Made by a program: the position numbers and the translations under genes
DNA from: Bacteroidia bacterium
Lineage (GTDB): Bacteria; Bacteroidota; Bacteroidia; Bacteroidales; Paludibacteraceae
Direction: 5' to 3'
Length of the DNA stretch: 64,000 nt
Assembly: GCA_009929375.1 (NCBI GenBank)
Contig: SAAO01000012.1
Span: forward strand, 1-64,000
Shown here: piece by piece, positions 1 through 64,000 of the stretch
Layout of the letters: the number at the start of each line of letters is the position of its first letter
How positions within the stretch are numbered: position 1 is the first letter of the stretch
The notes under the pieces: generated by a model
What the model was told of the DNA's origin: nothing
The model's input: the letters and a program-made list of their open reading frames with translations, nothing else
The model's database searches: none

Positions 1-80
1 GACCGTTGAAAGTAATAATAGCCATGTAAACACAAAATTTCGCACGTTTAATAGTATATGGGAATAAATGGTCGGTTACA

Positions 81-99
81 TTGTATCAAAATTACACAA
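81..99 (+). promoter_or_regulatory. CRP-like palindrome upstream of the GH32 gene
   Basis: TTGTAT, seven bases, ACACAA. The half-sites resemble those of CRP-family regulators, and a near-identical site lies in front of the GH28 gene at 62230-62249. The centre is about 64 bases upstream of the start predicted from the -7 element at 140-147, a usual activator position. A second inverted repeat, TGTATCAA (82-89) with TTGATACA (113-120), overlaps it. Binding of a CRP-type factor is inferred. Confidence 0.45.
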
Positions 100-139
100 G
101 AGCGAATCAAAATTGATACATTCAAAAAGACTTTTACTC

Positions 140-147
140 TATTTTTG
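140..147 (+). promoter_or_regulatory. Bacteroidota -7 element of the fructan operon
   Basis: TATTTTTG matches the consensus TAnnTTTG and lies 37 bases before the GH32 start codon. No TTG sits at the ideal 20-base spacing (the nearest is 24 bases upstream), which fits a promoter that needs an activator. Confidence 0.5.
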
Positions 148-183
148 CCACATGTTTAATTAACCCCAAATTCAATATCAAAA

Positions 184-1950
184 ATGAAAACAACAACAAA
201 TCTGCTTATTCTCTTCCTATCGCTTTTGATGTCAGCCTGTTCGCAGAACAAAACCCCGGACGCTCAAAAGGCTTCAGCTGTTTTCAGTATTAATAGCAAT
301 TATCTTTTGCTACCCATTGAAGACAATGCTCCTGAAATAAGAATGCAGGTAAAATATAACGATGAACAGCCTGTGGAAGTCATAAACCTTCGTCTTGCTC
401 ATGTAAAAGCCGACTATTGGGTAAAGCTGGATGTGACAAACTATAAAGGAAGTAAAATCACTATTGATTTTGAGAATACAGAAAAAAACTCATGGGGCGT
501 AAAAAACATAAAACAATCGGATAAATTTGAATTCGATTACAACGAAACCTATCGTCCGCAGTTTCACTTCTCGCCCGAATACGGTTGGATGAACGACCCC
601 AACGGCATGGTGTATCTCGATGGCGAATATCATTTGTTTTATCAGTATAATCCTTACGGCACCAAATGGCAAAATATGCATTGGGGACATGCGGTAAGTA
701 CCGACCTTAACTCGTGGACTTACCTTCCTACAGCTATTGCACCCGATTCACTCGGAGCAATATTTTCGGGAAGCGCTGTAATCGATGTAAACAATACTGC
801 CGGATTTGGCAAAAATGCCATGGTAGCCATTTATACAAGTGCCGGCCGGGTACAATCGCAATCCATTGCTTACAGCACCGACAAAGGACGCACTTTTACC
901 AAATACGAAGGCAATCCGGTGATACCCAATCCCGGCATTCCCGACTTCCGCGACCCGAAAGTGTTTTGGCACAACGAATCGAACCAATGGATAATGTCAT
1001 TGGCCACCAAACAAACCATTACTTTTTACGGATCGGCTAACCTGAAAAGCTGGACACGCCTGAGCGAATTTGGCGATGGCATCGGATCGCACGGTGGCGT
1101 ATGGGAATGTCCGGATCTGATTCCTTTGGATTATAATGGAAAAACAAAATGGGTGCTCATCGTAAGCATTAATCCCGGCGGACCCAATGGAGGTTCGGCT
1201 ACACAGTATTTTATTGGCGATTTTGATGGAAAAAACTTCAGGGCCGATGCGCTTCCCTATCCGCTTTGGATGGATTACGGGCGCGATAATTATGCAGGCG
1301 TTACCTGGAGCAATATTCCCGAAAATGATGGACGTAAAATTTTTATGGGCTGGATGAGCAACTGGGATTATGCCAACAATGTGCCAACCCACAACTTCCG
1401 AAGTGCCATGACTGTAGCCCGTGAACTGAAAATAGCGAACAATGGCAAACATTGGGTTGTGAGTAGCTATCCGGTGAGTGAAACCAAAACATTGCGTGCA
1501 TTGGAATCGGCAAAAAAAGATGTTGTTGTCGAAAAAGAAGTTGTTCTTTCAAATCTCCTCGATAAAAATAAAGGAACTTATGAAATAGAGATGACGCTAA
1601 AACCACAAAATGCCGGCATCTTTGGATTTATGCTTCAGAACAGCAAAAACGAAGAACTCGAATTCCGCTTCGATATGACTACCGGATTTTTCAGCATACA
1701 TCGCCACAAAAGTGGACTGGTTGATTTCGAGGGACGATTTGCAGCTGGCATGAATGCTCCGCTTGTAAAAAAAGACGCGTACAAAGTGAGAGTTCTTGTG
1801 GATAAGGCTTCAGCCGAGATATTTATAAATGAAGGAGAGTTGGCTCTTACCACAATATTTTTCCCAACCGAGGTGATGAATAAGCTGAAATTCTATACAA
1901 ACGAAGGAAAATTCAGTGCAGAGCATATCAAAATATATCAGATAAAATAA
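184..1950 (+). CDS. GH32 fructan hydrolase (levanase/inulinase type), lipoprotein
   Basis: Surface or periplasmic lipoprotein that probably releases fructose from levan, inulin or sucrose. The N-terminus is a lipoprotein signal with lipobox Cys19. Residues about 30-125 resemble the DUF4980 beta-sandwich found in front of Bacteroides GH32 enzymes. The five-bladed catalytic domain follows: WMNDPNG with the nucleophile Asp138, the RDP motif with transition-state Asp257, and WECPD with acid/base Glu308. A C-terminal GH32 beta-sandwich covers roughly residues 450-588. All three catalytic acids are present, so the enzyme should be active. It is the first gene of an operon with a sugar transporter and a fructokinase. 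Whether it is an exo or endo enzyme, and its linkage preference, cannot be read from sequence. Confidence 0.93.
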   Translation: MKTTTNLLILFLSLLMSACSQNKTPDAQKASAVFSINSNYLLLPIEDNAPEIRMQVKYNDEQPVEVINLRLAHVKADYWVKLDVTNYKGSKITIDFENTEKNSWGVKNIKQSDKFEFDYNETYRPQFHFSPEYGWMNDPNGMVYLDGEYHLFYQYNPYGTKWQNMHWGHAVSTDLNSWTYLPTAIAPDSLGAIFSGSAVIDVNNTAGFGKNAMVAIYTSAGRVQSQSIAYSTDKGRTFTKYEGNPVIPNPGIPDFRDPKVFWHNESNQWIMSLATKQTITFYGSANLKSWTRLSEFGDGIGSHGGVWECPDLIPLDYNGKTKWVLIVSINPGGPNGGSATQYFIGDFDGKNFRADALPYPLWMDYGRDNYAGVTWSNIPENDGRKIFMGWMSNWDYANNVPTHNFRSAMTVARELKIANNGKHWVVSSYPVSETKTLRALESAKKDVVVEKEVVLSNLLDKNKGTYEIEMTLKPQNAGIFGFMLQNSKNEELEFRFDMTTGFFSIHRHKSGLVDFEGRFAAGMNAPLVKKDAYKVRVLVDKASAEIFINEGELALTTIFFPTEVMNKLKFYTNEGKFSAEHIKIYQIK

Positions 1951-2009
1951 TCAAATTAATCAACTTCCAAAAATCTTCCGAAAGGGAGATTCAGGAGATT
2001 TTTACTACT

Positions 2010-3350
2010 ATGCAAAACAACAAGTATCTTTACTGGATTACCTTTGTAGCCATCAATGGTGGTTTACTTTTCGGGTTGAACATGGCGGGCATTTCGGGCG
2101 CTGTGGATATGATAAAAGGCGAATTCTCGCTTACCGACAGCGGTTTGGGAACCGTGGCTGCACTACTTACCATTGGGTGTTTGGTGGGTGCACTTTTCAC
2201 CGGAAATTTCACCGAGAAATTTGGTCGTAAGAAAGTGATGATTTTCACATCCATTCTTTATATCGTTTCGGCATTGGGTTGTGCGTTGGCCGAATCATCA
2301 ACTGTATTGATTATTTTCCGCGTTTTGTCCGGACTGGCAGTTGGAGCTACTTCGGTTGTCGGCCCCATGTATATTTCCGAAATTTCGCCGGCTAAGAACA
2401 GGGGGAAATTGGTTTCATTCAATCAGTTTGCCATTACTATCGGTATTGTGCTGGCATATGTTTTCGATTATCTGTTAATTGGATTGGGCGAACAAAGCTG
2501 GCGTTATATGCTGGCCGTACCTGCCGTTTTCGGAGCTGTTTATTTTCTGTTTCTGATACTGAAATTTCCCGAAAGTCCCCGTTGGTTAATAGCGAACGGA
2601 CGAAGAGATGACGCAATTCAGGTGCTGAACAGCATTGGAGGCAAGTTGTTGGTTGAACAAGAGTTACCCGAGATGGAGAGCGTACTGAAAGCAGAACAAA
2701 AAAAGGAAAAAATTTCTTTTGGCGAACTCTTCAGGGGCAAAACCGGAAAGATTGTGTTGATAGGAACGCTCATTGCAGCATTTCAGCAAATCACCGGTAT
2801 CAATGCGGTGATTATGTTTGCGCCTGATATTTTTCAGGCAGCCGGCTCAGCCAAAGGCGATTCGATGATGCAGGCCATGATTGTGGGTCTGGTTAACTTC
2901 CTGATGACAATTGTGGCGCTTGGGTTGGTGGACAAAAAAGGTCGTAAAACGCTGTTGCTCTGGGGAGCAGTGGGCATGATTGTTTCGTTGGCTTACCTCA
3001 CCTTCGAGTTTGCCCGTCCGGTACAAAATGGCGTTGGTGTGTTGGTGGCGCTGTTGGTTTATATTTCATTCTTTGCAGCATCATTTGCTCCCGTAATGTG
3101 GGTTATTATTTCCGAAATTTATCCGAACAGAATAAAAGGTTTGGCTATGTCGTTTTCCACCGCAGTAAGCTGGCTGTGTACATTCCTAACCGTTTACTTT
3201 GCTCCTGTTATTCAGGGATCGCTTGGCCTGCATTATCTGTTTGCAATCTTTGGTGTTTTCAGTATCATTGCTTTTGTTTTTGTAAAGATATGGATTCCCG
3301 AAACCAAAGGTAAATCGCTGGAACAAATAGAGCGGGAGTTAGGGGTGTAA
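2010..3350 (+). CDS. MFS sugar transporter (fructose/hexose:H+ symporter type)
   Basis: Inner-membrane sugar porter of the MFS SP family with 12 predicted membrane helices and 446 residues, the usual length. Family signatures are visible: GRKK after helix 2, the PESPRWL motif before the central loop, QQITGINAV in helix 7, and PETKGKSLEQIE at the C-terminus. It starts 59 bases after the GH32 stop and precedes the fructokinase, so fructose is the likely substrate. The same set of GH32, MFS porter and fructokinase occurs at the B. thetaiotaomicron fructan locus (BT1757-BT1759). Substrate specificity is inferred from context only. Confidence 0.9.
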   Translation: MQNNKYLYWITFVAINGGLLFGLNMAGISGAVDMIKGEFSLTDSGLGTVAALLTIGCLVGALFTGNFTEKFGRKKVMIFTSILYIVSALGCALAESSTVLIIFRVLSGLAVGATSVVGPMYISEISPAKNRGKLVSFNQFAITIGIVLAYVFDYLLIGLGEQSWRYMLAVPAVFGAVYFLFLILKFPESPRWLIANGRRDDAIQVLNSIGGKLLVEQELPEMESVLKAEQKKEKISFGELFRGKTGKIVLIGTLIAAFQQITGINAVIMFAPDIFQAAGSAKGDSMMQAMIVGLVNFLMTIVALGLVDKKGRKTLLLWGAVGMIVSLAYLTFEFARPVQNGVGVLVALLVYISFFAASFAPVMWVIISEIYPNRIKGLAMSFSTAVSWLCTFLTVYFAPVIQGSLGLHYLFAIFGVFSIIAFVFVKIWIPETKGKSLEQIERELGV

Positions 3351-3363
3351 ATAAGCCCCCTAT

Positions 3364-3376
3364 CCCCCTAAAGGGG
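3364..3376. repeat. CCCC-TAAA-GGGG small palindromic repeat, copy 1
   Basis: G/C-rich mini-palindrome in an A/T-rich spacer, preceded by a further C-run (3356-3360). Related copies lie at 3462-3473, inside the fructokinase reading frame and in opposite orientation, and near 55672-55684 beside dnaK. Confidence 0.6.
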
Positions 3377-3416
3377 AGAAATAAATATTACTGTTGATAA
3401 TTTTAAAATATTATAT

Positions 3417-4358
3417 ATGAAAAATACACAAGAGAATACACAAGATAAAACTAACTCAGTTCCCCTTAAGGGGCTGGGGGGCAGTAATATCATAGTAGGA
3501 ATTGGTGAAATTTTATGGGATGTATTCCCCAGTGGAAAAGTGTTGGGAGGAGCTCCGGCTAATTTTGCTTATCACGTATCTCAATTCGGATTCGATGGGC
3601 GCGCTGTAAGTGCAATTGGAAACGATGACCTTGGAGATGAAATTATTGACTGCCTGAGTAAAAAGGATTTTCGTTATATTATTGAAAAAACGCCTTTCCC
3701 TACCGGAACAGTTCAGGTTACACTCGACGAAAAAGGTGTTCCGCAGTACGAAATCTGTCAGAAAGTGGCGTGGGATAATATCCCTTTCACCACCGAAATG
3801 GAAGAACTGGCACGAAACACCAAAACGGTTTGCTTTGGTTCGCTGGCGCAACGCAATGAGGCTTCGCGCCTTACCATCAACCGGTTTATGGATTTGGTTC
3901 CTGAAAATGCCCTGAAAATATTTGATATTAACCTGCGTCAGCATTTTTATTCGCAGGAGTTGATTGACCACTCGCTCTCACGTTGCAACATACTGAAAAT
4001 AAACGATGATGAGGTGATTCTCGTGGCTAAGCTTTTTGGCTGGGAAAACTGCTCCGAAATGGAAATCTGCCAAAAATTGTTGTCTGATTATTCGCTCCGT
4101 ATGTTGGTTCTTACCAAGGGAACGCAGGGTAGCTATGTGATTACTCCCGACGAAACATCGTTTAAACCCACACCGTTGGTGGAAGTGGCAGATACGGTTG
4201 GCGCCGGCGATTCGTTTACTGCCGGTTTTGTGGCTTCGTTACTGCAAGGTAAGTCTATTTCCGAAGCACACGCCACAGCAGTAGAAGTTTCGGCTTATGT
4301 TTGCACCCAAAAAGGAGCTATGCCCGTGTTGCCGGAGTCAATCACAGGGAAAAGATGA
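3417..4358 (+). CDS. Fructokinase-like PfkB-family carbohydrate kinase
   Basis: Probably phosphorylates imported fructose with ATP. The PfkB/ribokinase fold runs from about residue 25. The substrate-binding GGAPANFAYH motif is near residues 46-55, and the C-terminal signature DTVGAGDSFTAGF contains the catalytic base Asp in GAGDS. The chain is 313 residues, slightly longer than the usual ~295 because of a non-homologous N-terminal segment. That segment is partly encoded by the CCCCTTAAGGGG repeat at 3462-3473, and no ATG, GTG or TTG lies between the repeat and the first beta strand. The start at 3417 is therefore the only sensible one and the repeat is translated. The gene lies 66 bases after the transporter and ends the operon. 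Confidence 0.9.
   Translation: MKNTQENTQDKTNSVPLKGLGGSNIIVGIGEILWDVFPSGKVLGGAPANFAYHVSQFGFDGRAVSAIGNDDLGDEIIDCLSKKDFRYIIEKTPFPTGTVQVTLDEKGVPQYEICQKVAWDNIPFTTEMEELARNTKTVCFGSLAQRNEASRLTINRFMDLVPENALKIFDINLRQHFYSQELIDHSLSRCNILKINDDEVILVAKLFGWENCSEMEICQKLLSDYSLRMLVLTKGTQGSYVITPDETSFKPTPLVEVADTVGAGDSFTAGFVASLLQGKSISEAHATAVEVSAYVCTQKGAMPVLPESITGKR
3462..3473. repeat. CCCCTTAAGGGG palindromic repeat inside the fructokinase gene, copy 2
   Basis: With its flanking C/G runs this is an inverted relative of the intergenic element 90 bases upstream. It encodes part of the N-terminal peptide VPLKGLGG of the kinase. Confidence 0.6.
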
Positions 4359-4386
4359 GATGTCAAAAGCATCAAACAACTAAACC

Positions 4387-4435
4387 AAACACAATAAACC
4401 GATTGAACTGAATGTTTTATCGGTTTATTGTGTTT
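4387..4435 (+). terminator. 17-bp inverted repeat ending the fructan operon
   Basis: Perfect arms at 4387-4403 and 4419-4435 around a 15-base loop, lying between the fructokinase stop and the promoter of the sensor gene. The stem is A/T-rich and no long T-run follows, so it could be a weak terminator or mRNA 3'-end stabiliser, or even an operator for the downstream gene. Confidence 0.55.
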
Positions 4436-4454
4436 AAGTATAAACCTTAATTTC

Positions 4455-4462
4455 TATATTTG
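4455..4462 (+). promoter_or_regulatory. -7 element of the hybrid sensor gene
   Basis: TATATTTG fits TAnnTTTG, 34 bases before the ATG at 4497. The nearest upstream TTG (4428-4430) is 24 bases away, so only the -7 half is convincing. Confidence 0.45.
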
Positions 4463-4496
4463 TGTGTCAATTGAAATTCCGAAAAAGTGACATTCC

Positions 4497-7268
4497 ATGA
4501 AAAAAATTGCAATCTTCATTTTACTGTTAGCCGTTTTATGCACTTCATGCTCGTTCAAACAAGATGAGAAAAGCCTGAAAATTGGTGTTTCGCAATGCAG
4601 CGATGATGCCTGGCGACGAACCATGAATGAAGAGATTCTGCGCGAAGCTTCTTTCAATACGGGCGTGGAAGTTACTATAAAAACCGCCTACGACAGCAAT
4701 CAAAAACAAATACGCGACATTGAAAGCTTCATTGCCGAAAAAGTAGATTTGATTATTGTATCGCCCAACGAAGCGGTTCCGCTAACACCGGTCATCGAAA
4801 AAGCCATGCAGGAAGGCATTCCGGTGGTTTTGGTCGATCGGAAAACAAGTACAAGTAAATACACTGCCTTTGTGGGCGCCGATAATTTCCAGATAGGAAA
4901 AGAAGTGGGTGTTTACACTGCCAATTTGCTGAACGGTAAAGGTAATGTGGTGGAAATTCGCGGACTGAAAGGCTCTACTCCCGACATGGAACGCCACGAA
5001 GGTTTTATAAGCGTAATCAAAAATTATCCCGACATTAAAATAGTATACGAGAATGATGGTGGCTGGCTTCGTTCGCAGGCCAGGGAGAAAATGACCGAGG
5101 CTTTACAGAAAAATCCAACCATCGATTTGGTGTTTGCACACAACGACGAAATGGCTACAGGTGCCCATGAAGCTATAAGTGTGGCAAGCGGAATTAAAAA
5201 ACCTGTCATCCTGGGTATTGATGCTTTGCCCGGTACCGAAGGTGGTATTCAGAAAGTAATCAAAGGCACAATTGATGCCACTTTTATTTACCCTACCGGA
5301 GGCGAAAAAGCCGTTCAAACAGCCATCCGTATTCTGAAAAAAGAACCTTACGACAGAGAGAATATCCTATTCACTGCGGTTGTGGATAATACCAATGCGC
5401 GGGTTTTGAAACTTCAGACCGACCAGATTATTCAGCATCAGAACCGAATCGGACAGCTCAATACCGTACTCGACCAGAATCTGGCTCAATACAGCGCACA
5501 GCGAATTCTGCTTTATTTCTCGTTGGTTGTGCTTTTTGTTATTCTTATGTTGTTAATACTGCTTTTCCGCTCGTACCGACATATGAACAAAGTAAATCGC
5601 GAATTAGAGTTTACCAATATTGCCATCAACAAACAAAAAGAAGAAATATCGGAACAACGCGATCAATTGCTTGCCCTTTCGAAAAACCTGGAAGATGCCA
5701 CGCAAGCTAAACTTGTATTTTTCACTAATATATCGCATGAGTTCCGCACACCACTGACCTTGCTGCACGGGCCGCTTGAAAGCATTATGCAAAACGAACA
5801 ACTGAGTGCCGATGGAAGCAGGCTCATTCAGCTGATGCGCAAAAATGTGCAGGTGTTGATGAAACTTATCGACCAGATTATCGAATTCCGACGTTACGAA
5901 AATGGTAAAATGCAAATGTATTTCACGCTTGGCAACCTCAAATCATTTATAAGCGATATTTGCGACTCATTTGTTGAACTCAGCAAAAGGAAACACATTC
6001 AACTGAAATTCTCGGCAAGCAACGATGATTTTACCGTTTGGTTCGATTCCGACAAGATGGAGAAAATATGTTACAATCTGATTTCCAATGCGCTGAAGTT
6101 TACGCCTGAAAACGGCCATATCAAAGTGCATTTGTCCAAAGAAATACAAAACAATGAGCACTTTGCCCGATTCACTATCAGCGATTCGGGTCCGGGCATA
6201 TCCGAACAACATATTCATCAAATTTTCGACCGTTTCTACAAAGCCGACCGTCATGCAGCAGGCTCGGGAATCGGATTGGCACTCACAAAAGTATTGGTTG
6301 AGCTGCACAACGGCACAATTGATGTGACGAGCACCGAAGGAAAGGGCACTGTTTTTAATTTTCTGATTCCATACAAACAAAAAGATATTTCGATAAGCGA
6401 AGAATATCCGGTGTTTAGCAATAATTTTAACCGGGGCGAAGAGATCGGGTTGATTGACAAAGAAAATACCGCTGTTGAACAAGTAGAAATCGGTTTGAAC
6501 GCAACAGAAAAACCTACAATTTTAGTCGTGGAGGACAATGCCGATGTGCGGATTTACATTAAAACATTGCTTAAGAACGATTTTGAAATAATTGAAGCCG
6601 TAAATGGTCAGGAAGGATTTCTGAAAGCTATGAAACTGGTCCCTGAACTGATAATAAGTGATGTGATGATGGATTTAATGGATGGGTTTGAGCTGTGCAA
6701 AAACATCAAGGAGAACATAAGCACAAGTCACATCCCGGTTATGCTGCTCACTGCCTGTGCTATGGATGAACAAAGAGCCATGGGTTTCGAAAGCGGTGCT
6801 GATGCCTATATTCCCAAGCCCTTCAACGAAAACATACTAAAGATACGCGTCAGAAAAATTATTGAAAACCGCGAAAAGGTAAAGGGGTATTTTCAGAGAA
6901 ATCTCACCTTTGGCGAACGGAAAGAAACTGTGGCCGAAATTGATAAATCATTTATCGCCAAATTCAGAAAGGTTATTGAAAATAACTTGATTGATAGTGA
7001 TTTGAATGTAGATGAAATAGGTAAAAGTTTGGGCTTGTCGCGCGTACAACTTTACCGCAAAATTAAGTCGCTCACCAACTATGCCCCTAACGAGCTTGTG
7101 CGTATTATTCGCCTCAAAGCAGCCGAACAACTCTTTATTCATTCTGATAAAACAATTTCTGAAGTGGCATACGAAACCGGTTTTACATCTCCATCTTATT
7201 TTAGCAAATGTTTTAAAGAGTACTTTAACGAAAATCCGACTGAATATATTAGCCGATTGAAAAAGTAG
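4497..7268 (+). CDS. Hybrid two-component sensor-regulator with a periplasmic sugar-binding domain
   Basis: Single-polypeptide fructose/fructan sensor and transcription activator. Domains in order: signal peptide; a periplasmic LacI-type sugar-binding domain (about 25-305); one membrane helix (about 340-362); a coiled linker; a histidine-kinase dimerisation domain with phospho-acceptor His414 in SHEFRTPL; a HATPase domain (about 505-625, DSGPGIS and GSGIGLAL); a receiver with phospho-Asp722 in DVMMD; and an AraC-type DNA-binding domain (about 820-920). Key residues are intact. The architecture matches BT1754 of B. thetaiotaomicron, whose periplasmic domain binds fructose. Together with the GH32, transporter and fructokinase just upstream, it very probably controls them, but its DNA site is not known to me. 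Confidence 0.93.
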   Translation: MKKIAIFILLLAVLCTSCSFKQDEKSLKIGVSQCSDDAWRRTMNEEILREASFNTGVEVTIKTAYDSNQKQIRDIESFIAEKVDLIIVSPNEAVPLTPVIEKAMQEGIPVVLVDRKTSTSKYTAFVGADNFQIGKEVGVYTANLLNGKGNVVEIRGLKGSTPDMERHEGFISVIKNYPDIKIVYENDGGWLRSQAREKMTEALQKNPTIDLVFAHNDEMATGAHEAISVASGIKKPVILGIDALPGTEGGIQKVIKGTIDATFIYPTGGEKAVQTAIRILKKEPYDRENILFTAVVDNTNARVLKLQTDQIIQHQNRIGQLNTVLDQNLAQYSAQRILLYFSLVVLFVILMLLILLFRSYRHMNKVNRELEFTNIAINKQKEEISEQRDQLLALSKNLEDATQAKLVFFTNISHEFRTPLTLLHGPLESIMQNEQLSADGSRLIQLMRKNVQVLMKLIDQIIEFRRYENGKMQMYFTLGNLKSFISDICDSFVELSKRKHIQLKFSASNDDFTVWFDSDKMEKICYNLISNALKFTPENGHIKVHLSKEIQNNEHFARFTISDSGPGISEQHIHQIFDRFYKADRHAAGSGIGLALTKVLVELHNGTIDVTSTEGKGTVFNFLIPYKQKDISISEEYPVFSNNFNRGEEIGLIDKENTAVEQVEIGLNATEKPTILVVEDNADVRIYIKTLLKNDFEIIEAVNGQEGFLKAMKLVPELIISDVMMDLMDGFELCKNIKENISTSHIPVMLLTACAMDEQRAMGFESGADAYIPKPFNENILKIRVRKIIENREKVKGYFQRNLTFGERKETVAEIDKSFIAKFRKVIENNLIDSDLNVDEIGKSLGLSRVQLYRKIKSLTNYAPNELVRIIRLKAAEQLFIHSDKTISEVAYETGFTSPSYFSKCFKEYFNENPTEYISRLKK

Positions 7269-7448
7269 GGTGATAAAAGTCGATTGAACAAAGACAAAGG
7301 AGTAAAGACAGTCAAAATGTGCCAATGTGATAATATGCCAATATGCCAATGAAGAAATTAAAGCAAAGGCAAAGGTGAAGAAAGTCAAAAGTCAAAGGTC
7401 AAAAGTCTTCGTACCCAAGTTTCCTGTCAATTATTAACTCACTTTCAA

Positions 7449-7466
7449 TCCCGAAAGCTTTCGGGA
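7449..7466. repeat. Perfect 18-bp palindrome
   Basis: TCCCGAAAG followed directly by its inverse CTTTCGGGA. It lies about 180 bases after the sensor gene and could form a hairpin in the transcript. Function unknown. Confidence 0.6.
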
Positions 7467-7509
7467 CAAATCTTCAATCTCTCAGAACCCGAAACGGGAA
7501 ACCCGTAAC

Positions 7510-7558
7510 GCGAACCAACGGTCATCGACCGAAGGGAGATAAACGCGAAACGCGAAAC
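7510..7558 (+). repeat. 49-bp dispersed repeat, copy 1
   Basis: Matches the reverse complement of 11847-11895 at 46 of 49 positions. The core contains the small inverted repeat CGGTC-atc-GACCG. The other copy follows dnaG in opposite orientation. Confidence 0.75.
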
Positions 7559-7562
7559 AACG

Positions 7563-7594
7563 TAGCAGTTTGAGAAATCAGGCTGCTTTTTTTA
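7563..7594 (+). terminator. Weak terminator-like hairpin
   Basis: AGCAG, a 14-base loop, then CTGCT running into a T-stretch. The stem is short, so confidence is low; it could end transcripts from the sensor gene. Confidence 0.3.
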
Positions 7595-7914
7595 TGTCGG
7601 TATATGTTGCTAAGGCGATATACACTTCCTCAGAATATCTTCAAACTATCCTCAAAAGAAGAAGAAAAAGTGTCCGGTTCTTCATATCTCCCTCATGTCT
7701 GCTTCAAAATCAGGGAAAAAGGCTGTTGGCAAACTTATTGAAAAAACAAAGGCGTGGGGCACCACAGGTGTCAGGTGTGAAGCGGTTAATCTGATCAGTT
7801 ACCGGCCACACAGCTGATATAACGATTCGGAAAACAAAGGGTCTGATCAAACTCTGTGGGGACTGAATCTGATTGCAAAACACAAATTTTTATTGATGTT
7901 TTAAATTTACGAAA

Positions 7915-8565
7915 ATGGGAAAATTGACGATGGGTATTCTGGGGGGATTCTCGGGTGCCGTTGGAACCGTGGTGGGTAGCACCAATAAGAGAGGCGATGA
8001 TATTATCAGAGCCAGAAGTAAGAAACCGCGCACAGTAAACAGCGCAGGACAGCTGAAACAGCAGTCGAAGTTTGGTCTGGTCATAGGGTTTATGCAGGGC
8101 GTAAATCCGGTTGTAAAGACAGGACTGAAACGAGTGGCTGCTGCCGAAAAACTATCGCCGTATAACTTTGCCTGCCGCTATGCACTGAACAATGCTGTGA
8201 CAGGCACCGATGCACAACCGGTGATCGACTATGGCAAAGTGCTGCTCAGCGATGGTAATCTGAGTCGCGATATGCAGGCAAAAGCGGTATACGGGGCTGA
8301 AGGTGTGCTGTTCAGCTGGAGTGAATATGTACCGACTATGGTTGGGAGTGCAAACGATACAGTGTCGATGCTGGTTTACAATATCAGCAACGGGGAGCTC
8401 AGTTTCTCCGACGAAACAGTGCTTCGTTCGGCACTTACTTCGACGCTTGCTCTGCCGTATCACGAAAGCGGTGACACGCTGCTGTTTTATCTGTTCTTTC
8501 GCTCGGCTACCGATTCGTTGGTGCTATCGACAAGTCAGTTTCTGGGTAGTGTGGTAGTGGATTGA
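7915..8565 (+). CDS. DUF6266 family protein
   Basis: 216-residue protein of unknown function with the N-terminal pattern of the Bacteroidota-restricted DUF6266 family: MGK, then GILGGFSGAVGTVVGS, a basic RARSKKPRT stretch, and a Q-rich segment leading to a helical region. There is no signal peptide or membrane helix. The family is common in Bacteroidota in many small paralogues; its role is not known to me. The gene stands alone on the plus strand and is closed by a strong terminator at 8634-8674. The base composition is slightly G/C-richer than the flanking spacer but not clearly foreign. Confidence 0.8.
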   Translation: MGKLTMGILGGFSGAVGTVVGSTNKRGDDIIRARSKKPRTVNSAGQLKQQSKFGLVIGFMQGVNPVVKTGLKRVAAAEKLSPYNFACRYALNNAVTGTDAQPVIDYGKVLLSDGNLSRDMQAKAVYGAEGVLFSWSEYVPTMVGSANDTVSMLVYNISNGELSFSDETVLRSALTSTLALPYHESGDTLLFYLFFRSATDSLVLSTSQFLGSVVVD

Positions 8566-8633
8566 TGTACGGGGTCAGGGGAATTGCATAAGCTCACAGG
8601 GCCCGGCAGTTCCCGGATGACTTAATCTGAATG

Positions 8634-8674
8634 AAAAAGAGATATTCCGCAAAAGACGGAATATCTCTTTTTTT
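8634..8674. terminator. Bidirectional intrinsic terminator
   Basis: Arms 8634-8649 and 8657-8674 form a ~15-bp stem with a seven-base loop. A T-run follows on the plus strand and an A-run precedes, so it can serve both the DUF6266 gene and the convergent NigD-like gene. Confidence 0.85.
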
Positions 8675-8707
8675 AGTGAGGGTGTCACTCAAAGTGACGC
8701 CCTCACT
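8675..8707. repeat. 33-bp AGTGAGGG palindromic repeat, copy 1
   Basis: Two 15-base arms around CAA. Each arm is itself bounded by AGTGA and TCACT. A relative with 29 of 33 identical bases lies at 49720-49752, directly after another gene. Confidence 0.75.
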
Positions 8708-8723
8708 GGTATAATAAAGCAGA

Positions 8724-9455
8724 TTATTCCACCAGCGCCTTCAGGGCAGGTATGCGGAATGTGCGCGGAGCACCCGCAGGAGCGCTTCCATAGCGATAAG
8801 TGAAGTTATAGGTTTTTTCTCCCATGTCGAATTCTTTGGTGTGCACTACAATGCTCAGTGTGTCGGCATTCTGTGTTTCGAGCGATTTCAGGTCGAAAGA
8901 CACAATTCCCCAACGGTTGTAATCAGGATAATCGTTGTTGGCATTGTGGCGGAATTCGAGGTGAACCTTTCCGTCGGTGTAAACTTTCGAAGTGTCAGAA
9001 ACCAGATTGATAAAGTGCATTTTGTAACTTCCCGGGTATACAAATTCCACGTTCAGAAAATGACTGCCAATCCACATGTCTTCAATATATACATTATCGT
9101 TTCCGATACTGTCCTGAGTGGCTGCCGTCACATTGAAAATACCTTTTGTCAGTACTTCATACAGGTCGTTCAGTTTTACATCGTGATCGTAAGTGGCACT
9201 TTCAGGTTTGTCGGACAACAATGTGTAGTTTGCAATCACACGTTGTCCATCTTTCGGACGATAGTATTTGAGATTGGTTGCAATCGTCCACAGTCGTGTG
9301 CTGTCGTCGGTATGCATAAAGAAAGTGGTCGCCTGGTCGGGATTTTCGATGGTTACCAGGTCAGTTACAAACTTATCCAGCGAATAGTCGGGATCGTTGT
9401 CGTTACATGCTGTAAACAGTGGAATCAGCATGAAGAAAAATAGAACTCGTTTCAT
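8724..9455 (-). CDS. NigD-like lipoprotein
   Basis: Secreted lipoprotein of 243 residues. I chose the start at 9455 because it gives a clean lipoprotein signal (MKRVLFFFMLIPLFTAC, lipobox Cys17); upstream in-frame ATGs would add a hydrophilic tail. The body resembles the NigD-like family: an N-terminal OB-like part with DGQRVIANYTLLSD near residues 62-75 and the conserved YDHDVKLNDLYEVLTKG segment after it, then a C-terminal beta domain. NigD was named from a Bacteroides bacteriocin locus, but most homologues have no known function and no bacteriocin gene is seen here. It is monocistronic and convergent with the DUF6266 gene. Confidence 0.8.
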   Translation of the reverse strand: MKRVLFFFMLIPLFTACNDNDPDYSLDKFVTDLVTIENPDQATTFFMHTDDSTRLWTIATNLKYYRPKDGQRVIANYTLLSDKPESATYDHDVKLNDLYEVLTKGIFNVTAATQDSIGNDNVYIEDMWIGSHFLNVEFVYPGSYKMHFINLVSDTSKVYTDGKVHLEFRHNANNDYPDYNRWGIVSFDLKSLETQNADTLSIVVHTKEFDMGEKTYNFTYRYGSAPAGAPRTFRIPALKALVE

Positions 9456-9738
9456 AATAAAGCATGTTTTAAGTGATAGAATGATTGATTTCATTGAATA
9501 GATGTCGTCAGAAGAGGTTTTGTTGCATGTTTTAGTGTGAAAATAATTAAAAAACATTGTGCACACATCTTATTGTCAGTATAAGCGGCTGAAGCGTATT
9601 GGTTTTGCATGTAGTTTCAAAGGCTATAGTTGAAAATTTTGTCAGGATGACGATTCATTCAAATAAAGTATGTCTTTTGGATGCGTAACAAACTGGTACA
9701 TCCGGAAATAGTCCGCTGATTATACTTTGGTTATTATC

Positions 9739-9778
9739 AAACGCTTTATCCTGCAATTGGGGATAAAGCGTTTTTTTT
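9739..9778 (+). terminator. Strong intrinsic terminator without an upstream gene
   Basis: AAACGCTTTATCC and its inverse GGATAAAGCGTTT flank a nine-base loop, followed by eight T. The nearest plus-strand gene upstream ends at 8565 and has its own terminator. Confidence 0.8.
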
Positions 9779-9825
9779 ATGATTTATGCAGCTTGCTTTC
9801 TCTTCGGTTTACCAAATAAAATAAG

Positions 9826-9833
9826 TAGCTTTG
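9826..9833 (+). promoter_or_regulatory. -7 element of dnaG
   Basis: TAGCTTTG matches TAnnTTTG, 55 bases before the dnaG start. No matching -33 element at 20 bases. Confidence 0.4.
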
Positions 9834-9888
9834 TAATCGGAAAAATTTAAGCGATATCGTTTATTACTGAGATTTTTTTGTTGAAATT

Positions 9889-11844
9889 ATGCTCGACCAG
9901 TCAACCATAGATAAAATTACCGATGCCGCCCAGATTCAGGATGTGGTGTCCGATTATGTAACCCTTAAAAAGCGCGGTGTCAACCTCCTTGGCTTGTGTC
10001 CTTTTCATGGCGAAAAGACACCTTCTTTTATTGTGTCGCCGGCCAAAGGTATTTTCAAATGTTTTGGTTGCGGAAAAGGTGGAAACTCGGTGCATTTCAT
10101 CATGGAGCATGAGCAGATTTCGTATTACGAAGCATTGAAATTCCTGGCTAAAAAGTATCACATTGAATATCAGGAGCGTGAGTTGTCGCCCGAAGAAATG
10201 GCCGCCCGCAACGACCGTGAGTCGATGTTTCTGGTGAACGAATATGCGCAAAAATATTTCAGCAATACGCTTCACAATCATATCGATGGCAAATCCATAG
10301 GGCTGGCTTACTTCCGCGAGCGTGGTTTTCGCGACGATATTATCCGTAAGTTTCAGCTTGGTTACAGTCTTGAGCAGCGCGACGCCTTTACACAGGAAGC
10401 CATCAAGGCTGGTTACAATAAATCATATCTTGTAAAAACAGGTCTTACCCTCGAAGGTGAGAACAATTATCTGGCCGATCGTTTTCGTGGTCGTGTCATG
10501 TTTCCTGTGCATACACTTTCGGGAAAAGTAGTGGCATTTGGTGGTCGTATACTGAAAAAGGACGACAAAATGGCCAAGTACGTGAACTCGCCCGAGTCCG
10601 AAATTTATCATAAAAGTACTGAGCTTTACGGAATTTATTTTGCCAAGCAGGCCATAGTACGTCAGGATCGCTGTTTCCTTGTGGAGGGTTATACCGATGT
10701 AATTTCGATGCATCAAAGTGGTATCGAAAATGTGGTGGCTTCGTCGGGAACTTCGCTTACTCCTGGGCAAATCCGCATGATTCACCGCTTTACCGAAAAT
10801 GTGACTGTGATTTACGATGGCGATGCGGCCGGTATCAAAGCATCCATACGTGGTATCGATTTATTGCTTGAGGAAGGCTTGAATATCAAAGTGTTGCTCT
10901 TGCCCGATGGTGACGATCCCGACTCCTTTGCCCGAAAACACAATGCGTCCGACTTTATTGAGTTTGTGGAGAAAAATTCAGCAGACTTTATCCGCTTTAA
11001 AACGAATCTGCTTTTAAAAGATGCCGGAAACGATCCTGTGAAGCGTGCCGGGCTTGTCAGTGACATTGTGCGAAGTATTTCCATTATCCCAAATCAGGTA
11101 ATCAGAGCCGAATATGTAAAGGAATGCTCGGGTTTGCTGAATGTGGATGAGGCTATGCTCTATCACGAAATCAATAAGATAAAAACGGCAGATAAGGAAA
11201 AAGTGGCTACACGTCAGCCCAATCAGCCTGATGATTTTCCTCCGCCTCCCGGCGTGGATATTGATGAAGAAATTCCTGCCATTCCGGTTACGAAATTCGA
11301 CAACGAAGAACGAAACATTCTGCAACAACTCATTCGTTACGGACAAACGGTAATGTTCTACAACGACGATGAAAAAACACAGCCAGTCACTGTAGCTGCC
11401 TATATTTTCGATGAACTTGAACAGGATGAGCTTCGTTTCTTTAATCCTGCACATCAGCGTATGCTCGACGAGTACAGAGAACATATGCACGACAGCAGTT
11501 TTGTTCCTGAAAAATTTTTTGTGTATCATCCCGAAGCTTCCATTAGTAAACTGGCCGCTGATCTTGTGACCGAGAAGTATGTGCTCAGCAAAGTGCACTC
11601 GAAAGTGAAAAGCGTGGAAACCGACCTCGATCGCCTGATTGACCTCGTTCCCCGTGTGATTTTTGAGTTTAAAAACAGTCTGATTCTCGACCTTATTCGT
11701 CAGAAATTACTTGAAATGAAACAGGCTTCGGAGGTCAGAGATATGCAAAGAGTCAACGAAATAATGTACGAAATGGCCAATCTGGAAGCTGTAAAGAAAC
11801 AACTCTCGAAGAATCTTGGCGAAAGGATTATTATTAAGATTTAG
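9889..11844 (+). CDS. dnaG: DNA primase
   Basis: Makes RNA primers at the replication fork. The N-terminal zinc-binding domain has the CHC2 ligand set Cys37, His40, Cys58 and Cys61. The RNA polymerase domain follows (about 120-250) and then a Toprim domain with LVEGYTDVIS (catalytic Glu, about 265) and YDGDAAG. The C-terminal helicase-binding region is poorly conserved, as usual. A proline-rich linker (PPPPG, about 452) separates catalytic and C-terminal parts. At 651 residues it is typical for the phylum. It stands alone, not in the rpsU-dnaG-rpoD arrangement of Proteobacteria, and is followed directly by a dispersed repeat. Confidence 0.97.
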   Translation: MLDQSTIDKITDAAQIQDVVSDYVTLKKRGVNLLGLCPFHGEKTPSFIVSPAKGIFKCFGCGKGGNSVHFIMEHEQISYYEALKFLAKKYHIEYQERELSPEEMAARNDRESMFLVNEYAQKYFSNTLHNHIDGKSIGLAYFRERGFRDDIIRKFQLGYSLEQRDAFTQEAIKAGYNKSYLVKTGLTLEGENNYLADRFRGRVMFPVHTLSGKVVAFGGRILKKDDKMAKYVNSPESEIYHKSTELYGIYFAKQAIVRQDRCFLVEGYTDVISMHQSGIENVVASSGTSLTPGQIRMIHRFTENVTVIYDGDAAGIKASIRGIDLLLEEGLNIKVLLLPDGDDPDSFARKHNASDFIEFVEKNSADFIRFKTNLLLKDAGNDPVKRAGLVSDIVRSISIIPNQVIRAEYVKECSGLLNVDEAMLYHEINKIKTADKEKVATRQPNQPDDFPPPPGVDIDEEIPAIPVTKFDNEERNILQQLIRYGQTVMFYNDDEKTQPVTVAAYIFDELEQDELRFFNPAHQRMLDEYREHMHDSSFVPEKFFVYHPEASISKLAADLVTEKYVLSKVHSKVKSVETDLDRLIDLVPRVIFEFKNSLILDLIRQKLLEMKQASEVRDMQRVNEIMYEMANLEAVKKQLSKNLGERIIIKI

Positions 11845-11846
11845 TT

Positions 11847-11895
11847 GTTTTGCGTTTCGTGTTTATCTCCCTTCGGTCGATGACCGTTGGCTCGC
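11847..11895 (-). repeat. 49-bp dispersed repeat, copy 2 (inverted)
   Basis: Reverse complement equals 7510-7558 at 46 of 49 positions. It begins two bases after the dnaG stop codon and may form part of its 3' end. Confidence 0.75.
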
Positions 11896-11977
11896 ATTCT
11901 GAGTCAGAAGAATTATTTTGATTTGCTGATTGTCTGTCGTTAAGCCAGACTTGAATAAGCAATCGTAAACCTGTAAA

Positions 11978-12628
11978 TTGTATATTGTAAATAATAAGGT
12001 GTTATACACAGAATTGATAGATAATCCCCGCTATAAATTGCTCGATGAACTCAGTCACGATGAAATGAAAAGTTTTATATTGGCTGAAATGGTTCGTAAA
12101 CCGCTTTATGCCCGTATTATCTCCTGGTATCAGACTGCCGGTGTGCTGACCTTTTTGGCGGGTAGTTTTCTGGCCTTTCTTCCTGTATTTACTAAACGCG
12201 AAAGAGTTTACCTCTGGTGGCTGCTTGCCGGAATTGTGTTTTCGTTTACTGTCCTTGTTTTGTTGCACGAACTTATTCACGCGGCGGCTTATCGTTATGT
12301 AGGTGCTAAAAATATTTCTTTTGGTATGTATCTGCGAAAATTTATGTTCTATGTGCAGGCCGATCGTCAGGTGCTGAATTATAAACAATTCCGGATTGTA
12401 GCTCTGGCGCCTGCTGTCGTTGTTTTCGTGGCTTCAGTTATTGGAATGGCTGTTTTTAGCTTGCAGCCGGCACTTTATTTCTTTATTCCGGTATTTGGTT
12501 TACACAGTATTTTTTGTGGTGGCGATTTCGGGTTGCTTTGTTATTTTCAGAACCGAAATGATAAAAATATTCTGACTTATGATGTGAAATCCGAAACAAA
12601 GACTTACTTTTACGAACAAATTTCATAA
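11978..12628 (+). CDS. DUF3267-like membrane zincin
   Basis: Integral membrane protein of about 216 residues with around four helices (about 52-72, 80-100, 130-155, 160-182). HELIH at residues 97-101 is an HExxH zinc-peptidase signature placed at the end of a membrane helix, as in DUF3267 and site-2-protease-like families. A second conserved-looking motif, CGGDFG near 187, could supply further ligands. Substrate unknown. The start is uncertain: the frame opens with TTG (11978) and has an in-frame GTG at 11999, with no ATG until residue 30. No operon partner; dnaG ends 133 bases upstream. Confidence 0.65.
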   Translation: MYIVNNKVLYTELIDNPRYKLLDELSHDEMKSFILAEMVRKPLYARIISWYQTAGVLTFLAGSFLAFLPVFTKRERVYLWWLLAGIVFSFTVLVLLHELIHAAAYRYVGAKNISFGMYLRKFMFYVQADRQVLNYKQFRIVALAPAVVVFVASVIGMAVFSLQPALYFFIPVFGLHSIFCGGDFGLLCYFQNRNDKNILTYDVKSETKTYFYEQIS

Positions 12629-12783
12629 TATAATTTGATTTTATAGCCCTATCCTATTTTTTTTCAGATACATTGCAGCTTTTGCTGATGTTTGTAAATA
12701 GAGATTTACAGTAGTTTTCATTTTTTACGGGATTCCTTTTTATTGATATATAATCTAAATGTTTAATTAAAAAAATCTCAATC

Positions 12784-13863
12784 ATGAAAAATTATTTTAA
12801 TTGTTTTGTTTTTGTAATGGTGTTTTTTAACCTGGTTTTCCAAATCGGTTTGTTTGCACAGGAACCTGCTTTCAACGACTCTGCAAAAACGAATTTGTCA
12901 ACAAACGTAGTTCAGAATAATGGAACTACTACTCCGCAATTGTATCAGATTGTAAAATCTGATAAGTCTGAATATGTTGGTTATATCCTTAGTGATGATG
13001 GTCGCGAAATTCTAATCGAAACCCAGAATATCGGGAAAATTTACATTCAAAAGTCAGAAGTGGTATCTATTAATCTGATTGAGGATACAAGGTTGATTGT
13101 ACGCGGCGAAGTATACGATGCCGGACCATTCACCACCCGATATATGTTTACCACTAACGGCTTACCTCTGAAAAAGGGTGCAAACTATGCTATTTTAAAT
13201 CTTCACGGACCCGAAGTGCACTTTGCACTGTCGAATAACTTCAGCATTGGTATTATGACCAGCTGGATTGCCAGTCCGTATGTGGTTGTATTTAAGAAGA
13301 CCTTTCCCAATAAACAGGTTGACAAAGATTTGCATTTCTCGTTGGCAACAATGTTTGGTACTTCGGGTTACCTTTTCAATGGAAGAGGATTCGGTGGATT
13401 GCATTTCGCAAGTTTAACCAAAGGAAATGCTCGTAATAATATCAATCTTTCGGCGGGATATACCTATTTTAACGTCGGAGACATTAAAACTAATGCACAC
13501 CCTTACCGGCATGGTCCTTTGGCATCGCTTGCAGGAATTGTGAAAGTGGGAGCAAAGGCCAGTTTTGTTTTTGATAGTATGATAGGTTATTTAAATTTTT
13601 ATAAGTTGCAAAGCGTTTATGGATCAGGTTATTCCGGAAATACAGGTCCGGCTGATTATACTGATGAGAACTGGACTTATACAAAGTCAGGTGCTTTCTT
13701 TGTATTGCTGATGCCTGCAATGCGTTTCCAGACTCAGCCAAACTCGGCTTTCCAGATTTCGATTGCCGGAGTGTCAGTGACGCCTAAGGGCTATGCTTCT
13801 CTCGATTCTGATAAAACAGTTACTATACCTATTCCAATGCTTAGTTGGATGTACAAATTTTAA
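12784..13863 (+). CDS. Secreted or outer-membrane protein of unknown function
   Basis: 359 residues with a typical signal peptide (about 1-25, ending at FAQ). Residues about 55-95 form a small beta-rich unit (EYVGYILSDDGREILIE, then IGKIYIQKSEVV). The rest alternates short beta strands rich in glycine and aromatic residues and ends in WMYKF, a C-terminal aromatic typical of outer-membrane beta-barrels. I do not recognise a family and give no function. The coding region ends 17 bases before the next start, so the two may be cotranscribed. Confidence 0.7.
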   Translation: MKNYFNCFVFVMVFFNLVFQIGLFAQEPAFNDSAKTNLSTNVVQNNGTTTPQLYQIVKSDKSEYVGYILSDDGREILIETQNIGKIYIQKSEVVSINLIEDTRLIVRGEVYDAGPFTTRYMFTTNGLPLKKGANYAILNLHGPEVHFALSNNFSIGIMTSWIASPYVVVFKKTFPNKQVDKDLHFSLATMFGTSGYLFNGRGFGGLHFASLTKGNARNNINLSAGYTYFNVGDIKTNAHPYRHGPLASLAGIVKVGAKASFVFDSMIGYLNFYKLQSVYGSGYSGNTGPADYTDENWTYTKSGAFFVLLMPAMRFQTQPNSAFQISIAGVSVTPKGYASLDSDKTVTIPIPMLSWMYKF

Positions 13864-13880
13864 ATTTCAATTTTTTTTCA

Positions 13881-14651
13881 ATGATACTTTTCGATCAGGT
13901 AATTTTTGGGCCAATACGTAGTCGTCGTTTGGGTTTGTCGCTGGGAGTAAATTTGCTGCCCATTGATGCGAAAATATGTTCGTTCAATTGTCTCTACTGT
14001 GAATGTGGTTTCAATACCACTATGAAAGAATTTCCTTTTCCCACACGTGAGCAGGTGGCCGGAATCCTCGAAACCAAACTTTCGCAAATGGTGGCCGATG
14101 GTGAAATTCCCAATGTAATTACCTTTGCCGGAAATGGAGAACCTACGCTGCATCCGCAGTTTGAAGATATTATTGACGATACCATTGCGTTGCGAAACCG
14201 CTTTTGTCCTTCGGCAAAAGTAAGTGTGTTGTCTAATTCAACAAGAGTACACAAGCCGCATATTTTCAGTGCGCTGAGCAAAGTTGATAATAATATTCTG
14301 AAGTTCGATTCGGCTATTGATCGTACTATGAAACTGATTGATCAGCCAGTGGGAAAACATATCAATGTGGAATGGCTGATTGATCAGCTTCGTCGTTTCG
14401 AAGGCAAACTTATTATTCAAACCATGTTTATTCGTGGCGTGTACAATAACGAAGCTTTCGATAATACCACGGATGTGGAAGTGGAAGCCTGGCTGAATGC
14501 AATGGAGCAGATTAAACCACAGCAGATTATGATATACTCGCTGGATCGGGAAGCTCCCGTGAAAAATCTGCAAAAAGTGAATGTGGATGAGCTCAATCTG
14601 ATTGCCGAAAAAGCGCGTAATCGAGGTTTTTTAGTGTCGGTTGCTGGTTGA
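13881..14651 (+). CDS. Radical SAM protein
   Basis: 256-residue radical SAM enzyme of unknown substrate. The [4Fe-4S] cluster motif is C33-x3-C37-x2-C40 in KICSFNCLYC; FAGNGEPTLHP near 90-100 corresponds to the GGE-type SAM-binding motif. The class resembles COG0731-like wyosine-type or uncharacterised radical SAM proteins, without the extra C-terminal Cys clusters of SPASM enzymes. I set the start at the ATG at 13881; an in-frame ATG at 13845 would overlap the preceding gene and add twelve unconserved residues. Confidence 0.82.
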   Translation: MILFDQVIFGPIRSRRLGLSLGVNLLPIDAKICSFNCLYCECGFNTTMKEFPFPTREQVAGILETKLSQMVADGEIPNVITFAGNGEPTLHPQFEDIIDDTIALRNRFCPSAKVSVLSNSTRVHKPHIFSALSKVDNNILKFDSAIDRTMKLIDQPVGKHINVEWLIDQLRRFEGKLIIQTMFIRGVYNNEAFDNTTDVEVEAWLNAMEQIKPQQIMIYSLDREAPVKNLQKVNVDELNLIAEKARNRGFLVSVAG

Positions 14652-14704
14652 ACTTAGCATATATTTGTGAGTTAACTGTTTTTAAAACTTTATAATTACA
14701 AACA

Positions 14705-15646
14705 GTGAAAGTTCTTGTATGTCCGCTTAACTGGGGTCTTGGTCATGCTACCCGCTGCATTCCCATTATCCGTCAACTTCTGGTCGAAGGTCATGAGCCG
14801 GTCATTGTATCCGATGGCTTTCCGATGGCCTGCATCCGTATGCAGTTCCCCGACCTGCGTTATATCGAATATTCATCTTATCCTGTACGGTATTCATCCG
14901 GAATATCTCAGGTTCTGGCTATGCTCTGGAATATGCCTGCCATTGTGTATGGCATATTTGCCGAGCATCGCTGGCTGAAACAACTACTCCGTAAAGAACA
15001 TTTCGATCAGGTTATTTCCGACAACCGTTTTGGTATGTGGAGCAGACAAACGCACAGCATTTATATGACGCATCAGCTGATGATAAAAATGCCACGTGGT
15101 CTTAAAATACTTGAACGGGGCATGTGGCTTCTGCACCGCTGGGTAATCAATCATTATGATGAATGCTGGATTCCTGATTATGAAGGAGCTGAAAATCTTT
15201 CGGGTGATCTTTCGCACAAATACCGTTTACCGCACAATGCGAAATTTATCGGACCGCTTTCACGTTTCGATATATGGAGTGACAAAAGTGAGGACAGCAG
15301 CTACGAGATTGTGGCTGTACTCTCAGGTGTAGAGCCTCAGCGTTCGATTTTTGAACATCAGATTATAAAAAAATACCGTCGATCGGGAAAGAAAGTACTG
15401 ATTGTATGTGGTCAGCCTGCCGAAAACAAACGCACCTATCATGTGGGCGATGTCACCTTGGTGTCGCACCTTACCGACGATGAGCTTGTACCGTTGCTCC
15501 GTGGTGCAGAAAAAATCATTGCCCGTTCAGGATATTCCACCATAATGGATTTATATACGCTTGGTTGCCTGCACAAAGCCGAAATGAGTCCCATTCCGGG
15601 CCAAACCGAACAGGAATATCTGAAAAGTAAAATGGATGGAGAGTGA
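14705..15646 (+). CDS. GT28/MurG-like glycosyltransferase family protein
   Basis: Start is GTG. The N-terminus MKVLVCPLNWGLGHATRCIP is the glycine-rich acceptor-side loop of a GT-B glycosyltransferase (MurG-like, GLGHATR). The C-terminal half has the nucleotide-sugar motif, RSGYSTIMDLYTLGC, near 275-289. It ends with PGQTEQEYLKSKM. From memory of relatives I expect about 35-40 more residues after this motif, so this copy may be C-terminally shortened. The adjacent toxin-antitoxin genes begin 15 bases beyond its stop on the other strand, consistent with an insertion. Donor and acceptor are unknown. Confidence 0.65.
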   Translation: MKVLVCPLNWGLGHATRCIPIIRQLLVEGHEPVIVSDGFPMACIRMQFPDLRYIEYSSYPVRYSSGISQVLAMLWNMPAIVYGIFAEHRWLKQLLRKEHFDQVISDNRFGMWSRQTHSIYMTHQLMIKMPRGLKILERGMWLLHRWVINHYDECWIPDYEGAENLSGDLSHKYRLPHNAKFIGPLSRFDIWSDKSEDSSYEIVAVLSGVEPQRSIFEHQIIKKYRRSGKKVLIVCGQPAENKRTYHVGDVTLVSHLTDDELVPLLRGAEKIIARSGYSTIMDLYTLGCLHKAEMSPIPGQTEQEYLKSKMDGE

Positions 15647-15660
15647 GATAGTTTTCCTCA

Positions 15661-16086
15661 CTAATCTGAGTTTTTAAGTGTCCTCAAAAACTCTTCAGGG
15701 CTGAATACCGATAAGCTACTCACCTTGTAGTCTTTTGTGTTTCGCGTGACGATTACATTAATTTTATTAGAAGACTCGGCCGAGAAATTCTGTATAGCAT
15801 CCTCGAAATCACCGAATCCTGAGTTTAATGCATTTATTATTATGCTTTTATCTGTTGTTAATACATCGGTGAAGCTTAGAAGTTGTTTGAGTTTATTAAC
15901 AACCTTTTCGTGGCTTGCTGTTTTTCTTAAAAGGTAATATGTGTTGCTAATAATTACGGAAGTCACATATCCGGTAATTTTTCCGGTATGGCATAAAGTT
16001 AGTATTCTGGCTGAATTTTCCGAGAATGGTTTTCTGTCGAAAAAGAAGTCCAGTATTACATCGGTGTCAATCAGAATCCTTTTCAT
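15661..16086 (-). CDS. PIN-domain toxin (VapC-like ribonuclease)
   Basis: 141-residue PIN-domain protein, probably a metal-dependent RNase toxin. Acidic residues of the active site appear as Asp7/Asp9 in LIDTDVILDFF, the DFEDAIQ motif at 93-99 and TRNTKDY near 114-120. The usual second-helix Glu seems replaced by Asn48. The start overlaps the end of the antitoxin gene by 20 bases, which indicates translational coupling. It belongs to the PIN_3-like group common in Bacteroidota. Target RNA is unknown. Confidence 0.85.
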   Translation of the reverse strand: MKRILIDTDVILDFFFDRKPFSENSARILTLCHTGKITGYVTSVIISNTYYLLRKTASHEKVVNKLKQLLSFTDVLTTDKSIIINALNSGFGDFEDAIQNFSAESSNKINVIVTRNTKDYKVSSLSVFSPEEFLRTLKNSD

Positions 16087-16336
16087 TCTTAAGATATTTT
16101 TCTGTCAGACTACTTTCTAATTCCTTCTTATAATCAAAACTCTCAGGAGCCTTAAATGATCCTTTAAGAGAATTTACGATATCCGTTATTTCCGGATAAT
16201 CATTCTTTTGCTCTTTCGTGAGCGCTTTCAGATAATTTTCAATTATATCTGAAAGGCTGCGACCTTTACTTTTTGCATATATTTTTGCTTTCTCAATGGT
16301 CGTTTGCTCTATTGTAAGCGTTAATTTTGTGTTCAT
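16067..16336 (-). CDS. DUF6364-type antitoxin
   Basis: 89-residue antitoxin paired with the PIN toxin. The N-terminal part (TKLTLTIEQTTIEKAKIYAKSKGRS, read as two shorter blocks) is a ribbon-helix-helix-like DNA-binding unit; the C-terminal half should wrap the toxin. I chose ATG 16336 because it begins the conserved MNTKLTLTI; the frame is open further upstream but would run through the promoter. It is the first gene of the pair and likely represses its own promoter at the inverted repeat 16349-16370. Confidence 0.82.
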   Translation of the reverse strand: MNTKLTLTIEQTTIEKAKIYAKSKGRSLSDIIENYLKALTKEQKNDYPEITDIVNSLKGSFKAPESFDYKKELESSLTEKYLKNEKDSD

Positions 16337-16348
16337 GATTATGTGAAA

Positions 16349-16370
16349 TTTGCATGATAATACGTGCAAA
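16349..16370 (-). promoter_or_regulatory. Candidate autoregulatory operator of the toxin-antitoxin pair
   Basis: TTTGCA and TGCAAA around a ten-base spacer, starting 12 bases before the antitoxin ATG and overlapping the -7 element. This is the usual place for antitoxin binding. A second palindrome, ATACGTAT, lies just upstream. Confidence 0.5.
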
Positions 16371-16397
16371 TATAAATACAATGATACGTATATGCAA
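16367..16397 (-). promoter_or_regulatory. Promoter of the toxin-antitoxin operon
   Basis: On the minus strand: TTG (16397-16395), exactly 20 bases, then TATATTTG (16374-16367). This is a full match to the Bacteroidota primary-sigma consensus. Confidence 0.75.
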
Positions 16398-16441
16398 TAG
16401 TTGAAAGAAAATTTGACTCTTTTAGTAATAATTTAAACAGC

Positions 16442-17755
16442 TTATTTATCATTTTCCAATTCTATTTCTCCCACAAAAGCCGTCAACCTTCTGTCTAATT
16501 CAGGAATTTGTTCGGGGCGTACAAACGATACACAGGCGCGTAGTCCGTTAGGGTTTTCACTGCCCGTAATAGCCAGCGAAATAGCACTAATGCCATAATA
16601 CAGAAATGCTTTCATCAGTTCAGCACTTGTCATGCCAGGATATGCAATTGTAAAATAAAATCCATCCGCTAAATCGCCATCCTCATCATTATAAACGATA
16701 TAAAAACCGTGTTTCAGGAATATTTCCTTCATGGCGCGGGCTTTTTCGCCGTAAGCATGCAGGCTTTCGGTGAAATTGATTTCCCCATCGTTAGCAGCTT
16801 TCAGCATGGCTGCAAGTGCATATTGTGCCGAATGCGAAGTGCCCGCAGTTGTGGCATAAAGCACACCGTAAGGAATAAAATGTCCCAATACATCGCTGCT
16901 GAAATATTTTTTCAGCGCCGGATAATGTTTTGTGCGCAGTTTTTCCGAAATTATCATCATGCCGATACGCTGTCCGGCATAACTGAAAATTTTTGAAGCA
17001 GAGAGCAATAAGATATAGTTTTCGGTATAGCGGGCCACTGTGGGCTGATAAGGTGCAACGCCGGGATGTCCGTAATTGTGACGGAAATCCATACCGAAAT
17101 AGGCGAGGTCTTCTACCACCACCGCGTCATAACGGTCGGCCAGTTCGGCAATTATCTGCAATTCTTTTTCGCTCAGACTAATCCACGAAGGATTGTTGGG
17201 AGAAGAATATGTGATAGTGCAGATATTTCCTTCCTGAAGGTACGATTCCAGTTTTGCACGAAGTTTTTCACCCCTGTAGCTCAGTATGTCGAAAGATTTA
17301 AAGGGAAGTCCGCACAGATTCAGTTGCGATTTGTTCACCGGAAACCCCGGATCGATAAACAAGGTGTAGGGTTTTTCCGGGTTGGAGCGTCCCATGGCCA
17401 GCAAGGCAGCAAAACTTCCCTGCATGCCACCTACAGTTGGAATACAACAGGCCGGCGATACGTCGATATCCATAAAAAGTTTGGCAAAGCGCGAAATCTC
17501 GGTTTTGGCAAACGGAATTCCTTCTATGTTTGGATAAATGCGTGCCAGACCCATATCCAGCGCTTCGTGTTCGGCTTTTACGCCGATTCTGGAAGGTTCC
17601 AGACCGGGAACACCCATTTCCATGTGGATAAATTCCTCGCCACTTTCCTGTTCGATCTGCGCCACCAGTTTGCCTACTTCGCGAATGGAAAGACGGGTAA
17701 TGTCACTTTCGCCAAACTGAGCAAATAAACTATCTACTATTTCTTTTGTAATCAT
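16442..17755 (-). CDS. PLP-dependent aminotransferase, class I/II
   Basis: 437-residue fold-type I aminotransferase. The PLP Schiff-base lysine is Lys255 in SASKIFSYAGQRIG; SSPNNPS near 184-190 and the VVVEDLAYFGMD block with the PLP-ring Asp near 216 are typical. The N-terminus is longer than AspC-type enzymes. Substrate cannot be told. It overlaps the upstream lipoprotein gene by four bases (ATGA), so both are translated from one transcript. The phenylacetate-CoA ligase and ACT genes follow the same direction further upstream, which makes an aromatic amino-acid role plausible but unproven. Confidence 0.85.
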   Translation of the reverse strand: MITKEIVDSLFAQFGESDITRLSIREVGKLVAQIEQESGEEFIHMEMGVPGLEPSRIGVKAEHEALDMGLARIYPNIEGIPFAKTEISRFAKLFMDIDVSPACCIPTVGGMQGSFAALLAMGRSNPEKPYTLFIDPGFPVNKSQLNLCGLPFKSFDILSYRGEKLRAKLESYLQEGNICTITYSSPNNPSWISLSEKELQIIAELADRYDAVVVEDLAYFGMDFRHNYGHPGVAPYQPTVARYTENYILLLSASKIFSYAGQRIGMMIISEKLRTKHYPALKKYFSSDVLGHFIPYGVLYATTAGTSHSAQYALAAMLKAANDGEINFTESLHAYGEKARAMKEIFLKHGFYIVYNDEDGDLADGFYFTIAYPGMTSAELMKAFLYYGISAISLAITGSENPNGLRACVSFVRPEQIPELDRRLTAFVGEIELENDK

Positions 17756-18348
17756 TGTTTTAGCTGTTTTAGAATCATTTTTTTTAATGTTTCTAAATTA
17801 TAAAATTTTATCTCCGATGTAATCAGATTGGGGCCTGCATAATACCTCAGATATACATCGCTTGCATCCGCTATCCGTTCAATAATTTCATTGTCCAGTA
17901 TGCGCGTCATTTTGTAAGTTTTCAGATGTTGTTCAGTGTATCCGGTCACTACATCAACCTTCGACGAGTCGGCTTTCATAATACTTGAAGTTGTTTCATT
18001 CAGTTTTGTGAAAACGCCATTTTCAAACTTTGTATTTTTCAGTTCAATTACCTTTTTGTCGATCACAATATACATTTTATCCGACAAATCGAAGCTGCCA
18101 TAGGGCATGGTGATTATATCGTACATTGTATAAATGATCTCGCCATCACTGTTTCTTTCTTTTACAATGCTGACATTTTGAGAATACTCCTGTTCTAATC
18201 TTTCATTCCGGCTGAATACAGCATCGTAACGATGGCGTTCCACATTCATTACATCATCGTACTGACTTGAAATAGTTGTGGGCAAACTGCAACGAACAAC
18301 GATTAATGCGATTGCTCCTAAAATCAATATTCTCAAAGTGCTTCTCAT
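17752..18348 (-). CDS. Putative lipoprotein of unknown function
   Basis: 198 residues with a short hydrophobic N-terminus ending in IVVRCS. Cys20 could be a lipidation site, but Arg before Cys is a poor lipobox, so it may be only exported or anchored. The rest is beta-rich (a YIVIDKKVIELKN stretch near 92-104) and ends in a helical, lysine-rich tail. No family recognised. The stop overlaps the aminotransferase start by four bases. Confidence 0.6.
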   Translation of the reverse strand: MRSTLRILILGAIALIVVRCSLPTTISSQYDDVMNVERHRYDAVFSRNERLEQEYSQNVSIVKERNSDGEIIYTMYDIITMPYGSFDLSDKMYIVIDKKVIELKNTKFENGVFTKLNETTSSIMKADSSKVDVVTGYTEQHLKTYKMTRILDNEIIERIADASDVYLRYYAGPNLITSEIKFYNLETLKKMILKQLKQ

Positions 18349-18410
18349 AGTAATTAGAATTTAAATGTGTGTTTTATTTGGTTAAATGTATGTTGCTTCT
18401 TGAGAAGTTT

Positions 18411-18432
18411 TGACAGGTTTTAAAACCTGTCA
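18411..18432. terminator. Perfect 22-bp palindrome after paaK
   Basis: TGACAGGTTTT followed by its exact inverse AAAACCTGTCA. It lies 21 bases beyond the paaK stop on the minus strand and probably forms the 3' hairpin of that transcript. A T-run is lacking, so it may equally be a dispersed repeat. Confidence 0.55.
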
Positions 18433-18453
18433 AAGATGGAAAAACAAATAAGT

Positions 18454-19758
18454 TTACTGTTTATTTTTTCTCTTGTCAATCACTCTCACTGCTTTTCCTT
18501 CGCTTCGTGCTATGGTTTTGGGCTCTACAAGAGTCACCTTTACGCTGAGGCCAATTGCGCTGTTGAGGGCGTGTTCTATTTTGCGCGAAAGCATTTGCAA
18601 TTCCCTGATGGTGTCCACCATTTTTGTTTCGTCGAGTTCAACCTGAAGTTCCAGCGTGTCCAGATTATTTACTTTGTCCACATAAAGCATATAGTGTGCG
18701 CTGGTTTCGCAGAGTTCGAGCAACACATGTTCAATTTGCGATGGGAATAGATTGACTCCGCGAATGATAAGCATGTCGTCGCTGCGGCCTGTGATTTTTT
18801 TCATGCGTACAGTGGTTCTGCCACATGCACATTTTTCGCGGTTCAGCGTCGAAAGGTCGCGGGTATTGTAACGCAAAAGCGGAATGCCTTCTTTGGTAAG
18901 GGTCGTAAACACAAGTTCGCCTTCCTGTCCATCGGGTAGGGGAAGTTTAGTTTCCGAATCTACAATTTCCGGATAGAAATGATCTTCGTGAATATGTAAT
19001 CCTGCATGATGAATGCAATCATTAGCCACGCCGGGGCCCATAACTTCGCTTAGTCCGTAAATATCAAAGGCGTTAATTCCCCATTTTCGTTCCAGTTCCA
19101 GACGCATATTTTCTGTCCATGGCTCAGCACCGAATACGCCGGCTTTCAGTTTCAGATCTTTCAGTGAATAGCCATTTTCAGTCAGAGCATCGGCTAAATG
19201 CAATGCATATGATGGTGTGCAGGCCAGTACTGTTGAGCCGTAATCGGACATTAACTGCAACTGACGGCGGGTATTGCCTCCCGATACGGGAATTACCGTA
19301 CAACCCACTGTTTCGGCACCGTAATGTACTCCCAGTCCGCCAGTGAAAAGTCCGTAACCATAGGATACCTGCATAATGTCGTTGTGCGATATTCCGGCCA
19401 TAGTGAGACAACGGGCCAATACTTCGCGCCAGGTTTCGATATCGTTTTTGGTGTAACCTACAGTGGTTGCTTTTCCGGTGGTTCCGCTTGAAGCATGTAC
19501 ACGCACAATGTCGTGCATTGGTACAGCAAACAGTCCGAAAGGATAATGATCGCGAAGATCGTTTTTATATGTGAACGGAAGTTTTACAATGTCGTCGATG
19601 GATTGGATATCTTCGGGTTTCACGCCCATTTCGTCCATTCTACGACGATAAAAGGCTACATTATTATAAACCCGTTCCACCAGATTTCGGAGTCGTGCCG
19701 ATTGCAGTTCGCGCATTTGTTCGCGCTCCATGCACTCAATTTCTTTGTTCCAGATCAT
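18454..19758 (-). CDS. paaK: Phenylacetate-CoA ligase
   Basis: Activates phenylacetate or a related aryl acetate (indole-3-acetate is possible in anaerobes) with ATP and CoA. The adenylate-forming signature HASSGTTGKATTVGY spans about 88-102; YGLSEVMGPGV (about 236-246) and RYNTRDLS (about 304-311) are further family blocks. At 434 residues it has the normal PaaK length. In anaerobic Bacteroidota such ligases act with 2-oxoacid:ferredoxin oxidoreductases that degrade aromatic amino acids, and are usually next to an ACT-domain gene, as here (100 bases upstream). No oxidoreductase gene is present in the window. Confidence 0.92.
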   Translation of the reverse strand: MIWNKEIECMEREQMRELQSARLRNLVERVYNNVAFYRRRMDEMGVKPEDIQSIDDIVKLPFTYKNDLRDHYPFGLFAVPMHDIVRVHASSGTTGKATTVGYTKNDIETWREVLARCLTMAGISHNDIMQVSYGYGLFTGGLGVHYGAETVGCTVIPVSGGNTRRQLQLMSDYGSTVLACTPSYALHLADALTENGYSLKDLKLKAGVFGAEPWTENMRLELERKWGINAFDIYGLSEVMGPGVANDCIHHAGLHIHEDHFYPEIVDSETKLPLPDGQEGELVFTTLTKEGIPLLRYNTRDLSTLNREKCACGRTTVRMKKITGRSDDMLIIRGVNLFPSQIEHVLLELCETSAHYMLYVDKVNNLDTLELQVELDETKMVDTIRELQMLSRKIEHALNSAIGLSVKVTLVEPKTIARSEGKAVRVIDKRKNKQ

Positions 19759-19858
19759 GTCAAATGTTTAATTTGAAAATTGATACAGTATTCTTCAGCC
19801 TGACTTGGTGAGGAATATGATTTTTTTTTGAATGTATTTTGTGGCTGTAAATTCGTTT

Positions 19859-20278
19859 TTACAGCAGGTCTTTTTCCCTGATGGATTTTAAATTGTTCTT
19901 TTCAATTACCTCGAGGGCTTTTTCTTTGTTGTCGGTACGGAAAACAAGCATCGATTTGCTTCCGAAACTGAAAGCATATACATATTCGATACAAATATCG
20001 GCTGAAGTAAAAAGATCGAGTATGTGCGACATTGAACCCGGGGCAGCATCCATTTCGAGACCCAGAATCTCATGAACACGCACTGTGAATTGTTCGGCCC
20101 GAAGTGCCTCAAGAGCTTTCTCGGGATTTGACACTATTGCACGCATAATGCCGTAGTCGCTTGTGTCAGCAACTGTGAGTGCTACAATATTAATCTGGTT
20201 GCGGGCTAATACATTGAGTACCTGATTGAGGTAGCCGGTTTTGTTTTCGAGGAAAACGGAGAGTTGGCGTATGGTCAT
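19859..20278 (-). CDS. Tandem ACT-domain protein
   Basis: 139 residues consisting of two ACT domains (about 3-65 and 72-135) and nothing else. ACT domains bind amino acids. This stand-alone type commonly sits beside phenylacetate-CoA ligase genes and is thought to sense an aromatic or branched amino acid; what it regulates is not established. No catalytic motif is visible. It is the first gene of a probable two-gene operon with paaK. Confidence 0.88.
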   Translation of the reverse strand: MTIRQLSVFLENKTGYLNQVLNVLARNQINIVALTVADTSDYGIMRAIVSNPEKALEALRAEQFTVRVHEILGLEMDAAPGSMSHILDLFTSADICIEYVYAFSFGSKSMLVFRTDNKEKALEVIEKNNLKSIREKDLL

Positions 20279-20339
20279 AAATATCAGATTGTAAGATGTG
20301 TTGATATTTCAGAACTGTCGGTTTGTTAGTTCCGGAATG

Positions 20340-20347
20340 CAAATTTA
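20340..20347 (-). promoter_or_regulatory. -7 element for the ACT-paaK operon
   Basis: TAAATTTG on the minus strand, 61 bases before the ACT start codon. No TTG at the standard spacing. Confidence 0.4.
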
Positions 20348-20402
20348 GTAAAATTAATGGATTTACGTGTGTCTGAAATGCAAATTATAAGGAATAATCT
20401 TC

Positions 20403-20927
20403 TCAGTATAAATTTGCAATCGAAACATTGGAAGTGAGCTTTTTATCGGGCAGGTTGCAATTTTCCCAAATGATTGCATTAATGCTGTTTCCGGGTCTGA
20501 TTTCATTGTTGAAATTGCACAGAAGTGCGGGCATATAGCATGTGGCAGCAATAATATCGGCGACGTTTATGTCTGATAATGAGTTGGATGCCTTGTGTAG
20601 GTGCAAGCTAAACTCAGTTGGGTTTTCGGTGTGGGCATCGAGTATCAGAATCCGGTTTTGTAAGTCAATTTTTTCAGGGATACAGTTTGTGATATCTATG
20701 TACAAAAACTGATCAGGCATTTGTTGAAAGTCGTAAGCTCTGAGTTTTAGCGAAACAATCCCTGCGCTGATAATGCCGTCGCGAAAGATGGTTGCGGCTG
20801 TTTCGCTTTTCATGTCATTCAGTGAAATAAGCTGCGAAACACGCCCGTTTTCCGATATCTCAAGCACCGTATGTCGCAATAACTGATCGGGAGCAGTCAG
20901 CATGAGTTGACTTACAACTCTATTCAT
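20403..20927 (-). CDS. Conserved hypothetical protein
   Basis: 174 residues, no signal peptide, no membrane helix, no motif I recognise. Its start overlaps the end of the DUF4296 gene by eight bases, so it is the last gene of the ileS-dksA-lspA-DUF4296 cluster and translationally coupled to it. Residues 8-60 have a beta-rich pattern with a DGIISAGIVSLK block. Codon use looks like its neighbours. I assign no function. Confidence 0.65.
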   Translation of the reverse strand: MNRVVSQLMLTAPDQLLRHTVLEISENGRVSQLISLNDMKSETAATIFRDGIISAGIVSLKLRAYDFQQMPDQFLYIDITNCIPEKIDLQNRILILDAHTENPTEFSLHLHKASNSLSDINVADIIAATCYMPALLCNFNNEIRPGNSINAIIWENCNLPDKKLTSNVSIANLY

Positions 20928-21906
20928 TGATTAGTTTTGGTTTCTCGGCACGTGGATTTATTTTCTGAATTTTAGCAGGTGTTGGTCTACGGGTTTCAAC
21001 CGCAGGTTTTGCTTTTTCAATGGTTGGTTTAATGGAATCCGATGCTGGCTTTTTGTTATTCTTCAACGCATTTATCGAATCTTTCTCAAACTGGATTTTT
21101 TCAATCAGCGTTTTTATACTGTCCTGTGCGAGTTGATCGTAGTGACGTGTAAAACTAATGCTATCGATTTTAGCAAAGTATTTTCTGGTTGTGGACGTGT
21201 CGTTCAATAATTCACCCGTGATTTTTTCAACAGGAAGCTGACGTTTAGCGCGTAGCATTAGTGTGTAACGTCGTAAAATACTGTCGGCCTTTACGCTGGT
21301 CGTAATGCTATCGGTAATTCCTCCTGCATAATGAATGCGGAAAACAATACGTTTGTGCAGTAAACTGTCTTTGCCCGGCGATAATCTTTGAAGTAAACGC
21401 AAGGTATAACGGTCGTTCCAGCGTAATTGTGAATCGGTAATACTGAAGCTGATATTGTTTGGCGTGGAATCGGTTGTAAAAGTAAAACTGGCTTTTTGAG
21501 GCCACATTTCCCTTATCGAGTTACGAAGCGCAGCTGAGTCAACCGGATGATATACACCTTTTTCCACATCGGCTTCAAGTTTATTCAGCCGATCGAGCAC
21601 TTCAATGTAGATTTTCTCGTAAGTTTTTGGATGTGCAGTGTACCAAACCACCGAAGAGTCGAATTGTGCCTGCGTTATTCCGTGTTTTTTGAGCAGTGAA
21701 TTATAATAATACACATTTTCCCTGTCTTCGGCCTGTCCGAAACCATTGGCCATTAAAGTGCCGTCGAGTTTGTGTAGGTCGTAAATGAAATCGGTCATTT
21801 CGCTGCGCGACAGTAATCCTTCGGGGCGTTTTTCGCAACCCGCAAACAATGTCAGCAATAAAATGCCTATCAAATACTTACGATATTTCTTAAGCTTCTG
21901 ATTCAT
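20920..21906 (-). CDS. DUF4296 domain lipoprotein
   Basis: Lipoprotein of 328 residues when started at ATG 21906, which gives a compact signal with lipobox LFAGC (Cys24). The DUF4296 domain (about 25-115) has the typical RSEMTDFIYDLHKLDG and FDSSVVWYTAHP blocks. The remainder is less conserved and ends in a K/P-rich low-complexity tail (about 280-328). It follows lspA with a 17-base overlap. The position immediately after the lipoprotein signal peptidase gene is a recurrent arrangement in Bacteroidales, but the role of DUF4296 proteins is unknown. Confidence 0.8.
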   Translation of the reverse strand: MNQKLKKYRKYLIGILLLTLFAGCEKRPEGLLSRSEMTDFIYDLHKLDGTLMANGFGQAEDRENVYYYNSLLKKHGITQAQFDSSVVWYTAHPKTYEKIYIEVLDRLNKLEADVEKGVYHPVDSAALRNSIREMWPQKASFTFTTDSTPNNISFSITDSQLRWNDRYTLRLLQRLSPGKDSLLHKRIVFRIHYAGGITDSITTSVKADSILRRYTLMLRAKRQLPVEKITGELLNDTSTTRKYFAKIDSISFTRHYDQLAQDSIKTLIEKIQFEKDSINALKNNKKPASDSIKPTIEKAKPAVETRRPTPAKIQKINPRAEKPKLINE

Positions 21907-22501
21907 TCTTCTGATTTTTCTCCTTTTTTGTTTCCAGACTGTCATTCAGATCTTTGCGGAAGAAAATGAGGATAATAACCACTGAAATGGTAATGGCCGA
22001 ATCGGCAATATTAAATACGGGGCTAAAGAACAGTACTTCACCTGCACTGTTTCGTATCAGTGGAAAGTAAAGCATGTCCACTACTTTTCCATAAAATACA
22101 GGAGCATATCCGCCTGTTTCAGGCAAAAATGTGGCAGCCATTCCATAGCTGTCGCTGAAAAGCACGCCATAAAATACCGAGTCGAAAATATTTCCTGCTG
22201 CTCCGGCAAGCAGGAGCGATACTGCCAGAATAAATCCGGTTCGTGCATTTTTCTTAATCAATGTGTAAATGAAATATGAAATTCCACCTACAGCTATAAT
22301 TCTGAAAATGGTCAGGAACAATTTGCCGAAGATTTCCATTCCGAATGCCATTCCGTTGTTTTCGATAAAATATATCTGAAACCAGCTGAATACCTCGATA
22401 TGTTCGCCCAGCGCAAAGTTGAGTTTTATGAATATTTTTGAAGCCTGGTCGATAATAAGAACCAGGAATATGAGTAAAAGAGATTTTTTTGTAACCGACA
22501 T
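21890..22501 (-). CDS. lspA: Lipoprotein signal peptidase (signal peptidase II)
   Basis: Inner-membrane aspartic protease that removes signal peptides from prolipoproteins. The two catalytic aspartates are in the family blocks AGNIFDSV and FNIADSAI; IDQASK near 17-22 is the first conserved block, and ENNGMAFG near 47-54 the second. Four membrane helices. The chain is 203 residues, longer than E. coli LspA (164) because of an insert between blocks (about 120-150) and a charged C-terminal tail, both seen in Bacteroidales. I start at ATG 22501 rather than 22534 because the first eleven residues would be hydrophilic and unconserved. Confidence 0.95.
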   Translation of the reverse strand: MSVTKKSLLLIFLVLIIDQASKIFIKLNFALGEHIEVFSWFQIYFIENNGMAFGMEIFGKLFLTIFRIIAVGGISYFIYTLIKKNARTGFILAVSLLLAGAAGNIFDSVFYGVLFSDSYGMAATFLPETGGYAPVFYGKVVDMLYFPLIRNSAGEVLFFSPVFNIADSAITISVVIILIFFRKDLNDSLETKKEKNQKNESEA

Positions 22502-22749
22502 GTGTTGAGAGATTTGTGTTTTGTGTGATTTCAACTACAACTGTTATATTTATTAATGCAAAGGTAAATAAAAGAGGCGCATATTTCGACAAACATAAGC
22601 CCTAAAACAATGTTTTTTAAAACATATTGAGAAAAAGAATGTTTTGCTTTTGCATTCAGACAAAGAAACCGACAACAGATATGCCTCCATTGCCGGTTCA
22701 ATTATTCTGGATAAATGTGTTTTATCTTTGTTCTTTTGTCTTTGCTCTG

Positions 22750-23127
22750 TTATCTTTTATCACTTTTTGCTTCAATGCTCAAAGTTGCGTGAGGCACTGC
22801 GCGAAGACGTTCCTTGGGTATCAGCTTGCCTGTTTCACGACAAATACCGTAGGTTTTATTTTCAATACGAATAAGTGCAGCCTGCAAATGCTGTATAAAC
22901 TTCATTTGACGCTGAGCCAACCGACCAGATTCTTCTTTCGACAAAGTGGCAGCACCTTCTTCAAGAACTTTGAAAGTAGGCGAAGTGTCCATCACATCGT
23001 TTCCGTCAAGATTGGTGATACCATTGCGCAACAATTCATAATCCTTCTGGGCTTTTGCCAGTTTCTCGTTGATGATTTCACGAAACTCCTCGAGTTCGGC
23101 ATCGCTGTATCTTGTTTTTTCACTCAT
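22750..23127 (-). CDS. DksA/TraR-family protein lacking the zinc cysteines
   Basis: 125-residue member of the DksA/TraR family, which binds the RNA polymerase secondary channel. It has the coiled-coil region (about 10-85, with an acidic NDVMD tip-like segment) and the C-terminal zinc-finger fold region GICRETGKLIPKERLRAVP. Only one cysteine of the usual four remains, so zinc binding by the classical motif is unlikely. Position between ileS and lspA is conserved in Bacteroidota and supports a real, functional gene. Confidence 0.85.
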   Translation of the reverse strand: MSEKTRYSDAELEEFREIINEKLAKAQKDYELLRNGITNLDGNDVMDTSPTFKVLEEGAATLSKEESGRLAQRQMKFIQHLQAALIRIENKTYGICRETGKLIPKERLRAVPHATLSIEAKSDKR

Positions 23128-23473
23128 AGCTTTAAATTTTTGCGTTTAAGGATTTTTCCTTTCAACAATGGTTTCTGCGTGCATTTTTATTGCATGCGAA
23201 AATAGCAAAATAGTTTTAGTTTTCAAACTTTTAATTACATTATTTTCAGACTGTGATTTTATAATAATTATACGTTTTCTGCTTATATTTTGCTATTTAT
23301 ATATTTGTCTGATAAACAGGTTTGTGTGTCTGTTTTTCTTGCGTTTTTTACTGATTCTTACTACTGCTTTAGCGCATTGTCATCGTGAACCTGATAATTT
23401 TTGAATGTTTTTGTTCCGCAAAGTTTATATTTATTCTTAAAATTGTTTTGCCGGATTTTTAAAACTAAAAAAA
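23128..23473. other. A/T-rich spacer between ileS and the dksA-like gene
   Basis: 346 bases without a credible gene. Homopolymer-rich; a TATTTTG-like element on the minus strand near 23196-23210 could be a promoter for the dksA-like gene but misses the consensus by one base. No terminator or repeat stands out. Confidence 0.5.
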
Positions 23474-26400
23474 TCAGACTTTTTCAACGCTTATTTTTAC
23501 AATGTACTCCTCAAAATCGAGTTCAGTCGCATTGTCAATTACATTTTTCAGCGTTACAGTGTTTGCCAGAGTCTGAGCTGCAATATAGCTTCCGTATTCC
23601 TGAACGGCACCTTCAATTTCGGGGCGATTTTCAATCTCTACCACGATTTTGTCGGTGATTTCATATCCGCTAGATTTACGGATGTTCTGAATACGGTTTA
23701 CCAGTTCACGGGCAATACCTTCGCGGAGCAATGCTTCGGTGACAGTAATGTCGAGTGCTACAGTCAGTTTACCTTCGTTGGCAACCATCCAGCCAGGCAT
23801 ATCTTCGGTAATGATTTCAGCATCTTCAGCTTCGATCAGTACATCGCCTGAGTCAAGTTTCAGAGTATATTGACCATTGCGTTCTATTTCACTGATTTCC
23901 TGTTTGGTCAATGTCCCAAAAGCTGCAGCAATTTCTTTCATCTGTTTGCCGTATTTCTTACCCAGCGTTTTGAAATTGGGTTTGATTTTCTTCACCAGAT
24001 TATCCACATCTTTATCGGCCGAAATAATTTCCAGTTCCTTGATGTTTACTTCTGTTTTTACCAAATCGGCCACATAGCTCAGTTGCTCAAAAGTTTTATC
24101 GTCCGGTGCAGGAACCACAGCTTTGCTGAGTGGTTGACGCACTTTCTTTTCTGCTTTTTTACGCAATGCCAAAATCATCGAAGTGGTTTGCTGAGCCAGT
24201 TGCATGCATTCTTCCAGATTGGTGTCAATCAACGAAGCATCGTATGTTGGGAAATCAGCTAAGTGAACAGATTCATTACTGTCTTTTCCTGTTACAGCGT
24301 TCAGATCGAGGAAAAGCTGATCGGCAAAGAACGGAGCGATAGGAGCCATCAGGCGTGCTACCGTTTCCAGACAGGTGTAAAGTGTTTGATAAGCAGCAAT
24401 TTTATCATCGTCATATTCACCACCCCAGTAACGCTTACGGTTGAGGCGAACGTACCAGTTACTCAGGTTTTCGCCCACGAAATCCGAAATTGCACGGCCT
24501 GCACGCGTTGGCTCGTAGTTTTCGTAGTGTTCCTGAACTTCTTTTACCAGCGTATTCAGTAGTGATAAAATCCAACGGTCGATTTCCGGACGTTTTTCCA
24601 TCGGAATTTCGGCTTCTGCATAAGTGAATTTATCTACATTGGCATACAATGCAAAGAAGGAATATGTGTTGTAAAGAGTTCCGAAGAATTTGCGACGCAC
24701 TTCTTCGATACCTTCAATGTCAAATTTCAGATTGTCCCACGGCGAAGCGTTAGTCATCATGTACCAGCGTAGCGGATCGGAACCGTATTTCTCTATGGTT
24801 GAGAACGGATCCACAGCATTGCCCAGACGTTTCGACATCTTGTTGCCGTTTTTGTCGAGTACCAGACCATTGGAAATTACGCTTTTGAAAGCCACTGAAC
24901 CACGAACCATGGTACTGATAGCATGAAGCGTAAAGAACCAACCGCGGGTTTGATCCACACCTTCCGAAATAAAATCGGCAGGGAAGAACGAGCCACTTTC
25001 CACTAAATCTGCATTTTCGAACGGATAGTGCAGCTGAGCGTAAGGCATCGCACCTGAATCGAACCAAACGTCGATCAGGTCGAGTTCGCGTTTCATCGGT
25101 TTGCCCGAAGCCGAAACCAGTACAATGCCATCCACATACGGACGGTGCAGGTCGATATTTTTTACAGCGTAGTTTTCAGCTGTGTATTCACCTACTTTGA
25201 AGTTTTTGTAAGGATTCTCGGTCATGAATCCTGCTGCAATTGATTTCTCAATTTCGCCCATCAGCTCTTCCACCGAACCAATACAAATTTCCTCACTTCC
25301 ATCTTCTGTACGCCAGATAGGAAGCGGAGTTCCCCAATAGCGACTGCGACTCAGGTTCCAGTCCTGAAGGTTTTCCAACCATTTTCCGAATCGACCTGTT
25401 CCGGTAGAAACAGGTTTCCAGTTGATGGTGTTATTCAGCGCAATCATTTCCTCGCGACAGGCCGTGGTGCGTATAAACCAGCTATCCAGCGGATAGTACA
25501 ATACTGGTTTATCGGTACGCCAGCAGTGCGGATAATTGTGCGTATGTTTTTCTATTTTGTAAGCCAGACCCTGTTGTTTGAGCATGATGCTTATAGAAAC
25601 GTCAAGCGTTTCGTCCTGATCGGTCAGATTTGGATCGTAAGCATTTTTCACAAACCTTCCGGCGAATTCTTTGTATATTTCAGTATTGACCTTGCTGTTT
25701 ACAAAGTCAGCATCGAGATCTTCTATAGTGAAGAATTTTCCTGATTTATCCACCATCGGCTGACGGTTACCGTCTTTGTCGATCAGCAGCATGGGAGGAA
25801 CGCCGTTTTGTTTGGCCACACGATCGTCATCCGCACCAAAAGTAGGAGCAATGTGAACGATACCTGTACCATCTTCGGTTGTTACAAATTCGCCTGTGAT
25901 AACCTTAAAAGCTCCTTCGCCCGGATTTACCCACGGAATCAGTTGTTCGTATTCGATTCCTGCCAGTTCAGAGCCTTTGTGTTTTGCAACGACTTCATAT
26001 TCGTTTTTAGCAAGCACAGCACCCAACAGATTTTCGGCCAGAATAAATTCAGCTTCAGCTTTGCTGTAAGGGTTGATCGATTTTACGCGAACATAGTCGA
26101 TATTCGGACCCACGCAAAGAGCTGTATTCGAAGGCAAAGTCCATGGTGTAGTTGTCCATGCAAGGAAATATGCATTTTCTTCACCTTTAATTTTAAACTG
26201 AACAGTAGCAGTGGTGTCTTTTACATCACGATAACAACCGGGCTGGTTGAGTTCGTGTGTGGAAAGTCCTGTTCCGGCAGCCGGAGAATAAGGTTGGATT
26301 GTGTAACCTTTGTATAATAAGTTCTTGTTGTAAAGTTGTTTAAGCAACCACCAAAGCGTTTCGATATAACGATTGTCGTAAGTGATGTACGGATCGTTCA

Positions 26401-26833
26401 TATCCACCCAATATCCCATTTTTGTAGTCAGGTCTTCCCATTCGCGGGTGTATTTCATTACATCATGGCGACAGGCTGCGTTATATTCGACTACGCTGAT
26501 TTTTTTACCAATATCTTCTTTGGTAATGCCGAGCGATTTTTCCACACCAAGTTCTACGGGAAGTCCGTGTGTGTCCCAACCGGCTTTACGTTTTACCTGA
26601 AAGCCCTGCATGGTTTTGTATCGACAGAAAATATCCTTGATAGCGCGTGCCATTACGTGATGAATACCCGGCATGCCATTTGCCGAAGGCGGTCCTTCAT
26701 AAAACACAAACGAGGGTTTTCCCTCGCGGGTTTCGATACTTTTATGGAAAACATCAAGCTGTTGCCAGCGTTCGAGTATTTCTTTGTTGATGTTCGACAG
26801 GTTAAGTCCGGAGTATTCTTTAAATTTTGCCAT
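23474..26833 (-). CDS. ileS: Isoleucyl-tRNA synthetase
   Basis: Charges tRNA-Ile. Class I signature: the HIGH-like motif as PGIHH in PSANGMPGIHH near 45-55 and the KMSKS motif as KMSKR near 680. The CP1 editing domain (about 200-420, with TTPWTLPSNTA) and the anticodon-binding domain are present. At 1119 residues it belongs to the long, eukaryote-like IleS clade; the C-terminal extension (about 1000-1119) replaces the zinc finger of E. coli type enzymes. That clade is often tied to mupirocin tolerance, which is inference. ATG 26833 begins the conserved MAKFKEYSG. Confidence 0.96.
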   Translation of the reverse strand: MAKFKEYSGLNLSNINKEILERWQQLDVFHKSIETREGKPSFVFYEGPPSANGMPGIHHVMARAIKDIFCRYKTMQGFQVKRKAGWDTHGLPVELGVEKSLGITKEDIGKKISVVEYNAACRHDVMKYTREWEDLTTKMGYWVDMNDPYITYDNRYIETLWWLLKQLYNKNLLYKGYTIQPYSPAAGTGLSTHELNQPGCYRDVKDTTATVQFKIKGEENAYFLAWTTTPWTLPSNTALCVGPNIDYVRVKSINPYSKAEAEFILAENLLGAVLAKNEYEVVAKHKGSELAGIEYEQLIPWVNPGEGAFKVITGEFVTTEDGTGIVHIAPTFGADDDRVAKQNGVPPMLLIDKDGNRQPMVDKSGKFFTIEDLDADFVNSKVNTEIYKEFAGRFVKNAYDPNLTDQDETLDVSISIMLKQQGLAYKIEKHTHNYPHCWRTDKPVLYYPLDSWFIRTTACREEMIALNNTINWKPVSTGTGRFGKWLENLQDWNLSRSRYWGTPLPIWRTEDGSEEICIGSVEELMGEIEKSIAAGFMTENPYKNFKVGEYTAENYAVKNIDLHRPYVDGIVLVSASGKPMKRELDLIDVWFDSGAMPYAQLHYPFENADLVESGSFFPADFISEGVDQTRGWFFTLHAISTMVRGSVAFKSVISNGLVLDKNGNKMSKRLGNAVDPFSTIEKYGSDPLRWYMMTNASPWDNLKFDIEGIEEVRRKFFGTLYNTYSFFALYANVDKFTYAEAEIPMEKRPEIDRWILSLLNTLVKEVQEHYENYEPTRAGRAISDFVGENLSNWYVRLNRKRYWGGEYDDDKIAAYQTLYTCLETVARLMAPIAPFFADQLFLDLNAVTGKDSNESVHLADFPTYDASLIDTNLEECMQLAQQTTSMILALRKKAEKKVRQPLSKAVVPAPDDKTFEQLSYVADLVKTEVNIKELEIISADKDVDNLVKKIKPNFKTLGKKYGKQMKEIAAAFGTLTKQEISEIERNGQYTLKLDSGDVLIEAEDAEIITEDMPGWMVANEGKLTVALDITVTEALLREGIARELVNRIQNIRKSSGYEITDKIVVEIENRPEIEGAVQEYGSYIAAQTLANTVTLKNVIDNATELDFEEYIVKISVEKV

Positions 26834-27029
26834 ATCTGAATAGGAATTTTGCTGTTTTTTACAAGACTGCAAAAGTACAAAAAAAATATGAATTTGGGAG
26901 GGCTTAAATAAAAACTGCTATGCGGTTGAAACTGACTCTGATATTGTTGTGTCAGATGCTTTTTTATAAGGGTTTCAGCTCTTTTTGTTTTGTAACACTC
27001 CGAACAGGAATGGCTGATATTTTATAAAA

Positions 27030-27061
27030 AAAACCGCCACACATTTCTGTGTAGCGGTTTT
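27030..27061 (-). terminator. Terminator of the exb operon
   Basis: AAACCGC and GCGGTTT arms with an inner ACACA/TGTGT stem, followed on the minus strand by eight T. It lies 25 bases beyond the last exbD stop. Confidence 0.8.
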
Positions 27062-27085
27062 GCATATTGAAAATAAGTGTTTGCA

Positions 27086-27556
27086 TTAATAACTTGTACG
27101 CTTGCTTGCTGCATAAACGATTTTCAGTGCGTATGCTCTACGCAACGACTGTTTTACATCGTTTATAATACCCATTTTGGTGTCTTTGTCAGCTTTAATC
27201 GATACAGTCATCAGATTCTGATCGTTCTCGCTCATTGCACTTCTTTCAAGTACAATAAACTCTTCAAGTTCAGTTACATCAGCAAAGGCATCACCCAGCT
27301 GAATACGTGTTTCCGAACCAAAAGCTCTCTGATATTCCTCCATCGGTTTACCAATGTACACGTAACGTGTCAGAGATTTGTTTTCGAGTTTTTGAACCTC
27401 GGTAGCCATTGGAGATGAAACTCTAACCTTAAATGTAACCTCTTTCATGGTGGTAATGGCCATAAAGAAGAAGAGGAACATAAAGATAATATCGGGAAGC
27501 GACGATGTACTTAACGCCGGGGTTTCTCTTTCTTTGTCTTTTCTAATTTGTGCCAT
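27086..27556 (-). CDS. exbD: ExbD/TolR-family protein (second copy)
   Basis: 156 residues. One membrane helix (about 20-40) carries the proton-path Asp in SSLPDIIFMFLFFF; the rest is periplasmic. ExbD proteins complete the ExbB proton channel that drives TonB. Its start overlaps the stop of the upstream exbD by one base, so the two are coupled. The periplasmic part ends in a DTKMGIINDVKQSLRRA block typical of the family. Bacteroidota commonly carry two diverged ExbD subunits side by side. Confidence 0.9.
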   Translation of the reverse strand: MAQIRKDKERETPALSTSSLPDIIFMFLFFFMAITTMKEVTFKVRVSSPMATEVQKLENKSLTRYVYIGKPMEEYQRAFGSETRIQLGDAFADVTELEEFIVLERSAMSENDQNLMTVSIKADKDTKMGIINDVKQSLRRAYALKIVYAASKRTSY

Positions 27557-28143
27557 TATTTTACTCCTCCATAATTTTTAGGTTCTGCTTCCGAAATCTT
27601 CTGAGGATATACATCCTGAACTGCTTTCTTCTGATCTTCTTCGAGTTCGTCAAAAACTTTTCCGAATTTCTGAAGGGCCAGTTCATTTCTTAGTTCATTA
27701 TAAGCAGCTACCAATTCGTTCTGTACATCGATATACGCCTGATATTGTGTGTCCACGTCATTCTGAAGTGAAATTACATGTTCTTTTGTAATTTCAATTT
27801 CACCGATTAACGGGATGTTTACCAACTCTTTTTTAGGCATGTTTGGATCGTTGTTCTCGTTTTTGATAAACTCTTTGGCTCTTGCGCGCAAATCCTTCAA
27901 ATCCATCAACTCTCCCTGTACCTGTAATTCGTTCATACTGTTGATTTTAACCTGAAAAAGGTTACGTTTGTTTACATCAACAGGAGGGACTTTCTGGTTA
28001 TCGGGCAGTGGTGGGGGAAGTCGACGCGACAACCCTGTACTTGTACTCATCGAAGTGGTTACAAGGAAGAATATCAGGAGCAAAAACGCGATGTCAGCCA
28101 TTGAACTGGAATTGATCTCGCCAATTTTTCTTTTCTTTCCCAT
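27556..28143 (-). CDS. exbD: ExbD/TolR-family protein (first copy)
   Basis: 195 residues with the helix and proton-path Asp in SSMADIAFLLLIFFLV (about 14-29). The periplasmic part is longer than in the second copy and includes a coiled, charged insert (about 105-165) whose role is unknown. It shares the operon with exbB, a four-helix membrane protein and the second exbD. A heteromeric ExbD stator with the downstream copy is plausible. Confidence 0.9.
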   Translation of the reverse strand: MGKKRKIGEINSSSMADIAFLLLIFFLVTTSMSTSTGLSRRLPPPLPDNQKVPPVDVNKRNLFQVKINSMNELQVQGELMDLKDLRARAKEFIKNENNDPNMPKKELVNIPLIGEIEITKEHVISLQNDVDTQYQAYIDVQNELVAAYNELRNELALQKFGKVFDELEEDQKKAVQDVYPQKISEAEPKNYGGVK

Positions 28144-28188
28144 TTTGAAATATTCTATCTTGCGGACAAATTTTGTCCGGTTAGTTTT

Positions 28189-28665
28189 TTATTTAAGACT
28201 TGTGTAAACTCTTGCTCCGAAAATGGCAAGCACTACAGCTGCAAATAATGTGTAGCTTGCGTAGATAACCATGTCGGTAAACTGAGCCCAAAAACCTTCG
28301 TTTTCAGTTCCTTCGTAACCAATAATTGAGATTTTCTCAGCACTTCCGAGCGACCATGCCACAACGAAAATAAGTACGAAAATAATTAATGGAATAAGAG
28401 ATTTAATTGCTGATAACGGATTTTCAACCAGACTTTTCACAAAACCTAATACGATTAGAAGTAATGTGATTACTACAATCAGTCCGATAAGGAAATATGA
28501 CCAATATAGTAATGTGTCGGTATATTTTGGTACAGTAAGCAGTTCACCACCCACTTCGAGCGATTCAGCATTTCCACCCACATATATCATGGCAACAAAG
28601 ATACCAGATAAAATAACGAGTAGATAAGCTAAAATTTTGGGGGCTTTTTCAATTATTTTTGACAT
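28189..28665 (-). CDS. Four-helix membrane protein of the exb operon
   Basis: 158-residue integral membrane protein with about four helices (about 10-30, 50-75, 88-110, 130-152) and no recognisable enzyme motif. It sits between exbB and the two exbD genes, 24 bases after exbB. A small membrane protein at this place recurs in Bacteroidetes exb operons, so it is probably an accessory part of the complex. Function not established. Confidence 0.72.
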   Translation of the reverse strand: MSKIIEKAPKILAYLLVILSGIFVAMIYVGGNAESLEVGGELLTVPKYTDTLLYWSYFLIGLIVVITLLLIVLGFVKSLVENPLSAIKSLIPLIIFVLIFVVAWSLGSAEKISIIGYEGTENEGFWAQFTDMVIYASYTLFAAVVLAIFGARVYTSLK

Positions 28666-28689
28666 ATCTGAATTCTTTTATTGTTCAAA

Positions 28690-29502
28690 TTATTTTTTTG
28701 AGTGTTTAACAATGATATCGAGCAATGAGATAGAAGAGTCTTCCATGTCATTTGTCATGCTTTCGATCAAAGTAAGGATGTAGTTGAAGAATACCTGAAG
28801 AATCATGGCTACGATAAGACCGAATACAGTTGTCAAAAGGGCTACTTTCATACCACCTGCTACTACAGTTGCCGAAATGTCACCTACCTGCTGAATTTTG
28901 TCGAAAGCCTGAATCATACCGATTACTGTTCCCAAGAATCCTAATGAAGGAGAAAGTGTGATGAACAGCGAAATCCATGTAAGGTTCTTTTCGAGAAGAC
29001 CTAACTGAACACCTCCGTAAGAGGCTACTGATTTTTCAACTACGTCGATACCTTCGTCGTAACGCGAAAGACCCTGATAGAAGATAGAGGCTACCGGTCC
29101 ACGAGTATTGCGGCAAACTTCCATTGCAGCTTTTACACCACCTTTGTCCCATGCTTCATCGATGTTGGTGAGAAGTTTTTTGGTGTTGGTAGAAGAAAGA
29201 CTCAGATAAAGAATACGTTCGATAGACAATGCAAGACCCACGATCAAACAAAGAGCTACCGGAGTCATCCACACAGCACCCCCTTCGATGAATTTTTGTT
29301 TCAATGCTTTGTGCATACCTACTTCTTCTACCACTTCAGTTTCTTCTGTGGTTTCTGTAACAGTTGTAGCAGCTGAATCTGTTGCGGCTGAATCAGTTGC
29401 GGCTACCTGCTCTGTTGCGGGAGCGTCCTGTGCCACTACGTTCAAAGTGCTTCCAAAATTGAAAATCGCTACGATTGATAAGATTGCAAATACCTTTTTC
29501 AT
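28690..29502 (-). CDS. exbB: ExbB/TolQ/MotA-type proton channel protein
   Basis: 270 residues. Unusual N-terminus: a signal-peptide-like segment (about 1-24, ending VVAQD), then an Ala/Thr/Glu-rich periplasmic stretch with a DSAATDSAATT repeat (about 36-60) before the MotA/TolQ/ExbB domain. Three membrane helices follow (about 72-95, 165-190, 210-240), with the conserved TLSPSLGFLGTVIGMI block. It forms the proton channel with the ExbD subunits and powers TonB-dependent uptake. First protein gene of the operon; a tRNA-Ser gene lies 75 bases upstream. Confidence 0.93.
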   Translation of the reverse strand: MKKVFAILSIVAIFNFGSTLNVVAQDAPATEQVAATDSAATDSAATTVTETTEETEVVEEVGMHKALKQKFIEGGAVWMTPVALCLIVGLALSIERILYLSLSSTNTKKLLTNIDEAWDKGGVKAAMEVCRNTRGPVASIFYQGLSRYDEGIDVVEKSVASYGGVQLGLLEKNLTWISLFITLSPSLGFLGTVIGMIQAFDKIQQVGDISATVVAGGMKVALLTTVFGLIVAMILQVFFNYILTLIESMTNDMEDSSISLLDIIVKHSKK

Positions 29503-29577
29503 TTTACTTTTTTTTAAATGTTCTAATTGTTGTTGTTTTATTTTTTTTGTTTCAATTCATTCTGCCTGAATTTGTTG

Positions 29578-29667
29578 CGGAGAGGAAGAGATTCGAACTC
29601 TCGATACGATTCCACACCGTATATACGCTTTCCAGGCGTACCTCTTCAACCACTCGAGCACCTCTCC
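29578..29667 (-). tRNA. tRNA-Ser (anticodon GGA)
   Basis: 90-nucleotide class II tRNA. Acceptor stem GGAGAGG pairs with CCTCTCC; discriminator G; the anticodon loop CTGGAAA gives anticodon GGA (29631-29633 on the plus strand); a long variable arm; TTCGAAT in the T loop. The 3' CCA is not encoded. TAACTTCG upstream is a near-match to the -7 consensus. It precedes exbB on the same strand and may share its transcript. Confidence 0.95.
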
Positions 29668-29763
29668 AAAACGGGGCGAAGTTAAGAAAAAATCACGAAA
29701 AACAATGTATTTATTGAAATTTGTATCCAATAAATTATTTTTTTCTCGTTTTTTTAGATGGTT

Positions 29764-30543
29764 TTATGATTTCGGCTCTGATTTTTCAAATAAATTGAAA
29801 GAATTATAGCTTGTTATTTCTATAATTTCCTCCTTTTTCATGTTGTAAACTTCGGATAGTTTGTTACAAATAAGGCTTGTATATGCACTTTCGTTACGCT
29901 TTCCCCTGAATGGTGTGGGTGTCAGATAAGGTGCATCGGTTTCGGTTAGCAGGTGCGTGGGTTTTATTTGTTTCAATGTTTCAGCAAGTCCTGAGTTCTT
30001 GAAAGTGACTATACCATTAATACCCAGTAAAAACCCTCCGAAATCTATAATTTCTTCAGCCTGTATCACATCGCCTGTAAAACTGTGAAATACGCCTCTG
30101 AGTCCCTTTCCTCTGAATGGTTCGAGTGCGTTCATGGTTTCGCGAAACGAATCGCGTACATGTATTATCACCGGTAAATGATAGTCGATGGCCCATTGCA
30201 GTTGCTGTGTGAACGCAATCAGCTGTTCGTTGTAAAAGCTTTTATCCCAATACAAATCTACACCAATTTCTCCAATTGCTATATATTTTCTACGTGATAA
30301 TTCGTTTTTTATTATATCGAGTTCACTTTTATAGTTTTCTTTTACGCTTGTAGGGTGTAAACCTATGGCTGCAAAGCAATAATCCGGATATGATTTTTCG
30401 AGACTGAGCATTCGTGGCAGCGATTCACTGTCGACATTGGGTAGAATAATTTTTTTTACCCCGGCATCTTTTGCCCGTTGAATTACTTCGTCGCGATCGT
30501 TATCGAACTCCTCGGAATAAATATGTGAATGGGTGTCAATCAA
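29764..30543 (-). CDS. TatD-family metal-dependent DNase
   Basis: 259-residue amidohydrolase-fold nuclease. Metal ligands: the DTHSH motif at 3-7, the GEIGVDLYWD block near 94-103, IHVRD near 127-131, HSFTG near 151-155 and the TETDAPYLTP motif near 198-207. TatD enzymes act as 3'-5' DNases or in quality control of DNA and proteins; the exact role in this phylum is not settled. It lies 90 bases downstream of guaA, so cotranscription is possible. Confidence 0.93.
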   Translation of the reverse strand: MIDTHSHIYSEEFDNDRDEVIQRAKDAGVKKIILPNVDSESLPRMLSLEKSYPDYCFAAIGLHPTSVKENYKSELDIIKNELSRRKYIAIGEIGVDLYWDKSFYNEQLIAFTQQLQWAIDYHLPVIIHVRDSFRETMNALEPFRGKGLRGVFHSFTGDVIQAEEIIDFGGFLLGINGIVTFKNSGLAETLKQIKPTHLLTETDAPYLTPTPFRGKRNESAYTSLICNKLSEVYNMKKEEIIEITSYNSFNLFEKSEPKS

Positions 30544-30633
30544 AACATTTACAATTATTTCATTTACAATTTACCCTTGATGTTAGTGTGCTTCATTTCA
30601 TTAAATGGGAAATGGGAAATGGTCAATTCTTTC

Positions 30634-32151
30634 TTATTCCCACTCAATGGTTGCAGGTGGTTTTGAACTGATGTCGTACACTACGCGGTTGACGCCTTTT
30701 ACCTTGTTGATGATTTCGTTCGACATTTTTGCCAGAAATTCGTAAGGTAAGTGTGCCCAGTCGGCTGTCATTGCGTCGGTCGAAGTTACAGCGCGCAGAG
30801 CCACAGCATTTTCGTAAGTGCGTTCGTCGCCCATTACGCCCACCGATTGCACAGGAAGCAGAATAACGCCTGCCTGCCATACTTTGTCATAAAGGTTCCA
30901 GTCGCGCAGACCGTTGATGAAAATGTCATCGGCTTCCTGCAAAATATGTACTTTCTCAGGCGTAATGGCTCCCAGAATACGCACTGCAAGACCCGGTCCA
31001 GGGAATGGCTGACGTTTGATAAGGTGGTGCATCATGCCAAGTTCGGTACCCACACGGCGAACTTCGTCTTTGAACAGGAGTCGTAAAGGTTCGCACAGTT
31101 TCAGATTCATTTTTTCAGGAAGTCCGCCTACATTGTGGTGCGATTTAATGACAGTTCCTGTGATGGAGAGTGACTCGATAATGTCAGGGTAAATTGTGCC
31201 CTGCGCAAGCCATTTTACACCTTCAATTTTTTTAGCTTCGGCATCGAATACATCGATGAATCCTGCGCCAATAATTTTACGTTTTTTCTCCGGATCGGTT
31301 ACTCCATCGAGCATTTTATAGAAATAATCTTTGGCATTAACTCCAATAACGTTGAGTCCGAGGTGTTCGTAATCTTTCATTACATTTTCGAACTCATTTT
31401 TACGGAGTAAACCATGATCCACAAATATACAGGTGAGGTTTTCGCCAATGGCTTTGTTGAGTAAAACGGCTGCTACAGAAGAATCAACACCTCCGGAAAG
31501 ACCGAGTACAACCTTGTCGTTGCCAAGTTGAGCGCGCAGTTCGTTTACTGTGCTTTCCACAAACGAAGCCGGTGACCAGTTGCGCGAAGCACCGCAAATA
31601 TTCAGGAAGTTTTCGAGCAGCGAAATGCCATCGAGCGTGTGGTATACTTCGGGGTGGAACTGTACAGCCCAGGTGGGTTCGTTCTCAATTTTGTAAGCAG
31701 CAAGCTCCACATCGGCTGTGCTGGCTATTTTGCGGAATCCTGCAGGGATTTTTGTGATGGAATCGCCGTGCGACATCCATATCTGCGATCCCGGGTTGAT
31801 GTCCTTGAAAAGCGGATCGTTATTGTCAATGAAATCGAGGTTTGCACGGCCGTATTCGCGTGAACCGGCAGCTTCCACATTTCCTCCTGATGTGTAGGCA
31901 ATGTATTGTGCGCCGTAACAAATTCCCAATACAGGAAATTTTCCGCGGATATTACTCAGATCGGTTTTGAAAGCAGTGGGATCGTACACTGAAAACGGAC
32001 TTCCGGAAAGAATTACTCCTTTGATGTCGGTAGTATCTTCGGGAAATTTGTTGTAAGGCACTATTTCGCAATACTCGTTCAGATCGCGCAGACGTCGTCC
32101 GATAAGCTGTGTGGTTTGTGAACCGAAATCAAGAATAATGATCTTTTCCAT
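30634..32151 (-). CDS. guaA: GMP synthase (glutamine-hydrolysing)
   Basis: Converts XMP to GMP with glutamine and ATP. The N-terminal class I amidotransferase has nucleophile Cys78 in GICYG and the His/Glu pair in FHPEV; the ATP-pyrophosphatase domain carries the P-loop LSGGVDSS (about 223-230); the C-terminal dimerisation domain ends in the usual PATIEWE. 505 residues, normal length. I start at ATG 32151 ([12 protein letters not shown]); the longer open frame upstream runs through the promoter at 32182-32213. Confidence 0.97.
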
Positions 32152-32181
32152 TGAGAATATCGATTGATTGAAAAATTTGTG

Positions 32182-32213
32182 CAAAAATAGCAAAAAGTCA
32201 GGGCAACTGCAAA
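32182..32213 (-). promoter_or_regulatory. guaA promoter
   Basis: Minus strand: TTTG ending at 32210, exactly 20 bases, then TATTTTTG (32189-32182). The predicted transcript starts about 25 bases before the ATG, leaving no room for a purine riboswitch. Confidence 0.75.
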
Positions 32214-32318
32214 TGATAATAAAGGCAGTTGGGGTCTGAATTTTAAGTCGGATAAGAAAATTGCAGGTTGGAAAATTAAAATCAGCCGGAACTTCAAATA
32301 CTTTTTGCAATTTTATCA

Positions 32319-32347
32319 TTGTTGTGACTGCCCATTTCATATATTTG
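32319..32347 (+). promoter_or_regulatory. Promoter of the PAS sensor kinase gene
   Basis: TTG (32319-32321), 18 bases, then TATATTTG (32340-32347). Slightly short spacing; 35 bases before the ATG. Confidence 0.5.
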
Positions 32348-32382
32348 CATTAAATTTTATTTTTGAATTAATCTGAAACGAT

Positions 32383-34098
32383 ATGTACGCATTTGATTTA
32401 CGTACCCTTTATGCCAGTTTTGTAGTAATGCTGGTAGTATGTCTGGCTGTGGTGGCTCTTCTGTGGTGGCAGAATCGAAAACGTTTCAGAGGCCTGGAAC
32501 TGATCGTGCTGTACATTGTGATGCAGTTTTTTGGCCTGGTTCTGATTGCACTTCGCGACAAAATACCCGATTTTCTTTCGATCATTATGGCTAATGGCTT
32601 TGTGGTGGGTGGCGCCTTTCTGGCTTTTGTGGGTCTCGAAAAATTCAGCGACAAAGAAACACCTCGTCTGAAACATTATTTGTTGTTTGTTTTCTTTCTA
32701 ATACTACATTTTGTGTTTACTTATTTTTATCCTTCGCAGGAACTAAGAAATATAAATGTGAGTTTTGCACTTATGGTTGTGTCGTTGCAGAGTGCACATT
32801 TGATGCTTTACAGAAATACCGGAGTAATGCGTAAAATTGCAAAGCCAATGGGCTATGTGTTTGTTTTTCTTGTGTTTATTGGTGTTGTAAGGTTGTCGAA
32901 GTATTTTTTTGTGGGATTCTCTGACTTAAGTTATTTCAATTCCGGTGTATTCGAAGTATATGTGGCTTTAATGTATCAGGTGGCCTATTTCTTTTTGGTG
33001 TTTTTTCTTGCATTAATGGTTAACGAAAGACTTCTGAATGAGATTTCAGTGCAGGAAGAAAAATTTTCCAAAGCATTTCGTTATTCTCCGTTAGGTATAA
33101 TGATTTCAACCTTAAACGAAGGACGTATTATTGAAATAAATGAGGGCTATGAACATATTACCGGCTATCTTGCATCTGAAATAGTTGGCAAAACTACTAC
33201 TCAAAACAATATTTGGGTTGATGAGGCCGACCGTTTCGCTTTTATAACAGAGCTAAATGAAAAGGGGCGAGTTGTAAACCGTACGATGCAGTTTCGAAAA
33301 GCAAATGGGGAGCTTATAACTACCGAATTTTCAAGCGAAATTATTCATATTGATAACGAAAAGTGTTTGCTGTCGGTGGTAAATGATATAACAGAAAAGA
33401 AAAAGACAGAAGCAGAACTGCGAAAATCGCAAAGAATTCTGCGTAGTTTTGCTTCTCATTTACAAAATGCCGGCGAGGAAGAAAAAATTGTATTGGCTAC
33501 TCAAATTGATAATGAGCTGAATCAGAGTCTGGCGGCGCTTAAAATGGATATTGGATTACTCAAACAAAAGTTCAGAAAGAACGACGAGACCGGGCAGTCG
33601 GACGAACTGATTCATAAACTCGATGAGGTGTATAAAACCCTGGGCAACTCGCTGGCCTTTTCGCTTAAATTAATGACAAGCCTCAGGAATGAGGTGCTTT
33701 ATATGATGGGATTACCCGATGCTATCAGACTATATGTTGATGAAGTTAATCATAAATACCCTGCCACACAATGTTTTTTCGATTTGGGTAAAGTTGATAA
33801 AATGCCTCAGCAGAAGCAGTCCACTGTACTTTATCGTATTTTCGAAGATGCAATTTCCAATACACTTATTCACTCGCAGGCTTCCGAAATTATTGTTTCG
33901 TTGCACGGTCGTAATAATGCTCTTGAACTCGAAATTTCAGATAACGGGGTAGGTTTTGAGTACACTGAATTTATGGAGCATAGCTCGCACGGGCTTATGT
34001 TGATGCGCGAGCGCACGTCGCTACTCGATGGACAAATGTTTATTACATCGGCTCCCGGCGAGGGGACAACTGTGAAAATCGTGGTGCCGGTTTTGTGA
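32383..34098 (+). CDS. Membrane PAS sensor kinase with His-to-Asp change at the phospho-acceptor site
   Basis: 571 residues. Seven membrane helices (about 10-215), a PAS domain (about 228-340, YSPLGIMIS and a C-terminal NDITEKKKTE), a HisKA_3-type dimerisation helix (about 355-400) and a HATPase domain (about 455-570: a LYRIFEDAISN N-box and DNGVGF G-box). In the dimerisation helix the expected ELHDELGQ reads QIDNELNQ, so the phospho-acceptor His is Asp376 and the next Asp is Asn377. The ATP-binding part looks intact. It may be a pseudokinase, a partner in a heterodimer, or use another residue. No response-regulator gene is adjacent. Confidence 0.82.
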   Translation: MYAFDLRTLYASFVVMLVVCLAVVALLWWQNRKRFRGLELIVLYIVMQFFGLVLIALRDKIPDFLSIIMANGFVVGGAFLAFVGLEKFSDKETPRLKHYLLFVFFLILHFVFTYFYPSQELRNINVSFALMVVSLQSAHLMLYRNTGVMRKIAKPMGYVFVFLVFIGVVRLSKYFFVGFSDLSYFNSGVFEVYVALMYQVAYFFLVFFLALMVNERLLNEISVQEEKFSKAFRYSPLGIMISTLNEGRIIEINEGYEHITGYLASEIVGKTTTQNNIWVDEADRFAFITELNEKGRVVNRTMQFRKANGELITTEFSSEIIHIDNEKCLLSVVNDITEKKKTEAELRKSQRILRSFASHLQNAGEEEKIVLATQIDNELNQSLAALKMDIGLLKQKFRKNDETGQSDELIHKLDEVYKTLGNSLAFSLKLMTSLRNEVLYMMGLPDAIRLYVDEVNHKYPATQCFFDLGKVDKMPQQKQSTVLYRIFEDAISNTLIHSQASEIIVSLHGRNNALELEISDNGVGFEYTEFMEHSSHGLMLMRERTSLLDGQMFITSAPGEGTTVKIVVPVL

Positions 34099-35319
34099 TT
34101 ATCTGAGTAATAACGAACTGTCGCCATAACTCAGAAAACGGAAGTCGTGCGACATAGCATAGTCATAAATGTTTTTCCATTTGCCGTCCACAAAAGCCGA
34201 AACCAAAAGCAATAAGGTGCTTTTAGGTTGATGAAAATTGGTAATCATTCCGTTTATCACCCTGAATTTATATCCGGGACGAATCATAATCTGAGTGTCG
34301 GCATGTAGCGTGTCAGTTTGCATGCGGTCGAGATATTTCAGAATTTCGTTGAGCATTTCGCAGGTGTCGTATTTGTGTTGCACAACGTAAGGCGCCCATT
34401 GCGAAACCCGTAAGGCCTCTTCTCCTTTGCCTTCTTTCAACTGCACTCCTATATAATAAAGGCTTTCAAGTGTACGCACCGAAGTGGTTCCCACAGCTAC
34501 AATCTGACCATAGTTAACATTAAGTTTTTCAATGGTTTTGCGCTGTACCGAAATCACTTCGGTGTGCATATGATGTTCGGCAATGTCTCGCGTTTTTACA
34601 GGCTGAAAGGTTCCTGCGCCCACATGAAGTGTCACTTCTTCCGGACGGATATTTTTCTGAGCCAGACTTTCAAATACTTCGTCGGTAAAATGCAGTCCTG
34701 CTGTGGGAGCTGCCACCGAACCTTTAATTTTTGAATATACGGTCTGATAATTTTTCAGATCGCTTTCCTCTGTTTTGCGATGCAGATAAGGTGGAATAGG
34801 CAATTCTCCGGCACTTTCCAATATGTCGGCAAAATGAATTTCGTTGTTATTCCACTCAAAATGAACTTTATGTGTATTCCCTTCTGTCGATACAAGTGTG
34901 GCTTTCAGTTCGCACTCTTCATTAGCTATACTTAAGTTTTTAATGAGCGCGCCTTCTTTCCATTTTTTCAGATTGCCAATCATACATTTCCATATGCAGG
35001 AATGAACAGAACCGAGCGATTGTGCATAATCGGCAGGACTGTCCGGTTCGAGACAGAAAATTTCAATCTGTGCACCGGTGATTTTCTGAAAAAGCATACG
35101 CGCCTGAATTACACGGGTGTTGTTATAAACCAATAATGTGTTTTCGGGCACAAAATCAGCGATATTCGAAAAAATACTTTCCTGAATTTTTCCCTGCTGA
35201 TAAAAGAGCAGTTTCGAACTGTCGCGTTTGGTGAGTGGATATTTTGCAATACGCTCATCGGGAAGCGCGTAATCGTATTCGCTTATAAAAATGGGAGTTG
35301 CCTCGTTATTTGTGCTCAC
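34099..35319 (-). CDS. queA: tRNA preQ1(34) S-adenosylmethionine ribosyltransferase-isomerase
   Basis: Adds the epoxycyclopentane ring in queuosine synthesis on tRNA. Recognisable blocks: YDYALPDERIAKYPL at the N-terminus, VYNNTRVIQARM (about 92-103), GSVAAPTAGLHFT (about 224-236), the HVGAGTFQPV motif (about 256-265) and ITNFHQPKSTLLLLVSAF near the end, here split for length. I use GTG 35319 (406 residues): it lies 26 bases after a full consensus promoter (35345-35375), whereas the open frame up to 35451 crosses that promoter. The gene ends next to the sensor kinase stop. Confidence 0.92.
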   Translation of the reverse strand: MSTNNEATPIFISEYDYALPDERIAKYPLTKRDSSKLLFYQQGKIQESIFSNIADFVPENTLLVYNNTRVIQARMLFQKITGAQIEIFCLEPDSPADYAQSLGSVHSCIWKCMIGNLKKWKEGALIKNLSIANEECELKATLVSTEGNTHKVHFEWNNNEIHFADILESAGELPIPPYLHRKTEESDLKNYQTVYSKIKGSVAAPTAGLHFTDEVFESLAQKNIRPEEVTLHVGAGTFQPVKTRDIAEHHMHTEVISVQRKTIEKLNVNYGQIVAVGTTSVRTLESLYYIGVQLKEGKGEEALRVSQWAPYVVQHKYDTCEMLNEILKYLDRMQTDTLHADTQIMIRPGYKFRVINGMITNFHQPKSTLLLLVSAFVDGKWKNIYDYAMSHDFRFLSYGDSSLLLR

Positions 35320-35344
35320 GGTAAATGAAATATGTTTTGAGCCG

Positions 35345-35375
35345 CAAAAATACAGATAATGTGGCAATTTGACAA
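35345..35375 (-). promoter_or_regulatory. queA promoter
   Basis: Minus strand: TTG (35375-35373), exactly 20 bases, then TATTTTTG (35352-35345). It decides the GTG start of queA and leaves a leader of about 20 bases, too short for a preQ1 riboswitch. Confidence 0.75.
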
Positions 35376-35676
35376 CAAGCGTCTTTTCTTTATCTTGGTC
35401 GGATAACACTATATTCACAGCATGTGGTTGAATCCCCATGCTCACGTTCAATCGGACGTCGCTACGCGACTTAAAGAGTGGGTAGTGCGGCGTTTTACAA
35501 CTGGTGCTTAGCCACGAGCGATTGCACTTACGTTAGGTTTTAACCCTATGCAATCTCAAATACATTTTTAGTTCCCTCGCTGCGGGATGACAAGGACAAT
35601 AAGGAAGGAGAATTCCGTCGCCCAACTGGTAGTGGGTTTGCAGAGATTTAGCGTGGCGACGGTGCAAAAAACACCT
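35376..35676. other. Left edge of the accessory island
   Basis: About 300 gene-free bases between the queA promoter and the island. They contain a GTCGC-tac-GCGAC palindrome near 35457-35470 and an inverted repeat CCGTCGCC (35615-35622) with GGCGACGG (35655-35662), which follows the last island gene by 14 bases and may be its 3' hairpin. No integrase or attachment repeat is visible. Confidence 0.5.
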
Positions 35677-36315
35677 TTACACTACTTCCACCTTCAACCC
35701 TAATCCCAACTTTTCGGAAATTTCCTCCAATTGCCGTTTCTTTTTATCAGTGGACGAATGGGTGAGAATAAGATAGTCGCCCGCAAGCTCGTGTTGATTG
35801 TAGAAATCATCGCGGGTTTTGCCGATAAAATCCAAGCCTACATGCTTTAACCCTAATGCTGCTACTTTTTGAATACCCACCGTTTCAACTACTTCAATCA
35901 GTGTTTCGTAAGCATATCGGTTATTGATAATTTTTCCATTAGGGAATGTGACTACCAAGCCAGTCCACGACGATTTTGGTGACGAAGTAATGGTTTTATC
36001 TGTCTTTTTTGTGCGCTCTTTGTTGGGTAGTGGAGCAAGCGAATATTGTTTGGTATCGCCTTCTTCGGTGATAACACGCTTGCGGGTTAAGCGCACACTA
36101 AGTGCTTCTCCCGGCACATAATCTACAACCAACACAATGGGGCGTTGTATTTGGGTGATTATGGGTTCGATGCTTTCGGATAATCGAGGAATGACTTCGT
36201 TTTTGATTAATTCTTCTTCAAGCTGGTCGGCTTTTTGAAGCATTTCTTCATTGAGAGATAAACCAACTTCTTTTGAATAATTGATTAGTTGATAGAGTTT
36301 TTCAAGTTTTGTCAC
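35677..36315 (-). CDS. 212-residue protein of unknown function, coupled to the EVE gene
   Basis: Start is GTG, overlapping the EVE stop as GTGA, so translation is coupled. Two parts are visible: a charged helical N-terminal half (about 1-50) with a KRVITEEGDTK beta segment after it, and a compact C-terminal domain (about 115-212) with WTGLVVTFPNGKII, an AYETLIEVVETVGIQKV helix, and a closing YLILTHSSTDKKKRQLEEIS block. The C-terminal domain looks like a nucleic-acid-associated module known beside restriction genes, but I cannot name it. It is the last gene of the island. Confidence 0.6.
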   Translation of the reverse strand: MTKLEKLYQLINYSKEVGLSLNEEMLQKADQLEEELIKNEVIPRLSESIEPIITQIQRPIVLVVDYVPGEALSVRLTRKRVITEEGDTKQYSLAPLPNKERTKKTDKTITSSPKSSWTGLVVTFPNGKIINNRYAYETLIEVVETVGIQKVAALGLKHVGLDFIGKTRDDFYNQHELAGDYLILTHSSTDKKKRQLEEISEKLGLGLKVEVV

Positions 36316-36716
36316 AGCGATAAATTGATTATTTGTTCAAATTCTTCTTTTTTTAAAGGCATTACAGCCAATCGAGGTTGTTTTATCAATCCAATGTTCT
36401 CCAATTCTTTTGTTGTTTTTATCTGACTTAATGAAATTGGGCTTTTAAATGTATTAACAGGTTCGAAAGTAACCGAAACCCAACGTGTATCTGCTGTTGT
36501 TGGGTCTTGGTGGGCTTCACGAATTACAATCATTTTGCCCATTATGCAATTCCCTTCCTGACTGTGATAAAACAGCACTTCATCGCCCAATCGCATTGCT
36601 TTTAGGTTATTCCGTGCTTGTGGGTTTCGGACAGAATAAATCTCGAAACTACCATTTCTCAATATTTCCTGCCAACTATAACGGAATGGGGCAAATTTTA
36701 CTAACCAATGTTTCAT
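36312..36716 (-). CDS. EVE-domain protein
   Basis: 134 residues forming a single EVE (PUA-like) domain: MKHWLVKFAPFRYSW at the N-terminus, VRNPQARNNLKAMRLGDEV (about 31-49), FYHSQEG (about 51-57) and a C-terminal PRLAVMPLKKEEFEQI block. EVE domains read modified bases in DNA or RNA and are often part of modification-dependent restriction systems. There is no fused nuclease here, so it would act with a partner, perhaps the coupled 212-residue protein. I start at ATG 36716, five bases after the transposase gene; a start at 36755 would overlap it. Confidence 0.85.
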   Translation of the reverse strand: MKHWLVKFAPFRYSWQEILRNGSFEIYSVRNPQARNNLKAMRLGDEVLFYHSQEGNCIMGKMIVIREAHQDPTTADTRWVSVTFEPVNTFKSPISLSQIKTTKELENIGLIKQPRLAVMPLKKEEFEQIINLSL

Positions 36717-36720
36717 AGTA

Positions 36721-37173
36721 TCAATCATCAAAAAGATATTTCTCATCGAATTCAATGCCGTTTTCTATAAGCAATGTACGAAGCTCATCTTCAAAAGTTA
36801 CTTTTTTGTGATGTTCTTTCTGAGATTTTATATAGTTTATTATCATATCTTTATCTTTCAAATTATATGAAATGCTGCAATATCCTTCTGCCCACGAGTC
36901 GAATTTTGGAAATTGCCCGGATGCTTTTATCCATTTATTTGTTGCTGTTTTTATTTCCTTTACAAAATCGCCAACACCAATACTTGAATGTAAATCACAA
37001 AAAATGTGGATATGGTTTTCAATACCATTTATTCTGTACAACACTGTTTTTCTGTTCTTTATAACACCAAAAATGTATTTATATAATTCTTCGTGATGGA
37101 CTTCTGGGAGTGTGTTTTTTCGGCTTTTAGTGCAAAATACAATGTGATGTAAGGACTGACGATAACTATTCAT
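36721..37173 (-). CDS. IS200/IS605-type Y1 (HUH) transposase, possibly a REP-associated tyrosine transposase
   Basis: 150 residues, Y1_Tnp family. The HUH metal motif is HIHIF in GIENHIHIF (about 50-58) and the catalytic Tyr is in NYIKSQKEHH (about 116-125). Such enzymes cut single-stranded DNA next to hairpins. It stands alone: there is no tnpB and the EVE gene follows within five bases, leaving no room for a normal right end of an IS200 element. The 200 bases upstream are packed with hairpins, which points to a domesticated, repeat-mobilising enzyme rather than a complete insertion sequence. Confidence 0.82.
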   Translation of the reverse strand: MNSYRQSLHHIVFCTKSRKNTLPEVHHEELYKYIFGVIKNRKTVLYRINGIENHIHIFCDLHSSIGVGDFVKEIKTATNKWIKASGQFPKFDSWAEGYCSISYNLKDKDMIINYIKSQKEHHKKVTFEDELRTLLIENGIEFDEKYLFDD

Positions 37174-37231
37174 ACGATTAAATGTTTGATTTGAAATTGT
37201 TAGTTTATGATTGCAAATGCAAATATAATAA

Positions 37232-37445
37232 AAACTCTGTAAGAGTTTGCTGTGCGTAACCCCCAGTGAAACTGGGGGATGTGCAAAAAACCAACATATA
37301 GAACTCCGTAGGAGTTCACTACCACTATCATAGTAATTTGCTGCTCGAGGGTGTTGGTAAACTCCTACGGAGTTTTTAGGTGTCTTTATTCTCTTTTTCC
37401 CCCAGATAAATCTGGGGGTTATGCAACGTAAACACCTACGGTGTT
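37232..37445. repeat. Mirrored hairpin mosaic (REP-like)
   Basis: Six short hairpins of two kinds. Type A: 37232-37248, 37301-37317, 37359-37375 and 37431-37445 (core AACTCC-GTA-GGAGTT; the first and last are variants). Type B: 37260-37278 and 37399-37418 (CCCCCAG and CTGGGGG arms). Loop GTA in the first two A units becomes TAC in the last two, so the order A-B-A is followed by its reverse complement. Conserved bases TAACCCCCAG join A and B in both halves. The block sits between the transposase and methyltransferase genes. Confidence 0.8.
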
Positions 37446-37449
37446 CTAT

Positions 37450-40400
37450 TTACCGCAAACCATACAATTCCAAGTAATCATCGCTCTTACCCAATGCCCG
37501 CAAGTTGGCTTTTTGGGCGGCCGATAGCTTGGGGTAACGCCTTGCATACCAGTTTTCTACTTCTTCCACATCTTCGGCATTTAATCCGTACGCTTCGTAC
37601 ACCAATTTGTCTATTTCGATTTGTTCGTGACTGGCGTAATCATATCGCGGGTTTGACTGTTGCTTTGAAATTATTATTTCAACTAATTTGTTTAATTTAG
37701 TGAGTCTAATAGTTATAGATAATTCCTTTTGGCAATCAACATGACTACTTACAGTATGATTAATTATTGTTCTCATAAAGAATTTACAAAGTTTTGAGGA
37801 TAATATTCCTAATAAAATTTCACTTTCTATCTTCGATATTATGGTCGAACCTTTTTGGTCAAATACAGAACTAAAATTCAATCTATAAGTTGGTGAATAC
37901 TCTCCTGTATCAGAAAATGAAATGCCTTTCAAAAAATAATATGGTTTATTTCTTGGATAAGGTTTTGTTGAATTTTCAAAAAGAAGTTTTTCGTTTATTA
38001 AAGCATCTGCACATTTTTCAGACCAATCAAGAAAATACTGTGCTTCAACATAGTAGTTAGGTAACCAACCTGCATTAGAGTCACTTTCTCCTCCTTTATC
38101 ATAAGGAATGATATATCTTCCTTCAAAATAACGATTTGATTTTTTATTGGTTCTGCTTATTCCTTTATTAATAATCTCATTACGTAATTTTTCATCATCA
38201 CGTATTGTAATTAAATCATCTTGTGTCATAAGAAATTCAGAATAATCATCAATGCTTCGATAATTACCACGCATTTCTGGGTTTTGAAATAAATATGAAT
38301 CGTTGTCTCCAGTTTGTAATCCAACTTTTACATCCGCTATATCCCCCAATTTTACCACTTCAATTTCTTTCCCATTCAATGTTATTGTTCGCACATCTAC
38401 TTGTTTTCCACCAATTTCTTTAATTTCTTTCATTGGTTTGTTAGTTGGGTCATTGCCATCATTCATTAGGGCAAACAATTTGGGTGACGCTACAAAAAAC
38501 GGCAAATTACTATTGGTACGAATTAATGATTGTGGATAGCGGTAAATGGCATATTCAGCATTTGAAATATCGGGTGCATTTTCCGCTATTTTTGTTTGGT
38601 TCAGTATTTCCACAAAGCGGTCGTAATTATCGTGTATGCTAATGTTGGTCATATCTGCCATTAGGCAAATGTGATTATCGTCCATTTCCCGTTGCGTATT
38701 CCGCTCTGCAATCATTATCACCGTATTTACCGTTGCACGGAAAGTGTCGGGGTGTACACGAATCATTTTGTGTACGTAGTTTTGCATCAGCAGTTTGCGG
38801 AGTGGCAAGTGACTTTTAATAGTCATAAACGTATCGCTTACAATAAATGCCAATATACCACCAGGTTTCAGAGGCGTTGGCGTTTCAAAATTGCTCAAAA
38901 ATCGGGCAATAAATGCACCGTAAGGGTCTTTGCTTTGAACCATTAAAGATGTGCATACATCGTCCGAAATTTTCATACCACCATAAGGGGGATTGCCCAT
39001 TACACAATCGAAACCGCCATGCTCTTTGAGTTCGGGAAAAAAGAAATCTACATTAAAAAATGGTGCAGCCAAGGTGCTGTGTGTAAACCAATGACGGAGT
39101 AATTCTTTGTTTTGTCCGCTTACACGCTTGCCTGTTATCTGAAATGAGAAGTTTGGAAATGCCGCATCTAAAATTTCTATAATCTCGTTAGCAATGGTTT
39201 CGCGTTCTTCGTGACTAATATCAGGTTGGTAATACTTTGCCCGAGCTTCAGTCAATTGCTCTATATATGCATCGCTAAACATGTCTGGTTTGGTGCTTTT
39301 CAAACTATCGGCACAAATAATTTTGGTTTCGATATTTGGCATGGGTGTAATGCCATTCTCCGTTTTCTGGTCGATAAGCAACGAAATGAAGAAACGTAAT
39401 TTGGTAATCTGAACTGCCATGGGTTGAATATCTATGCCGTAAATGCTGTCGCGGATGATTCCAAGTTTACGTCCATAGTCGTCGAGATGCGTACTGAGCA
39501 CTTTCTTAAATTCAGTTCGTTGGGCCACATCTACATTATTCAATTTCAATTCTATCCACAACTCATTATGTGGGTCAACCATTTTCAGAATATCTACCAT
39601 GCGATGCAACATACCCATTGGAAATGCTCCCGACCCGCACGCAGGGTCTAACATTTTGAATTTATCCAAACCATTCACTATCGCTTTGCAAAACAACTTG
39701 TTATCTGTATGTAGAATATTAAAATAGACTAAATCGCTTACTTGTTTGCGTATATTGGTCAGTGTGGGGTATTTATCGGTAATGTATTTTACAAGGTACA
39801 AAAACAAACTATCGTTTACCATTTCGAAAATATTTTTTCGTGGCGTATAATAACTTCCGGTTAGTTTTCGAATGCTTTTGATAGTACTTTCATCGAGGTT
39901 TGGGTCTAACTCAGCCAATAGGTTTTCGAATACCAATCCTAACATTTCGGGGTCGAGTGCAATATCTTCCTCGAATGGAGTGTTTTCGTCTAAAGTAAAT
40001 TTGTACGATTTCAGAATACCATTTAACCCTTTGTGTTCCACTGACTGGACTTCTGTTTTGGCTCTTGCTCCTCTACCTGTAGTTACTACTTCATCTATCT
40101 CGATACCATAAAACAGAAAGTTAGGTATATTAATGACGGCATCTTCTATGCTTTCTTTCGCATTATCTTCATCTAATTTATCAAAAATACCACCATTGAG
40201 ATAAGGTATTTGAGTGAACCATTCAATATCTAATTCGGGATGTAAATACTTTTTCCATCCAAAGTCTTTCATCGATTTCTTATCTTTTTGATTCAGAGCA
40301 TTGAAAAAGATATTTTGCAATACTCCCCGATAATACGAATTACTTTTCAGAAAATTCGCTTCGTCAATGTCAATGGTCAGTTTGTATTTATTTCCTTCCC

Positions 40401-41211
40401 AGTTCGTTAATTCAAGTAGCTGTGGTTTAATCAGTCCTTTTTCTTTTACAAACCAACAAAACAGAGTACGTGCTAATAGCCTGACTAAAAAGTTTTTAGT
40501 GTTTTCATTTGCGTCAATATAATTCGGTTTTATGGGTAGCTTAATATTCTGAATGGCATAATAAAACCAATCTTGTAAATCGCCATAAAACTGGTCGTTC
40601 AATGCTTGAACTGAGAATTTTGTTTGCCAAAATTTGTGTAGTTTATTATAAGAATCTACGTTTTGCCCTGTAATTTTTAAATCTGAAAGAATTTTCAGAT
40701 GAGCAGCATGTGTCTTTTCAACTACTATATCTTTCAGCATGGTGATTTTTCCAATTTTCTCACCATTACGCCATGTTTGCACATAATCTTTGCGTTCGGT
40801 TGTTGCAAAGGCAATTTCATTTCCATATTTAAAAACCACAGCCACAGGCATTTTCTTACTTATTCGGTTGAATGCGCGTGTGAGCTCGGACAGTTCGCTT
40901 CGGGTGGGTTGTTTGCTAAGTTCCAAGGCAAAAACCATCAAACCTTCGTAGCTTTTATCGCTTTCTTTGATGGCTTCGGTATAAGTGTACGACGAACTAT
41001 TTTCGGTCTGAAAAACGGCATTATCTACTAAACCAACAAAATAGGTTTTGGTTACGGAGTTGAAAATCAGATTCTCTTTGTAATATTCCCGAAGGACATC
41101 TTTTGCAGGAAGCGATTCGGAAGTATTGGAGTTTAAACGAATACCTAATTGTTCGAAAAAATTAGTTGTAGCTTCAAAAAGTGTAGCCGTTGAGAACAGA
41201 GATAAATTCAT
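37450..41211 (-). CDS. Eco57I-type N6-adenine DNA methyltransferase
   Basis: 1253 residues. The gamma-class adenine methyltransferase core has the SAM motif DPACGSG at 522-528 and the catalytic NPPY at 740-743, preceded by GSYYTPR (452-458) and YGIDIQPMAV (591-600). A C-terminal target-recognition region (about 940-1200) contains a LGDIADVKVGLQTGDN block typical of such domains. The N-terminal ~400 residues have an ELSKQPTRSELSELTRAFNR stretch (95-114) and an RNGEKIGKITMLKDI stretch, seen in methylases encoded with helicases; no PD-(D/E)xK motif is evident to me. It starts five bases after the helicase stop and probably marks host DNA for the system. Confidence 0.9.
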   Translation of the reverse strand: MNLSLFSTATLFEATTNFFEQLGIRLNSNTSESLPAKDVLREYYKENLIFNSVTKTYFVGLVDNAVFQTENSSSYTYTEAIKESDKSYEGLMVFALELSKQPTRSELSELTRAFNRISKKMPVAVVFKYGNEIAFATTERKDYVQTWRNGEKIGKITMLKDIVVEKTHAAHLKILSDLKITGQNVDSYNKLHKFWQTKFSVQALNDQFYGDLQDWFYYAIQNIKLPIKPNYIDANENTKNFLVRLLARTLFCWFVKEKGLIKPQLLELTNWEGNKYKLTIDIDEANFLKSNSYYRGVLQNIFFNALNQKDKKSMKDFGWKKYLHPELDIEWFTQIPYLNGGIFDKLDEDNAKESIEDAVINIPNFLFYGIEIDEVVTTGRGARAKTEVQSVEHKGLNGILKSYKFTLDENTPFEEDIALDPEMLGLVFENLLAELDPNLDESTIKSIRKLTGSYYTPRKNIFEMVNDSLFLYLVKYITDKYPTLTNIRKQVSDLVYFNILHTDNKLFCKAIVNGLDKFKMLDPACGSGAFPMGMLHRMVDILKMVDPHNELWIELKLNNVDVAQRTEFKKVLSTHLDDYGRKLGIIRDSIYGIDIQPMAVQITKLRFFISLLIDQKTENGITPMPNIETKIICADSLKSTKPDMFSDAYIEQLTEARAKYYQPDISHEERETIANEIIEILDAAFPNFSFQITGKRVSGQNKELLRHWFTHSTLAAPFFNVDFFFPELKEHGGFDCVMGNPPYGGMKISDDVCTSLMVQSKDPYGAFIARFLSNFETPTPLKPGGILAFIVSDTFMTIKSHLPLRKLLMQNYVHKMIRVHPDTFRATVNTVIMIAERNTQREMDDNHICLMADMTNISIHDNYDRFVEILNQTKIAENAPDISNAEYAIYRYPQSLIRTNSNLPFFVASPKLFALMNDGNDPTNKPMKEIKEIGGKQVDVRTITLNGKEIEVVKLGDIADVKVGLQTGDNDSYLFQNPEMRGNYRSIDDYSEFLMTQDDLITIRDDEKLRNEIINKGISRTNKKSNRYFEGRYIIPYDKGGESDSNAGWLPNYYVEAQYFLDWSEKCADALINEKLLFENSTKPYPRNKPYYFLKGISFSDTGEYSPTYRLNFSSVFDQKGSTIISKIESEILLGILSSKLCKFFMRTIINHTVSSHVDCQKELSITIRLTKLNKLVEIIISKQQSNPRYDYASHEQIEIDKLVYEAYGLNAEDVEEVENWYARRYPKLSAAQKANLRALGKSDDYLELYGLR

Positions 41212-41216
41212 AAGTT

Positions 41217-44200
41217 TTACTTGTTAGAGATTACAAACCAATTGATTAAATCGAAATTATCTTTTTTGTATTTATCTTCGAGTTTTTTCTGTGTAGGCGA
41301 AATTTTTTGAGGAGGCAATGTTCCTGAGAATAAATCCTGTATTTGATTTACCGAAACGGGTGCAGCCTGATTTTCGACCCATTGACTTACTGAGTTGGCT
41401 ATTTTGCTTAAAATAACCGAGTCGCCTTGTTCAATATTTCGAGGCACAAAGCGTGTTTCGGCTTTGTGCCATTTAAGAAAAGCAAGAATTTCCTGATTGT
41501 TGTTCAGCACCAATTCCTTTTTGCAGGAATCGTTATAGCAGTTATGTATCAAATGAATTTCATCATACACATGATTTTTAGCTTCGTCGGGGCGACGAGG
41601 ATAACCCAAAACAGCGATGACACTTTCGGGCATTTCGCGCCATTTTTTATTCGGGCGGAACTTAAAACCAGAATAAACGCCATTAGGTATTTTCTGAAAG
41701 AATTCTTCGTTCTTTTTGAAAAACTCAAATAATTCCTGTCGGAATTGCTCTAACGATAAATCATTAAGCCCTAGTGTTTCGTCGCTGGTTTCTAAATCGT
41801 CCCACGTAATTTGCAGTTGTTGCAGCATCTTTTGAGCTTGTTTGGGCAGTAATGGATTTTCTTCCACCATGCGTTCAAATTCGGGCGTTAGTTTATCGTC
41901 CAACTCCGTACCAACCACACTCATCAACGCCATTCGGTTTTCTACTCTCGATTTTAAGCGCAGGTAATCTTCGTAGTTTTTCCCCGGCCAAAAGTTAATG
42001 CCTTTTATTATTTTGTTGGGTGAACCCAAGCGGTCGATACGCCCCATGCGCTGAATAAGTCGAACCGGATTCCAATGTATGTCGTAATTTACTACCGTGT
42101 CGCAATCCTGCAAGTTTTGACCCTCGCTCAAACAATCGGTAGCAATCAGAATATCAATAGGTTGGTCAATCTTTTTGAAAGTGGTTTTGTCGTATTTTTG
42201 TACAAGTTCCAACCATTTTTCATACGACACTTTCCAACGTTCTCCATTTTTGTACTCGTTGCCCAAATTGGCTTGCGTGTACATCCAACTCCAATCTTTT
42301 TCGTTGTAGAGTTTAGTGAAAGGTGCAAATCGCTCCAATATCGGTTCAAACTTATTGCCAATATAGCCATCGTTCGTTTGGCTTATCGAACCCGAAACAA
42401 AAGCCACATTCCGGAATCCTTTGTTATTTAATTCGTCGTAAAGAAACTGGGCAGTGTCTTTAAATACGGTGAAAACCAATATCTTTTTGTTCTTTGATTT
42501 TTGCTTGGCTTGAATATGTTCTATCAGTTTATCTAACTTTTCATCGGTTGCATTTCCGGCTCTGTATGCTGTTTCGTATTGTTCCAGATTTACTTGTAGC
42601 TTTTTCAGTTTTACTACATCAGCTTCCAAGTGTTTACGAAATACATCAATATTGGTAATGGCAGAAAGTGATATTGGATTCTTTTTGCCCAATGTAATAG
42701 GTTGTATTTCTGCTTCGTTGTTTTCGGCAGCAGTTTCTTCTAATTCGTCCTGTTCATCTTCGGTAAACTCTTCTTCAAGTTCGGCATCTTCTTTCAATCG
42801 AATAAAAGTATCTACTTTGTTAAGTGCATTAATATGATGATTCAAGATGTTTTCTACTGTTACTTTAAACGAAAACCAACTGGATTCCAATCGTTTCATC
42901 AACAGCATATACATCATTTTTACCAAAAACTTTTCGCGTTGTTTGGGGTTTTCCAATACACTTTCTACTTTTAGGTCTTTAATGTATTCCGATGGGCGAT
43001 AGGCAGTTAAGTTTACACGCAAGGCATTTAAAATATCATCGAACGATTTTAAATCTCCAAAATTTTCGGGTGCTACATATTCGTTTATTGGGTCGGCTTT
43101 TCGGGGGAAGTTCATTTCGCCAAATTCGCCTTCAATCAGCTTTCGGGTTCGAGCAACTATTAATGCATCAGTTAGTTTCTCAAATTTTGCAGGGAGTTTA
43201 TTTATAAAGTCTGCAATTTTACGGTCGCTGGTAGCCGACCATTCACCAAAGTCCTTTTGTGCAGTTCGAAATACATTTTCGAGACTCTCAATTTCTAATT
43301 CCGAATCTTTAAAACCATCATCCAAACCCTTTGTCATCAATTTAAACTGATTACGAATGTCCATCAGTTTGTTATTGATAGGCGTAGCCGATAATTGCAA
43401 TACTTTTATGTCACGGTTTTTTCGCTCGGGCAACAACACTTTTTCCACCAAAAACTTGTATCGCGACGATTTGTCGTTGCGTAAGTTATGGCTTTCGTCA
43501 ATTACAATCAGTAGTTTTTGTTTGCGTTGTATTCGGCCCAAACTAAAGTCCGGATAATTTGAAGTGAGCCTTTCGTCCTGTAAATCGGTGTGATTGCGTA
43601 CAAAATATTCCAATTCATCATTGTCGAAACGGGAACCGCTATGTGCACGGTATTGCTCCCAGTTATTGCGAAGTTTTTTAGGACAAAACAGGATTACGGT
43701 ATATCCTTTTATTTCGAAATACTTCATTACAGCCAATGCAGTCCATGTTTTACCCAAACCTACAGCATCGGCAAGTATCGCTCCATTAAACTTTTGAAGC
43801 ATCTTAATCAGACTGATTGCTCCTTTTTGTTGATAAGGAAAAAGCGTTTTGTAAATATCAGTTTCTTCTAAGTGAGCAATTTCACGCTTGAACTCGGCAT
43901 CGGTCGAGAGCGAAAGTAAATCATCTTTGAAAAGTTCGTACAAAACCTTGTAATACAAATCGATAGGTTCCCAAGGCTTCCATAAGTTGGTAATGAGTTC
44001 AATTAAATGCTGTTTTACATCAACTCTTGTTTTGTCGGGCAATTCAATTTTATCTTCGGCAACTTTATCCCATTGATTTTTGAACCACTTTTTTAGCTCT
44101 TTAAACTCATTGTCGTTGCCGGTTGTGGCGGTATTTAATTCAATATTACTACTTTCTTTTAAACCTAAACCAGCATCAGTGAGATTGGAACTTCCAATAA

Positions 44201-44594
44201 TTTCGTAATTTTTACGTGCATCCTTATCGGTATAAATATAGGCTTTGGCATGACAAAAATTTCGTTGCGTTGATTTCACAGCAACTTTTTCTTGTTGTAA
44301 AAATTCTACTGCTTTGAGAGCTGAATTACTTAACGATAGCGTACTTTCAATACCCGCATCGCCATTTAGTAAATCAACTACACGGTTCAATTGATTTTCA
44401 TCCTGCATTAAATTTCCCAAAATCATACGGAATTTCTCAGCCTGATTCATTTCTTCGTGCATTAACGCAAGCGCATGCACCGAGAAAAATCCGGTAACTA
44501 AATCTAATTCACCCTTTTCGGTGTAATTTTTCAGAAAATCGAATACTTTGTAGTATTCACTGTCTTCCGTTTTGGTTTTGTTGTCAAGCAGCAT
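41217..44594 (-). CDS. PLD-nuclease/SNF2-helicase fusion protein
   Basis: 1125 residues. The N-terminal PLD-type domain has His115-x-Lys117 and GSSN at 134-137. The SF2/SNF2 motor follows: Walker A DAVGLGKT (276-283), DESH (366-369), SATP (402-405), and in lobe 2 TDCLSEGQNLQ with QRMGRIDR (848-855). An acidic insert (about 601-630) separates the lobes. This is the architecture of restriction and defence helicases that translocate on DNA and cut with a PLD active site. The three lobe-2 arginines and all ATPase motifs look intact. It lies 25 bases after the TPR gene and five bases before the methyltransferase. Confidence 0.9.
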   Translation of the reverse strand: MLLDNKTKTEDSEYYKVFDFLKNYTEKGELDLVTGFFSVHALALMHEEMNQAEKFRMILGNLMQDENQLNRVVDLLNGDAGIESTLSLSNSALKAVEFLQQEKVAVKSTQRNFCHAKAYIYTDKDARKNYEIIGSSNLTDAGLGLKESSNIELNTATTGNDNEFKELKKWFKNQWDKVAEDKIELPDKTRVDVKQHLIELITNLWKPWEPIDLYYKVLYELFKDDLLSLSTDAEFKREIAHLEETDIYKTLFPYQQKGAISLIKMLQKFNGAILADAVGLGKTWTALAVMKYFEIKGYTVILFCPKKLRNNWEQYRAHSGSRFDNDELEYFVRNHTDLQDERLTSNYPDFSLGRIQRKQKLLIVIDESHNLRNDKSSRYKFLVEKVLLPERKNRDIKVLQLSATPINNKLMDIRNQFKLMTKGLDDGFKDSELEIESLENVFRTAQKDFGEWSATSDRKIADFINKLPAKFEKLTDALIVARTRKLIEGEFGEMNFPRKADPINEYVAPENFGDLKSFDDILNALRVNLTAYRPSEYIKDLKVESVLENPKQREKFLVKMMYMLLMKRLESSWFSFKVTVENILNHHINALNKVDTFIRLKEDAELEEEFTEDEQDELEETAAENNEAEIQPITLGKKNPISLSAITNIDVFRKHLEADVVKLKKLQVNLEQYETAYRAGNATDEKLDKLIEHIQAKQKSKNKKILVFTVFKDTAQFLYDELNNKGFRNVAFVSGSISQTNDGYIGNKFEPILERFAPFTKLYNEKDWSWMYTQANLGNEYKNGERWKVSYEKWLELVQKYDKTTFKKIDQPIDILIATDCLSEGQNLQDCDTVVNYDIHWNPVRLIQRMGRIDRLGSPNKIIKGINFWPGKNYEDYLRLKSRVENRMALMSVVGTELDDKLTPEFERMVEENPLLPKQAQKMLQQLQITWDDLETSDETLGLNDLSLEQFRQELFEFFKKNEEFFQKIPNGVYSGFKFRPNKKWREMPESVIAVLGYPRRPDEAKNHVYDEIHLIHNCYNDSCKKELVLNNNQEILAFLKWHKAETRFVPRNIEQGDSVILSKIANSVSQWVENQAAPVSVNQIQDLFSGTLPPQKISPTQKKLEDKYKKDNFDLINWFVISNK

Positions 44595-44619
44595 AAATTC
44601 TTAGTATTAATGATTTCTT

Positions 44620-46596
44620 TTAATTCCCCCCATTTCTCACACCCCTTGCCAGCAGATATTCTTCGTGGTAGGGCAGTTGTAGTTGCATAAGTACTTCGGG
44701 TAAGGCTATAGCAAAGCTCACGTAGTAGTAGGCAAGTATTTGGTAGCCGCTGAATGTTTTGTTGGGTATCGTTTTTAGTTTGTAGCCTGTGAATTCAGGG
44801 TCGTAGCCTTTGGTGCCTTGTTGTGCTATGTCGAAAGCTATTTTTTTGATTTCCTCAGTTGGCATTCCTTCAAAATACTCTAAGGCTTCGACCATAAATA
44901 CTACTACTTCGGGGTTTGTGCCTTTTTCTTTTTGATTTTTCAGGAATATTTTTGTTTCGGCTTCCGGGTCAATAGTTTCATCGTTTGTTATTCCCAAAAA
45001 CTTTTCGAACACATTCAGTAACTCCTGTTGTTTGCTGTCTTTTGAGCGATGTGCATTTTCGTCAACAAGTTCAAAATAATCGCTCAACTGCAAATCATCT
45101 GCCCAATGTTGCACCAACTCATATTCTTCAGCCGGTTCTTTATCATCTTTGTATTGGAGATATTCTTCGAAAAAAGAGGTGGCTTGTTTTAACTCTGCGG
45201 TTGTGGGTTTAAATTCGCTCACTAAGTCAATTCCAAACAATTCCCGGAACTGCATGGCGTTAACCATGCTATATATTTTATTTTTTGATACAATTTCTTT
45301 TGGGGTAACTTCGGTTACTTTTTGGTCGGTTACCGACTGTATAGCTTCCATTAGTAAATTGTAAGCAGAAATAAACTGATAAGGTTGCAGTTCCTGAAAA
45401 TCGGTGTACAACATGTTTTCAACAAATAAATCGATGGGCGTATTATACACTAATAAATTCACGCCATCGAAAAGTCCGTTAATGTAGTTTGTAATCTGAT
45501 TTTCGGGCACTCCCATCCGCTTCAATTTCTGAACGGTGGGTTGCGTCCATTTGTCGAATGCATTTCTGTGCTTCGAATGCGAAACGAAAAGTTTGTTTAC
45601 ATCACTGTTTCGGGCATCAATAACCAATTTGAGATGCACCAATTCATGCATTATCAAATGTTCGATAGCCGGATAGTTTGGTTTAAATTTTACAGTGTGT
45701 TTTGTGGTATGGTAGTTTTCTGCAAATTCAAATTTTGCAGCAGTTAATATTTCTGCATCGGGTATTATTTCAATTTCCTTTCCGCACTCAATTTCAAGTT
45801 GTCGGCGATATTTCCTGTATGTTTTCTTTCCGGTATCGGTCGAAATAATATTTCGAGCAACAGAAAATGCCTGTCGAATGGAGTTATTGTATAGCTGATC
45901 TTTTACTTTGTTCAGTCTTATAGCTTGTACAGTACTGTAAAATGCCGATTGTAAATCATTTTCAATTTCAGCAATCATTCCCAATGCAAAATGTGTATTG
46001 GGGTAGTTGCTATTAATTTTCATTGCCTCCCCAAAGTATTTTTTTGCTTCAGCAATTTTCCCCTGCTGCATTAAGTTTGCGCCGATATTATTGAGTGATA
46101 TATTATCGTTCGGGTTGTTTTTTTGCGCCTGGTCATAATACTTCATTGCTGTTGTAATATCATCCCTGAATTTTGCAAATATATTACCCATCATAAGCAG
46201 TGCCCACGCATTTTTGGGGTTCCAGCGCAAAGCATCAATCAGGCAATTTATAGCCTCATCCTGGTCGCCTTCATCCGATAGAATTTGCCCCATTATGCGA
46301 TGATATTCCGAATTTGTAGGGTTTTCAGCTATAAGCTTCGTAAGGATAGGTTTCGCATCTTTGTAGTTGCCTTTCTCGCAAAGCGAAATGACACGTTGGT
46401 AATCTGTTTCGTGTCGTTGAATGGTGTTTATATCAATTTCAACAACTATCAGGTCGTTGTCAATTGTAACTTTAGGTTTGAATTGATTGTAGGTGTAATA
46501 ATCAGATAATGTTTTGATTATGTGATTATCGTCGCTGTTGGTAAGCTCGGGGAATAAAGTATATAGGAAGTCTTCCTTCGGAAAAATGATTTTCAT
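44620..46596 (-). CDS. TPR protein with an HExxH (zincin-like) domain
   Basis: 658 residues, first gene of the island operon. Residues about 65-235 form four or five TPR-like repeats (AWALLMMGNIF, IGANLMQQGKIAEAKKYF). Residues about 255-345 hold a zincin-like unit with HELVH at 317-321, a metalloprotease zinc-binding signature. The C-terminal ~300 residues are helical and unassigned. No signal peptide, so it is cytoplasmic. In this context it could be a protease effector or a TPR sensor, but I know no defence system with exactly this protein. A role in cell physiology cannot be excluded. Confidence 0.75.
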   Translation of the reverse strand: MKIIFPKEDFLYTLFPELTNSDDNHIIKTLSDYYTYNQFKPKVTIDNDLIVVEIDINTIQRHETDYQRVISLCEKGNYKDAKPILTKLIAENPTNSEYHRIMGQILSDEGDQDEAINCLIDALRWNPKNAWALLMMGNIFAKFRDDITTAMKYYDQAQKNNPNDNISLNNIGANLMQQGKIAEAKKYFGEAMKINSNYPNTHFALGMIAEIENDLQSAFYSTVQAIRLNKVKDQLYNNSIRQAFSVARNIISTDTGKKTYRKYRRQLEIECGKEIEIIPDAEILTAAKFEFAENYHTTKHTVKFKPNYPAIEHLIMHELVHLKLVIDARNSDVNKLFVSHSKHRNAFDKWTQPTVQKLKRMGVPENQITNYINGLFDGVNLLVYNTPIDLFVENMLYTDFQELQPYQFISAYNLLMEAIQSVTDQKVTEVTPKEIVSKNKIYSMVNAMQFRELFGIDLVSEFKPTTAELKQATSFFEEYLQYKDDKEPAEEYELVQHWADDLQLSDYFELVDENAHRSKDSKQQELLNVFEKFLGITNDETIDPEAETKIFLKNQKEKGTNPEVVVFMVEALEYFEGMPTEEIKKIAFDIAQQGTKGYDPEFTGYKLKTIPNKTFSGYQILAYYYVSFAIALPEVLMQLQLPYHEEYLLARGVRNGGN

Positions 46597-46628
46597 TGGC
46601 TTTAGCTTACGCTTTCAGCCATTGGTCA

Positions 46629-46677
46629 GATAAGATAAAACTTCACGGCATAAAAAAAGCGTGAGTCTTGTCTTATC
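46629..46677. repeat. Imperfect hairpin before the island operon
   Basis: Arms 46629-46647 and 46660-46677 (GATAAGA at one end, TCTTATC at the other) around a loop with seven A. On the minus strand it would read into the TPR gene leader. Confidence 0.6.
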
Positions 46678-46810
46678 CGCCACCAAGCCCCTCGCAAAGG
46701 CTACGCCAAAAGATAAGTCAAAATGACCCACGCCGTTTGGGGCGTGAGCATTTTGCTTAATCATTCTTTTTGGCGTTCGCTTTAAGAAATTTGCGAGGTT
46801 TCTGGTGGCG
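46678..46810. repeat. 133-base imperfect inverted repeat (MITE-like)
   Basis: Outer arms CGCCACCA (46678-46685) and TGGTGGCG (46803-46810), then CTCGCAAA/TTTGCGAG, CGCCAAAA/TTTTTGGCG and CAAAATG/CATTTTG further in, around a short CACGCC-gttt-GGGGCGTG tip. The sequence folds nearly end to end. It has no coding content and resembles a miniature mobile element or a structured leader. Confidence 0.65.
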
Positions 46811-46840
46811 CGAACAATAGCAGAATGCTATTTATTTAAT
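46796..46840 (+). repeat. Direct repeat with AATAGCA-gaa-TGCTATT hairpin, copy 1
   Basis: Shares AGGTTTCTG and GCGAACAATAGC with 47139-47182; from GCGAAC onward 30 of 31 bases are identical. The hairpin is at 46816-46832. Confidence 0.75.
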
Positions 46841-47138
46841 ATGTTTTGAAAAATTCAGTTTGTAATCTATAATCTTTATTTTTTATTCGTTTTTTATGAT
46901 AGAGACGCAATGTATTGCGTCAGTACGTTAATGTAATTTATTTTTGTTTTATATTCAGCCTTAGGTTCGCTGGCAAATTTGCTTTGAAACTTTGCCAATT
47001 CGTACAAATATTCAGGAGCAAAGTCGGCAGCATTTTTTCTGTTACTTATATACTATGTAAAAGTCTTTTAAAAAAAACTTTGCCTTTAAGTGGTACAGAT
47101 ATACTTCCATTCATTTATCAAATTATATTTATTCTTTA

Positions 47139-47182
47139 AGGTTTCTGTTAAGCGAACAATAGCAGAATGCTATTTAATTAAT
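47139..47182 (+). repeat. Direct repeat with AATAGCA-gaa-TGCTATT hairpin, copy 2
   Basis: Second copy, 342 bases downstream of the first, in the same orientation; hairpin at 47158-47174. Confidence 0.75.
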
Positions 47183-47435
47183 CTATTGAGAAATACTTGT
47201 CCGTTTTTAAGCAAAGAGGCATGTTCCTTGTGCGAATTTTTGAAGCTATTATATTCTCCACCCCTTACAGTTGCAATCGCAAATATACAAAAAATTAAGA
47301 TGGGAAAATCGAAGCCTTGTGTTTTTTTTTACAAAAAAAAACATCAAGAGCTTTTTGGGAAAACGTCTTGACATTATAACTAAAACATCGGGAAGTTTTA
47401 GCCAAATCATCGGGAGGAATTTGAGCACACTAAAC

Positions 47436-47480
47436 AAAAAAAGAGCACCTGTCGGTGCTAACTAAACAACTGACAGGTGC
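47436..47480 (-). terminator. Terminator of the HU-like gene
   Basis: GCACCTGTC (47445-47453) and GACAGGTGC (47472-47480), followed on the minus strand by seven T (47442-47436). GCACC-tgtc-GGTGC offers a shorter alternative hairpin in one arm. Confidence 0.75.
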
Positions 47481-47532
47481 CTTAAAAAAACTAATACGGT
47501 ATTTTTTTTTGCAGTGACCGAAAACTGCTGCG

Positions 47533-47919
47533 TCACTGTTTCGAAGCAACGCTGAACTTCAACTGCTTGAGACCCGACTGAATGCGTGGCCCCGGCCGAA
47601 AGAGTACACGGGTACGTCGTACCTGTGTGCGGGTTGCTTCGGCTTCTGTATCGACTCCTTCGCTGTTTATCGACAGCTGGAACGACCCGAAACTACCAAA
47701 ACGAATGATTTTGCCGTCCATCAGGTGTGCCGTCATTTCGCGTGTCAGCGCACTTAACACAGCCAAAACATCCGTTTCGGTAAGTGTACACTTTTCCGAG
47801 ATTAATTCTGACATAGTGTCAAGGGTAATCTCACCCGAGCTTTTTGTACTCACGTAGTATTTACGTGGCGCGTTCAAATCCTTAGGATTCGCACGCTGTA
47901 CGATTGATAAATTAATCAT
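47533..47919 (-). CDS. HU-like DNA-binding protein
   Basis: 128 residues of the Bacteroidetes HU-like family (HU-HIG or viral histone-like type). After a variable start it has LDTMSELISEKCTLTETDVLAVL, here as shorter blocks, then GKIIRFGSFGSFQLS, the beta arm of HU folds, and a basic TRTQVRRTRVLFRPGP segment. It binds DNA without known specificity. ATG 47919 is chosen because the promoter (47960-47990) leaves a leader of about 35 bases; the longer frame from 47955 would start at the transcription start. Confidence 0.85.
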   Translation of the reverse strand: MINLSIVQRANPKDLNAPRKYYVSTKSSGEITLDTMSELISEKCTLTETDVLAVLSALTREMTAHLMDGKIIRFGSFGSFQLSINSEGVDTEAEATRTQVRRTRVLFRPGPRIQSGLKQLKFSVASKQ

Positions 47920-47925
47920 AAAAAA

Positions 47926-47963
47926 TTTGCAGTGAGGGATGGTTAGTCTCACCACACTGCAAA
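47926..47963 (-). promoter_or_regulatory. Inverted repeat at the HU-like promoter
   Basis: TTTGCAGTG (47926-47934) and CACTGCAAA (47955-47963), with further pairing inside. One arm overlaps the -7 element, the other lies in the leader about seven bases before the ATG. Could be an operator or a leader hairpin controlling translation. Confidence 0.5.
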
Positions 47964-47990
47964 TGTATAGAAATAATTTATATTATACAA
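47960..47990 (-). promoter_or_regulatory. Promoter of the HU-like gene
   Basis: Minus strand: TTG (47990-47988), exactly 20 bases, then TACATTTG (47967-47960). Full consensus match. Confidence 0.75.
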
Positions 47991-48347
47991 GTTAATGATA
48001 GACAATATCTATATAGATTGTAGTTTTATCTGGTATTTAACGATATTTAACTGTTTGCTGGCGTTAAATTATATAGATAAGGATAATTGAAGGGATTCAG
48101 CGATAGCTTTCGGCTATAAAAAGACAGTGCAAATATAGATATATTTATTGTAAATAACAATTGATAGTGATAAAATGTATAAGTGTTTTGGTTGTTGTCT
48201 CGAACGAAGTGTGAGATTTCATTCGAATTATCAAAATAAATTTTAACGCACAACAATGTCTATGTTACAAATACTAATGACTATGACTGAATAAGTTACT
48301 TTATCTTTTTGCCTTAGATATTATAGAACTCGTCTTGACTTTTTTAT

Positions 48348-48480
48348 GGACACAGTAGCAATACATAGGTTTTTAGATTAAAATCTGAATTTTCGACCAC
48401 AGTAGCTAAAAATATCTTTGATATTTTTGAACTATGTGTACTTTTTTCTATTAAAATACAACTACTGTGAACTATGTGTC
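48348..48480. repeat. Cluster of short direct and inverted repeats
   Basis: CACAGTAGC at 48351-48359 and 48399-48407; its inverse CTACTGTG at 48462-48469; TGAACTATGTGT at 48428-48439 and 48468-48479; and a perfect hairpin AAAAATATC-ttt-GATATTTTT at 48408-48428. Confidence 0.65.
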
Positions 48481-48512
48481 AAAAGTTGAGATAACTTCAT
48501 AGTATTTTGTTG

Positions 48513-48520
48513 TATTTTTG
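48513..48520 (+). promoter_or_regulatory. -7 element of the DUF2027/Smr gene
   Basis: TATTTTTG, 121 bases before the ATG. A TTG lies 24 bases upstream, not the ideal 20. Confidence 0.4.
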
Positions 48521-48640
48521 TCGGTCAGTAGTGTAAATTCTTTCGATGAATGAGTCCGAAAGAAGTAAAAATAATAAGCAATGGAATGTCGCTGGAAATG
48601 TAAAACCCGCGTATGTCAATGCTCAAAATAATAATTAGTT

Positions 48641-49714
48641 ATGATTAAAAAAGGTGATAATGTGCGTTTTCTCAACGCAGTAGGAGGAGGGACTGTGGTT
48701 CGTATTGATGCAGATAAAAAACTGATATATGTGGAAGATGCCGATGGTTTTGAAATTCCTGTGCTCGAGCGCGAATGTGTGGTGATTGGCGAAGTAAATG
48801 AAAAGACTAATTTTATAAAGAAAGATTTTTCTTCCAAAGGGAATACTCCGGCTGCAGAGCCTGTGTCGGTTGAATCTGAAAAACCTAAAGTCAGAATTCA
48901 GGAACCGGTTGTGGAAACACCCGAAGGCGATGTGCTGAAAGCTGTGCTTGCTTTCTTTCCGGTGGATATTAAACAGCTGCAAACTACGGCATACGATTGT
49001 TATCTGGTGAACGATAGCAATTATTTTCTGTATTATAACCTGATAAATGGCGAAGAAAATGTCCGCCGCACTGTAGCACACGGACTTATTGAGCCTAATA
49101 TGCAGGAAGAACTTTGCTCGCTGACAAAAGAGCAACTCAACGACTGGGAAAATATCCGTGTTCAGATCATCCCATTCAAACAGGGGAAGTCGTACCCGAC
49201 CCAGGATGTGATTAATGTGAAAATCAAAATGAATGTGGTACGATTCTATAAACTGCACAGCTTTACCGAAAACGATTATTTCGACGAGCCTGCCATGATT
49301 GTTGACATTGTGGCGGAAAAGGAAAACGCCCGACTTGCAGCCGTGTCGCCCGACGATATTAAAAAAGCGATGCTCAGCAAAGAAACGCCAGCTTTACCCC
49401 GCAAAATTGTGAGCAAGCCTAATCAACGTCCGGGTGTGACCGAAATTGATTTGCATATTACCGAATTGGTGGATACCACTGCCGGAATGAGCAATGCCGA
49501 TATGCTGCAACTGCAAATGGATAAGTTTCACGCAGCTCTCAGCGAATACAAAAATCAGAAAGGTCACAAACTCGTGTTTATACATGGTAAGGGCGAGGGC
49601 GTTTTGCGCAAGGAAATTGAGAAACAACTCAAAACGCGCTACAAAACTTATTATTTTCAGGATGCCTCATTCCGTGAATACGGATTCGGCGCCACTATGG
49701 TGACGATAAAGTAA
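48641..49714 (+). CDS. DUF2027 protein with C-terminal Smr domain
   Basis: 357 residues. The N-terminal part (about 1-60, KKGDNVRFLNAVGGGTVVRI) is a small beta-barrel of the KOW/SH3-like kind; the DUF2027 region covers about 80-250; the C-terminal Smr domain (about 275-357) has LDLHI-like EIDLHITEL and the HGKGEGVLRKEI motif. Smr domains are nicking nucleases or RNA cleavers, as in MutS2. No MutS ATPase part is present. Possible role in DNA or ribosome quality control; not established for DUF2027. Confidence 0.88.
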   Translation: MIKKGDNVRFLNAVGGGTVVRIDADKKLIYVEDADGFEIPVLERECVVIGEVNEKTNFIKKDFSSKGNTPAAEPVSVESEKPKVRIQEPVVETPEGDVLKAVLAFFPVDIKQLQTTAYDCYLVNDSNYFLYYNLINGEENVRRTVAHGLIEPNMQEELCSLTKEQLNDWENIRVQIIPFKQGKSYPTQDVINVKIKMNVVRFYKLHSFTENDYFDEPAMIVDIVAEKENARLAAVSPDDIKKAMLSKETPALPRKIVSKPNQRPGVTEIDLHITELVDTTAGMSNADMLQLQMDKFHAALSEYKNQKGHKLVFIHGKGEGVLRKEIEKQLKTRYKTYYFQDASFREYGFGATMVTIK

Positions 49715-49719
49715 CAACA

Positions 49720-49752
49720 AGTGAGGGCATCACTCCAAGTGACACCCTCACT
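49720..49752. repeat. 33-bp AGTGAGGG palindromic repeat, copy 2
   Basis: Begins six bases after the DUF2027/Smr stop. 29 of 33 bases equal 8675-8707, with the same four AGTGA/TCACT units. Confidence 0.75.
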
Positions 49753-49767
49753 ACTTGTAAATTTCAA

Positions 49768-49805
49768 AAACACCCCGGTCTGTATTTTATCAGATTGGGG
49801 TGTTT
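49768..49805 (+). terminator. Terminator of the DUF2027/Smr gene
   Basis: AAACACCCC and GGGGTGTTT with an inner CTG/CAG pairing through two G-T wobbles. A clear T-run is missing. The convergent efflux operon ends 80 bases further. Confidence 0.65.
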
Positions 49806-49887
49806 GCATTTTGGCTGTTTGCTGACTTTGAATTGATGTTAAGGTTGTAGTATATTGTTCTTTTTTTGCGAATATGTTTGAGCGGCA

Positions 49888-51099
49888 TCATTGGCTTCTT
49901 TTTATTTGCCAACGATAGACTATTGCTGTGATAATTAGATAAATACAGGTTTGTATCCAAAGGCTCAGGTATTCGAAACGAATGGTGTGTAACGTTCCGC
50001 CTAAGGTGTTTATTTTGATATAAGCCTGTATGCCATGTACTGCCGGAAACATCCAGCTAAAGGTTTTCCAAAAAACATTGATGTTTGATTGTGGCCATGA
50101 AAATCCACTCAAAAACAACAGAATAAGTGAGAAAAAAAGGAAAATGATCATAGAGGTTTCGCGATTTGGGAAAAACACCGAAATGGCCATCGAAAAAAAG
50201 ATGGTAGCCAGCAAAAATGGTATAAGCATCTGAAATATATCCATACTCAAACCAATATGCGGTAAATTGAAAAGCTTTGGCACAAGTATCAATATATAAT
50301 ACGAAAATATTAAATACATACTTAAATAACATAAAGCTTTTCCTATAATAACACGAAAGGTGCCTCCTCTGTGTAATTTTGAACTTACCAGTACGTGAAA
50401 TCTGTTTTCCTCACGCGAGGTGCCGGCAAGCATACTTATACCGAAAAAAAGTGTTTGATGTATAATAAGAATCAAAATAGCCGGCATTAGGAAACTGGCG
50501 AATCCCATACCGCCATTATACAAACCAATTCCTTTAAAAGGAACAGGCTCCAGCGTTGCTTCAGCGCTTTGTCCGGTAATTCCCTGTGCATTAAGACGCT
50601 TCAGTTGAATTTCTTTCCCCATGTCCAAAATACTGTAATTGCTCGCCTGCATCAAAGCCCTGTAATATAAAAAGCTGCTCATGTCGCAATATATCGAAAC
50701 CGTTGCCTGTTCGTTTTTTTGTATTTTTTTGTCGAAGTCGGCAGGTATATTTACAATGCCATGCACTTTGCGATTGTCAAAGGCCTTATGTGCCTCGTCC
50801 ATCGAAGTGCAACGCAAAGCTATCTGCACATCCGGACTGGCATCAATATATCTGAGTAATTTGCGCGATTGAGCTGTTGCACTATTATCCACCACTGCTA
50901 TGGGTGTATTCACCAAAGTTTCGTTGCGATAAAGTCCACAATACAATGCCGGATAAACAAGCGATGCAATAATGAAAATGATAACTACACCACGATCGCT
51001 AAATACTACTTTAAATTCGTTTCTGTAAATCGAAATTATATCTTTTGCAATTGAAATCCACTTTGATAGTGGATTCATATTATGATTGGAAGTGCTCAT
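49888..51099 (-). CDS. ABC-2 type permease, second copy
   Basis: 403-residue inner-membrane protein of the ABC-2 exporter family: one N-terminal helix (about 38-55), a periplasmic domain (about 60-220) with the PIAVVDNSATAQSRKLLRYI start usual for the family, then five C-terminal helices. It follows the sister permease gene by four bases. Together with HlyD and TolC homologues it forms a tripartite exporter, as with YbhFSR-type pumps. Last gene of the operon. Confidence 0.88.
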   Translation of the reverse strand: MSTSNHNMNPLSKWISIAKDIISIYRNEFKVVFSDRGVVIIFIIASLVYPALYCGLYRNETLVNTPIAVVDNSATAQSRKLLRYIDASPDVQIALRCTSMDEAHKAFDNRKVHGIVNIPADFDKKIQKNEQATVSIYCDMSSFLYYRALMQASNYSILDMGKEIQLKRLNAQGITGQSAEATLEPVPFKGIGLYNGGMGFASFLMPAILILIIHQTLFFGISMLAGTSREENRFHVLVSSKLHRGGTFRVIIGKALCYLSMYLIFSYYILILVPKLFNLPHIGLSMDIFQMLIPFLLATIFFSMAISVFFPNRETSMIIFLFFSLILLFLSGFSWPQSNINVFWKTFSWMFPAVHGIQAYIKINTLGGTLHTIRFEYLSLWIQTCIYLIITAIVYRWQIKRSQ

Positions 51100-51103
51100 T
51101 TTT

Positions 51104-52282
51104 TTAATTTACCGGGTAATTTTGATGAATTGCCGCATTTTTTAGTCGGTGATACACAAATAAGGGAAGAATATTGAAAGCCAATAGCGATATTAATGGA
51201 ATAATCGACATTTGTATTGATGTTCCATGCAATGCCTGATTGACATAAATATTAAAATAATGCCTTATGGGGAATAAGTCGCTGAAAATGCGCGACATGT
51301 AAGGCAATTGCTCAATAGGAAATGTGAATCCTGCATAGGTAAAGCCTAACAAGCCATAAAAGGCTGTGAGCGTTACACTATCGCGCAAAACTGGTGTAAT
51401 CCCCATGAATAGTATGGCAATTGCCTGATAAGCCATTACATAGAGAATTGTAGTGATAAACATCCAGCCGATTGAAGAATTCATCGGATATTGCATATAT
51501 CTGTAAAGTAATATGTTGCTGATAATGCCCAATGTGCTAAAAATGATGGTGTATGGTAAAAGCTTTCCGGTTACAGCTGCAAATATCGAATTTTCGGCAT
51601 TTTCGAGCCATTGATGGGCCGTTCGTTCTTTAAATTCGCTACCAATAGCAAAAACTGTCATAAGCAGAATCATAAGTTGCAATACCCCCGGAAGCAATAC
51701 ATTGAGCAGATAAATGCCATAATTTGCCCACGGATTGCCTATTTGATGGGTGTCGATAACAATGGGTTGAATAATGCCCATGATGCGACTCTCGTCCACT
51801 CCTCTTGCCCGCAATACTTGTCGCTGCACAGCACCCGATGTGAGTGCACTCATGTACGAAATGTCTTTCAATAAAAGCGAACCGGCAATGAGGTAACCAT
51901 TGTTTACATATATTTTTAATGTTGGTCTTTGATTGGTCATTACTTTTTGTGCAAAGCCTTTATCTATTTCTACAAAAGCATAGATATTACCTTTTTGCAT
52001 TTCCCGGCGTGCTTCGGTATGTGTGCCCAACTTCATCACAATTTCCGACTGTTGTGTACAGTCCAGATTTCGTGCAAACTGTCGGGATAGCGACGAGTTG
52101 TCTTTGTCCACAATGGCTATTGGCATTTTGTTGGGCTGTCCTTCGCTGAAAAACGTTAGAAAAAACACAAAGCAAAATGCCATAACCAATACAGTGCCAA
52201 TTAAATATATTGGGCGGCTTACCATGCGCCTCAGCTCACGGCCAATTGTATTTGTAATTGCTGATATTAATGATTGAAACAT
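51104..52282 (-). CDS. ABC-2 type permease, first copy
   Basis: 392 residues with the same design as its neighbour: an N-terminal helix (about 22-42), an extracytoplasmic part (about 50-200, PIAIVDKDNSSLSRQFARNL) and C-terminal helices with the LLGFTYAGFTFPIEQLPYM block. The two permeases probably form a heterodimer. No ATP-binding subunit is encoded here or elsewhere in the operon, so the energy source must be encoded elsewhere. 99 bases separate it from the HlyD gene. Confidence 0.88.
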   Translation of the reverse strand: MFQSLISAITNTIGRELRRMVSRPIYLIGTVLVMAFCFVFFLTFFSEGQPNKMPIAIVDKDNSSLSRQFARNLDCTQQSEIVMKLGTHTEARREMQKGNIYAFVEIDKGFAQKVMTNQRPTLKIYVNNGYLIAGSLLLKDISYMSALTSGAVQRQVLRARGVDESRIMGIIQPIVIDTHQIGNPWANYGIYLLNVLLPGVLQLMILLMTVFAIGSEFKERTAHQWLENAENSIFAAVTGKLLPYTIIFSTLGIISNILLYRYMQYPMNSSIGWMFITTILYVMAYQAIAILFMGITPVLRDSVTLTAFYGLLGFTYAGFTFPIEQLPYMSRIFSDLFPIRHYFNIYVNQALHGTSIQMSIIPLISLLAFNILPLFVYHRLKNAAIHQNYPVN

Positions 52283-52381
52283 AAGTCCGATCCTGTCAGG
52301 GATTTTAATTTAAAGAAATGATTTTTGAATGCGAAAAAAAACTGAATGGTAGTATAGGTGCATTTTCTACCTGTGTAAGTA

Positions 52382-53374
52382 TCAGAACTTGATGTTTTCA
52401 ATTAATGCAGTCATGCCGGGACGCAGATCATCGACTGTTTTTGTAGGTTCGGCACGAACTTCGAAAGTTTTCACATCAAATTGTCCGGTAGTTTTTGTTG
52501 CTTTCCATGTGGCATAAGAGGCCATTGCTTTTATGTAATTTACCTTGACGTCAATCACTTTATTGTTGAGTGCCGGAATTTTTACTTTTAATATAGTCCC
52601 CATTTTTATGTTTGCAAGTAAGTCTTCGCGTACATTAAAGTTAAAATGTATTTTACTTAAATCCACAATACTCATAATGGGTGCGCCGGTGCCCACAAGT
52701 TCGCCGCGGTTGGGATAAATCTCACTTATTTCGCCATCGGATGGTGCTATCAGTGTGGTCTCATTCATATACGATTTTACTTCGTTTACTGCTCCACGTG
52801 CTCTGTCGACCAATGCAAGTGCTGCCTCCTTGTCTTCCTGTTCAGCGCCATTTTTTGCCATTTCGTATTGGCTTTTAGCTGCATTTGCTGTCGCTACAGC
52901 AGCTTTATACATAGCTTCGGCTTCGTCGCGCTTCTGTGCCGGAACTACTCCTTTATCAAATAATTTCTGAACTCTATCGAACGATTTTTTGGTAATATCA
53001 ACACCCACTAACGATTTTTGGTACATCTCGTAAGCTCCCATAATCAATTCCCTGCGTGCACCTTTTTTTGCCTTTTTGTTTTGTGCCTGAGCAGCCTGCT
53101 CGGCAGCAGTGGCCTGTTCCATCTTGGCATTGAGTTCAGGACTTTCAACAATTACAAGTGTATCACCGGCATGAACGTAATTTCCTTCGTCTACCAAAAA
53201 CATACTAATTCGTCCCGGAATTTTACCGGACACACGTACTTCGGGTGCATCGGCCTCACCCTGAATGATGATTGGTTCTGGTTTGTTAAGTATTAATCCG
53301 ATAATAAAAATGATAACTGTAACTGCTATCAGAGCAAATAGCCCCGTTCTTAAATCTTTATTTTTTGCTTTCAT
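52382..53374 (-). CDS. HlyD-family membrane fusion protein
   Basis: 330 residues linking inner-membrane permeases to TolC. One N-terminal helix (about 10-28), a lipoyl/barrel-sandwich half (about 45-85: RVSGKIPGRISMFLVDEGNYVHAGD), a long coiled-coil hairpin (about 85-195), the second half (about 200-245: TLIAPSDGEISEIYPNRGELV), then a beta-barrel domain. Residue positions fit the YbhG/EmrA type. It lies between tolC and the permeases. Confidence 0.92.
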   Translation of the reverse strand: MKAKNKDLRTGLFALIAVTVIIFIIGLILNKPEPIIIQGEADAPEVRVSGKIPGRISMFLVDEGNYVHAGDTLVIVESPELNAKMEQATAAEQAAQAQNKKAKKGARRELIMGAYEMYQKSLVGVDITKKSFDRVQKLFDKGVVPAQKRDEAEAMYKAAVATANAAKSQYEMAKNGAEQEDKEAALALVDRARGAVNEVKSYMNETTLIAPSDGEISEIYPNRGELVGTGAPIMSIVDLSKIHFNFNVREDLLANIKMGTILKVKIPALNNKVIDVKVNYIKAMASYATWKATKTTGQFDVKTFEVRAEPTKTVDDLRPGMTALIENIKF

Positions 53375-53413
53375 ATTCTTCTAAATTGTCAATTATTAAT
53401 TGTTAATTATTAA

Positions 53414-54883
53414 TTACTTAAGTGTTCCTAATGATTTTGATAAGTATAAATTGCAGATTTTTAAATCGATGCAGGCATCAATATTTTCGGATTTGGCACT
53501 GAGCCAGGCTGTTTGCGCTCCCAGCAAATCGGTCGAAGTTATTACACCGGCATCGAAACCTTCCGTGGCATAGCGCAAATTTTCTTCGGCCTGTTCGATA
53601 TTTTTTTCTGTAGCCGACTTTTTCTTCATGCTTTCAGCTACTTTATAGCTATTTTGCTTTATTTGCAACTGCATTTTCTCCTTCACTTCGTCCAGTTGCA
53701 TACCGGCAATTTTTCGCTGTGATTTAGCCGCATTAAGCGTATGAAATTTATCGCCAAAATGAAACAAAGGCACATTAGCCACAATGCCCACGTTGAACAT
53801 GCCGCCAAACTCATTTTTGTAACCGTTATATACATTCGGATTCGACACCAGATAATTTCCTGTAAGGCCAATATTGGGCATAAAGCGCGACAGCATAATG
53901 CGTTCGTTGGATTTGGCTATATTCTCAACCTGTGTTAATGCTTTGATTTCGGGGCGATTGCTAATGGCTTCATCCACAGGAATAAGTTGTACATTCTCTT
54001 CGGATTTCAGCGTGGCATCGCTGAGTGCATACTGCTCGTCGAGCGGAAAACCACACAACTGATTCAATGCCATTTTCGATAAATTCAGTCCATCTTCGGC
54101 TTTCGTAACCGTCATTTCAGCTTCGTTGAGTTTAACACGTACTTTCAACGCTTCAGCTTTTGTAGCCACACCTTCCTCAATCATTACCCGCACGTTCGAG
54201 TCGAGTTTTGCTATCAGATTGCGATATTCACGCGCCAGTTTCACCTTATTTTCGAGCGAGACAACACGCCAGTAAGCTTCATCCACTTCGAGTAAAAGCT
54301 CGGTAATTTTGTTTTCGTGCTGAGCTGCAGCCAGATTCTCGCCGTATTTTGCAACGCGGTATAGTTCCAGAATTTTTCCACCCATAAACACCGGCTGTAC
54401 AAAACCAATTGTACCGGCAAACACATTGTGTATATCGAACTCCATAGCCTCTTTGGGCAACAAGGCGTAACCCTTCCACTGAATTTTTTCCGGATTAGTT
54501 TTGGGATTAAATGGGGTGTTGTTCGCATCGAGGGGAATGGGTTGTCCGTTTACCAGCGTCCAATTGTTCGAAATCTGATCAGGTGTAAATCCAAATGAGC
54601 CATCTGGCATTTTAGTCCCCACGGGCAGCATAGCGTCTTCGGCTAGCAGCGACAGATTTTTTTCGTTCCATGCATAGGTTGCATTTGCCGAAAAATTGGG
54701 CAAAAACTGTGTAAAAGCCGCTTTTTTGAGTTCGCGGGCTGCATTTACACTCTCCTTCGACATTTGCAGCGTTTTGTTGTGTTCCAACGCTTTTTGCCGG
54801 CAATCTTCCAGTTTCAAAACCTTCTGCGCATGCAATTGTACTACACTGACGATTGTCAGCAACACGAATACCTTTTTCTTCAT
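53414..54883 (-). CDS. TolC-family outer-membrane efflux protein
   Basis: 489 residues with signal peptide (about 1-19) and two repeated helical/barrel halves. It starts with the family pattern LKLEDCRQKALEHNKTLQMS and ends with SSDLLGAQTAWLSAKS-like helical repeats. It forms the outer-membrane channel of the exporter. 58 bases separate it from marR; between them is a perfect inverted repeat (54904-54929) that is probably the operator. Confidence 0.92.
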   Translation of the reverse strand: MKKKVFVLLTIVSVVQLHAQKVLKLEDCRQKALEHNKTLQMSKESVNAARELKKAAFTQFLPNFSANATYAWNEKNLSLLAEDAMLPVGTKMPDGSFGFTPDQISNNWTLVNGQPIPLDANNTPFNPKTNPEKIQWKGYALLPKEAMEFDIHNVFAGTIGFVQPVFMGGKILELYRVAKYGENLAAAQHENKITELLLEVDEAYWRVVSLENKVKLAREYRNLIAKLDSNVRVMIEEGVATKAEALKVRVKLNEAEMTVTKAEDGLNLSKMALNQLCGFPLDEQYALSDATLKSEENVQLIPVDEAISNRPEIKALTQVENIAKSNERIMLSRFMPNIGLTGNYLVSNPNVYNGYKNEFGGMFNVGIVANVPLFHFGDKFHTLNAAKSQRKIAGMQLDEVKEKMQLQIKQNSYKVAESMKKKSATEKNIEQAEENLRYATEGFDAGVITSTDLLGAQTAWLSAKSENIDACIDLKICNLYLSKSLGTLK

Positions 54884-54903
54884 ACCTGTAAATTGATTAA
54901 AAG

Positions 54904-54929
54904 GACAATAGTTGTGTATGCAACTATTG
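54904..54929 (-). promoter_or_regulatory. Candidate MarR operator between marR and tolC
   Basis: Perfect ten-base arms ACAATAGTTG and CAACTATTGT around TGTATG. The core AATAGTTGTGTA is repeated in the marR promoter at 55392-55403. No T-run follows, so it is not a terminator. Confidence 0.6.
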
Positions 54930-54940
54930 TTGTAAAAAAA

Positions 54941-55375
54941 TTATTTTAAATTAGCCATTATTTTTTTTAGTACCGTTCTGGAAGTGTTGAGTTCTTCTTC
55001 TGATATTCCATTTAGTGTTCGGTTGGCCACCCGCATTACTATTTCTGTAGCTTTGGCTTGCAATGCCACACCAGCGCTTGTGAGATGAATGATATTTGTG
55101 CGGCGGTCGGTAGGATCGGATACCCGGGTTACCAGTCGGCTTTTTTCTAATTTGTCGATGAGCCTGGTCATGCTTGGTTTATCTTTTGCAGTAAGCTCGC
55201 AAAGTTTCTGTTGAGTTACCTTGTCTTCCTTCCAAAGGCAAGCCATAACCGACCATTGTTCAGTAGAAATGTCGATGCCTTCGGCCACAAACGAACGTAG
55301 GAACGTGCGATTGATAGCAGCGGAGATTTTCCCTACCAATATATCAAACAATTCATCGTTGTGTATCTGAGACAT
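54941..55375 (-). CDS. MarR-family transcriptional regulator
   Basis: 144 residues with the winged-helix core of MarR proteins: a KVTQQKLCELTAKDKPSMTRLIDKLE recognition region (about 52-77, split) and the wing motif DPTDRRTNIIHLTSAG (about 86-101). It is the first gene of the efflux operon and probably represses it, releasing on binding of an exported compound. ATG 55375 gives the usual length; an in-frame ATG at 55408 would place the start inside the operator. Confidence 0.88.
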   Translation of the reverse strand: MSQIHNDELFDILVGKISAAINRTFLRSFVAEGIDISTEQWSVMACLWKEDKVTQQKLCELTAKDKPSMTRLIDKLEKSRLVTRVSDPTDRRTNIIHLTSAGVALQAKATEIVMRVANRTLNGISEEELNTSRTVLKKIMANLK

Positions 55376-55391
55376 AATAATTGCTATTTGT

Positions 55392-55409
55392 AATAGTTGT
55401 GTAAACAAC
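55392..55409 (-). promoter_or_regulatory. Candidate MarR operator at the marR promoter
   Basis: AATAGTTGTGTAAACAAC, sharing AATAGTTGTGTA and CAAC with the site at 54904-54929. It lies between the -7 element and the start codon, where binding would block transcription. Confidence 0.55.
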
Positions 55410-55413
55410 GGTG

Positions 55414-55421
55414 CAAAATTA
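55414..55421 (-). promoter_or_regulatory. -7 element of the marR efflux operon
   Basis: TAATTTTG on the minus strand, 38 bases before the ATG. No TTG at 20 bases. Confidence 0.45.
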
Positions 55422-55622
55422 CTGAACTTTTCGATAATGTCGGCTATTGTTTAACATGTTTTATGATACTGTCGATTCTCCTGAGGGTATATATGTGTAC
55501 TGTTAACTGTAAAGCGATTTTATGTGCTTCTGTAATGCCTGATTTGTTTGCAATGGTCAAATAATTTTTCCGGCAGAGTTCCTCCGTGGTTGTCGTTATC
55601 GAATCAATTTTTCAATAATGAC

Positions 55623-55660
55623 AAAACGCCCCAACCTGAAATTTCAGATTGGGGCGTTTT
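55623..55660. terminator. Terminator of dnaK
   Basis: AAAACGCCCC and GGGGCGTTTT around a CCTGAAATTTCAG-like inner stem, pairing nearly all 38 bases. Located 36 bases after the dnaK stop; T-rich on both sides. Confidence 0.75.
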
Positions 55661-55671
55661 CTTATCTTTTT

Positions 55672-55684
55672 CCCCTTTAGGGGT
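55672..55684. repeat. CCCC-TTTA-GGGG small palindromic repeat, copy 3
   Basis: Same mini-palindrome as at 3364-3376, here between the dnaK stop and its terminator. Confidence 0.5.
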
Positions 55685-55695
55685 TAGAGATGTTT

Positions 55696-57612
55696 TTATT
55701 TTACTTCTTCAAAATCCACATCAGTTACATCACCCTGAGTGTTTCCGCTCTGGCTCTGTTGTTGCTGTCCGCCAAAGTCCTGAGGACCGGCTTGTCCGCC
55801 CTGAGCATTTTGAGCATTGTACATTTCCTGACTTGCAGCCTGGAAAACAGTGTTCAGTTCGTTGGTAGCAGCATCAATACCTGCAATATCCTGAGCTTTG
55901 TGAGCTTCTTTCAGTTTGGCAAGAGCAGCTTCTATCGGACCTTTTTTGTCGGCAGGAAGTTTGTCGCCAAATTCAGCAAGTTGTTTTTCTGTCTGGAAAA
56001 TCAACGAATCGGCATGGTTCAGTTTGTCGATCTTTTCTTTTTCTTTGGCATCGGCTTCGGCGTTTGCAGCCGCTTCGTCCTTCATACGTTTGATTTCGGC
56101 ATCGCTCAAGCCTGAAGAAGCTTCGATACGGATACTTTGCTGTTTTCCGGTTGCTTTATCTTTGGCCGATACATGCAGAATACCGTTTGCGTCGATATCG
56201 AAAGTTACTTCGATTTGTGGTTCGCCACGACGGGCAGGCATGATGCCATCTAAGTGGAAACGACCAAGCGATTTGTTCTGATTTGCCATTGGACGTTCGC
56301 CCTGCAATACATGTATTTCAACCGAAGGCTGATTATCGGCAGCAGTGGTGAAAGTTTCCGATTTTTTTGTCGGAATAGTAGTGTTGGCTTCAATCAGTTT
56401 GGTCATTACGCTACCCATGGTTTCGATACCAAGCGACAGCGGAGTTACGTCGAGCAACAATACATCTTTTACATCGCCACTCAATACGCCACCCTGAATT
56501 GCAGCACCCACAGCTACTACTTCGTCGGGGTTCACACCTTTCGAAGGCGCTTTTCCAAAGAATTTTTCAACAGCTGACTGAATAGCAGGAATACGTGTCG
56601 AACCACCTACAAGGATTACTTCGTCGATATCGTTTGTAGTAAGACCTGCATTTTTAAGCGCTGTACGGCAAGGTTCGATAGTGCGTTGAATCAAATCGTC
56701 AACGAGTTGTTCGAATTTTGCACGTGTAAGTGTGCGCACAAGGTGACGTGGAACACCATCTACCGGCATAATATATGGCAGGTTGATTTCCGAAGAAGTG
56801 GTATTCGAAAGTTCGATTTTTGCTTTTTCGGCAGCTTCTTTCAAGCGCTGCAATGCCATAGGGTCTTTGCTCAGGTCAACGCCACTGTTTTCGTTTTTGA
56901 ATTCCTGAACCAGCCAGTCGATAATACGGTGGTCGAAGTCATCACCTCCGAGGTGAGTGTCACCATCAGTCGATTTTACTTCGAAAACGCCATCGCCAAG
57001 TTCGAGCACCGAAACGTCATGAGTACCACCACCGCAGTCGAACACCACAATTTTCATGTCTTTGTTGGTTTTGTCCAGACCGTAAGCCAGTGCCGCAGCA
57101 GTAGGTTCGTTGATAATACGACGTACATTCAGACCGGCAATTTCGCCGGCTTCTTTAGTAGCCTGACGCTGCGAGTCGTTGAAGTAAGCAGGTACAGTGA
57201 TCACAGCTTCGGTAACTTCCTGTCCGAGATATTCTTCAGCAGTTTTTTTCATTTTCTGAAGAATGATGGCCGAAATTTCCTGTGGAGTGTAAAGGCGTCC
57301 ATCAATGTCCACACGTGGAGTGTTGTTGTCGCCACGGGTTACTTTGTAAGGCACGCGTTCGATTTCTTTTGACAAACGGTCGTAGGTTTCGCCCATGAAA
57401 CGTTTGATCGAGAATACAGTTTTAGTTGGGTTTGTAATGGCCTGACGTTTCGCAGGATCACCAATCTTACGTTCGCCGCCATCCACAAAACCGATTACAG
57501 AAGGAGTTGTACGTTTACCTTCGCTGTTGGTAATTACGATAGGTTCGTTACCTTCCATTACAGAAACACACGAGTTGGTGGTTCCTAAGTCAATTCCAAT
57601 AATTTTTCCCAT
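55696..57612 (-). CDS. dnaK: Chaperone Hsp70
   Basis: 638 residues, standard DnaK. The ATPase domain opens with [17 protein letters not shown]; the [16 protein letters not shown] block (about 191-206) and [10 protein letters not shown] (about 335-344) are phosphate and adenosine motifs; note Cys in place of the usual Leu in DLGGG. The substrate domain spans about 390-510, with the lid and a Gly/Gln-rich tail ending DVDFEEVK. Stands alone: no grpE or dnaJ next to it. No CIRCE element upstream. Confidence 0.97.
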
Positions 57613-57683
57613 TTTGTGATATTATTTAAAATAAGTTTGAATTTTCTGTTTAATGATACGCTTTGCATTTTACAAACCATATG

Positions 57684-57701
57684 CCATTGAAAATTCAATG
57701 G
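57684..57701. promoter_or_regulatory. Palindrome upstream of dnaK
   Basis: CCATTGAA-aa-TTCAATGG, about 70 bases before the dnaK start. It differs from CIRCE. Could be an operator, function unknown. Confidence 0.35.
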
Positions 57702-57800
57702 GGAAATTTTGAATTTTGACAGAAAAAATGATGAAATTTCAGTTTTGAGTCAACGGTTGACTGACAAAAGGGCAGAATTTGAACTGCTCCGTGTCAGATG

Positions 57801-59021
57801 CTATTTCCTGTCCACGATCACAGCGCAGGCAGCATCGCCTGTGATGTTAAGCAGGGTGCGTAGCATGTCGAACACTCTGTCGAGGGCATAAAGCAACGGA
57901 AGTCCTTCGATGGGAATACCTGCCGAAACCAGTACAGCTACCACTAAAAGTGTGGGTCCCGGCACTCCGGCCTGACCAATGGAACCGACGGTAGCTGTAA
58001 TGGCAATGGCCAGATACTGAGCTGTCGAGAGTTCGATGCCGTAAAGCTGTGCAAAAAACAATGCGACCAAAGTATAGTAAATCGCGCTTCCGGTCATATT
58101 GATAGTGGCTCCAAGTGGCACCACAAAGGAAGCTGTTTCTTTACTTACGCCGAGATCTTCTTCGCAGGTTTTGAGTGTAACGGGTAATGTGGCTAAAGAC
58201 GAAGAGGTAGATAATGCCACAATTTGCGGACGAAGCATGGCTTTCCAAAAAGCCGGGATGTTTTGTTTGCTGAACAGTTTCAGAGTCACCGGGTAGAAAA
58301 TCAGAATCATAAAAATGGCAGCCACAAGGTTTACAGTGAACAGGTTCCCTACTTTGAGTAGCAGATCGTAGCCAAAAGTTCCGGTTGCTTCGGCCATTAA
58401 TCCGAAAACACCGAACGGAGCCACCAGCATTACTTTTCCGATACACCAGATCAATGCTTCGAGCAGATTGTTGAAGGCGTTCAGAAGCGGTTGTTTTTTG
58501 GCGGCAGGTAAAGCACTTATGCCAAAACCGAGAAACAAACCGAAGAAAATGAGTTGTAGTATATGTCCCTCGGCCATCGATTTGATAGGATTTGTTGGTA
58601 TAATGTCGAGCAACATCGGCCAGAATTCCATTTTCTGTGCTTCGGCCTGATAGGTTTCTTCGGGCAGAAAGGCGCGAATGGTCTCGGGCGAAATGCCAGC
58701 ACCCGGAGTAAAAATCCAACCGGCTACAAAAGCCACACCTACAGCCAGAAAAGTAGTGCCAAACACATAAGCAATGGTTGTAAAACCAATACGTCCGGCC
58801 GAGCGTGTAGTTCCGAGCGAAGCTGCCCCCGATACAATGGAAATAAAAACCAACGGAACCACCAGCATTTTAATCAGTTGGATGAAAAGTGTGCCGAGCG
58901 GAGCAAAAACTGCTGCCGGTTCGCCCATTACACGACCTACCACAATGCCAATAATCATTGCCAGGAATATCTGAAACCCTATGTCGCCAAATGCTTTTTT
59001 TATTTTTGCTGAGAAGTTCAT
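57801..59021 (-). CDS. Dicarboxylate/amino acid:cation symporter
   Basis: 406-residue DAACS-family transporter (GltP/DctA type) for glutamate, aspartate or C4-dicarboxylates, coupled to Na+ or H+. Eight helices and two re-entrant loops. Signatures: the serine-rich STSSSLATLPVT (about 277-288, HP1) and GATINMTGSAIY (about 310-321) in TM7, plus GQAGVPGPTLLV (about 354-365, HP2). Substrate not decidable. Monocistronic; downstream of the pectin genes. Confidence 0.93.
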   Translation of the reverse strand: MNFSAKIKKAFGDIGFQIFLAMIIGIVVGRVMGEPAAVFAPLGTLFIQLIKMLVVPLVFISIVSGAASLGTTRSAGRIGFTTIAYVFGTTFLAVGVAFVAGWIFTPGAGISPETIRAFLPEETYQAEAQKMEFWPMLLDIIPTNPIKSMAEGHILQLIFFGLFLGFGISALPAAKKQPLLNAFNNLLEALIWCIGKVMLVAPFGVFGLMAEATGTFGYDLLLKVGNLFTVNLVAAIFMILIFYPVTLKLFSKQNIPAFWKAMLRPQIVALSTSSSLATLPVTLKTCEEDLGVSKETASFVVPLGATINMTGSAIYYTLVALFFAQLYGIELSTAQYLAIAITATVGSIGQAGVPGPTLLVVAVLVSAGIPIEGLPLLYALDRVFDMLRTLLNITGDAACAVIVDRK

Positions 59022-59128
59022 CTGTTTGTATGTCGGTTGATTAGTTATTCGGTTGATTTGTTGAGTGTTTTATTGAGAAGCTATAAGTTTGAATTTCTGT
59101 CAGGCCAATTGCTAAATTGTAAATGTAT

Positions 59129-60316
59129 TTATTCCACTACAGCTTCTGTCAGCGAAGTGCTCCACACTTTCAGAAAATCGAAATAGTCACCGGCTTTGGT
59201 AAAGGTATTGCTTTCCTCGCGTGCCCAGCTGGCAGTGAGATAGAAGCGTGCAGTTTCTCCTTTTTTTAAAGGGAAAAGCAAAAGATTATCCACACCGGCC
59301 ACTACGTTTTCGGGTTTATATTCAATAGGCATGAAAACCCCGAGTCCGGCAGTTTCTTTCTGGTATTTTACGGTGTCGGGTTGCGGATAGTGGTTGCCCC
59401 ACGAGCCTGTAAGTGTGGATGATTTAAAAAGTGCTCCGCCTCCGATTTGCTGTACTCCGGTGGCTAACTTTGCAATATCGTTTGAGGCTGTGACTTCGCA
59501 AATGGCATGACGTTGTCCGGCATAAAGCGTGTAACGAACCCGCAGGTCGGTTTTCTTTCCTTCGTATTCCCAACCTTTGACTTCGCTTTCCACAATGGCG
59601 CGTACATTGCCAAGGGTGACAATACGCTGCGTACGCTTGTCGAACTTTTCGATATGGATGGCTTTTTTGCCATTCCAGCCTTTCACTGTGCCAACGCCAA
59701 CCCAGCCCGACACAAGCAGAATGTCGTCGCCAAATCCGGCTTTGAGTTGTTCGTCGGTAGGATACCAACCTGTTTGCGCAATTTCGAGTTGTGGTTTGCG
59801 CTTGCCGTAAATGTCAATTGTACTTTTGTTGTCAAAATAAATGCGGTAAGCCATCAGTTCCGACTCAAAAGCCACTCCGTGATGATGAAGCGCATTGTAC
59901 ATGTCGTTTTTGGTAGATGATGCTTCGGTCACAAAACGGTGCGAACCATCTTTCTCTTTTACAATAAGATCGGCATATACGCCCGGTTTAAAACTTTTTC
60001 TTTTTTTCTCGCTAACGGTTTTGATGCTAACCTTGCGGGTTTCGCCGGCTTTCAGATTTAGTTGAAAAACAAGTTCGTCAGGAATACGGTCACCGTTAAG
60101 ATCGTCGAGCTGACTGCTGATTTGCCTGCCATTCACAAATACAGCAAGGCGCTCGCGTTGTGTGGGGTGTATTTTGCTGTAATTATCGAGTTTCAGAATC
60201 ACAGGCAGGTGCGATTGGTCAAACTGTCCTGCATTACTCACTTTTACTTTGAAACCACCAGCCGAGACTGAAAGCGATAATGAAATGAGCGCGATGAGCA
60301 CAATATTATGTTTCAT
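59129..60316 (-). CDS. DUF4861 protein, likely pectin-related
   Basis: 395 residues with a signal peptide (about 1-19) and no lipobox, so it is periplasmic or secreted. The DUF4861 domain covers most of the chain (GWYPTDEQLKAGFGDDILL near 186-204, then HYPQPDTVKYQ near 318-328). DUF4861 genes occur in Bacteroidetes polysaccharide loci for pectin and rhamnogalacturonan; the catalytic activity is not known to me. It sits 155 bases after the GH28 gene, with a terminator in between. Confidence 0.8.
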   Translation of the reverse strand: MKHNIVLIALISLSLSVSAGGFKVKVSNAGQFDQSHLPVILKLDNYSKIHPTQRERLAVFVNGRQISSQLDDLNGDRIPDELVFQLNLKAGETRKVSIKTVSEKKRKSFKPGVYADLIVKEKDGSHRFVTEASSTKNDMYNALHHHGVAFESELMAYRIYFDNKSTIDIYGKRKPQLEIAQTGWYPTDEQLKAGFGDDILLVSGWVGVGTVKGWNGKKAIHIEKFDKRTQRIVTLGNVRAIVESEVKGWEYEGKKTDLRVRYTLYAGQRHAICEVTASNDIAKLATGVQQIGGGALFKSSTLTGSWGNHYPQPDTVKYQKETAGLGVFMPIEYKPENVVAGVDNLLLFPLKKGETARFYLTASWAREESNTFTKAGDYFDFLKVWSTSLTEAVVE

Positions 60317-60412
60317 AATTGATTAAATTAAAGTGTTTAAATAGGCAGTTTTATTTTGCGTTTGTCAATATCTTTTTGTTTTTAATGATGAATTATAACA
60401 TTATAAAAAACA

Positions 60413-60450
60413 AAAACGCAAAGATACCAAAAAAGGTGACTTTGCGTTTT
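60413..60450 (-). terminator. Terminator of the GH28 gene
   Basis: AAAACGCAAAG and CTTTGCGTTTT around 16 bases, T-rich on the minus strand beyond the stem. 22 bases after the GH28 stop. Confidence 0.75.
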
Positions 60451-60471
60451 GTGTGATTAAAAAAAGTGCTT

Positions 60472-62100
60472 TTATTTGATAACTACATTTTTGTTTTCAC
60501 CTGTCTGGATTATTTTTCCGGCTTTGCCCTTACGGTCGGTGAGGTTTTCGAGTGTGGCATTGTCCACATCCATAATGGTCATAAACTCACCATTGGCACT
60601 TTCTATTCTGATGTTTTTCATTATCAGTCCACTGGTGCGGTTTATCACGGCTCCCTGTTTCGACTTGAATACGGAATTTTCCAAATGTACGTTCTGTACT
60701 TTCATTTCGGGTAATCCGTTGAATAACATGGCTCTGTTTGAACCTGTGGAATTTATATTTTTGATAAAAATGTTTTTAAATGCAGGAGTTTCAATCGTTA
60801 CAGGAGGAATAACCTTGCTTTCTACTGTTTGCTCGGTTTCATCTTCTTCGGCCGGACCTTTGCCACCGTAAAAGAGGTCGAACAAAAGCGGATCGGTAGG
60901 AATGTCGGTCATGTTGATGTTTTCGATATAAATATTTTCCACTACACCACCGCGTCCACGAGTACTTTTGAAACGCAATCCCACGTCGGTACCCAGAAAA
61001 CTGCAGTTGCTTACCTTAATATTACGTACATCGCCCGACATTTCGCTGCCTACCACAAAGCCACCATGTCCATGATACACGACACAATTATCGACAATCA
61101 CATTCTCAGTTGGAATGTTGCGGGCGCGGCCTTCTTCGTTTTTACCCGATTTCATACAAATAGCATCGTCGCCCACATCAAAACTGCTGTTTACAATCAG
61201 CGTATTTTTACAGGATTCGAGGTCGATACCGTCGCCGTTTTGCGAATACCAGGGGTTGCGCACTGTGAGGCGGTTCAGGATGATATTTTCGGACATGAGC
61301 GGATGCAGATTCCATGCCGGAGAATTCTGAAAAGTCACACCATCGAGCAGTATGTTTTTACATTGAACAAAATTCAGCATTACAGGACGAAGGAAGTCTC
61401 TGATTTCCTGCCATTCGGCATCAGTCTGAGGCCCTACGGGTACATTCTGGTCGACACACATTGCCTGTGCACGACGCGATGATTCGCTCGGGAACCATGT
61501 TTTTCCATCGGCGCTGAGTACACCTCCGCTTTTTAGCAGGTTTTTGAACTGGCGGTCGGTGAGTTTGTCTTTTTTTACCGGACGCCACGCATCGCCGGAT
61601 CCATCGAAAATACCATATCCTGTAATGGCTATGTTTTCAGCATTTTTAGCTGTGATGGGTGACTGACAGCGTTTGGTGTTCAAGCCTTCGAAAATGGCAT
61701 CGACTATGGGATACAAATCAAAGTCGGGCGAAAAAAGAACCAACGAGTTTTTTTCGGTGTACAAATTGATATTGCTAACCAATGTTATTGGCCCTGTAAG
61801 CCAAATGCCTTCGGGAATCACTACTGTGCCGCCACCTTTGGCTGCTACTGCTTTTATAGCTTTGTCGAAAGCTTCGGTGTTGAGTGTGATCCCATCACCC
61901 ACAGCGCCAAAATCGACAATGTTTACACTGTGTTTTTTGAATTTTGGTGCTTTAAGTACCGGCATTTCGAAAGGCAGATCTTTGTAGAAGTCTTTGATCT
62001 CTTTGTTGGTGATTGTTTTATATCCGGTTGCCTGAACCATGCTCACAGTACACGCTATACATGCGATAAGCGCTACTTTGATTTTTGAAATTGCAGTCAT
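60472..62100 (-). CDS. GH28 polygalacturonase-type glycoside hydrolase
   Basis: 542 residues with a signal peptide (about 1-24). Right-handed beta-helix enzyme that cleaves galacturonic-acid polymers (pectin) or related chains. The catalytic set is complete: NGDGID (288-293) with Asp290, GDDAI with Asp311 and Asp312, GHGG with His345, and the RFKSTRGRGG substrate loop (about 372-381). The N-terminal FGAVGDGIT block is typical of the fold. With the DUF4861 gene it forms a small pectin cluster without SusC/SusD genes in view. Confidence 0.93.
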   Translation of the reverse strand: MTAISKIKVALIACIACTVSMVQATGYKTITNKEIKDFYKDLPFEMPVLKAPKFKKHSVNIVDFGAVGDGITLNTEAFDKAIKAVAAKGGGTVVIPEGIWLTGPITLVSNINLYTEKNSLVLFSPDFDLYPIVDAIFEGLNTKRCQSPITAKNAENIAITGYGIFDGSGDAWRPVKKDKLTDRQFKNLLKSGGVLSADGKTWFPSESSRRAQAMCVDQNVPVGPQTDAEWQEIRDFLRPVMLNFVQCKNILLDGVTFQNSPAWNLHPLMSENIILNRLTVRNPWYSQNGDGIDLESCKNTLIVNSSFDVGDDAICMKSGKNEEGRARNIPTENVIVDNCVVYHGHGGFVVGSEMSGDVRNIKVSNCSFLGTDVGLRFKSTRGRGGVVENIYIENINMTDIPTDPLLFDLFYGGKGPAEEDETEQTVESKVIPPVTIETPAFKNIFIKNINSTGSNRAMLFNGLPEMKVQNVHLENSVFKSKQGAVINRTSGLIMKNIRIESANGEFMTIMDVDNATLENLTDRKGKAGKIIQTGENKNVVIK

Positions 62101-62202
62101 AAATTTGCAGGTATAATTTTTATTTATGTTCTTAATTGTGCAGCGAAAACACTTCTTTGCAAATGAAATTTATTCCAATTTTTTATGTGTTTTCTGCAAT
62201 TA

Positions 62203-62210
62203 CAAAATTA
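62203..62210 (-). promoter_or_regulatory. -7 element of the GH28 gene
   Basis: TAATTTTG on the minus strand, 102 bases before the ATG. No TTG at 20 bases, as expected for an activated promoter. Confidence 0.45.
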
Positions 62211-62229
62211 GATGTTACAGTTTTGGCGC

Positions 62230-62249
62230 TTGTGTAATAATTGACACAA
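62230..62249 (-). promoter_or_regulatory. CRP-like palindrome upstream of the GH28 gene
   Basis: TTGTGT, eight bases, ACACAA. On the minus strand it reads almost as the site before GH32 (TTGTnTCAA, then ATTACACAAG). The centre is about 44 bases before the predicted transcription start. Confidence 0.5.
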
Positions 62250-62432
62250 TTCGAGATATTAATTGACGTATGAAAAAGTAGATTTTATTCTGCGTAAAAG
62301 TGTACATTGCAAGTGTGTCCGAATTGATTGGAAAATGGCACCTGATTGCCGTTGAGAGCTATTCCTTACTGATATAAAGTCTTGCAGATAGTTGTTGGGC
62401 TTTTCCGGTTTTTTTCGAATGATTAATTTATA

Positions 62433-62440
62433 TATCTTTG
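62433..62440 (+). promoter_or_regulatory. -7 element of the ClC gene
   Basis: TATCTTTG matches TAnnTTTG, 25 bases before the ATG; no -33 TTG at 20 bases. Confidence 0.45.
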
Positions 62441-62465
62441 TAAACAGATACAAAGTAATCTCCTC

Positions 62466-64000
62466 ATGAATAACAACAAAGTTTGGTACGATAAAATGCT
62501 TGCCTGGCGCGATATGCACATAAAGCCACGGCACTTTATTTTGATGCTGAGCCTCGTGGTTGGCATTTTTGCGGCTTTTGCTGCATATTTATTAAAATCC
62601 ACCATACATTTTATACAGCACTTTCTGGTCGAAAGTTTTAGTCGCGATACTGTGAATTACTGGTATCTTGTATTTCCGGTGGTAGGTATTTTTCTGACCT
62701 CGCTGTTTGTGCGCAAAATAGTAAAGGACGATATAAGTCATGGGGTGACGCGTATTTTATACGCTATTTCGCAGCGAAAAAGTATTTTGAAACTGCACAA
62801 TGTGTGGACTTCGCTGGTAGGTAGCTCGGTGACAATTGGTTTTGGTGGATCGGTTGGAGCTGAAGCGCCAATTGTGCTGACAGGTTCGGCTATTGGTTCG
62901 AATCTTGGAAAATTTTTTAAACTCGACCAAAAAACGCTGATGTTGTTGGTAGGTTGCGGAGCGGCAGGCGCCGTTGGTGGTATATTTAAAGCGCCCATAG
63001 CCGGACTGGTGTTTACACTTGAGGTGTTGATGCTCGATATGACGCTTACTTCTATTGTGCCTCTGCTGATTTCTTCTGTTACAGCCACTTCGGTTTCGTA
63101 TATTCTTTCCGGAAGTTCGTTTATGTTCCAGTTCAGTACTTATGAGCCCTTTGCAGTGGAACGTATTCCGTATCTGATTTTGCTGGGTATTGTGTGCGGA
63201 CTCACATCGCTGTACTTTACCCGCGGAATGAACAGCATCGAGAAGTTTTTCCGGAGATATAAAAATCCATATACAAAATTTGCCATTGGTGGTGCTATTC
63301 TTAGTTTGCTGATTTTTATTTTTCCTCCGCTTTATGGCGAGGGTTACGATACTATTGAAAATCTGCTGAACGGACATTCATCTTCGGTTCTCGATCGGAG
63401 TTTCTTTCAAAATCTGGGCGATAGTCCCTGGGTACTCGTGGTTTATTTGGTTTTGATTGTCCTTTTTAAAATTTTTGCTTCTGCTGCAACCACGTCAGGT
63501 GGTGGTGTGGGAGGTATTTTTGCTCCTTCCCTGTTTATAGGTAGTTTGGTGGGTTTTGTTTTTGCTTCAGTATTCAGCATTTTTGGTATTCACTTACCCG
63601 AAGAAAATTTTGCACTGGCAGGTATGTCAGGTCTTATGTCGGGGGTTATGCATGCGCCGCTGACAGGGATTTTTCTGATTGCAGAACTTACGGGTGGATA
63701 TAATTTGTTTATGACGCTGATGATTGTGTCGGTGGTGTCGTATCTTACCATTATCCTTTTCGAACCTCACAGTTTGTATGCCATGCGTTTGGCTCAAAAG
63801 GGCGAACTGCTTACACACCATAAAGACAAAGCGGTACTTACGCTCCTGAAAATGGAAAATGTGATTGAAACTGATCTGGCTGTGCTTTCGCCCGATATGA
63901 ATCTTGGGGAAATTGTGAAGGTTATTTCACATTCGAAGCGTAATATTTTTCCTGTGGTTCATCCCGAAACAAATGTGTTGATGGGAGTAGTGTTGCTCGA
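62466..64000 (+). CDS. ClC-family chloride channel/antiporter with CBS domain (partial, cut by the window end)
   Basis: Open to the last base; about 511 residues visible. Ten or more membrane helices. Selectivity-filter motifs are present: GSSVTIGFGGSVGAEAP near 116-132 with the gating Glu in GAEAP, GIFKAPIAGLVFTLEV, and GGGVGGIFAPSLFIG near 345-360. A cytoplasmic CBS domain begins after about 470 (SHSKRNIFPVVHP). Bacterial ClCs move Cl- or F- often in exchange for H+. The missing Tyr/Glu residues cannot be judged because the end is cut. Confidence 0.9.
   Translation, partial: MNNNKVWYDKMLAWRDMHIKPRHFILMLSLVVGIFAAFAAYLLKSTIHFIQHFLVESFSRDTVNYWYLVFPVVGIFLTSLFVRKIVKDDISHGVTRILYAISQRKSILKLHNVWTSLVGSSVTIGFGGSVGAEAPIVLTGSAIGSNLGKFFKLDQKTLMLLVGCGAAGAVGGIFKAPIAGLVFTLEVLMLDMTLTSIVPLLISSVTATSVSYILSGSSFMFQFSTYEPFAVERIPYLILLGIVCGLTSLYFTRGMNSIEKFFRRYKNPYTKFAIGGAILSLLIFIFPPLYGEGYDTIENLLNGHSSSVLDRSFFQNLGDSPWVLVVYLVLIVLFKIFASAATTSGGGVGGIFAPSLFIGSLVGFVFASVFSIFGIHLPEENFALAGMSGLMSGVMHAPLTGIFLIAELTGGYNLFMTLMIVSVVSYLTIILFEPHSLYAMRLAQKGELLTHHKDKAVLTLLKMENVIETDLAVLSPDMNLGEIVKVISHSKRNIFPVVHPETNVLMGVVLL

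What the first reader, a model, noticed from the sequence alone, without database searches (positions are those of the whole stretch)
37450..46596. Candidate modification-based defence operon: TPR-zincin, PLD-SNF2 helicase, Eco57I-type methyltransferase
Seen: three minus-strand genes spaced 25 and 5 bases apart, with intact helicase, PLD and methyltransferase motifs. Known: DISARM combines a SNF2 helicase, a methylase and a PLD protein, and BREX has an Eco57I-type methylase (PglX). Here none of drmA, drmB, pglZ or brxC is present, and the PLD and helicase are one chain. Inference: a compact restriction system in which the methylase protects the host and the fused motor-nuclease attacks unmodified DNA, with the TPR-zincin as a third component.
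Basis: partly seen in the sequence, partly recalled or inferred. Interest (0 to 1): 0.78.

Follow-up and report, generated by a model that had tools for sequence, protein, structure and literature searches.

The report
RNA switch heading bacterial restriction operons
A three-gene bacterial defence operon that looks like a restriction system (a DNA-cutting motor plus a protective methylase) is preceded by an uncatalogued, strongly folded RNA that sits in front of many different restriction systems in related bacteria, and its first gene, a probable protease, is a swappable part found at the head of other defence operons.

Summary
In detail: three tight minus-strand genes with intact motifs. The reading is partly right. 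(1) The PLD-SNF2 helicase and the Eco57I-type methyltransferase form a conserved restriction-modification (R-M)-like pair. (2) The TPR-zincin is not a fixed third component: among 80 related loci it stands before Schlafen-helicase/MazG, McrBC, type I, type III, BREX and SNF2 systems, and between close relatives DNA homology stops at its stop codon while the downstream system changes. In 57 distinct aligned copies 96.3% of pair cells pair, 369 cells changed on both sides (shuffles 86). It has no Rfam match. In this genus 48 of 48 strong copies examined precede a co-directional gene; 42 of 48 lead to R-M (or TPR-zincin) genes of several types. Its 3' tail can instead pair with the apical hairpin as a terminator, so I infer a conditional terminator gating R-M expression. 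A divergent branch leads mostly to other genes (SusC/SusD-like, secreted) across Bacteroidota. Fold: near certain. Cis-leader: likely. Switch and signal: inferred.

The parts
46653..46832 (-). structured leader RNA: P0 hairpin, long P1-P2-P3 arm capped by conserved P4 hairpin, 3' tail ending CACGC plus poly-U; 56 nt before the TPR-zincin start
   Evidence: fold z-score -8.4 for 46580-46860; 62 cells with both-sided change in 11 copies, shuffles 16.3; 369 in 57 distinct copies, shuffles 85.9; model match 170.9 bits (the window copy is in the model); no Rfam match
46653..46734 (-). segment that can fold instead as an intrinsic terminator (P4 3' strand paired with 3' tail, then U-run), mutually exclusive with P4
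   Evidence: 14 alternative pairs, 96.6% of cells paired (shuffles 95.1), 7 pairs with both-sided change (shuffles 2.2; slid versions 0-5); -33.1 kcal/mol for this segment, -24.5 for P4 alone
47139..47193 (-). partial copy of the RNA's 5' end (P0 hairpin and GUUCGC) about 340 bp further upstream
   Evidence: own-genome match 89% over 47139-47182 and 84% over 47139-47193; 42-nt direct repeat, spacing 342
44620..46596 (-). TPR-zincin: TPR repeats about residues 70-230, putative gluzincin-like metallopeptidase with HELVH 317-321 and E393
   Evidence: Pfam TPR; invariant motif in 47 sequences; AlphaFold2 mean pLDDT 85.4
41217..44594 (-). N-terminal PLD (HKD) nuclease domain fused to SNF2-type helicase
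   Evidence: Pfam; PADLOC C3a139 'HKD+Snf2' 2.2e-76; motifs
37450..41211 (-). Eco57I-type (type IIG/PglX-like) adenine methyltransferase
   Evidence: Pfam Eco57I 4.8e-20; PADLOC REase_MTase_IIG 1.2e-44; DPACGSG and NPPY

Best explanation
The locus is a mobile restriction-modification-like cassette inserted between queA and a DUF2027/Smr gene. Its core is the PLD-SNF2 motor nuclease plus the Eco57I-type adenine methylase: the methylase marks self DNA, and the motor-nuclease attacks DNA without the mark. The TPR-zincin is an interchangeable head module that occurs in front of many restriction-type systems and more likely controls or responds for the operon than takes part in the restriction reaction. 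The whole operon is read through a ~180-nt structured leader RNA. That RNA can adopt a P1-P4 arm (antiterminator) or a terminator hairpin just before the first gene, so it gates transcription. The same RNA precedes type I, II, III and PLD-SNF2 R-M operons in this genus, so it is a common expression gate for restriction. Shown: the conserved fold, the co-directional placement, the R-M association of the strong branch, the swapping of the head module. Inferred: cis action by attenuation, the signal, the TPR-zincin's role, the restriction activity itself.
For: RNA: 95.6% of cells paired, 18 pairs and 62 cells changed on both sides in 11 copies (shuffles 10.2 and 16.3; slid structures 3-11 and 3-14); 34 pairs and 369 cells in 57 distinct copies (shuffles 19.1 and 85.9; slid 11-18 and 27-44). 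RNA rather than DNA: G-U pairs 190 against A-C mismatches 32 (alternative helix 115 against 6); the sense strand folds more stably in 50 of 55 copies. Placement: 48 of 48 strong copies followed by a co-directional ORF (ORFs of 90 aa or more; opposite-strand ORFs under 150 aa ignored), 31 of 48 at 25-70 nt. Downstream: first genes carry EcoRI_methylase 9, N6_Mtase 9, Eco57I 9, N6_N4_Mtase 8, ResIII 8, SNF2 5, TPR 4, PLDc_2 4 of 48 (overlapping counts); second genes ResIII 13, GmrSD_N 9, HNH 7, Eco57I 7 of 37; 42 of 48 copies lead to R-M or TPR-zincin genes by sequence motif or cluster. Terminator alternative. Module swapping. Pair conservation. Island: queA and DUF2027 lie 10 bp (L184) and 285 bp (L189) apart in same-genus genomes, 13.2 kb apart here.
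Against: No transcript, methylome or phage data. A divergent branch of the RNA leads to R-M in only 1 of 40 weaker copies examined (L331); others lead to SusC/SusD-size or secreted-protein genes, so the RNA's signal need not be about restriction. Six of 48 strong copies have no R-M motif in the first two genes (L206, L259, L261, L267, L276, L278); L261 is at a contig end and L259 is saved only by likeness to L249's first gene. The motif test is coarse. Covariation for the terminator pairing is modest (11 cells; one slid control gives 8). The enlarged alignment A6 was fitted to the model, so its pair counts lean to the structure. Promoter-like and terminator-like consensus sites in the region are at chance level. 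Among the 80 TPR-zincin loci only 3 (L113, L115, L123) have the RNA in leader position.
Confidence: 0.6

Rival explanations
1. The RNA is an independent trans-acting small RNA with its own terminator that merely lies upstream of R-M genes.
For: It ends in a U-run as a finished sRNA would; several copies per genome (up to 15) could act in trans.
Against: 48 of 48 strong copies examined are co-directional with the next gene, 31 of them 25-70 nt before it; variable P1-P3 arms argue against a shared base-pairing target; a second, competing pairing of the tail is conserved.
Confidence: 0.2
2. The element is a DNA recombination or transposition site (attC-like or MITE-like) that shuffles defence cassettes; its hairpin matters as single-stranded DNA.
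For: Tandem arrangement element - small genes - element - R-M in L242, L243, L249; multiple copies per genome; sharp exchange boundaries of the head module.
Against: G-U pairs far outnumber A-C mismatches and the sense strand is usually the more stable; U-run on one strand; constant orientation; exchange boundaries lie at the TPR-zincin stop codon, not at the element; the divergent branch precedes SusC-like genes.
Confidence: 0.13
3. The TPR-zincin is itself an effector or sensor protease of the defence system (activated on infection), as the first reader's 'third component' implies.
For: It usually lies beside defence genes and close to them (55 of 65 co-directional neighbours within 60 bp), with an invariant catalytic motif in 47 sequences and HExxH found in all 80 ORFs.
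Against: Partners are unrelated systems and change between close copies (L113/L115/L123); the same pair occurs without it elsewhere (L044, L209, L031-L034). In L162 and L169 the neighbours tested are not recognised defence genes.
Confidence: 0.4

Closest known systems
DISARM class 1 (DrmD helicase with DrmMI methylase)
   Same: SNF2 helicase beside an Eco57I-type adenine methylase (gene order of DISARM recalled)
   Different: DrmD model scores 137.8 against a cut-off of 610; PLD fused to the helicase; drmA and drmB not among the neighbours scanned
BREX-related Type-2 systems (Rakesh and Krishnan 2026, PMC12839542)
   Same: HKD nuclease fused N-terminally to a Swi2/Snf2 helicase, with an N6 methylase, proposed R-M-like action (section 30)
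   Different: come with a DUF499 ATPase and DUF3780, neither matched here
Type IIG / PglX methylases (BREX)
   Same: the methylase's best PADLOC model is type IIG; weaker PglX matches
   Different: BREX PglX models far below cut-off (55.4 of 900; 41.6 of 400)
PLD-SNF2 with DUF4391 and type III-like Mod/Res
   Same: homologous PLD-SNF2 helicase
   Different: partners are DUF4391, a methylase and a DEAD/DEAH helicase (L101 annotation; homologues in L036, L038-L041 by BLAST)
Flavo-1 RNA (RF01705) and other Rfam RNAs of Bacteroidota
   Same: structured RNAs of the same phylum; structured 5' regions reported in F. psychrophilum (PMC9723704, passages)
   Different: no Rfam family matches the window copy (E up to 5); a divergent copy's region gave only two near-chance snoRNA matches
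Attenuator/riboswitch leaders in general (recalled)
   Same: structured 5' region with a conditional-terminator pairing ahead of an operon
   Different: no known family matched; downstream genes are R-M systems of several types in this genus
CapH/CapP and ImmR/ImmA (repressor plus zincin protease; recalled)
   Same: a small gene that I read as XRE-like lies just before the zincin gene in some loci (12 of 80 within 800 bp by similarity to three examples; not tested by Pfam)
   Different: TPR-zincin has TPR repeats; membership of M78 not tested; no such gene seen before the window copy

Membership tests
DISARM | DrmD helicase at family cut-off | tested here: not met
   137.8 bits against 610
DISARM | drmA and drmB in the locus | tested here: not met
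   none of the four neighbours scanned matched any model; the helicase itself matched one DrmA model at 60.7 bits, as a helicase would
BREX | PglX at family cut-off, with brxC and pglZ | tested here: not met
   55.4 of 900 and 41.6 of 400 bits; none of the seven neighbours scanned with Pfam is BrxC or PglZ
BREX-related Type-2 | DUF499 ATPase and DUF3780 | tested here: not met
   no such Pfam match among the ten proteins scanned; definition from PMC12839542 section 30
Restriction-modification (works like) | DNA methylase with SAM and catalytic motifs beside a motor nuclease, kept together across genomes | tested here: met
   motifs; pair in 7 of 8 informative close homologues
Restriction-modification (works like) | host methylation and restriction of unmodified DNA | not testable with these tools
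   needs a methylome and plating assays
Known Rfam RNA family | match to a covariance model | tested here: not met
Structured RNA | conserved pairing with compensatory changes above shuffled and slid controls | tested here: met
Conditional-terminator leader | mutually exclusive terminator and antiterminator pairings, both conserved | tested here: met
   alternative helix 96.6% paired (shuffles 95.1) with 7 co-varying pairs (shuffles 2.2)
Conditional-terminator leader | the switch changes downstream transcription | not testable with these tools
   needs transcription assays
Zincin metallopeptidase | HExxH plus third ligand, invariant | tested here: met
   H317, E318, H321, E393 invariant in 47 sequences; third-ligand role inferred
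Zincin metallopeptidase | peptidase fold | tested here: inconclusive
   the 50 Foldseek rows shown for the whole model, as I read them, align the TPR part; the job on the C-terminal part was not accepted

The most novel reading that the evidence does not exclude
Restriction systems of several types in these Bacteroidales share one RNA-based master gate: a self-contained RNA switch that holds each R-M operon at a terminator until a cellular state tied to infection or to fresh acquisition of the cassette stabilises the antiterminator arm. A swappable TPR-metalloprotease module supplies a second, protein-level control. Cassettes then exchange effectors behind a standard RNA (and protease) control head, a plug-in control layer for bacterial immunity.
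Probability: 0.3. Interest if true: 0.92.

Novelty: new variant of a known kind. Interest (0 to 1): 0.8.

Why it matters
How R-M genes are switched on safely in a new host and during infection is an old question; the answers I recall are C proteins, antisense RNAs and promoter logic. A shared leader RNA in front of type I, II, III and PLD-SNF2 systems would give one testable switch for restriction as a whole, and the covariance model gives a way to find R-M operons by their RNA. The swappable TPR-zincin suggests that control modules, like effectors, travel between defence systems.

Tried and rejected
Rejected: membership of DISARM, BREX or BREX-related Type-2 (scores and gene content). Rejected: TPR-zincin as an obligate partner. 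Put lower: DNA recombination site or MITE (strand asymmetry), trans-acting sRNA. The attC reading was dropped because the conserved ends run GUUCGC...GCGAAC rather than the attC order (recalled). Foldseek on the full TPR-zincin gave TPR proteins in the rows shown. A PDB sequence search with the methylase gave nothing at E 0.001. Nine literature searches (PLD/SNF2/methylase defence, zincin or TPR with BREX or R-M, MazG with Schlafen, CapP/CapH, R-M leader RNA, structured RNA with SusC, RNA regulation of restriction) listed no paper that, from title and start of abstract, describes either module; two of them found no paper at all. Read in part only: PMC12839542 (outline, passages, section 30, section 35 part 1), PMC7641849, PMC12458937, PMC11090510, PMC9723704, PMC2864571 (passages). 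Absence from print is claimed no further than those searches. The quick tree of the TPR-zincin with partner labels (64 of 79 rows labelled, some by cluster only) needs at least 24 changes; 200 label shuffles gave 27-33, so partners swap often but are partly inherited.
Full report
What is there. The genome is a 3.87-Mb assembly in 122 contigs. The RNA copies in L113, L115 and L123 have the same coordinates as matches in genomes of the window's genus, and their record titles say Paludibacter, Porphyromonadaceae and Bacteroidales, so I take the host to be a Bacteroidales bacterium (inference).

The island. Of eight same-genus regions fetched, queA and the DUF2027/Smr gene lie next to each other in L184 (10 bp apart) and L189 (285 bp), while in the window 13.2 kb lies between them (34099-35451 and 48641-49714); L185, L187, L188 and L190 hold other genes there; L186 and L191 were not clear. 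This is a variable insertion spot. Besides the operon the insert holds an IS200-like transposase, an EVE-domain gene, an unassigned gene and an HU-like gene.

The core pair. Of nine close helicase homologues (42-68% identity by BLAST), seven carry a homologue of the methylase next door or within a few genes (L031-L034; L353, L354 and the Planktothrix plasmid L100); L355 does not and L006 is cut by its contig. More distant helicases (about 25-34% identity) come either with a methylase homologue (L035, L042-L044, L046-L049) or with Mod and Res homologues of the Enterococcus locus (L036, L038-L041); L037 and L045 are cut by their contigs. A two-gene R-M-like unit is therefore conserved. No drmA/drmB, brxC/pglZ, DUF499 or DUF3780 was matched among the neighbours scanned (the last two define BREX-related Type-2 systems, PMC12839542 section 30).

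The TPR-zincin. H317, E318, H321 and E393 are invariant in 47 sequences, the window's included, and the AlphaFold2 model has mean pLDDT 85.4. A genome scan confirmed 148 relatives and kept the best 80. All 80 ORFs contain HExxH; of the 73 with at least 300 bp of sequence beyond the gene, 65 are followed by a co-directional gene, 55 of these within 60 bp. In 38 of the 73 a MazG-like gene is among the first four downstream genes, together in 30 with the cluster of Schlafen-group-3 helicases and in 7 with the McrBC cluster (members tested by Pfam, the rest by cluster). Others are type I (L107, L123, L157), type III (L129, L143, L156, L164, L182), BREX (L165, and L140 by cluster; convergent in L120 and L146), SNF2 with Eco57I methylase (L147, L148) and PLD-SNF2 (L113). 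Not every copy fits: in L162 and L169 the neighbours tested are not recognised defence genes, and several loci were not resolved. Between near relatives the DNA matches to the TPR-zincin stop and no further: L113 and L115 (92.7%) and L113 and L123 (79%) match to 4 bp past the stop, yet go on into PLD-SNF2, plain SNF2 and HsdR. L104 and L105 match to within 7 bp of the end of MazG and then go on into Schlafen helicase and McrBC. The window's similarity to L113 (66%) runs from 438 bp before the start to 18 bp past the stop. It is a swappable head module.

The RNA. The conserved stretch before the TPR-zincin is strongly folded (z -8.4, 0 of 200 shuffles as stable). Eleven copies fold separately into one architecture (L210 the least alike). 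On the 11-copy alignment 95.6% of cells pair, with 18 pairs and 62 cells changed on both sides (shuffles 10.2 and 16.3; slid versions 3-11 and 3-14). With 60 matches (57 distinct) it is 96.3%, 34 pairs and 369 cells (shuffles 19.1 and 85.9; slid 11-18 and 27-44); that alignment was fitted to the model. G-U pairs outnumber A-C mismatches 190 to 32 and the sense strand is more stable in 50 of 55 copies, which speaks for RNA. Rfam has no match to it at gathering score, none up to E = 5 for the window copy, and only two near-chance snoRNA matches for a divergent copy's region.

Where the RNA sits. By BLAST it is in 6 of 150 family genomes, all of the window's genus. By model, 29 of 48 genomes of the genus have it, up to 15 copies each. 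I examined 48 of the 51 strong copies there (123 bits or more; three in G523 were not fetched). All 48 are followed by a co-directional ORF (ORFs of 90 aa or more, opposite-strand ORFs under 150 aa ignored): 31 at 25-70 nt after the U-run, 3 closer, 7 further, and in 7 the longest reading of the ORF runs back into the RNA. First genes match EcoRI_methylase 9, N6_Mtase 9, Eco57I 9, N6_N4_Mtase 8, ResIII 8, SNF2 5, HSDR_N_2 4, TPR 4, PLDc_2 4 of 48 (overlapping); 37 second genes match ResIII 13, GmrSD_N 9, HNH 7, Eco57I 7, Methylase_S 4. By motif in the first two genes, 41 of 48 carry a methylase, helicase or TPR-zincin signature (4 of these are TPR-zincin-headed, the window among them); L251 joins by cluster, making 42; L259 would make 43 by likeness to L249's first gene; L206, L267, L276 and L278 do not fit and L261 is at a contig end. 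In L044, L209, L265 and L266 the RNA leads straight into helicase and methylase; in the window and L113 a TPR-zincin stands between.

A wider family. Across the phylum 45 of 395 genomes and 21 of 171 genera have a match. Of 40 weaker copies examined (20 from the phylum search, 20 from the genus search), one leads to an R-M system (L331, type I; L345 has a bare motif in its second gene that I do not count). Thirteen have a first gene of 989-1011 aa like that of L310, which is a SusC homologue (the only one tested); many of the others begin like secreted proteins or lipoproteins (my reading). The R-M link therefore belongs to the strong branch in this genus. This weakens any claim that the RNA senses restriction itself.

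How it most likely works. The 3' tail can pair with the 3' strand of the P4 hairpin to make a terminator ending in the U-run; 14 alternative pairs are 96.6% paired (shuffles 95.1) with 7 co-varying pairs (shuffles 2.2, slid 0-5) and 11 cells (shuffles 3.0, slid 0-8), and the segment folds at -33.1 kcal/mol against -24.5 for P4 alone in the window. P1-P4 and the terminator exclude each other, so I infer attenuation: the R-M operon is read only when the arm wins. The signal is unknown. The TPR-zincin's position and promiscuity fit a control role; some relatives have a small gene that I read as XRE-like just before it (12 of 80). The restriction step (methylase protects, PLD-SNF2 attacks) rests on family knowledge.

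Verdict. Observation confirmed; interpretation partly supported. The unreported RNA and the module behaviour of the TPR-zincin are the more interesting results.

Noticed in passing
window 35452-48640: 13.2-kb insert between queA and a DUF2027/Smr gene; the spot is variable in the genus.
   Followed up: partly
window 36312-37173: EVE-domain gene (36312-36755) and IS200-like Y1 transposase (36721-37173) downstream of the methylase, same strand.
   Followed up: no
L242, L243, L249: Tandem order RNA - small genes - RNA - R-M operon, with a weaker RNA copy 1-2 kb before the strong one. Small genes before the RNA look like DUF4160/DUF2442 and MNT/HEPN toxin-antitoxin pairs (names recalled from sequence, not tested).
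   Followed up: partly
L104, L105, L125, L133 and others (38 loci): Recurrent operon TPR-zincin + MazG-like protein of about 109 aa + Schlafen-group-3 helicase or McrBC, genes often overlapping or within a few bases; searches found no paper with these terms together.
   Followed up: partly
L310-L312, L315, L317, L318, L323: Divergent copies of the RNA about 210-280 nt before genes of SusC size in other Bacteroidota (L310 tested).
   Followed up: partly
own genome contig C49 (L196 9415-9592) and C67 (L329 6046-6211): Second strong RNA copy in the same genome leads to HsdM and HsdS; a weak copy on C67 leads to a 486-aa gene of unknown role.
   Followed up: partly
L354 3659-7041: The closest helicase homologue (68% identity over one piece) is broken into three reading frames.
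   Followed up: no
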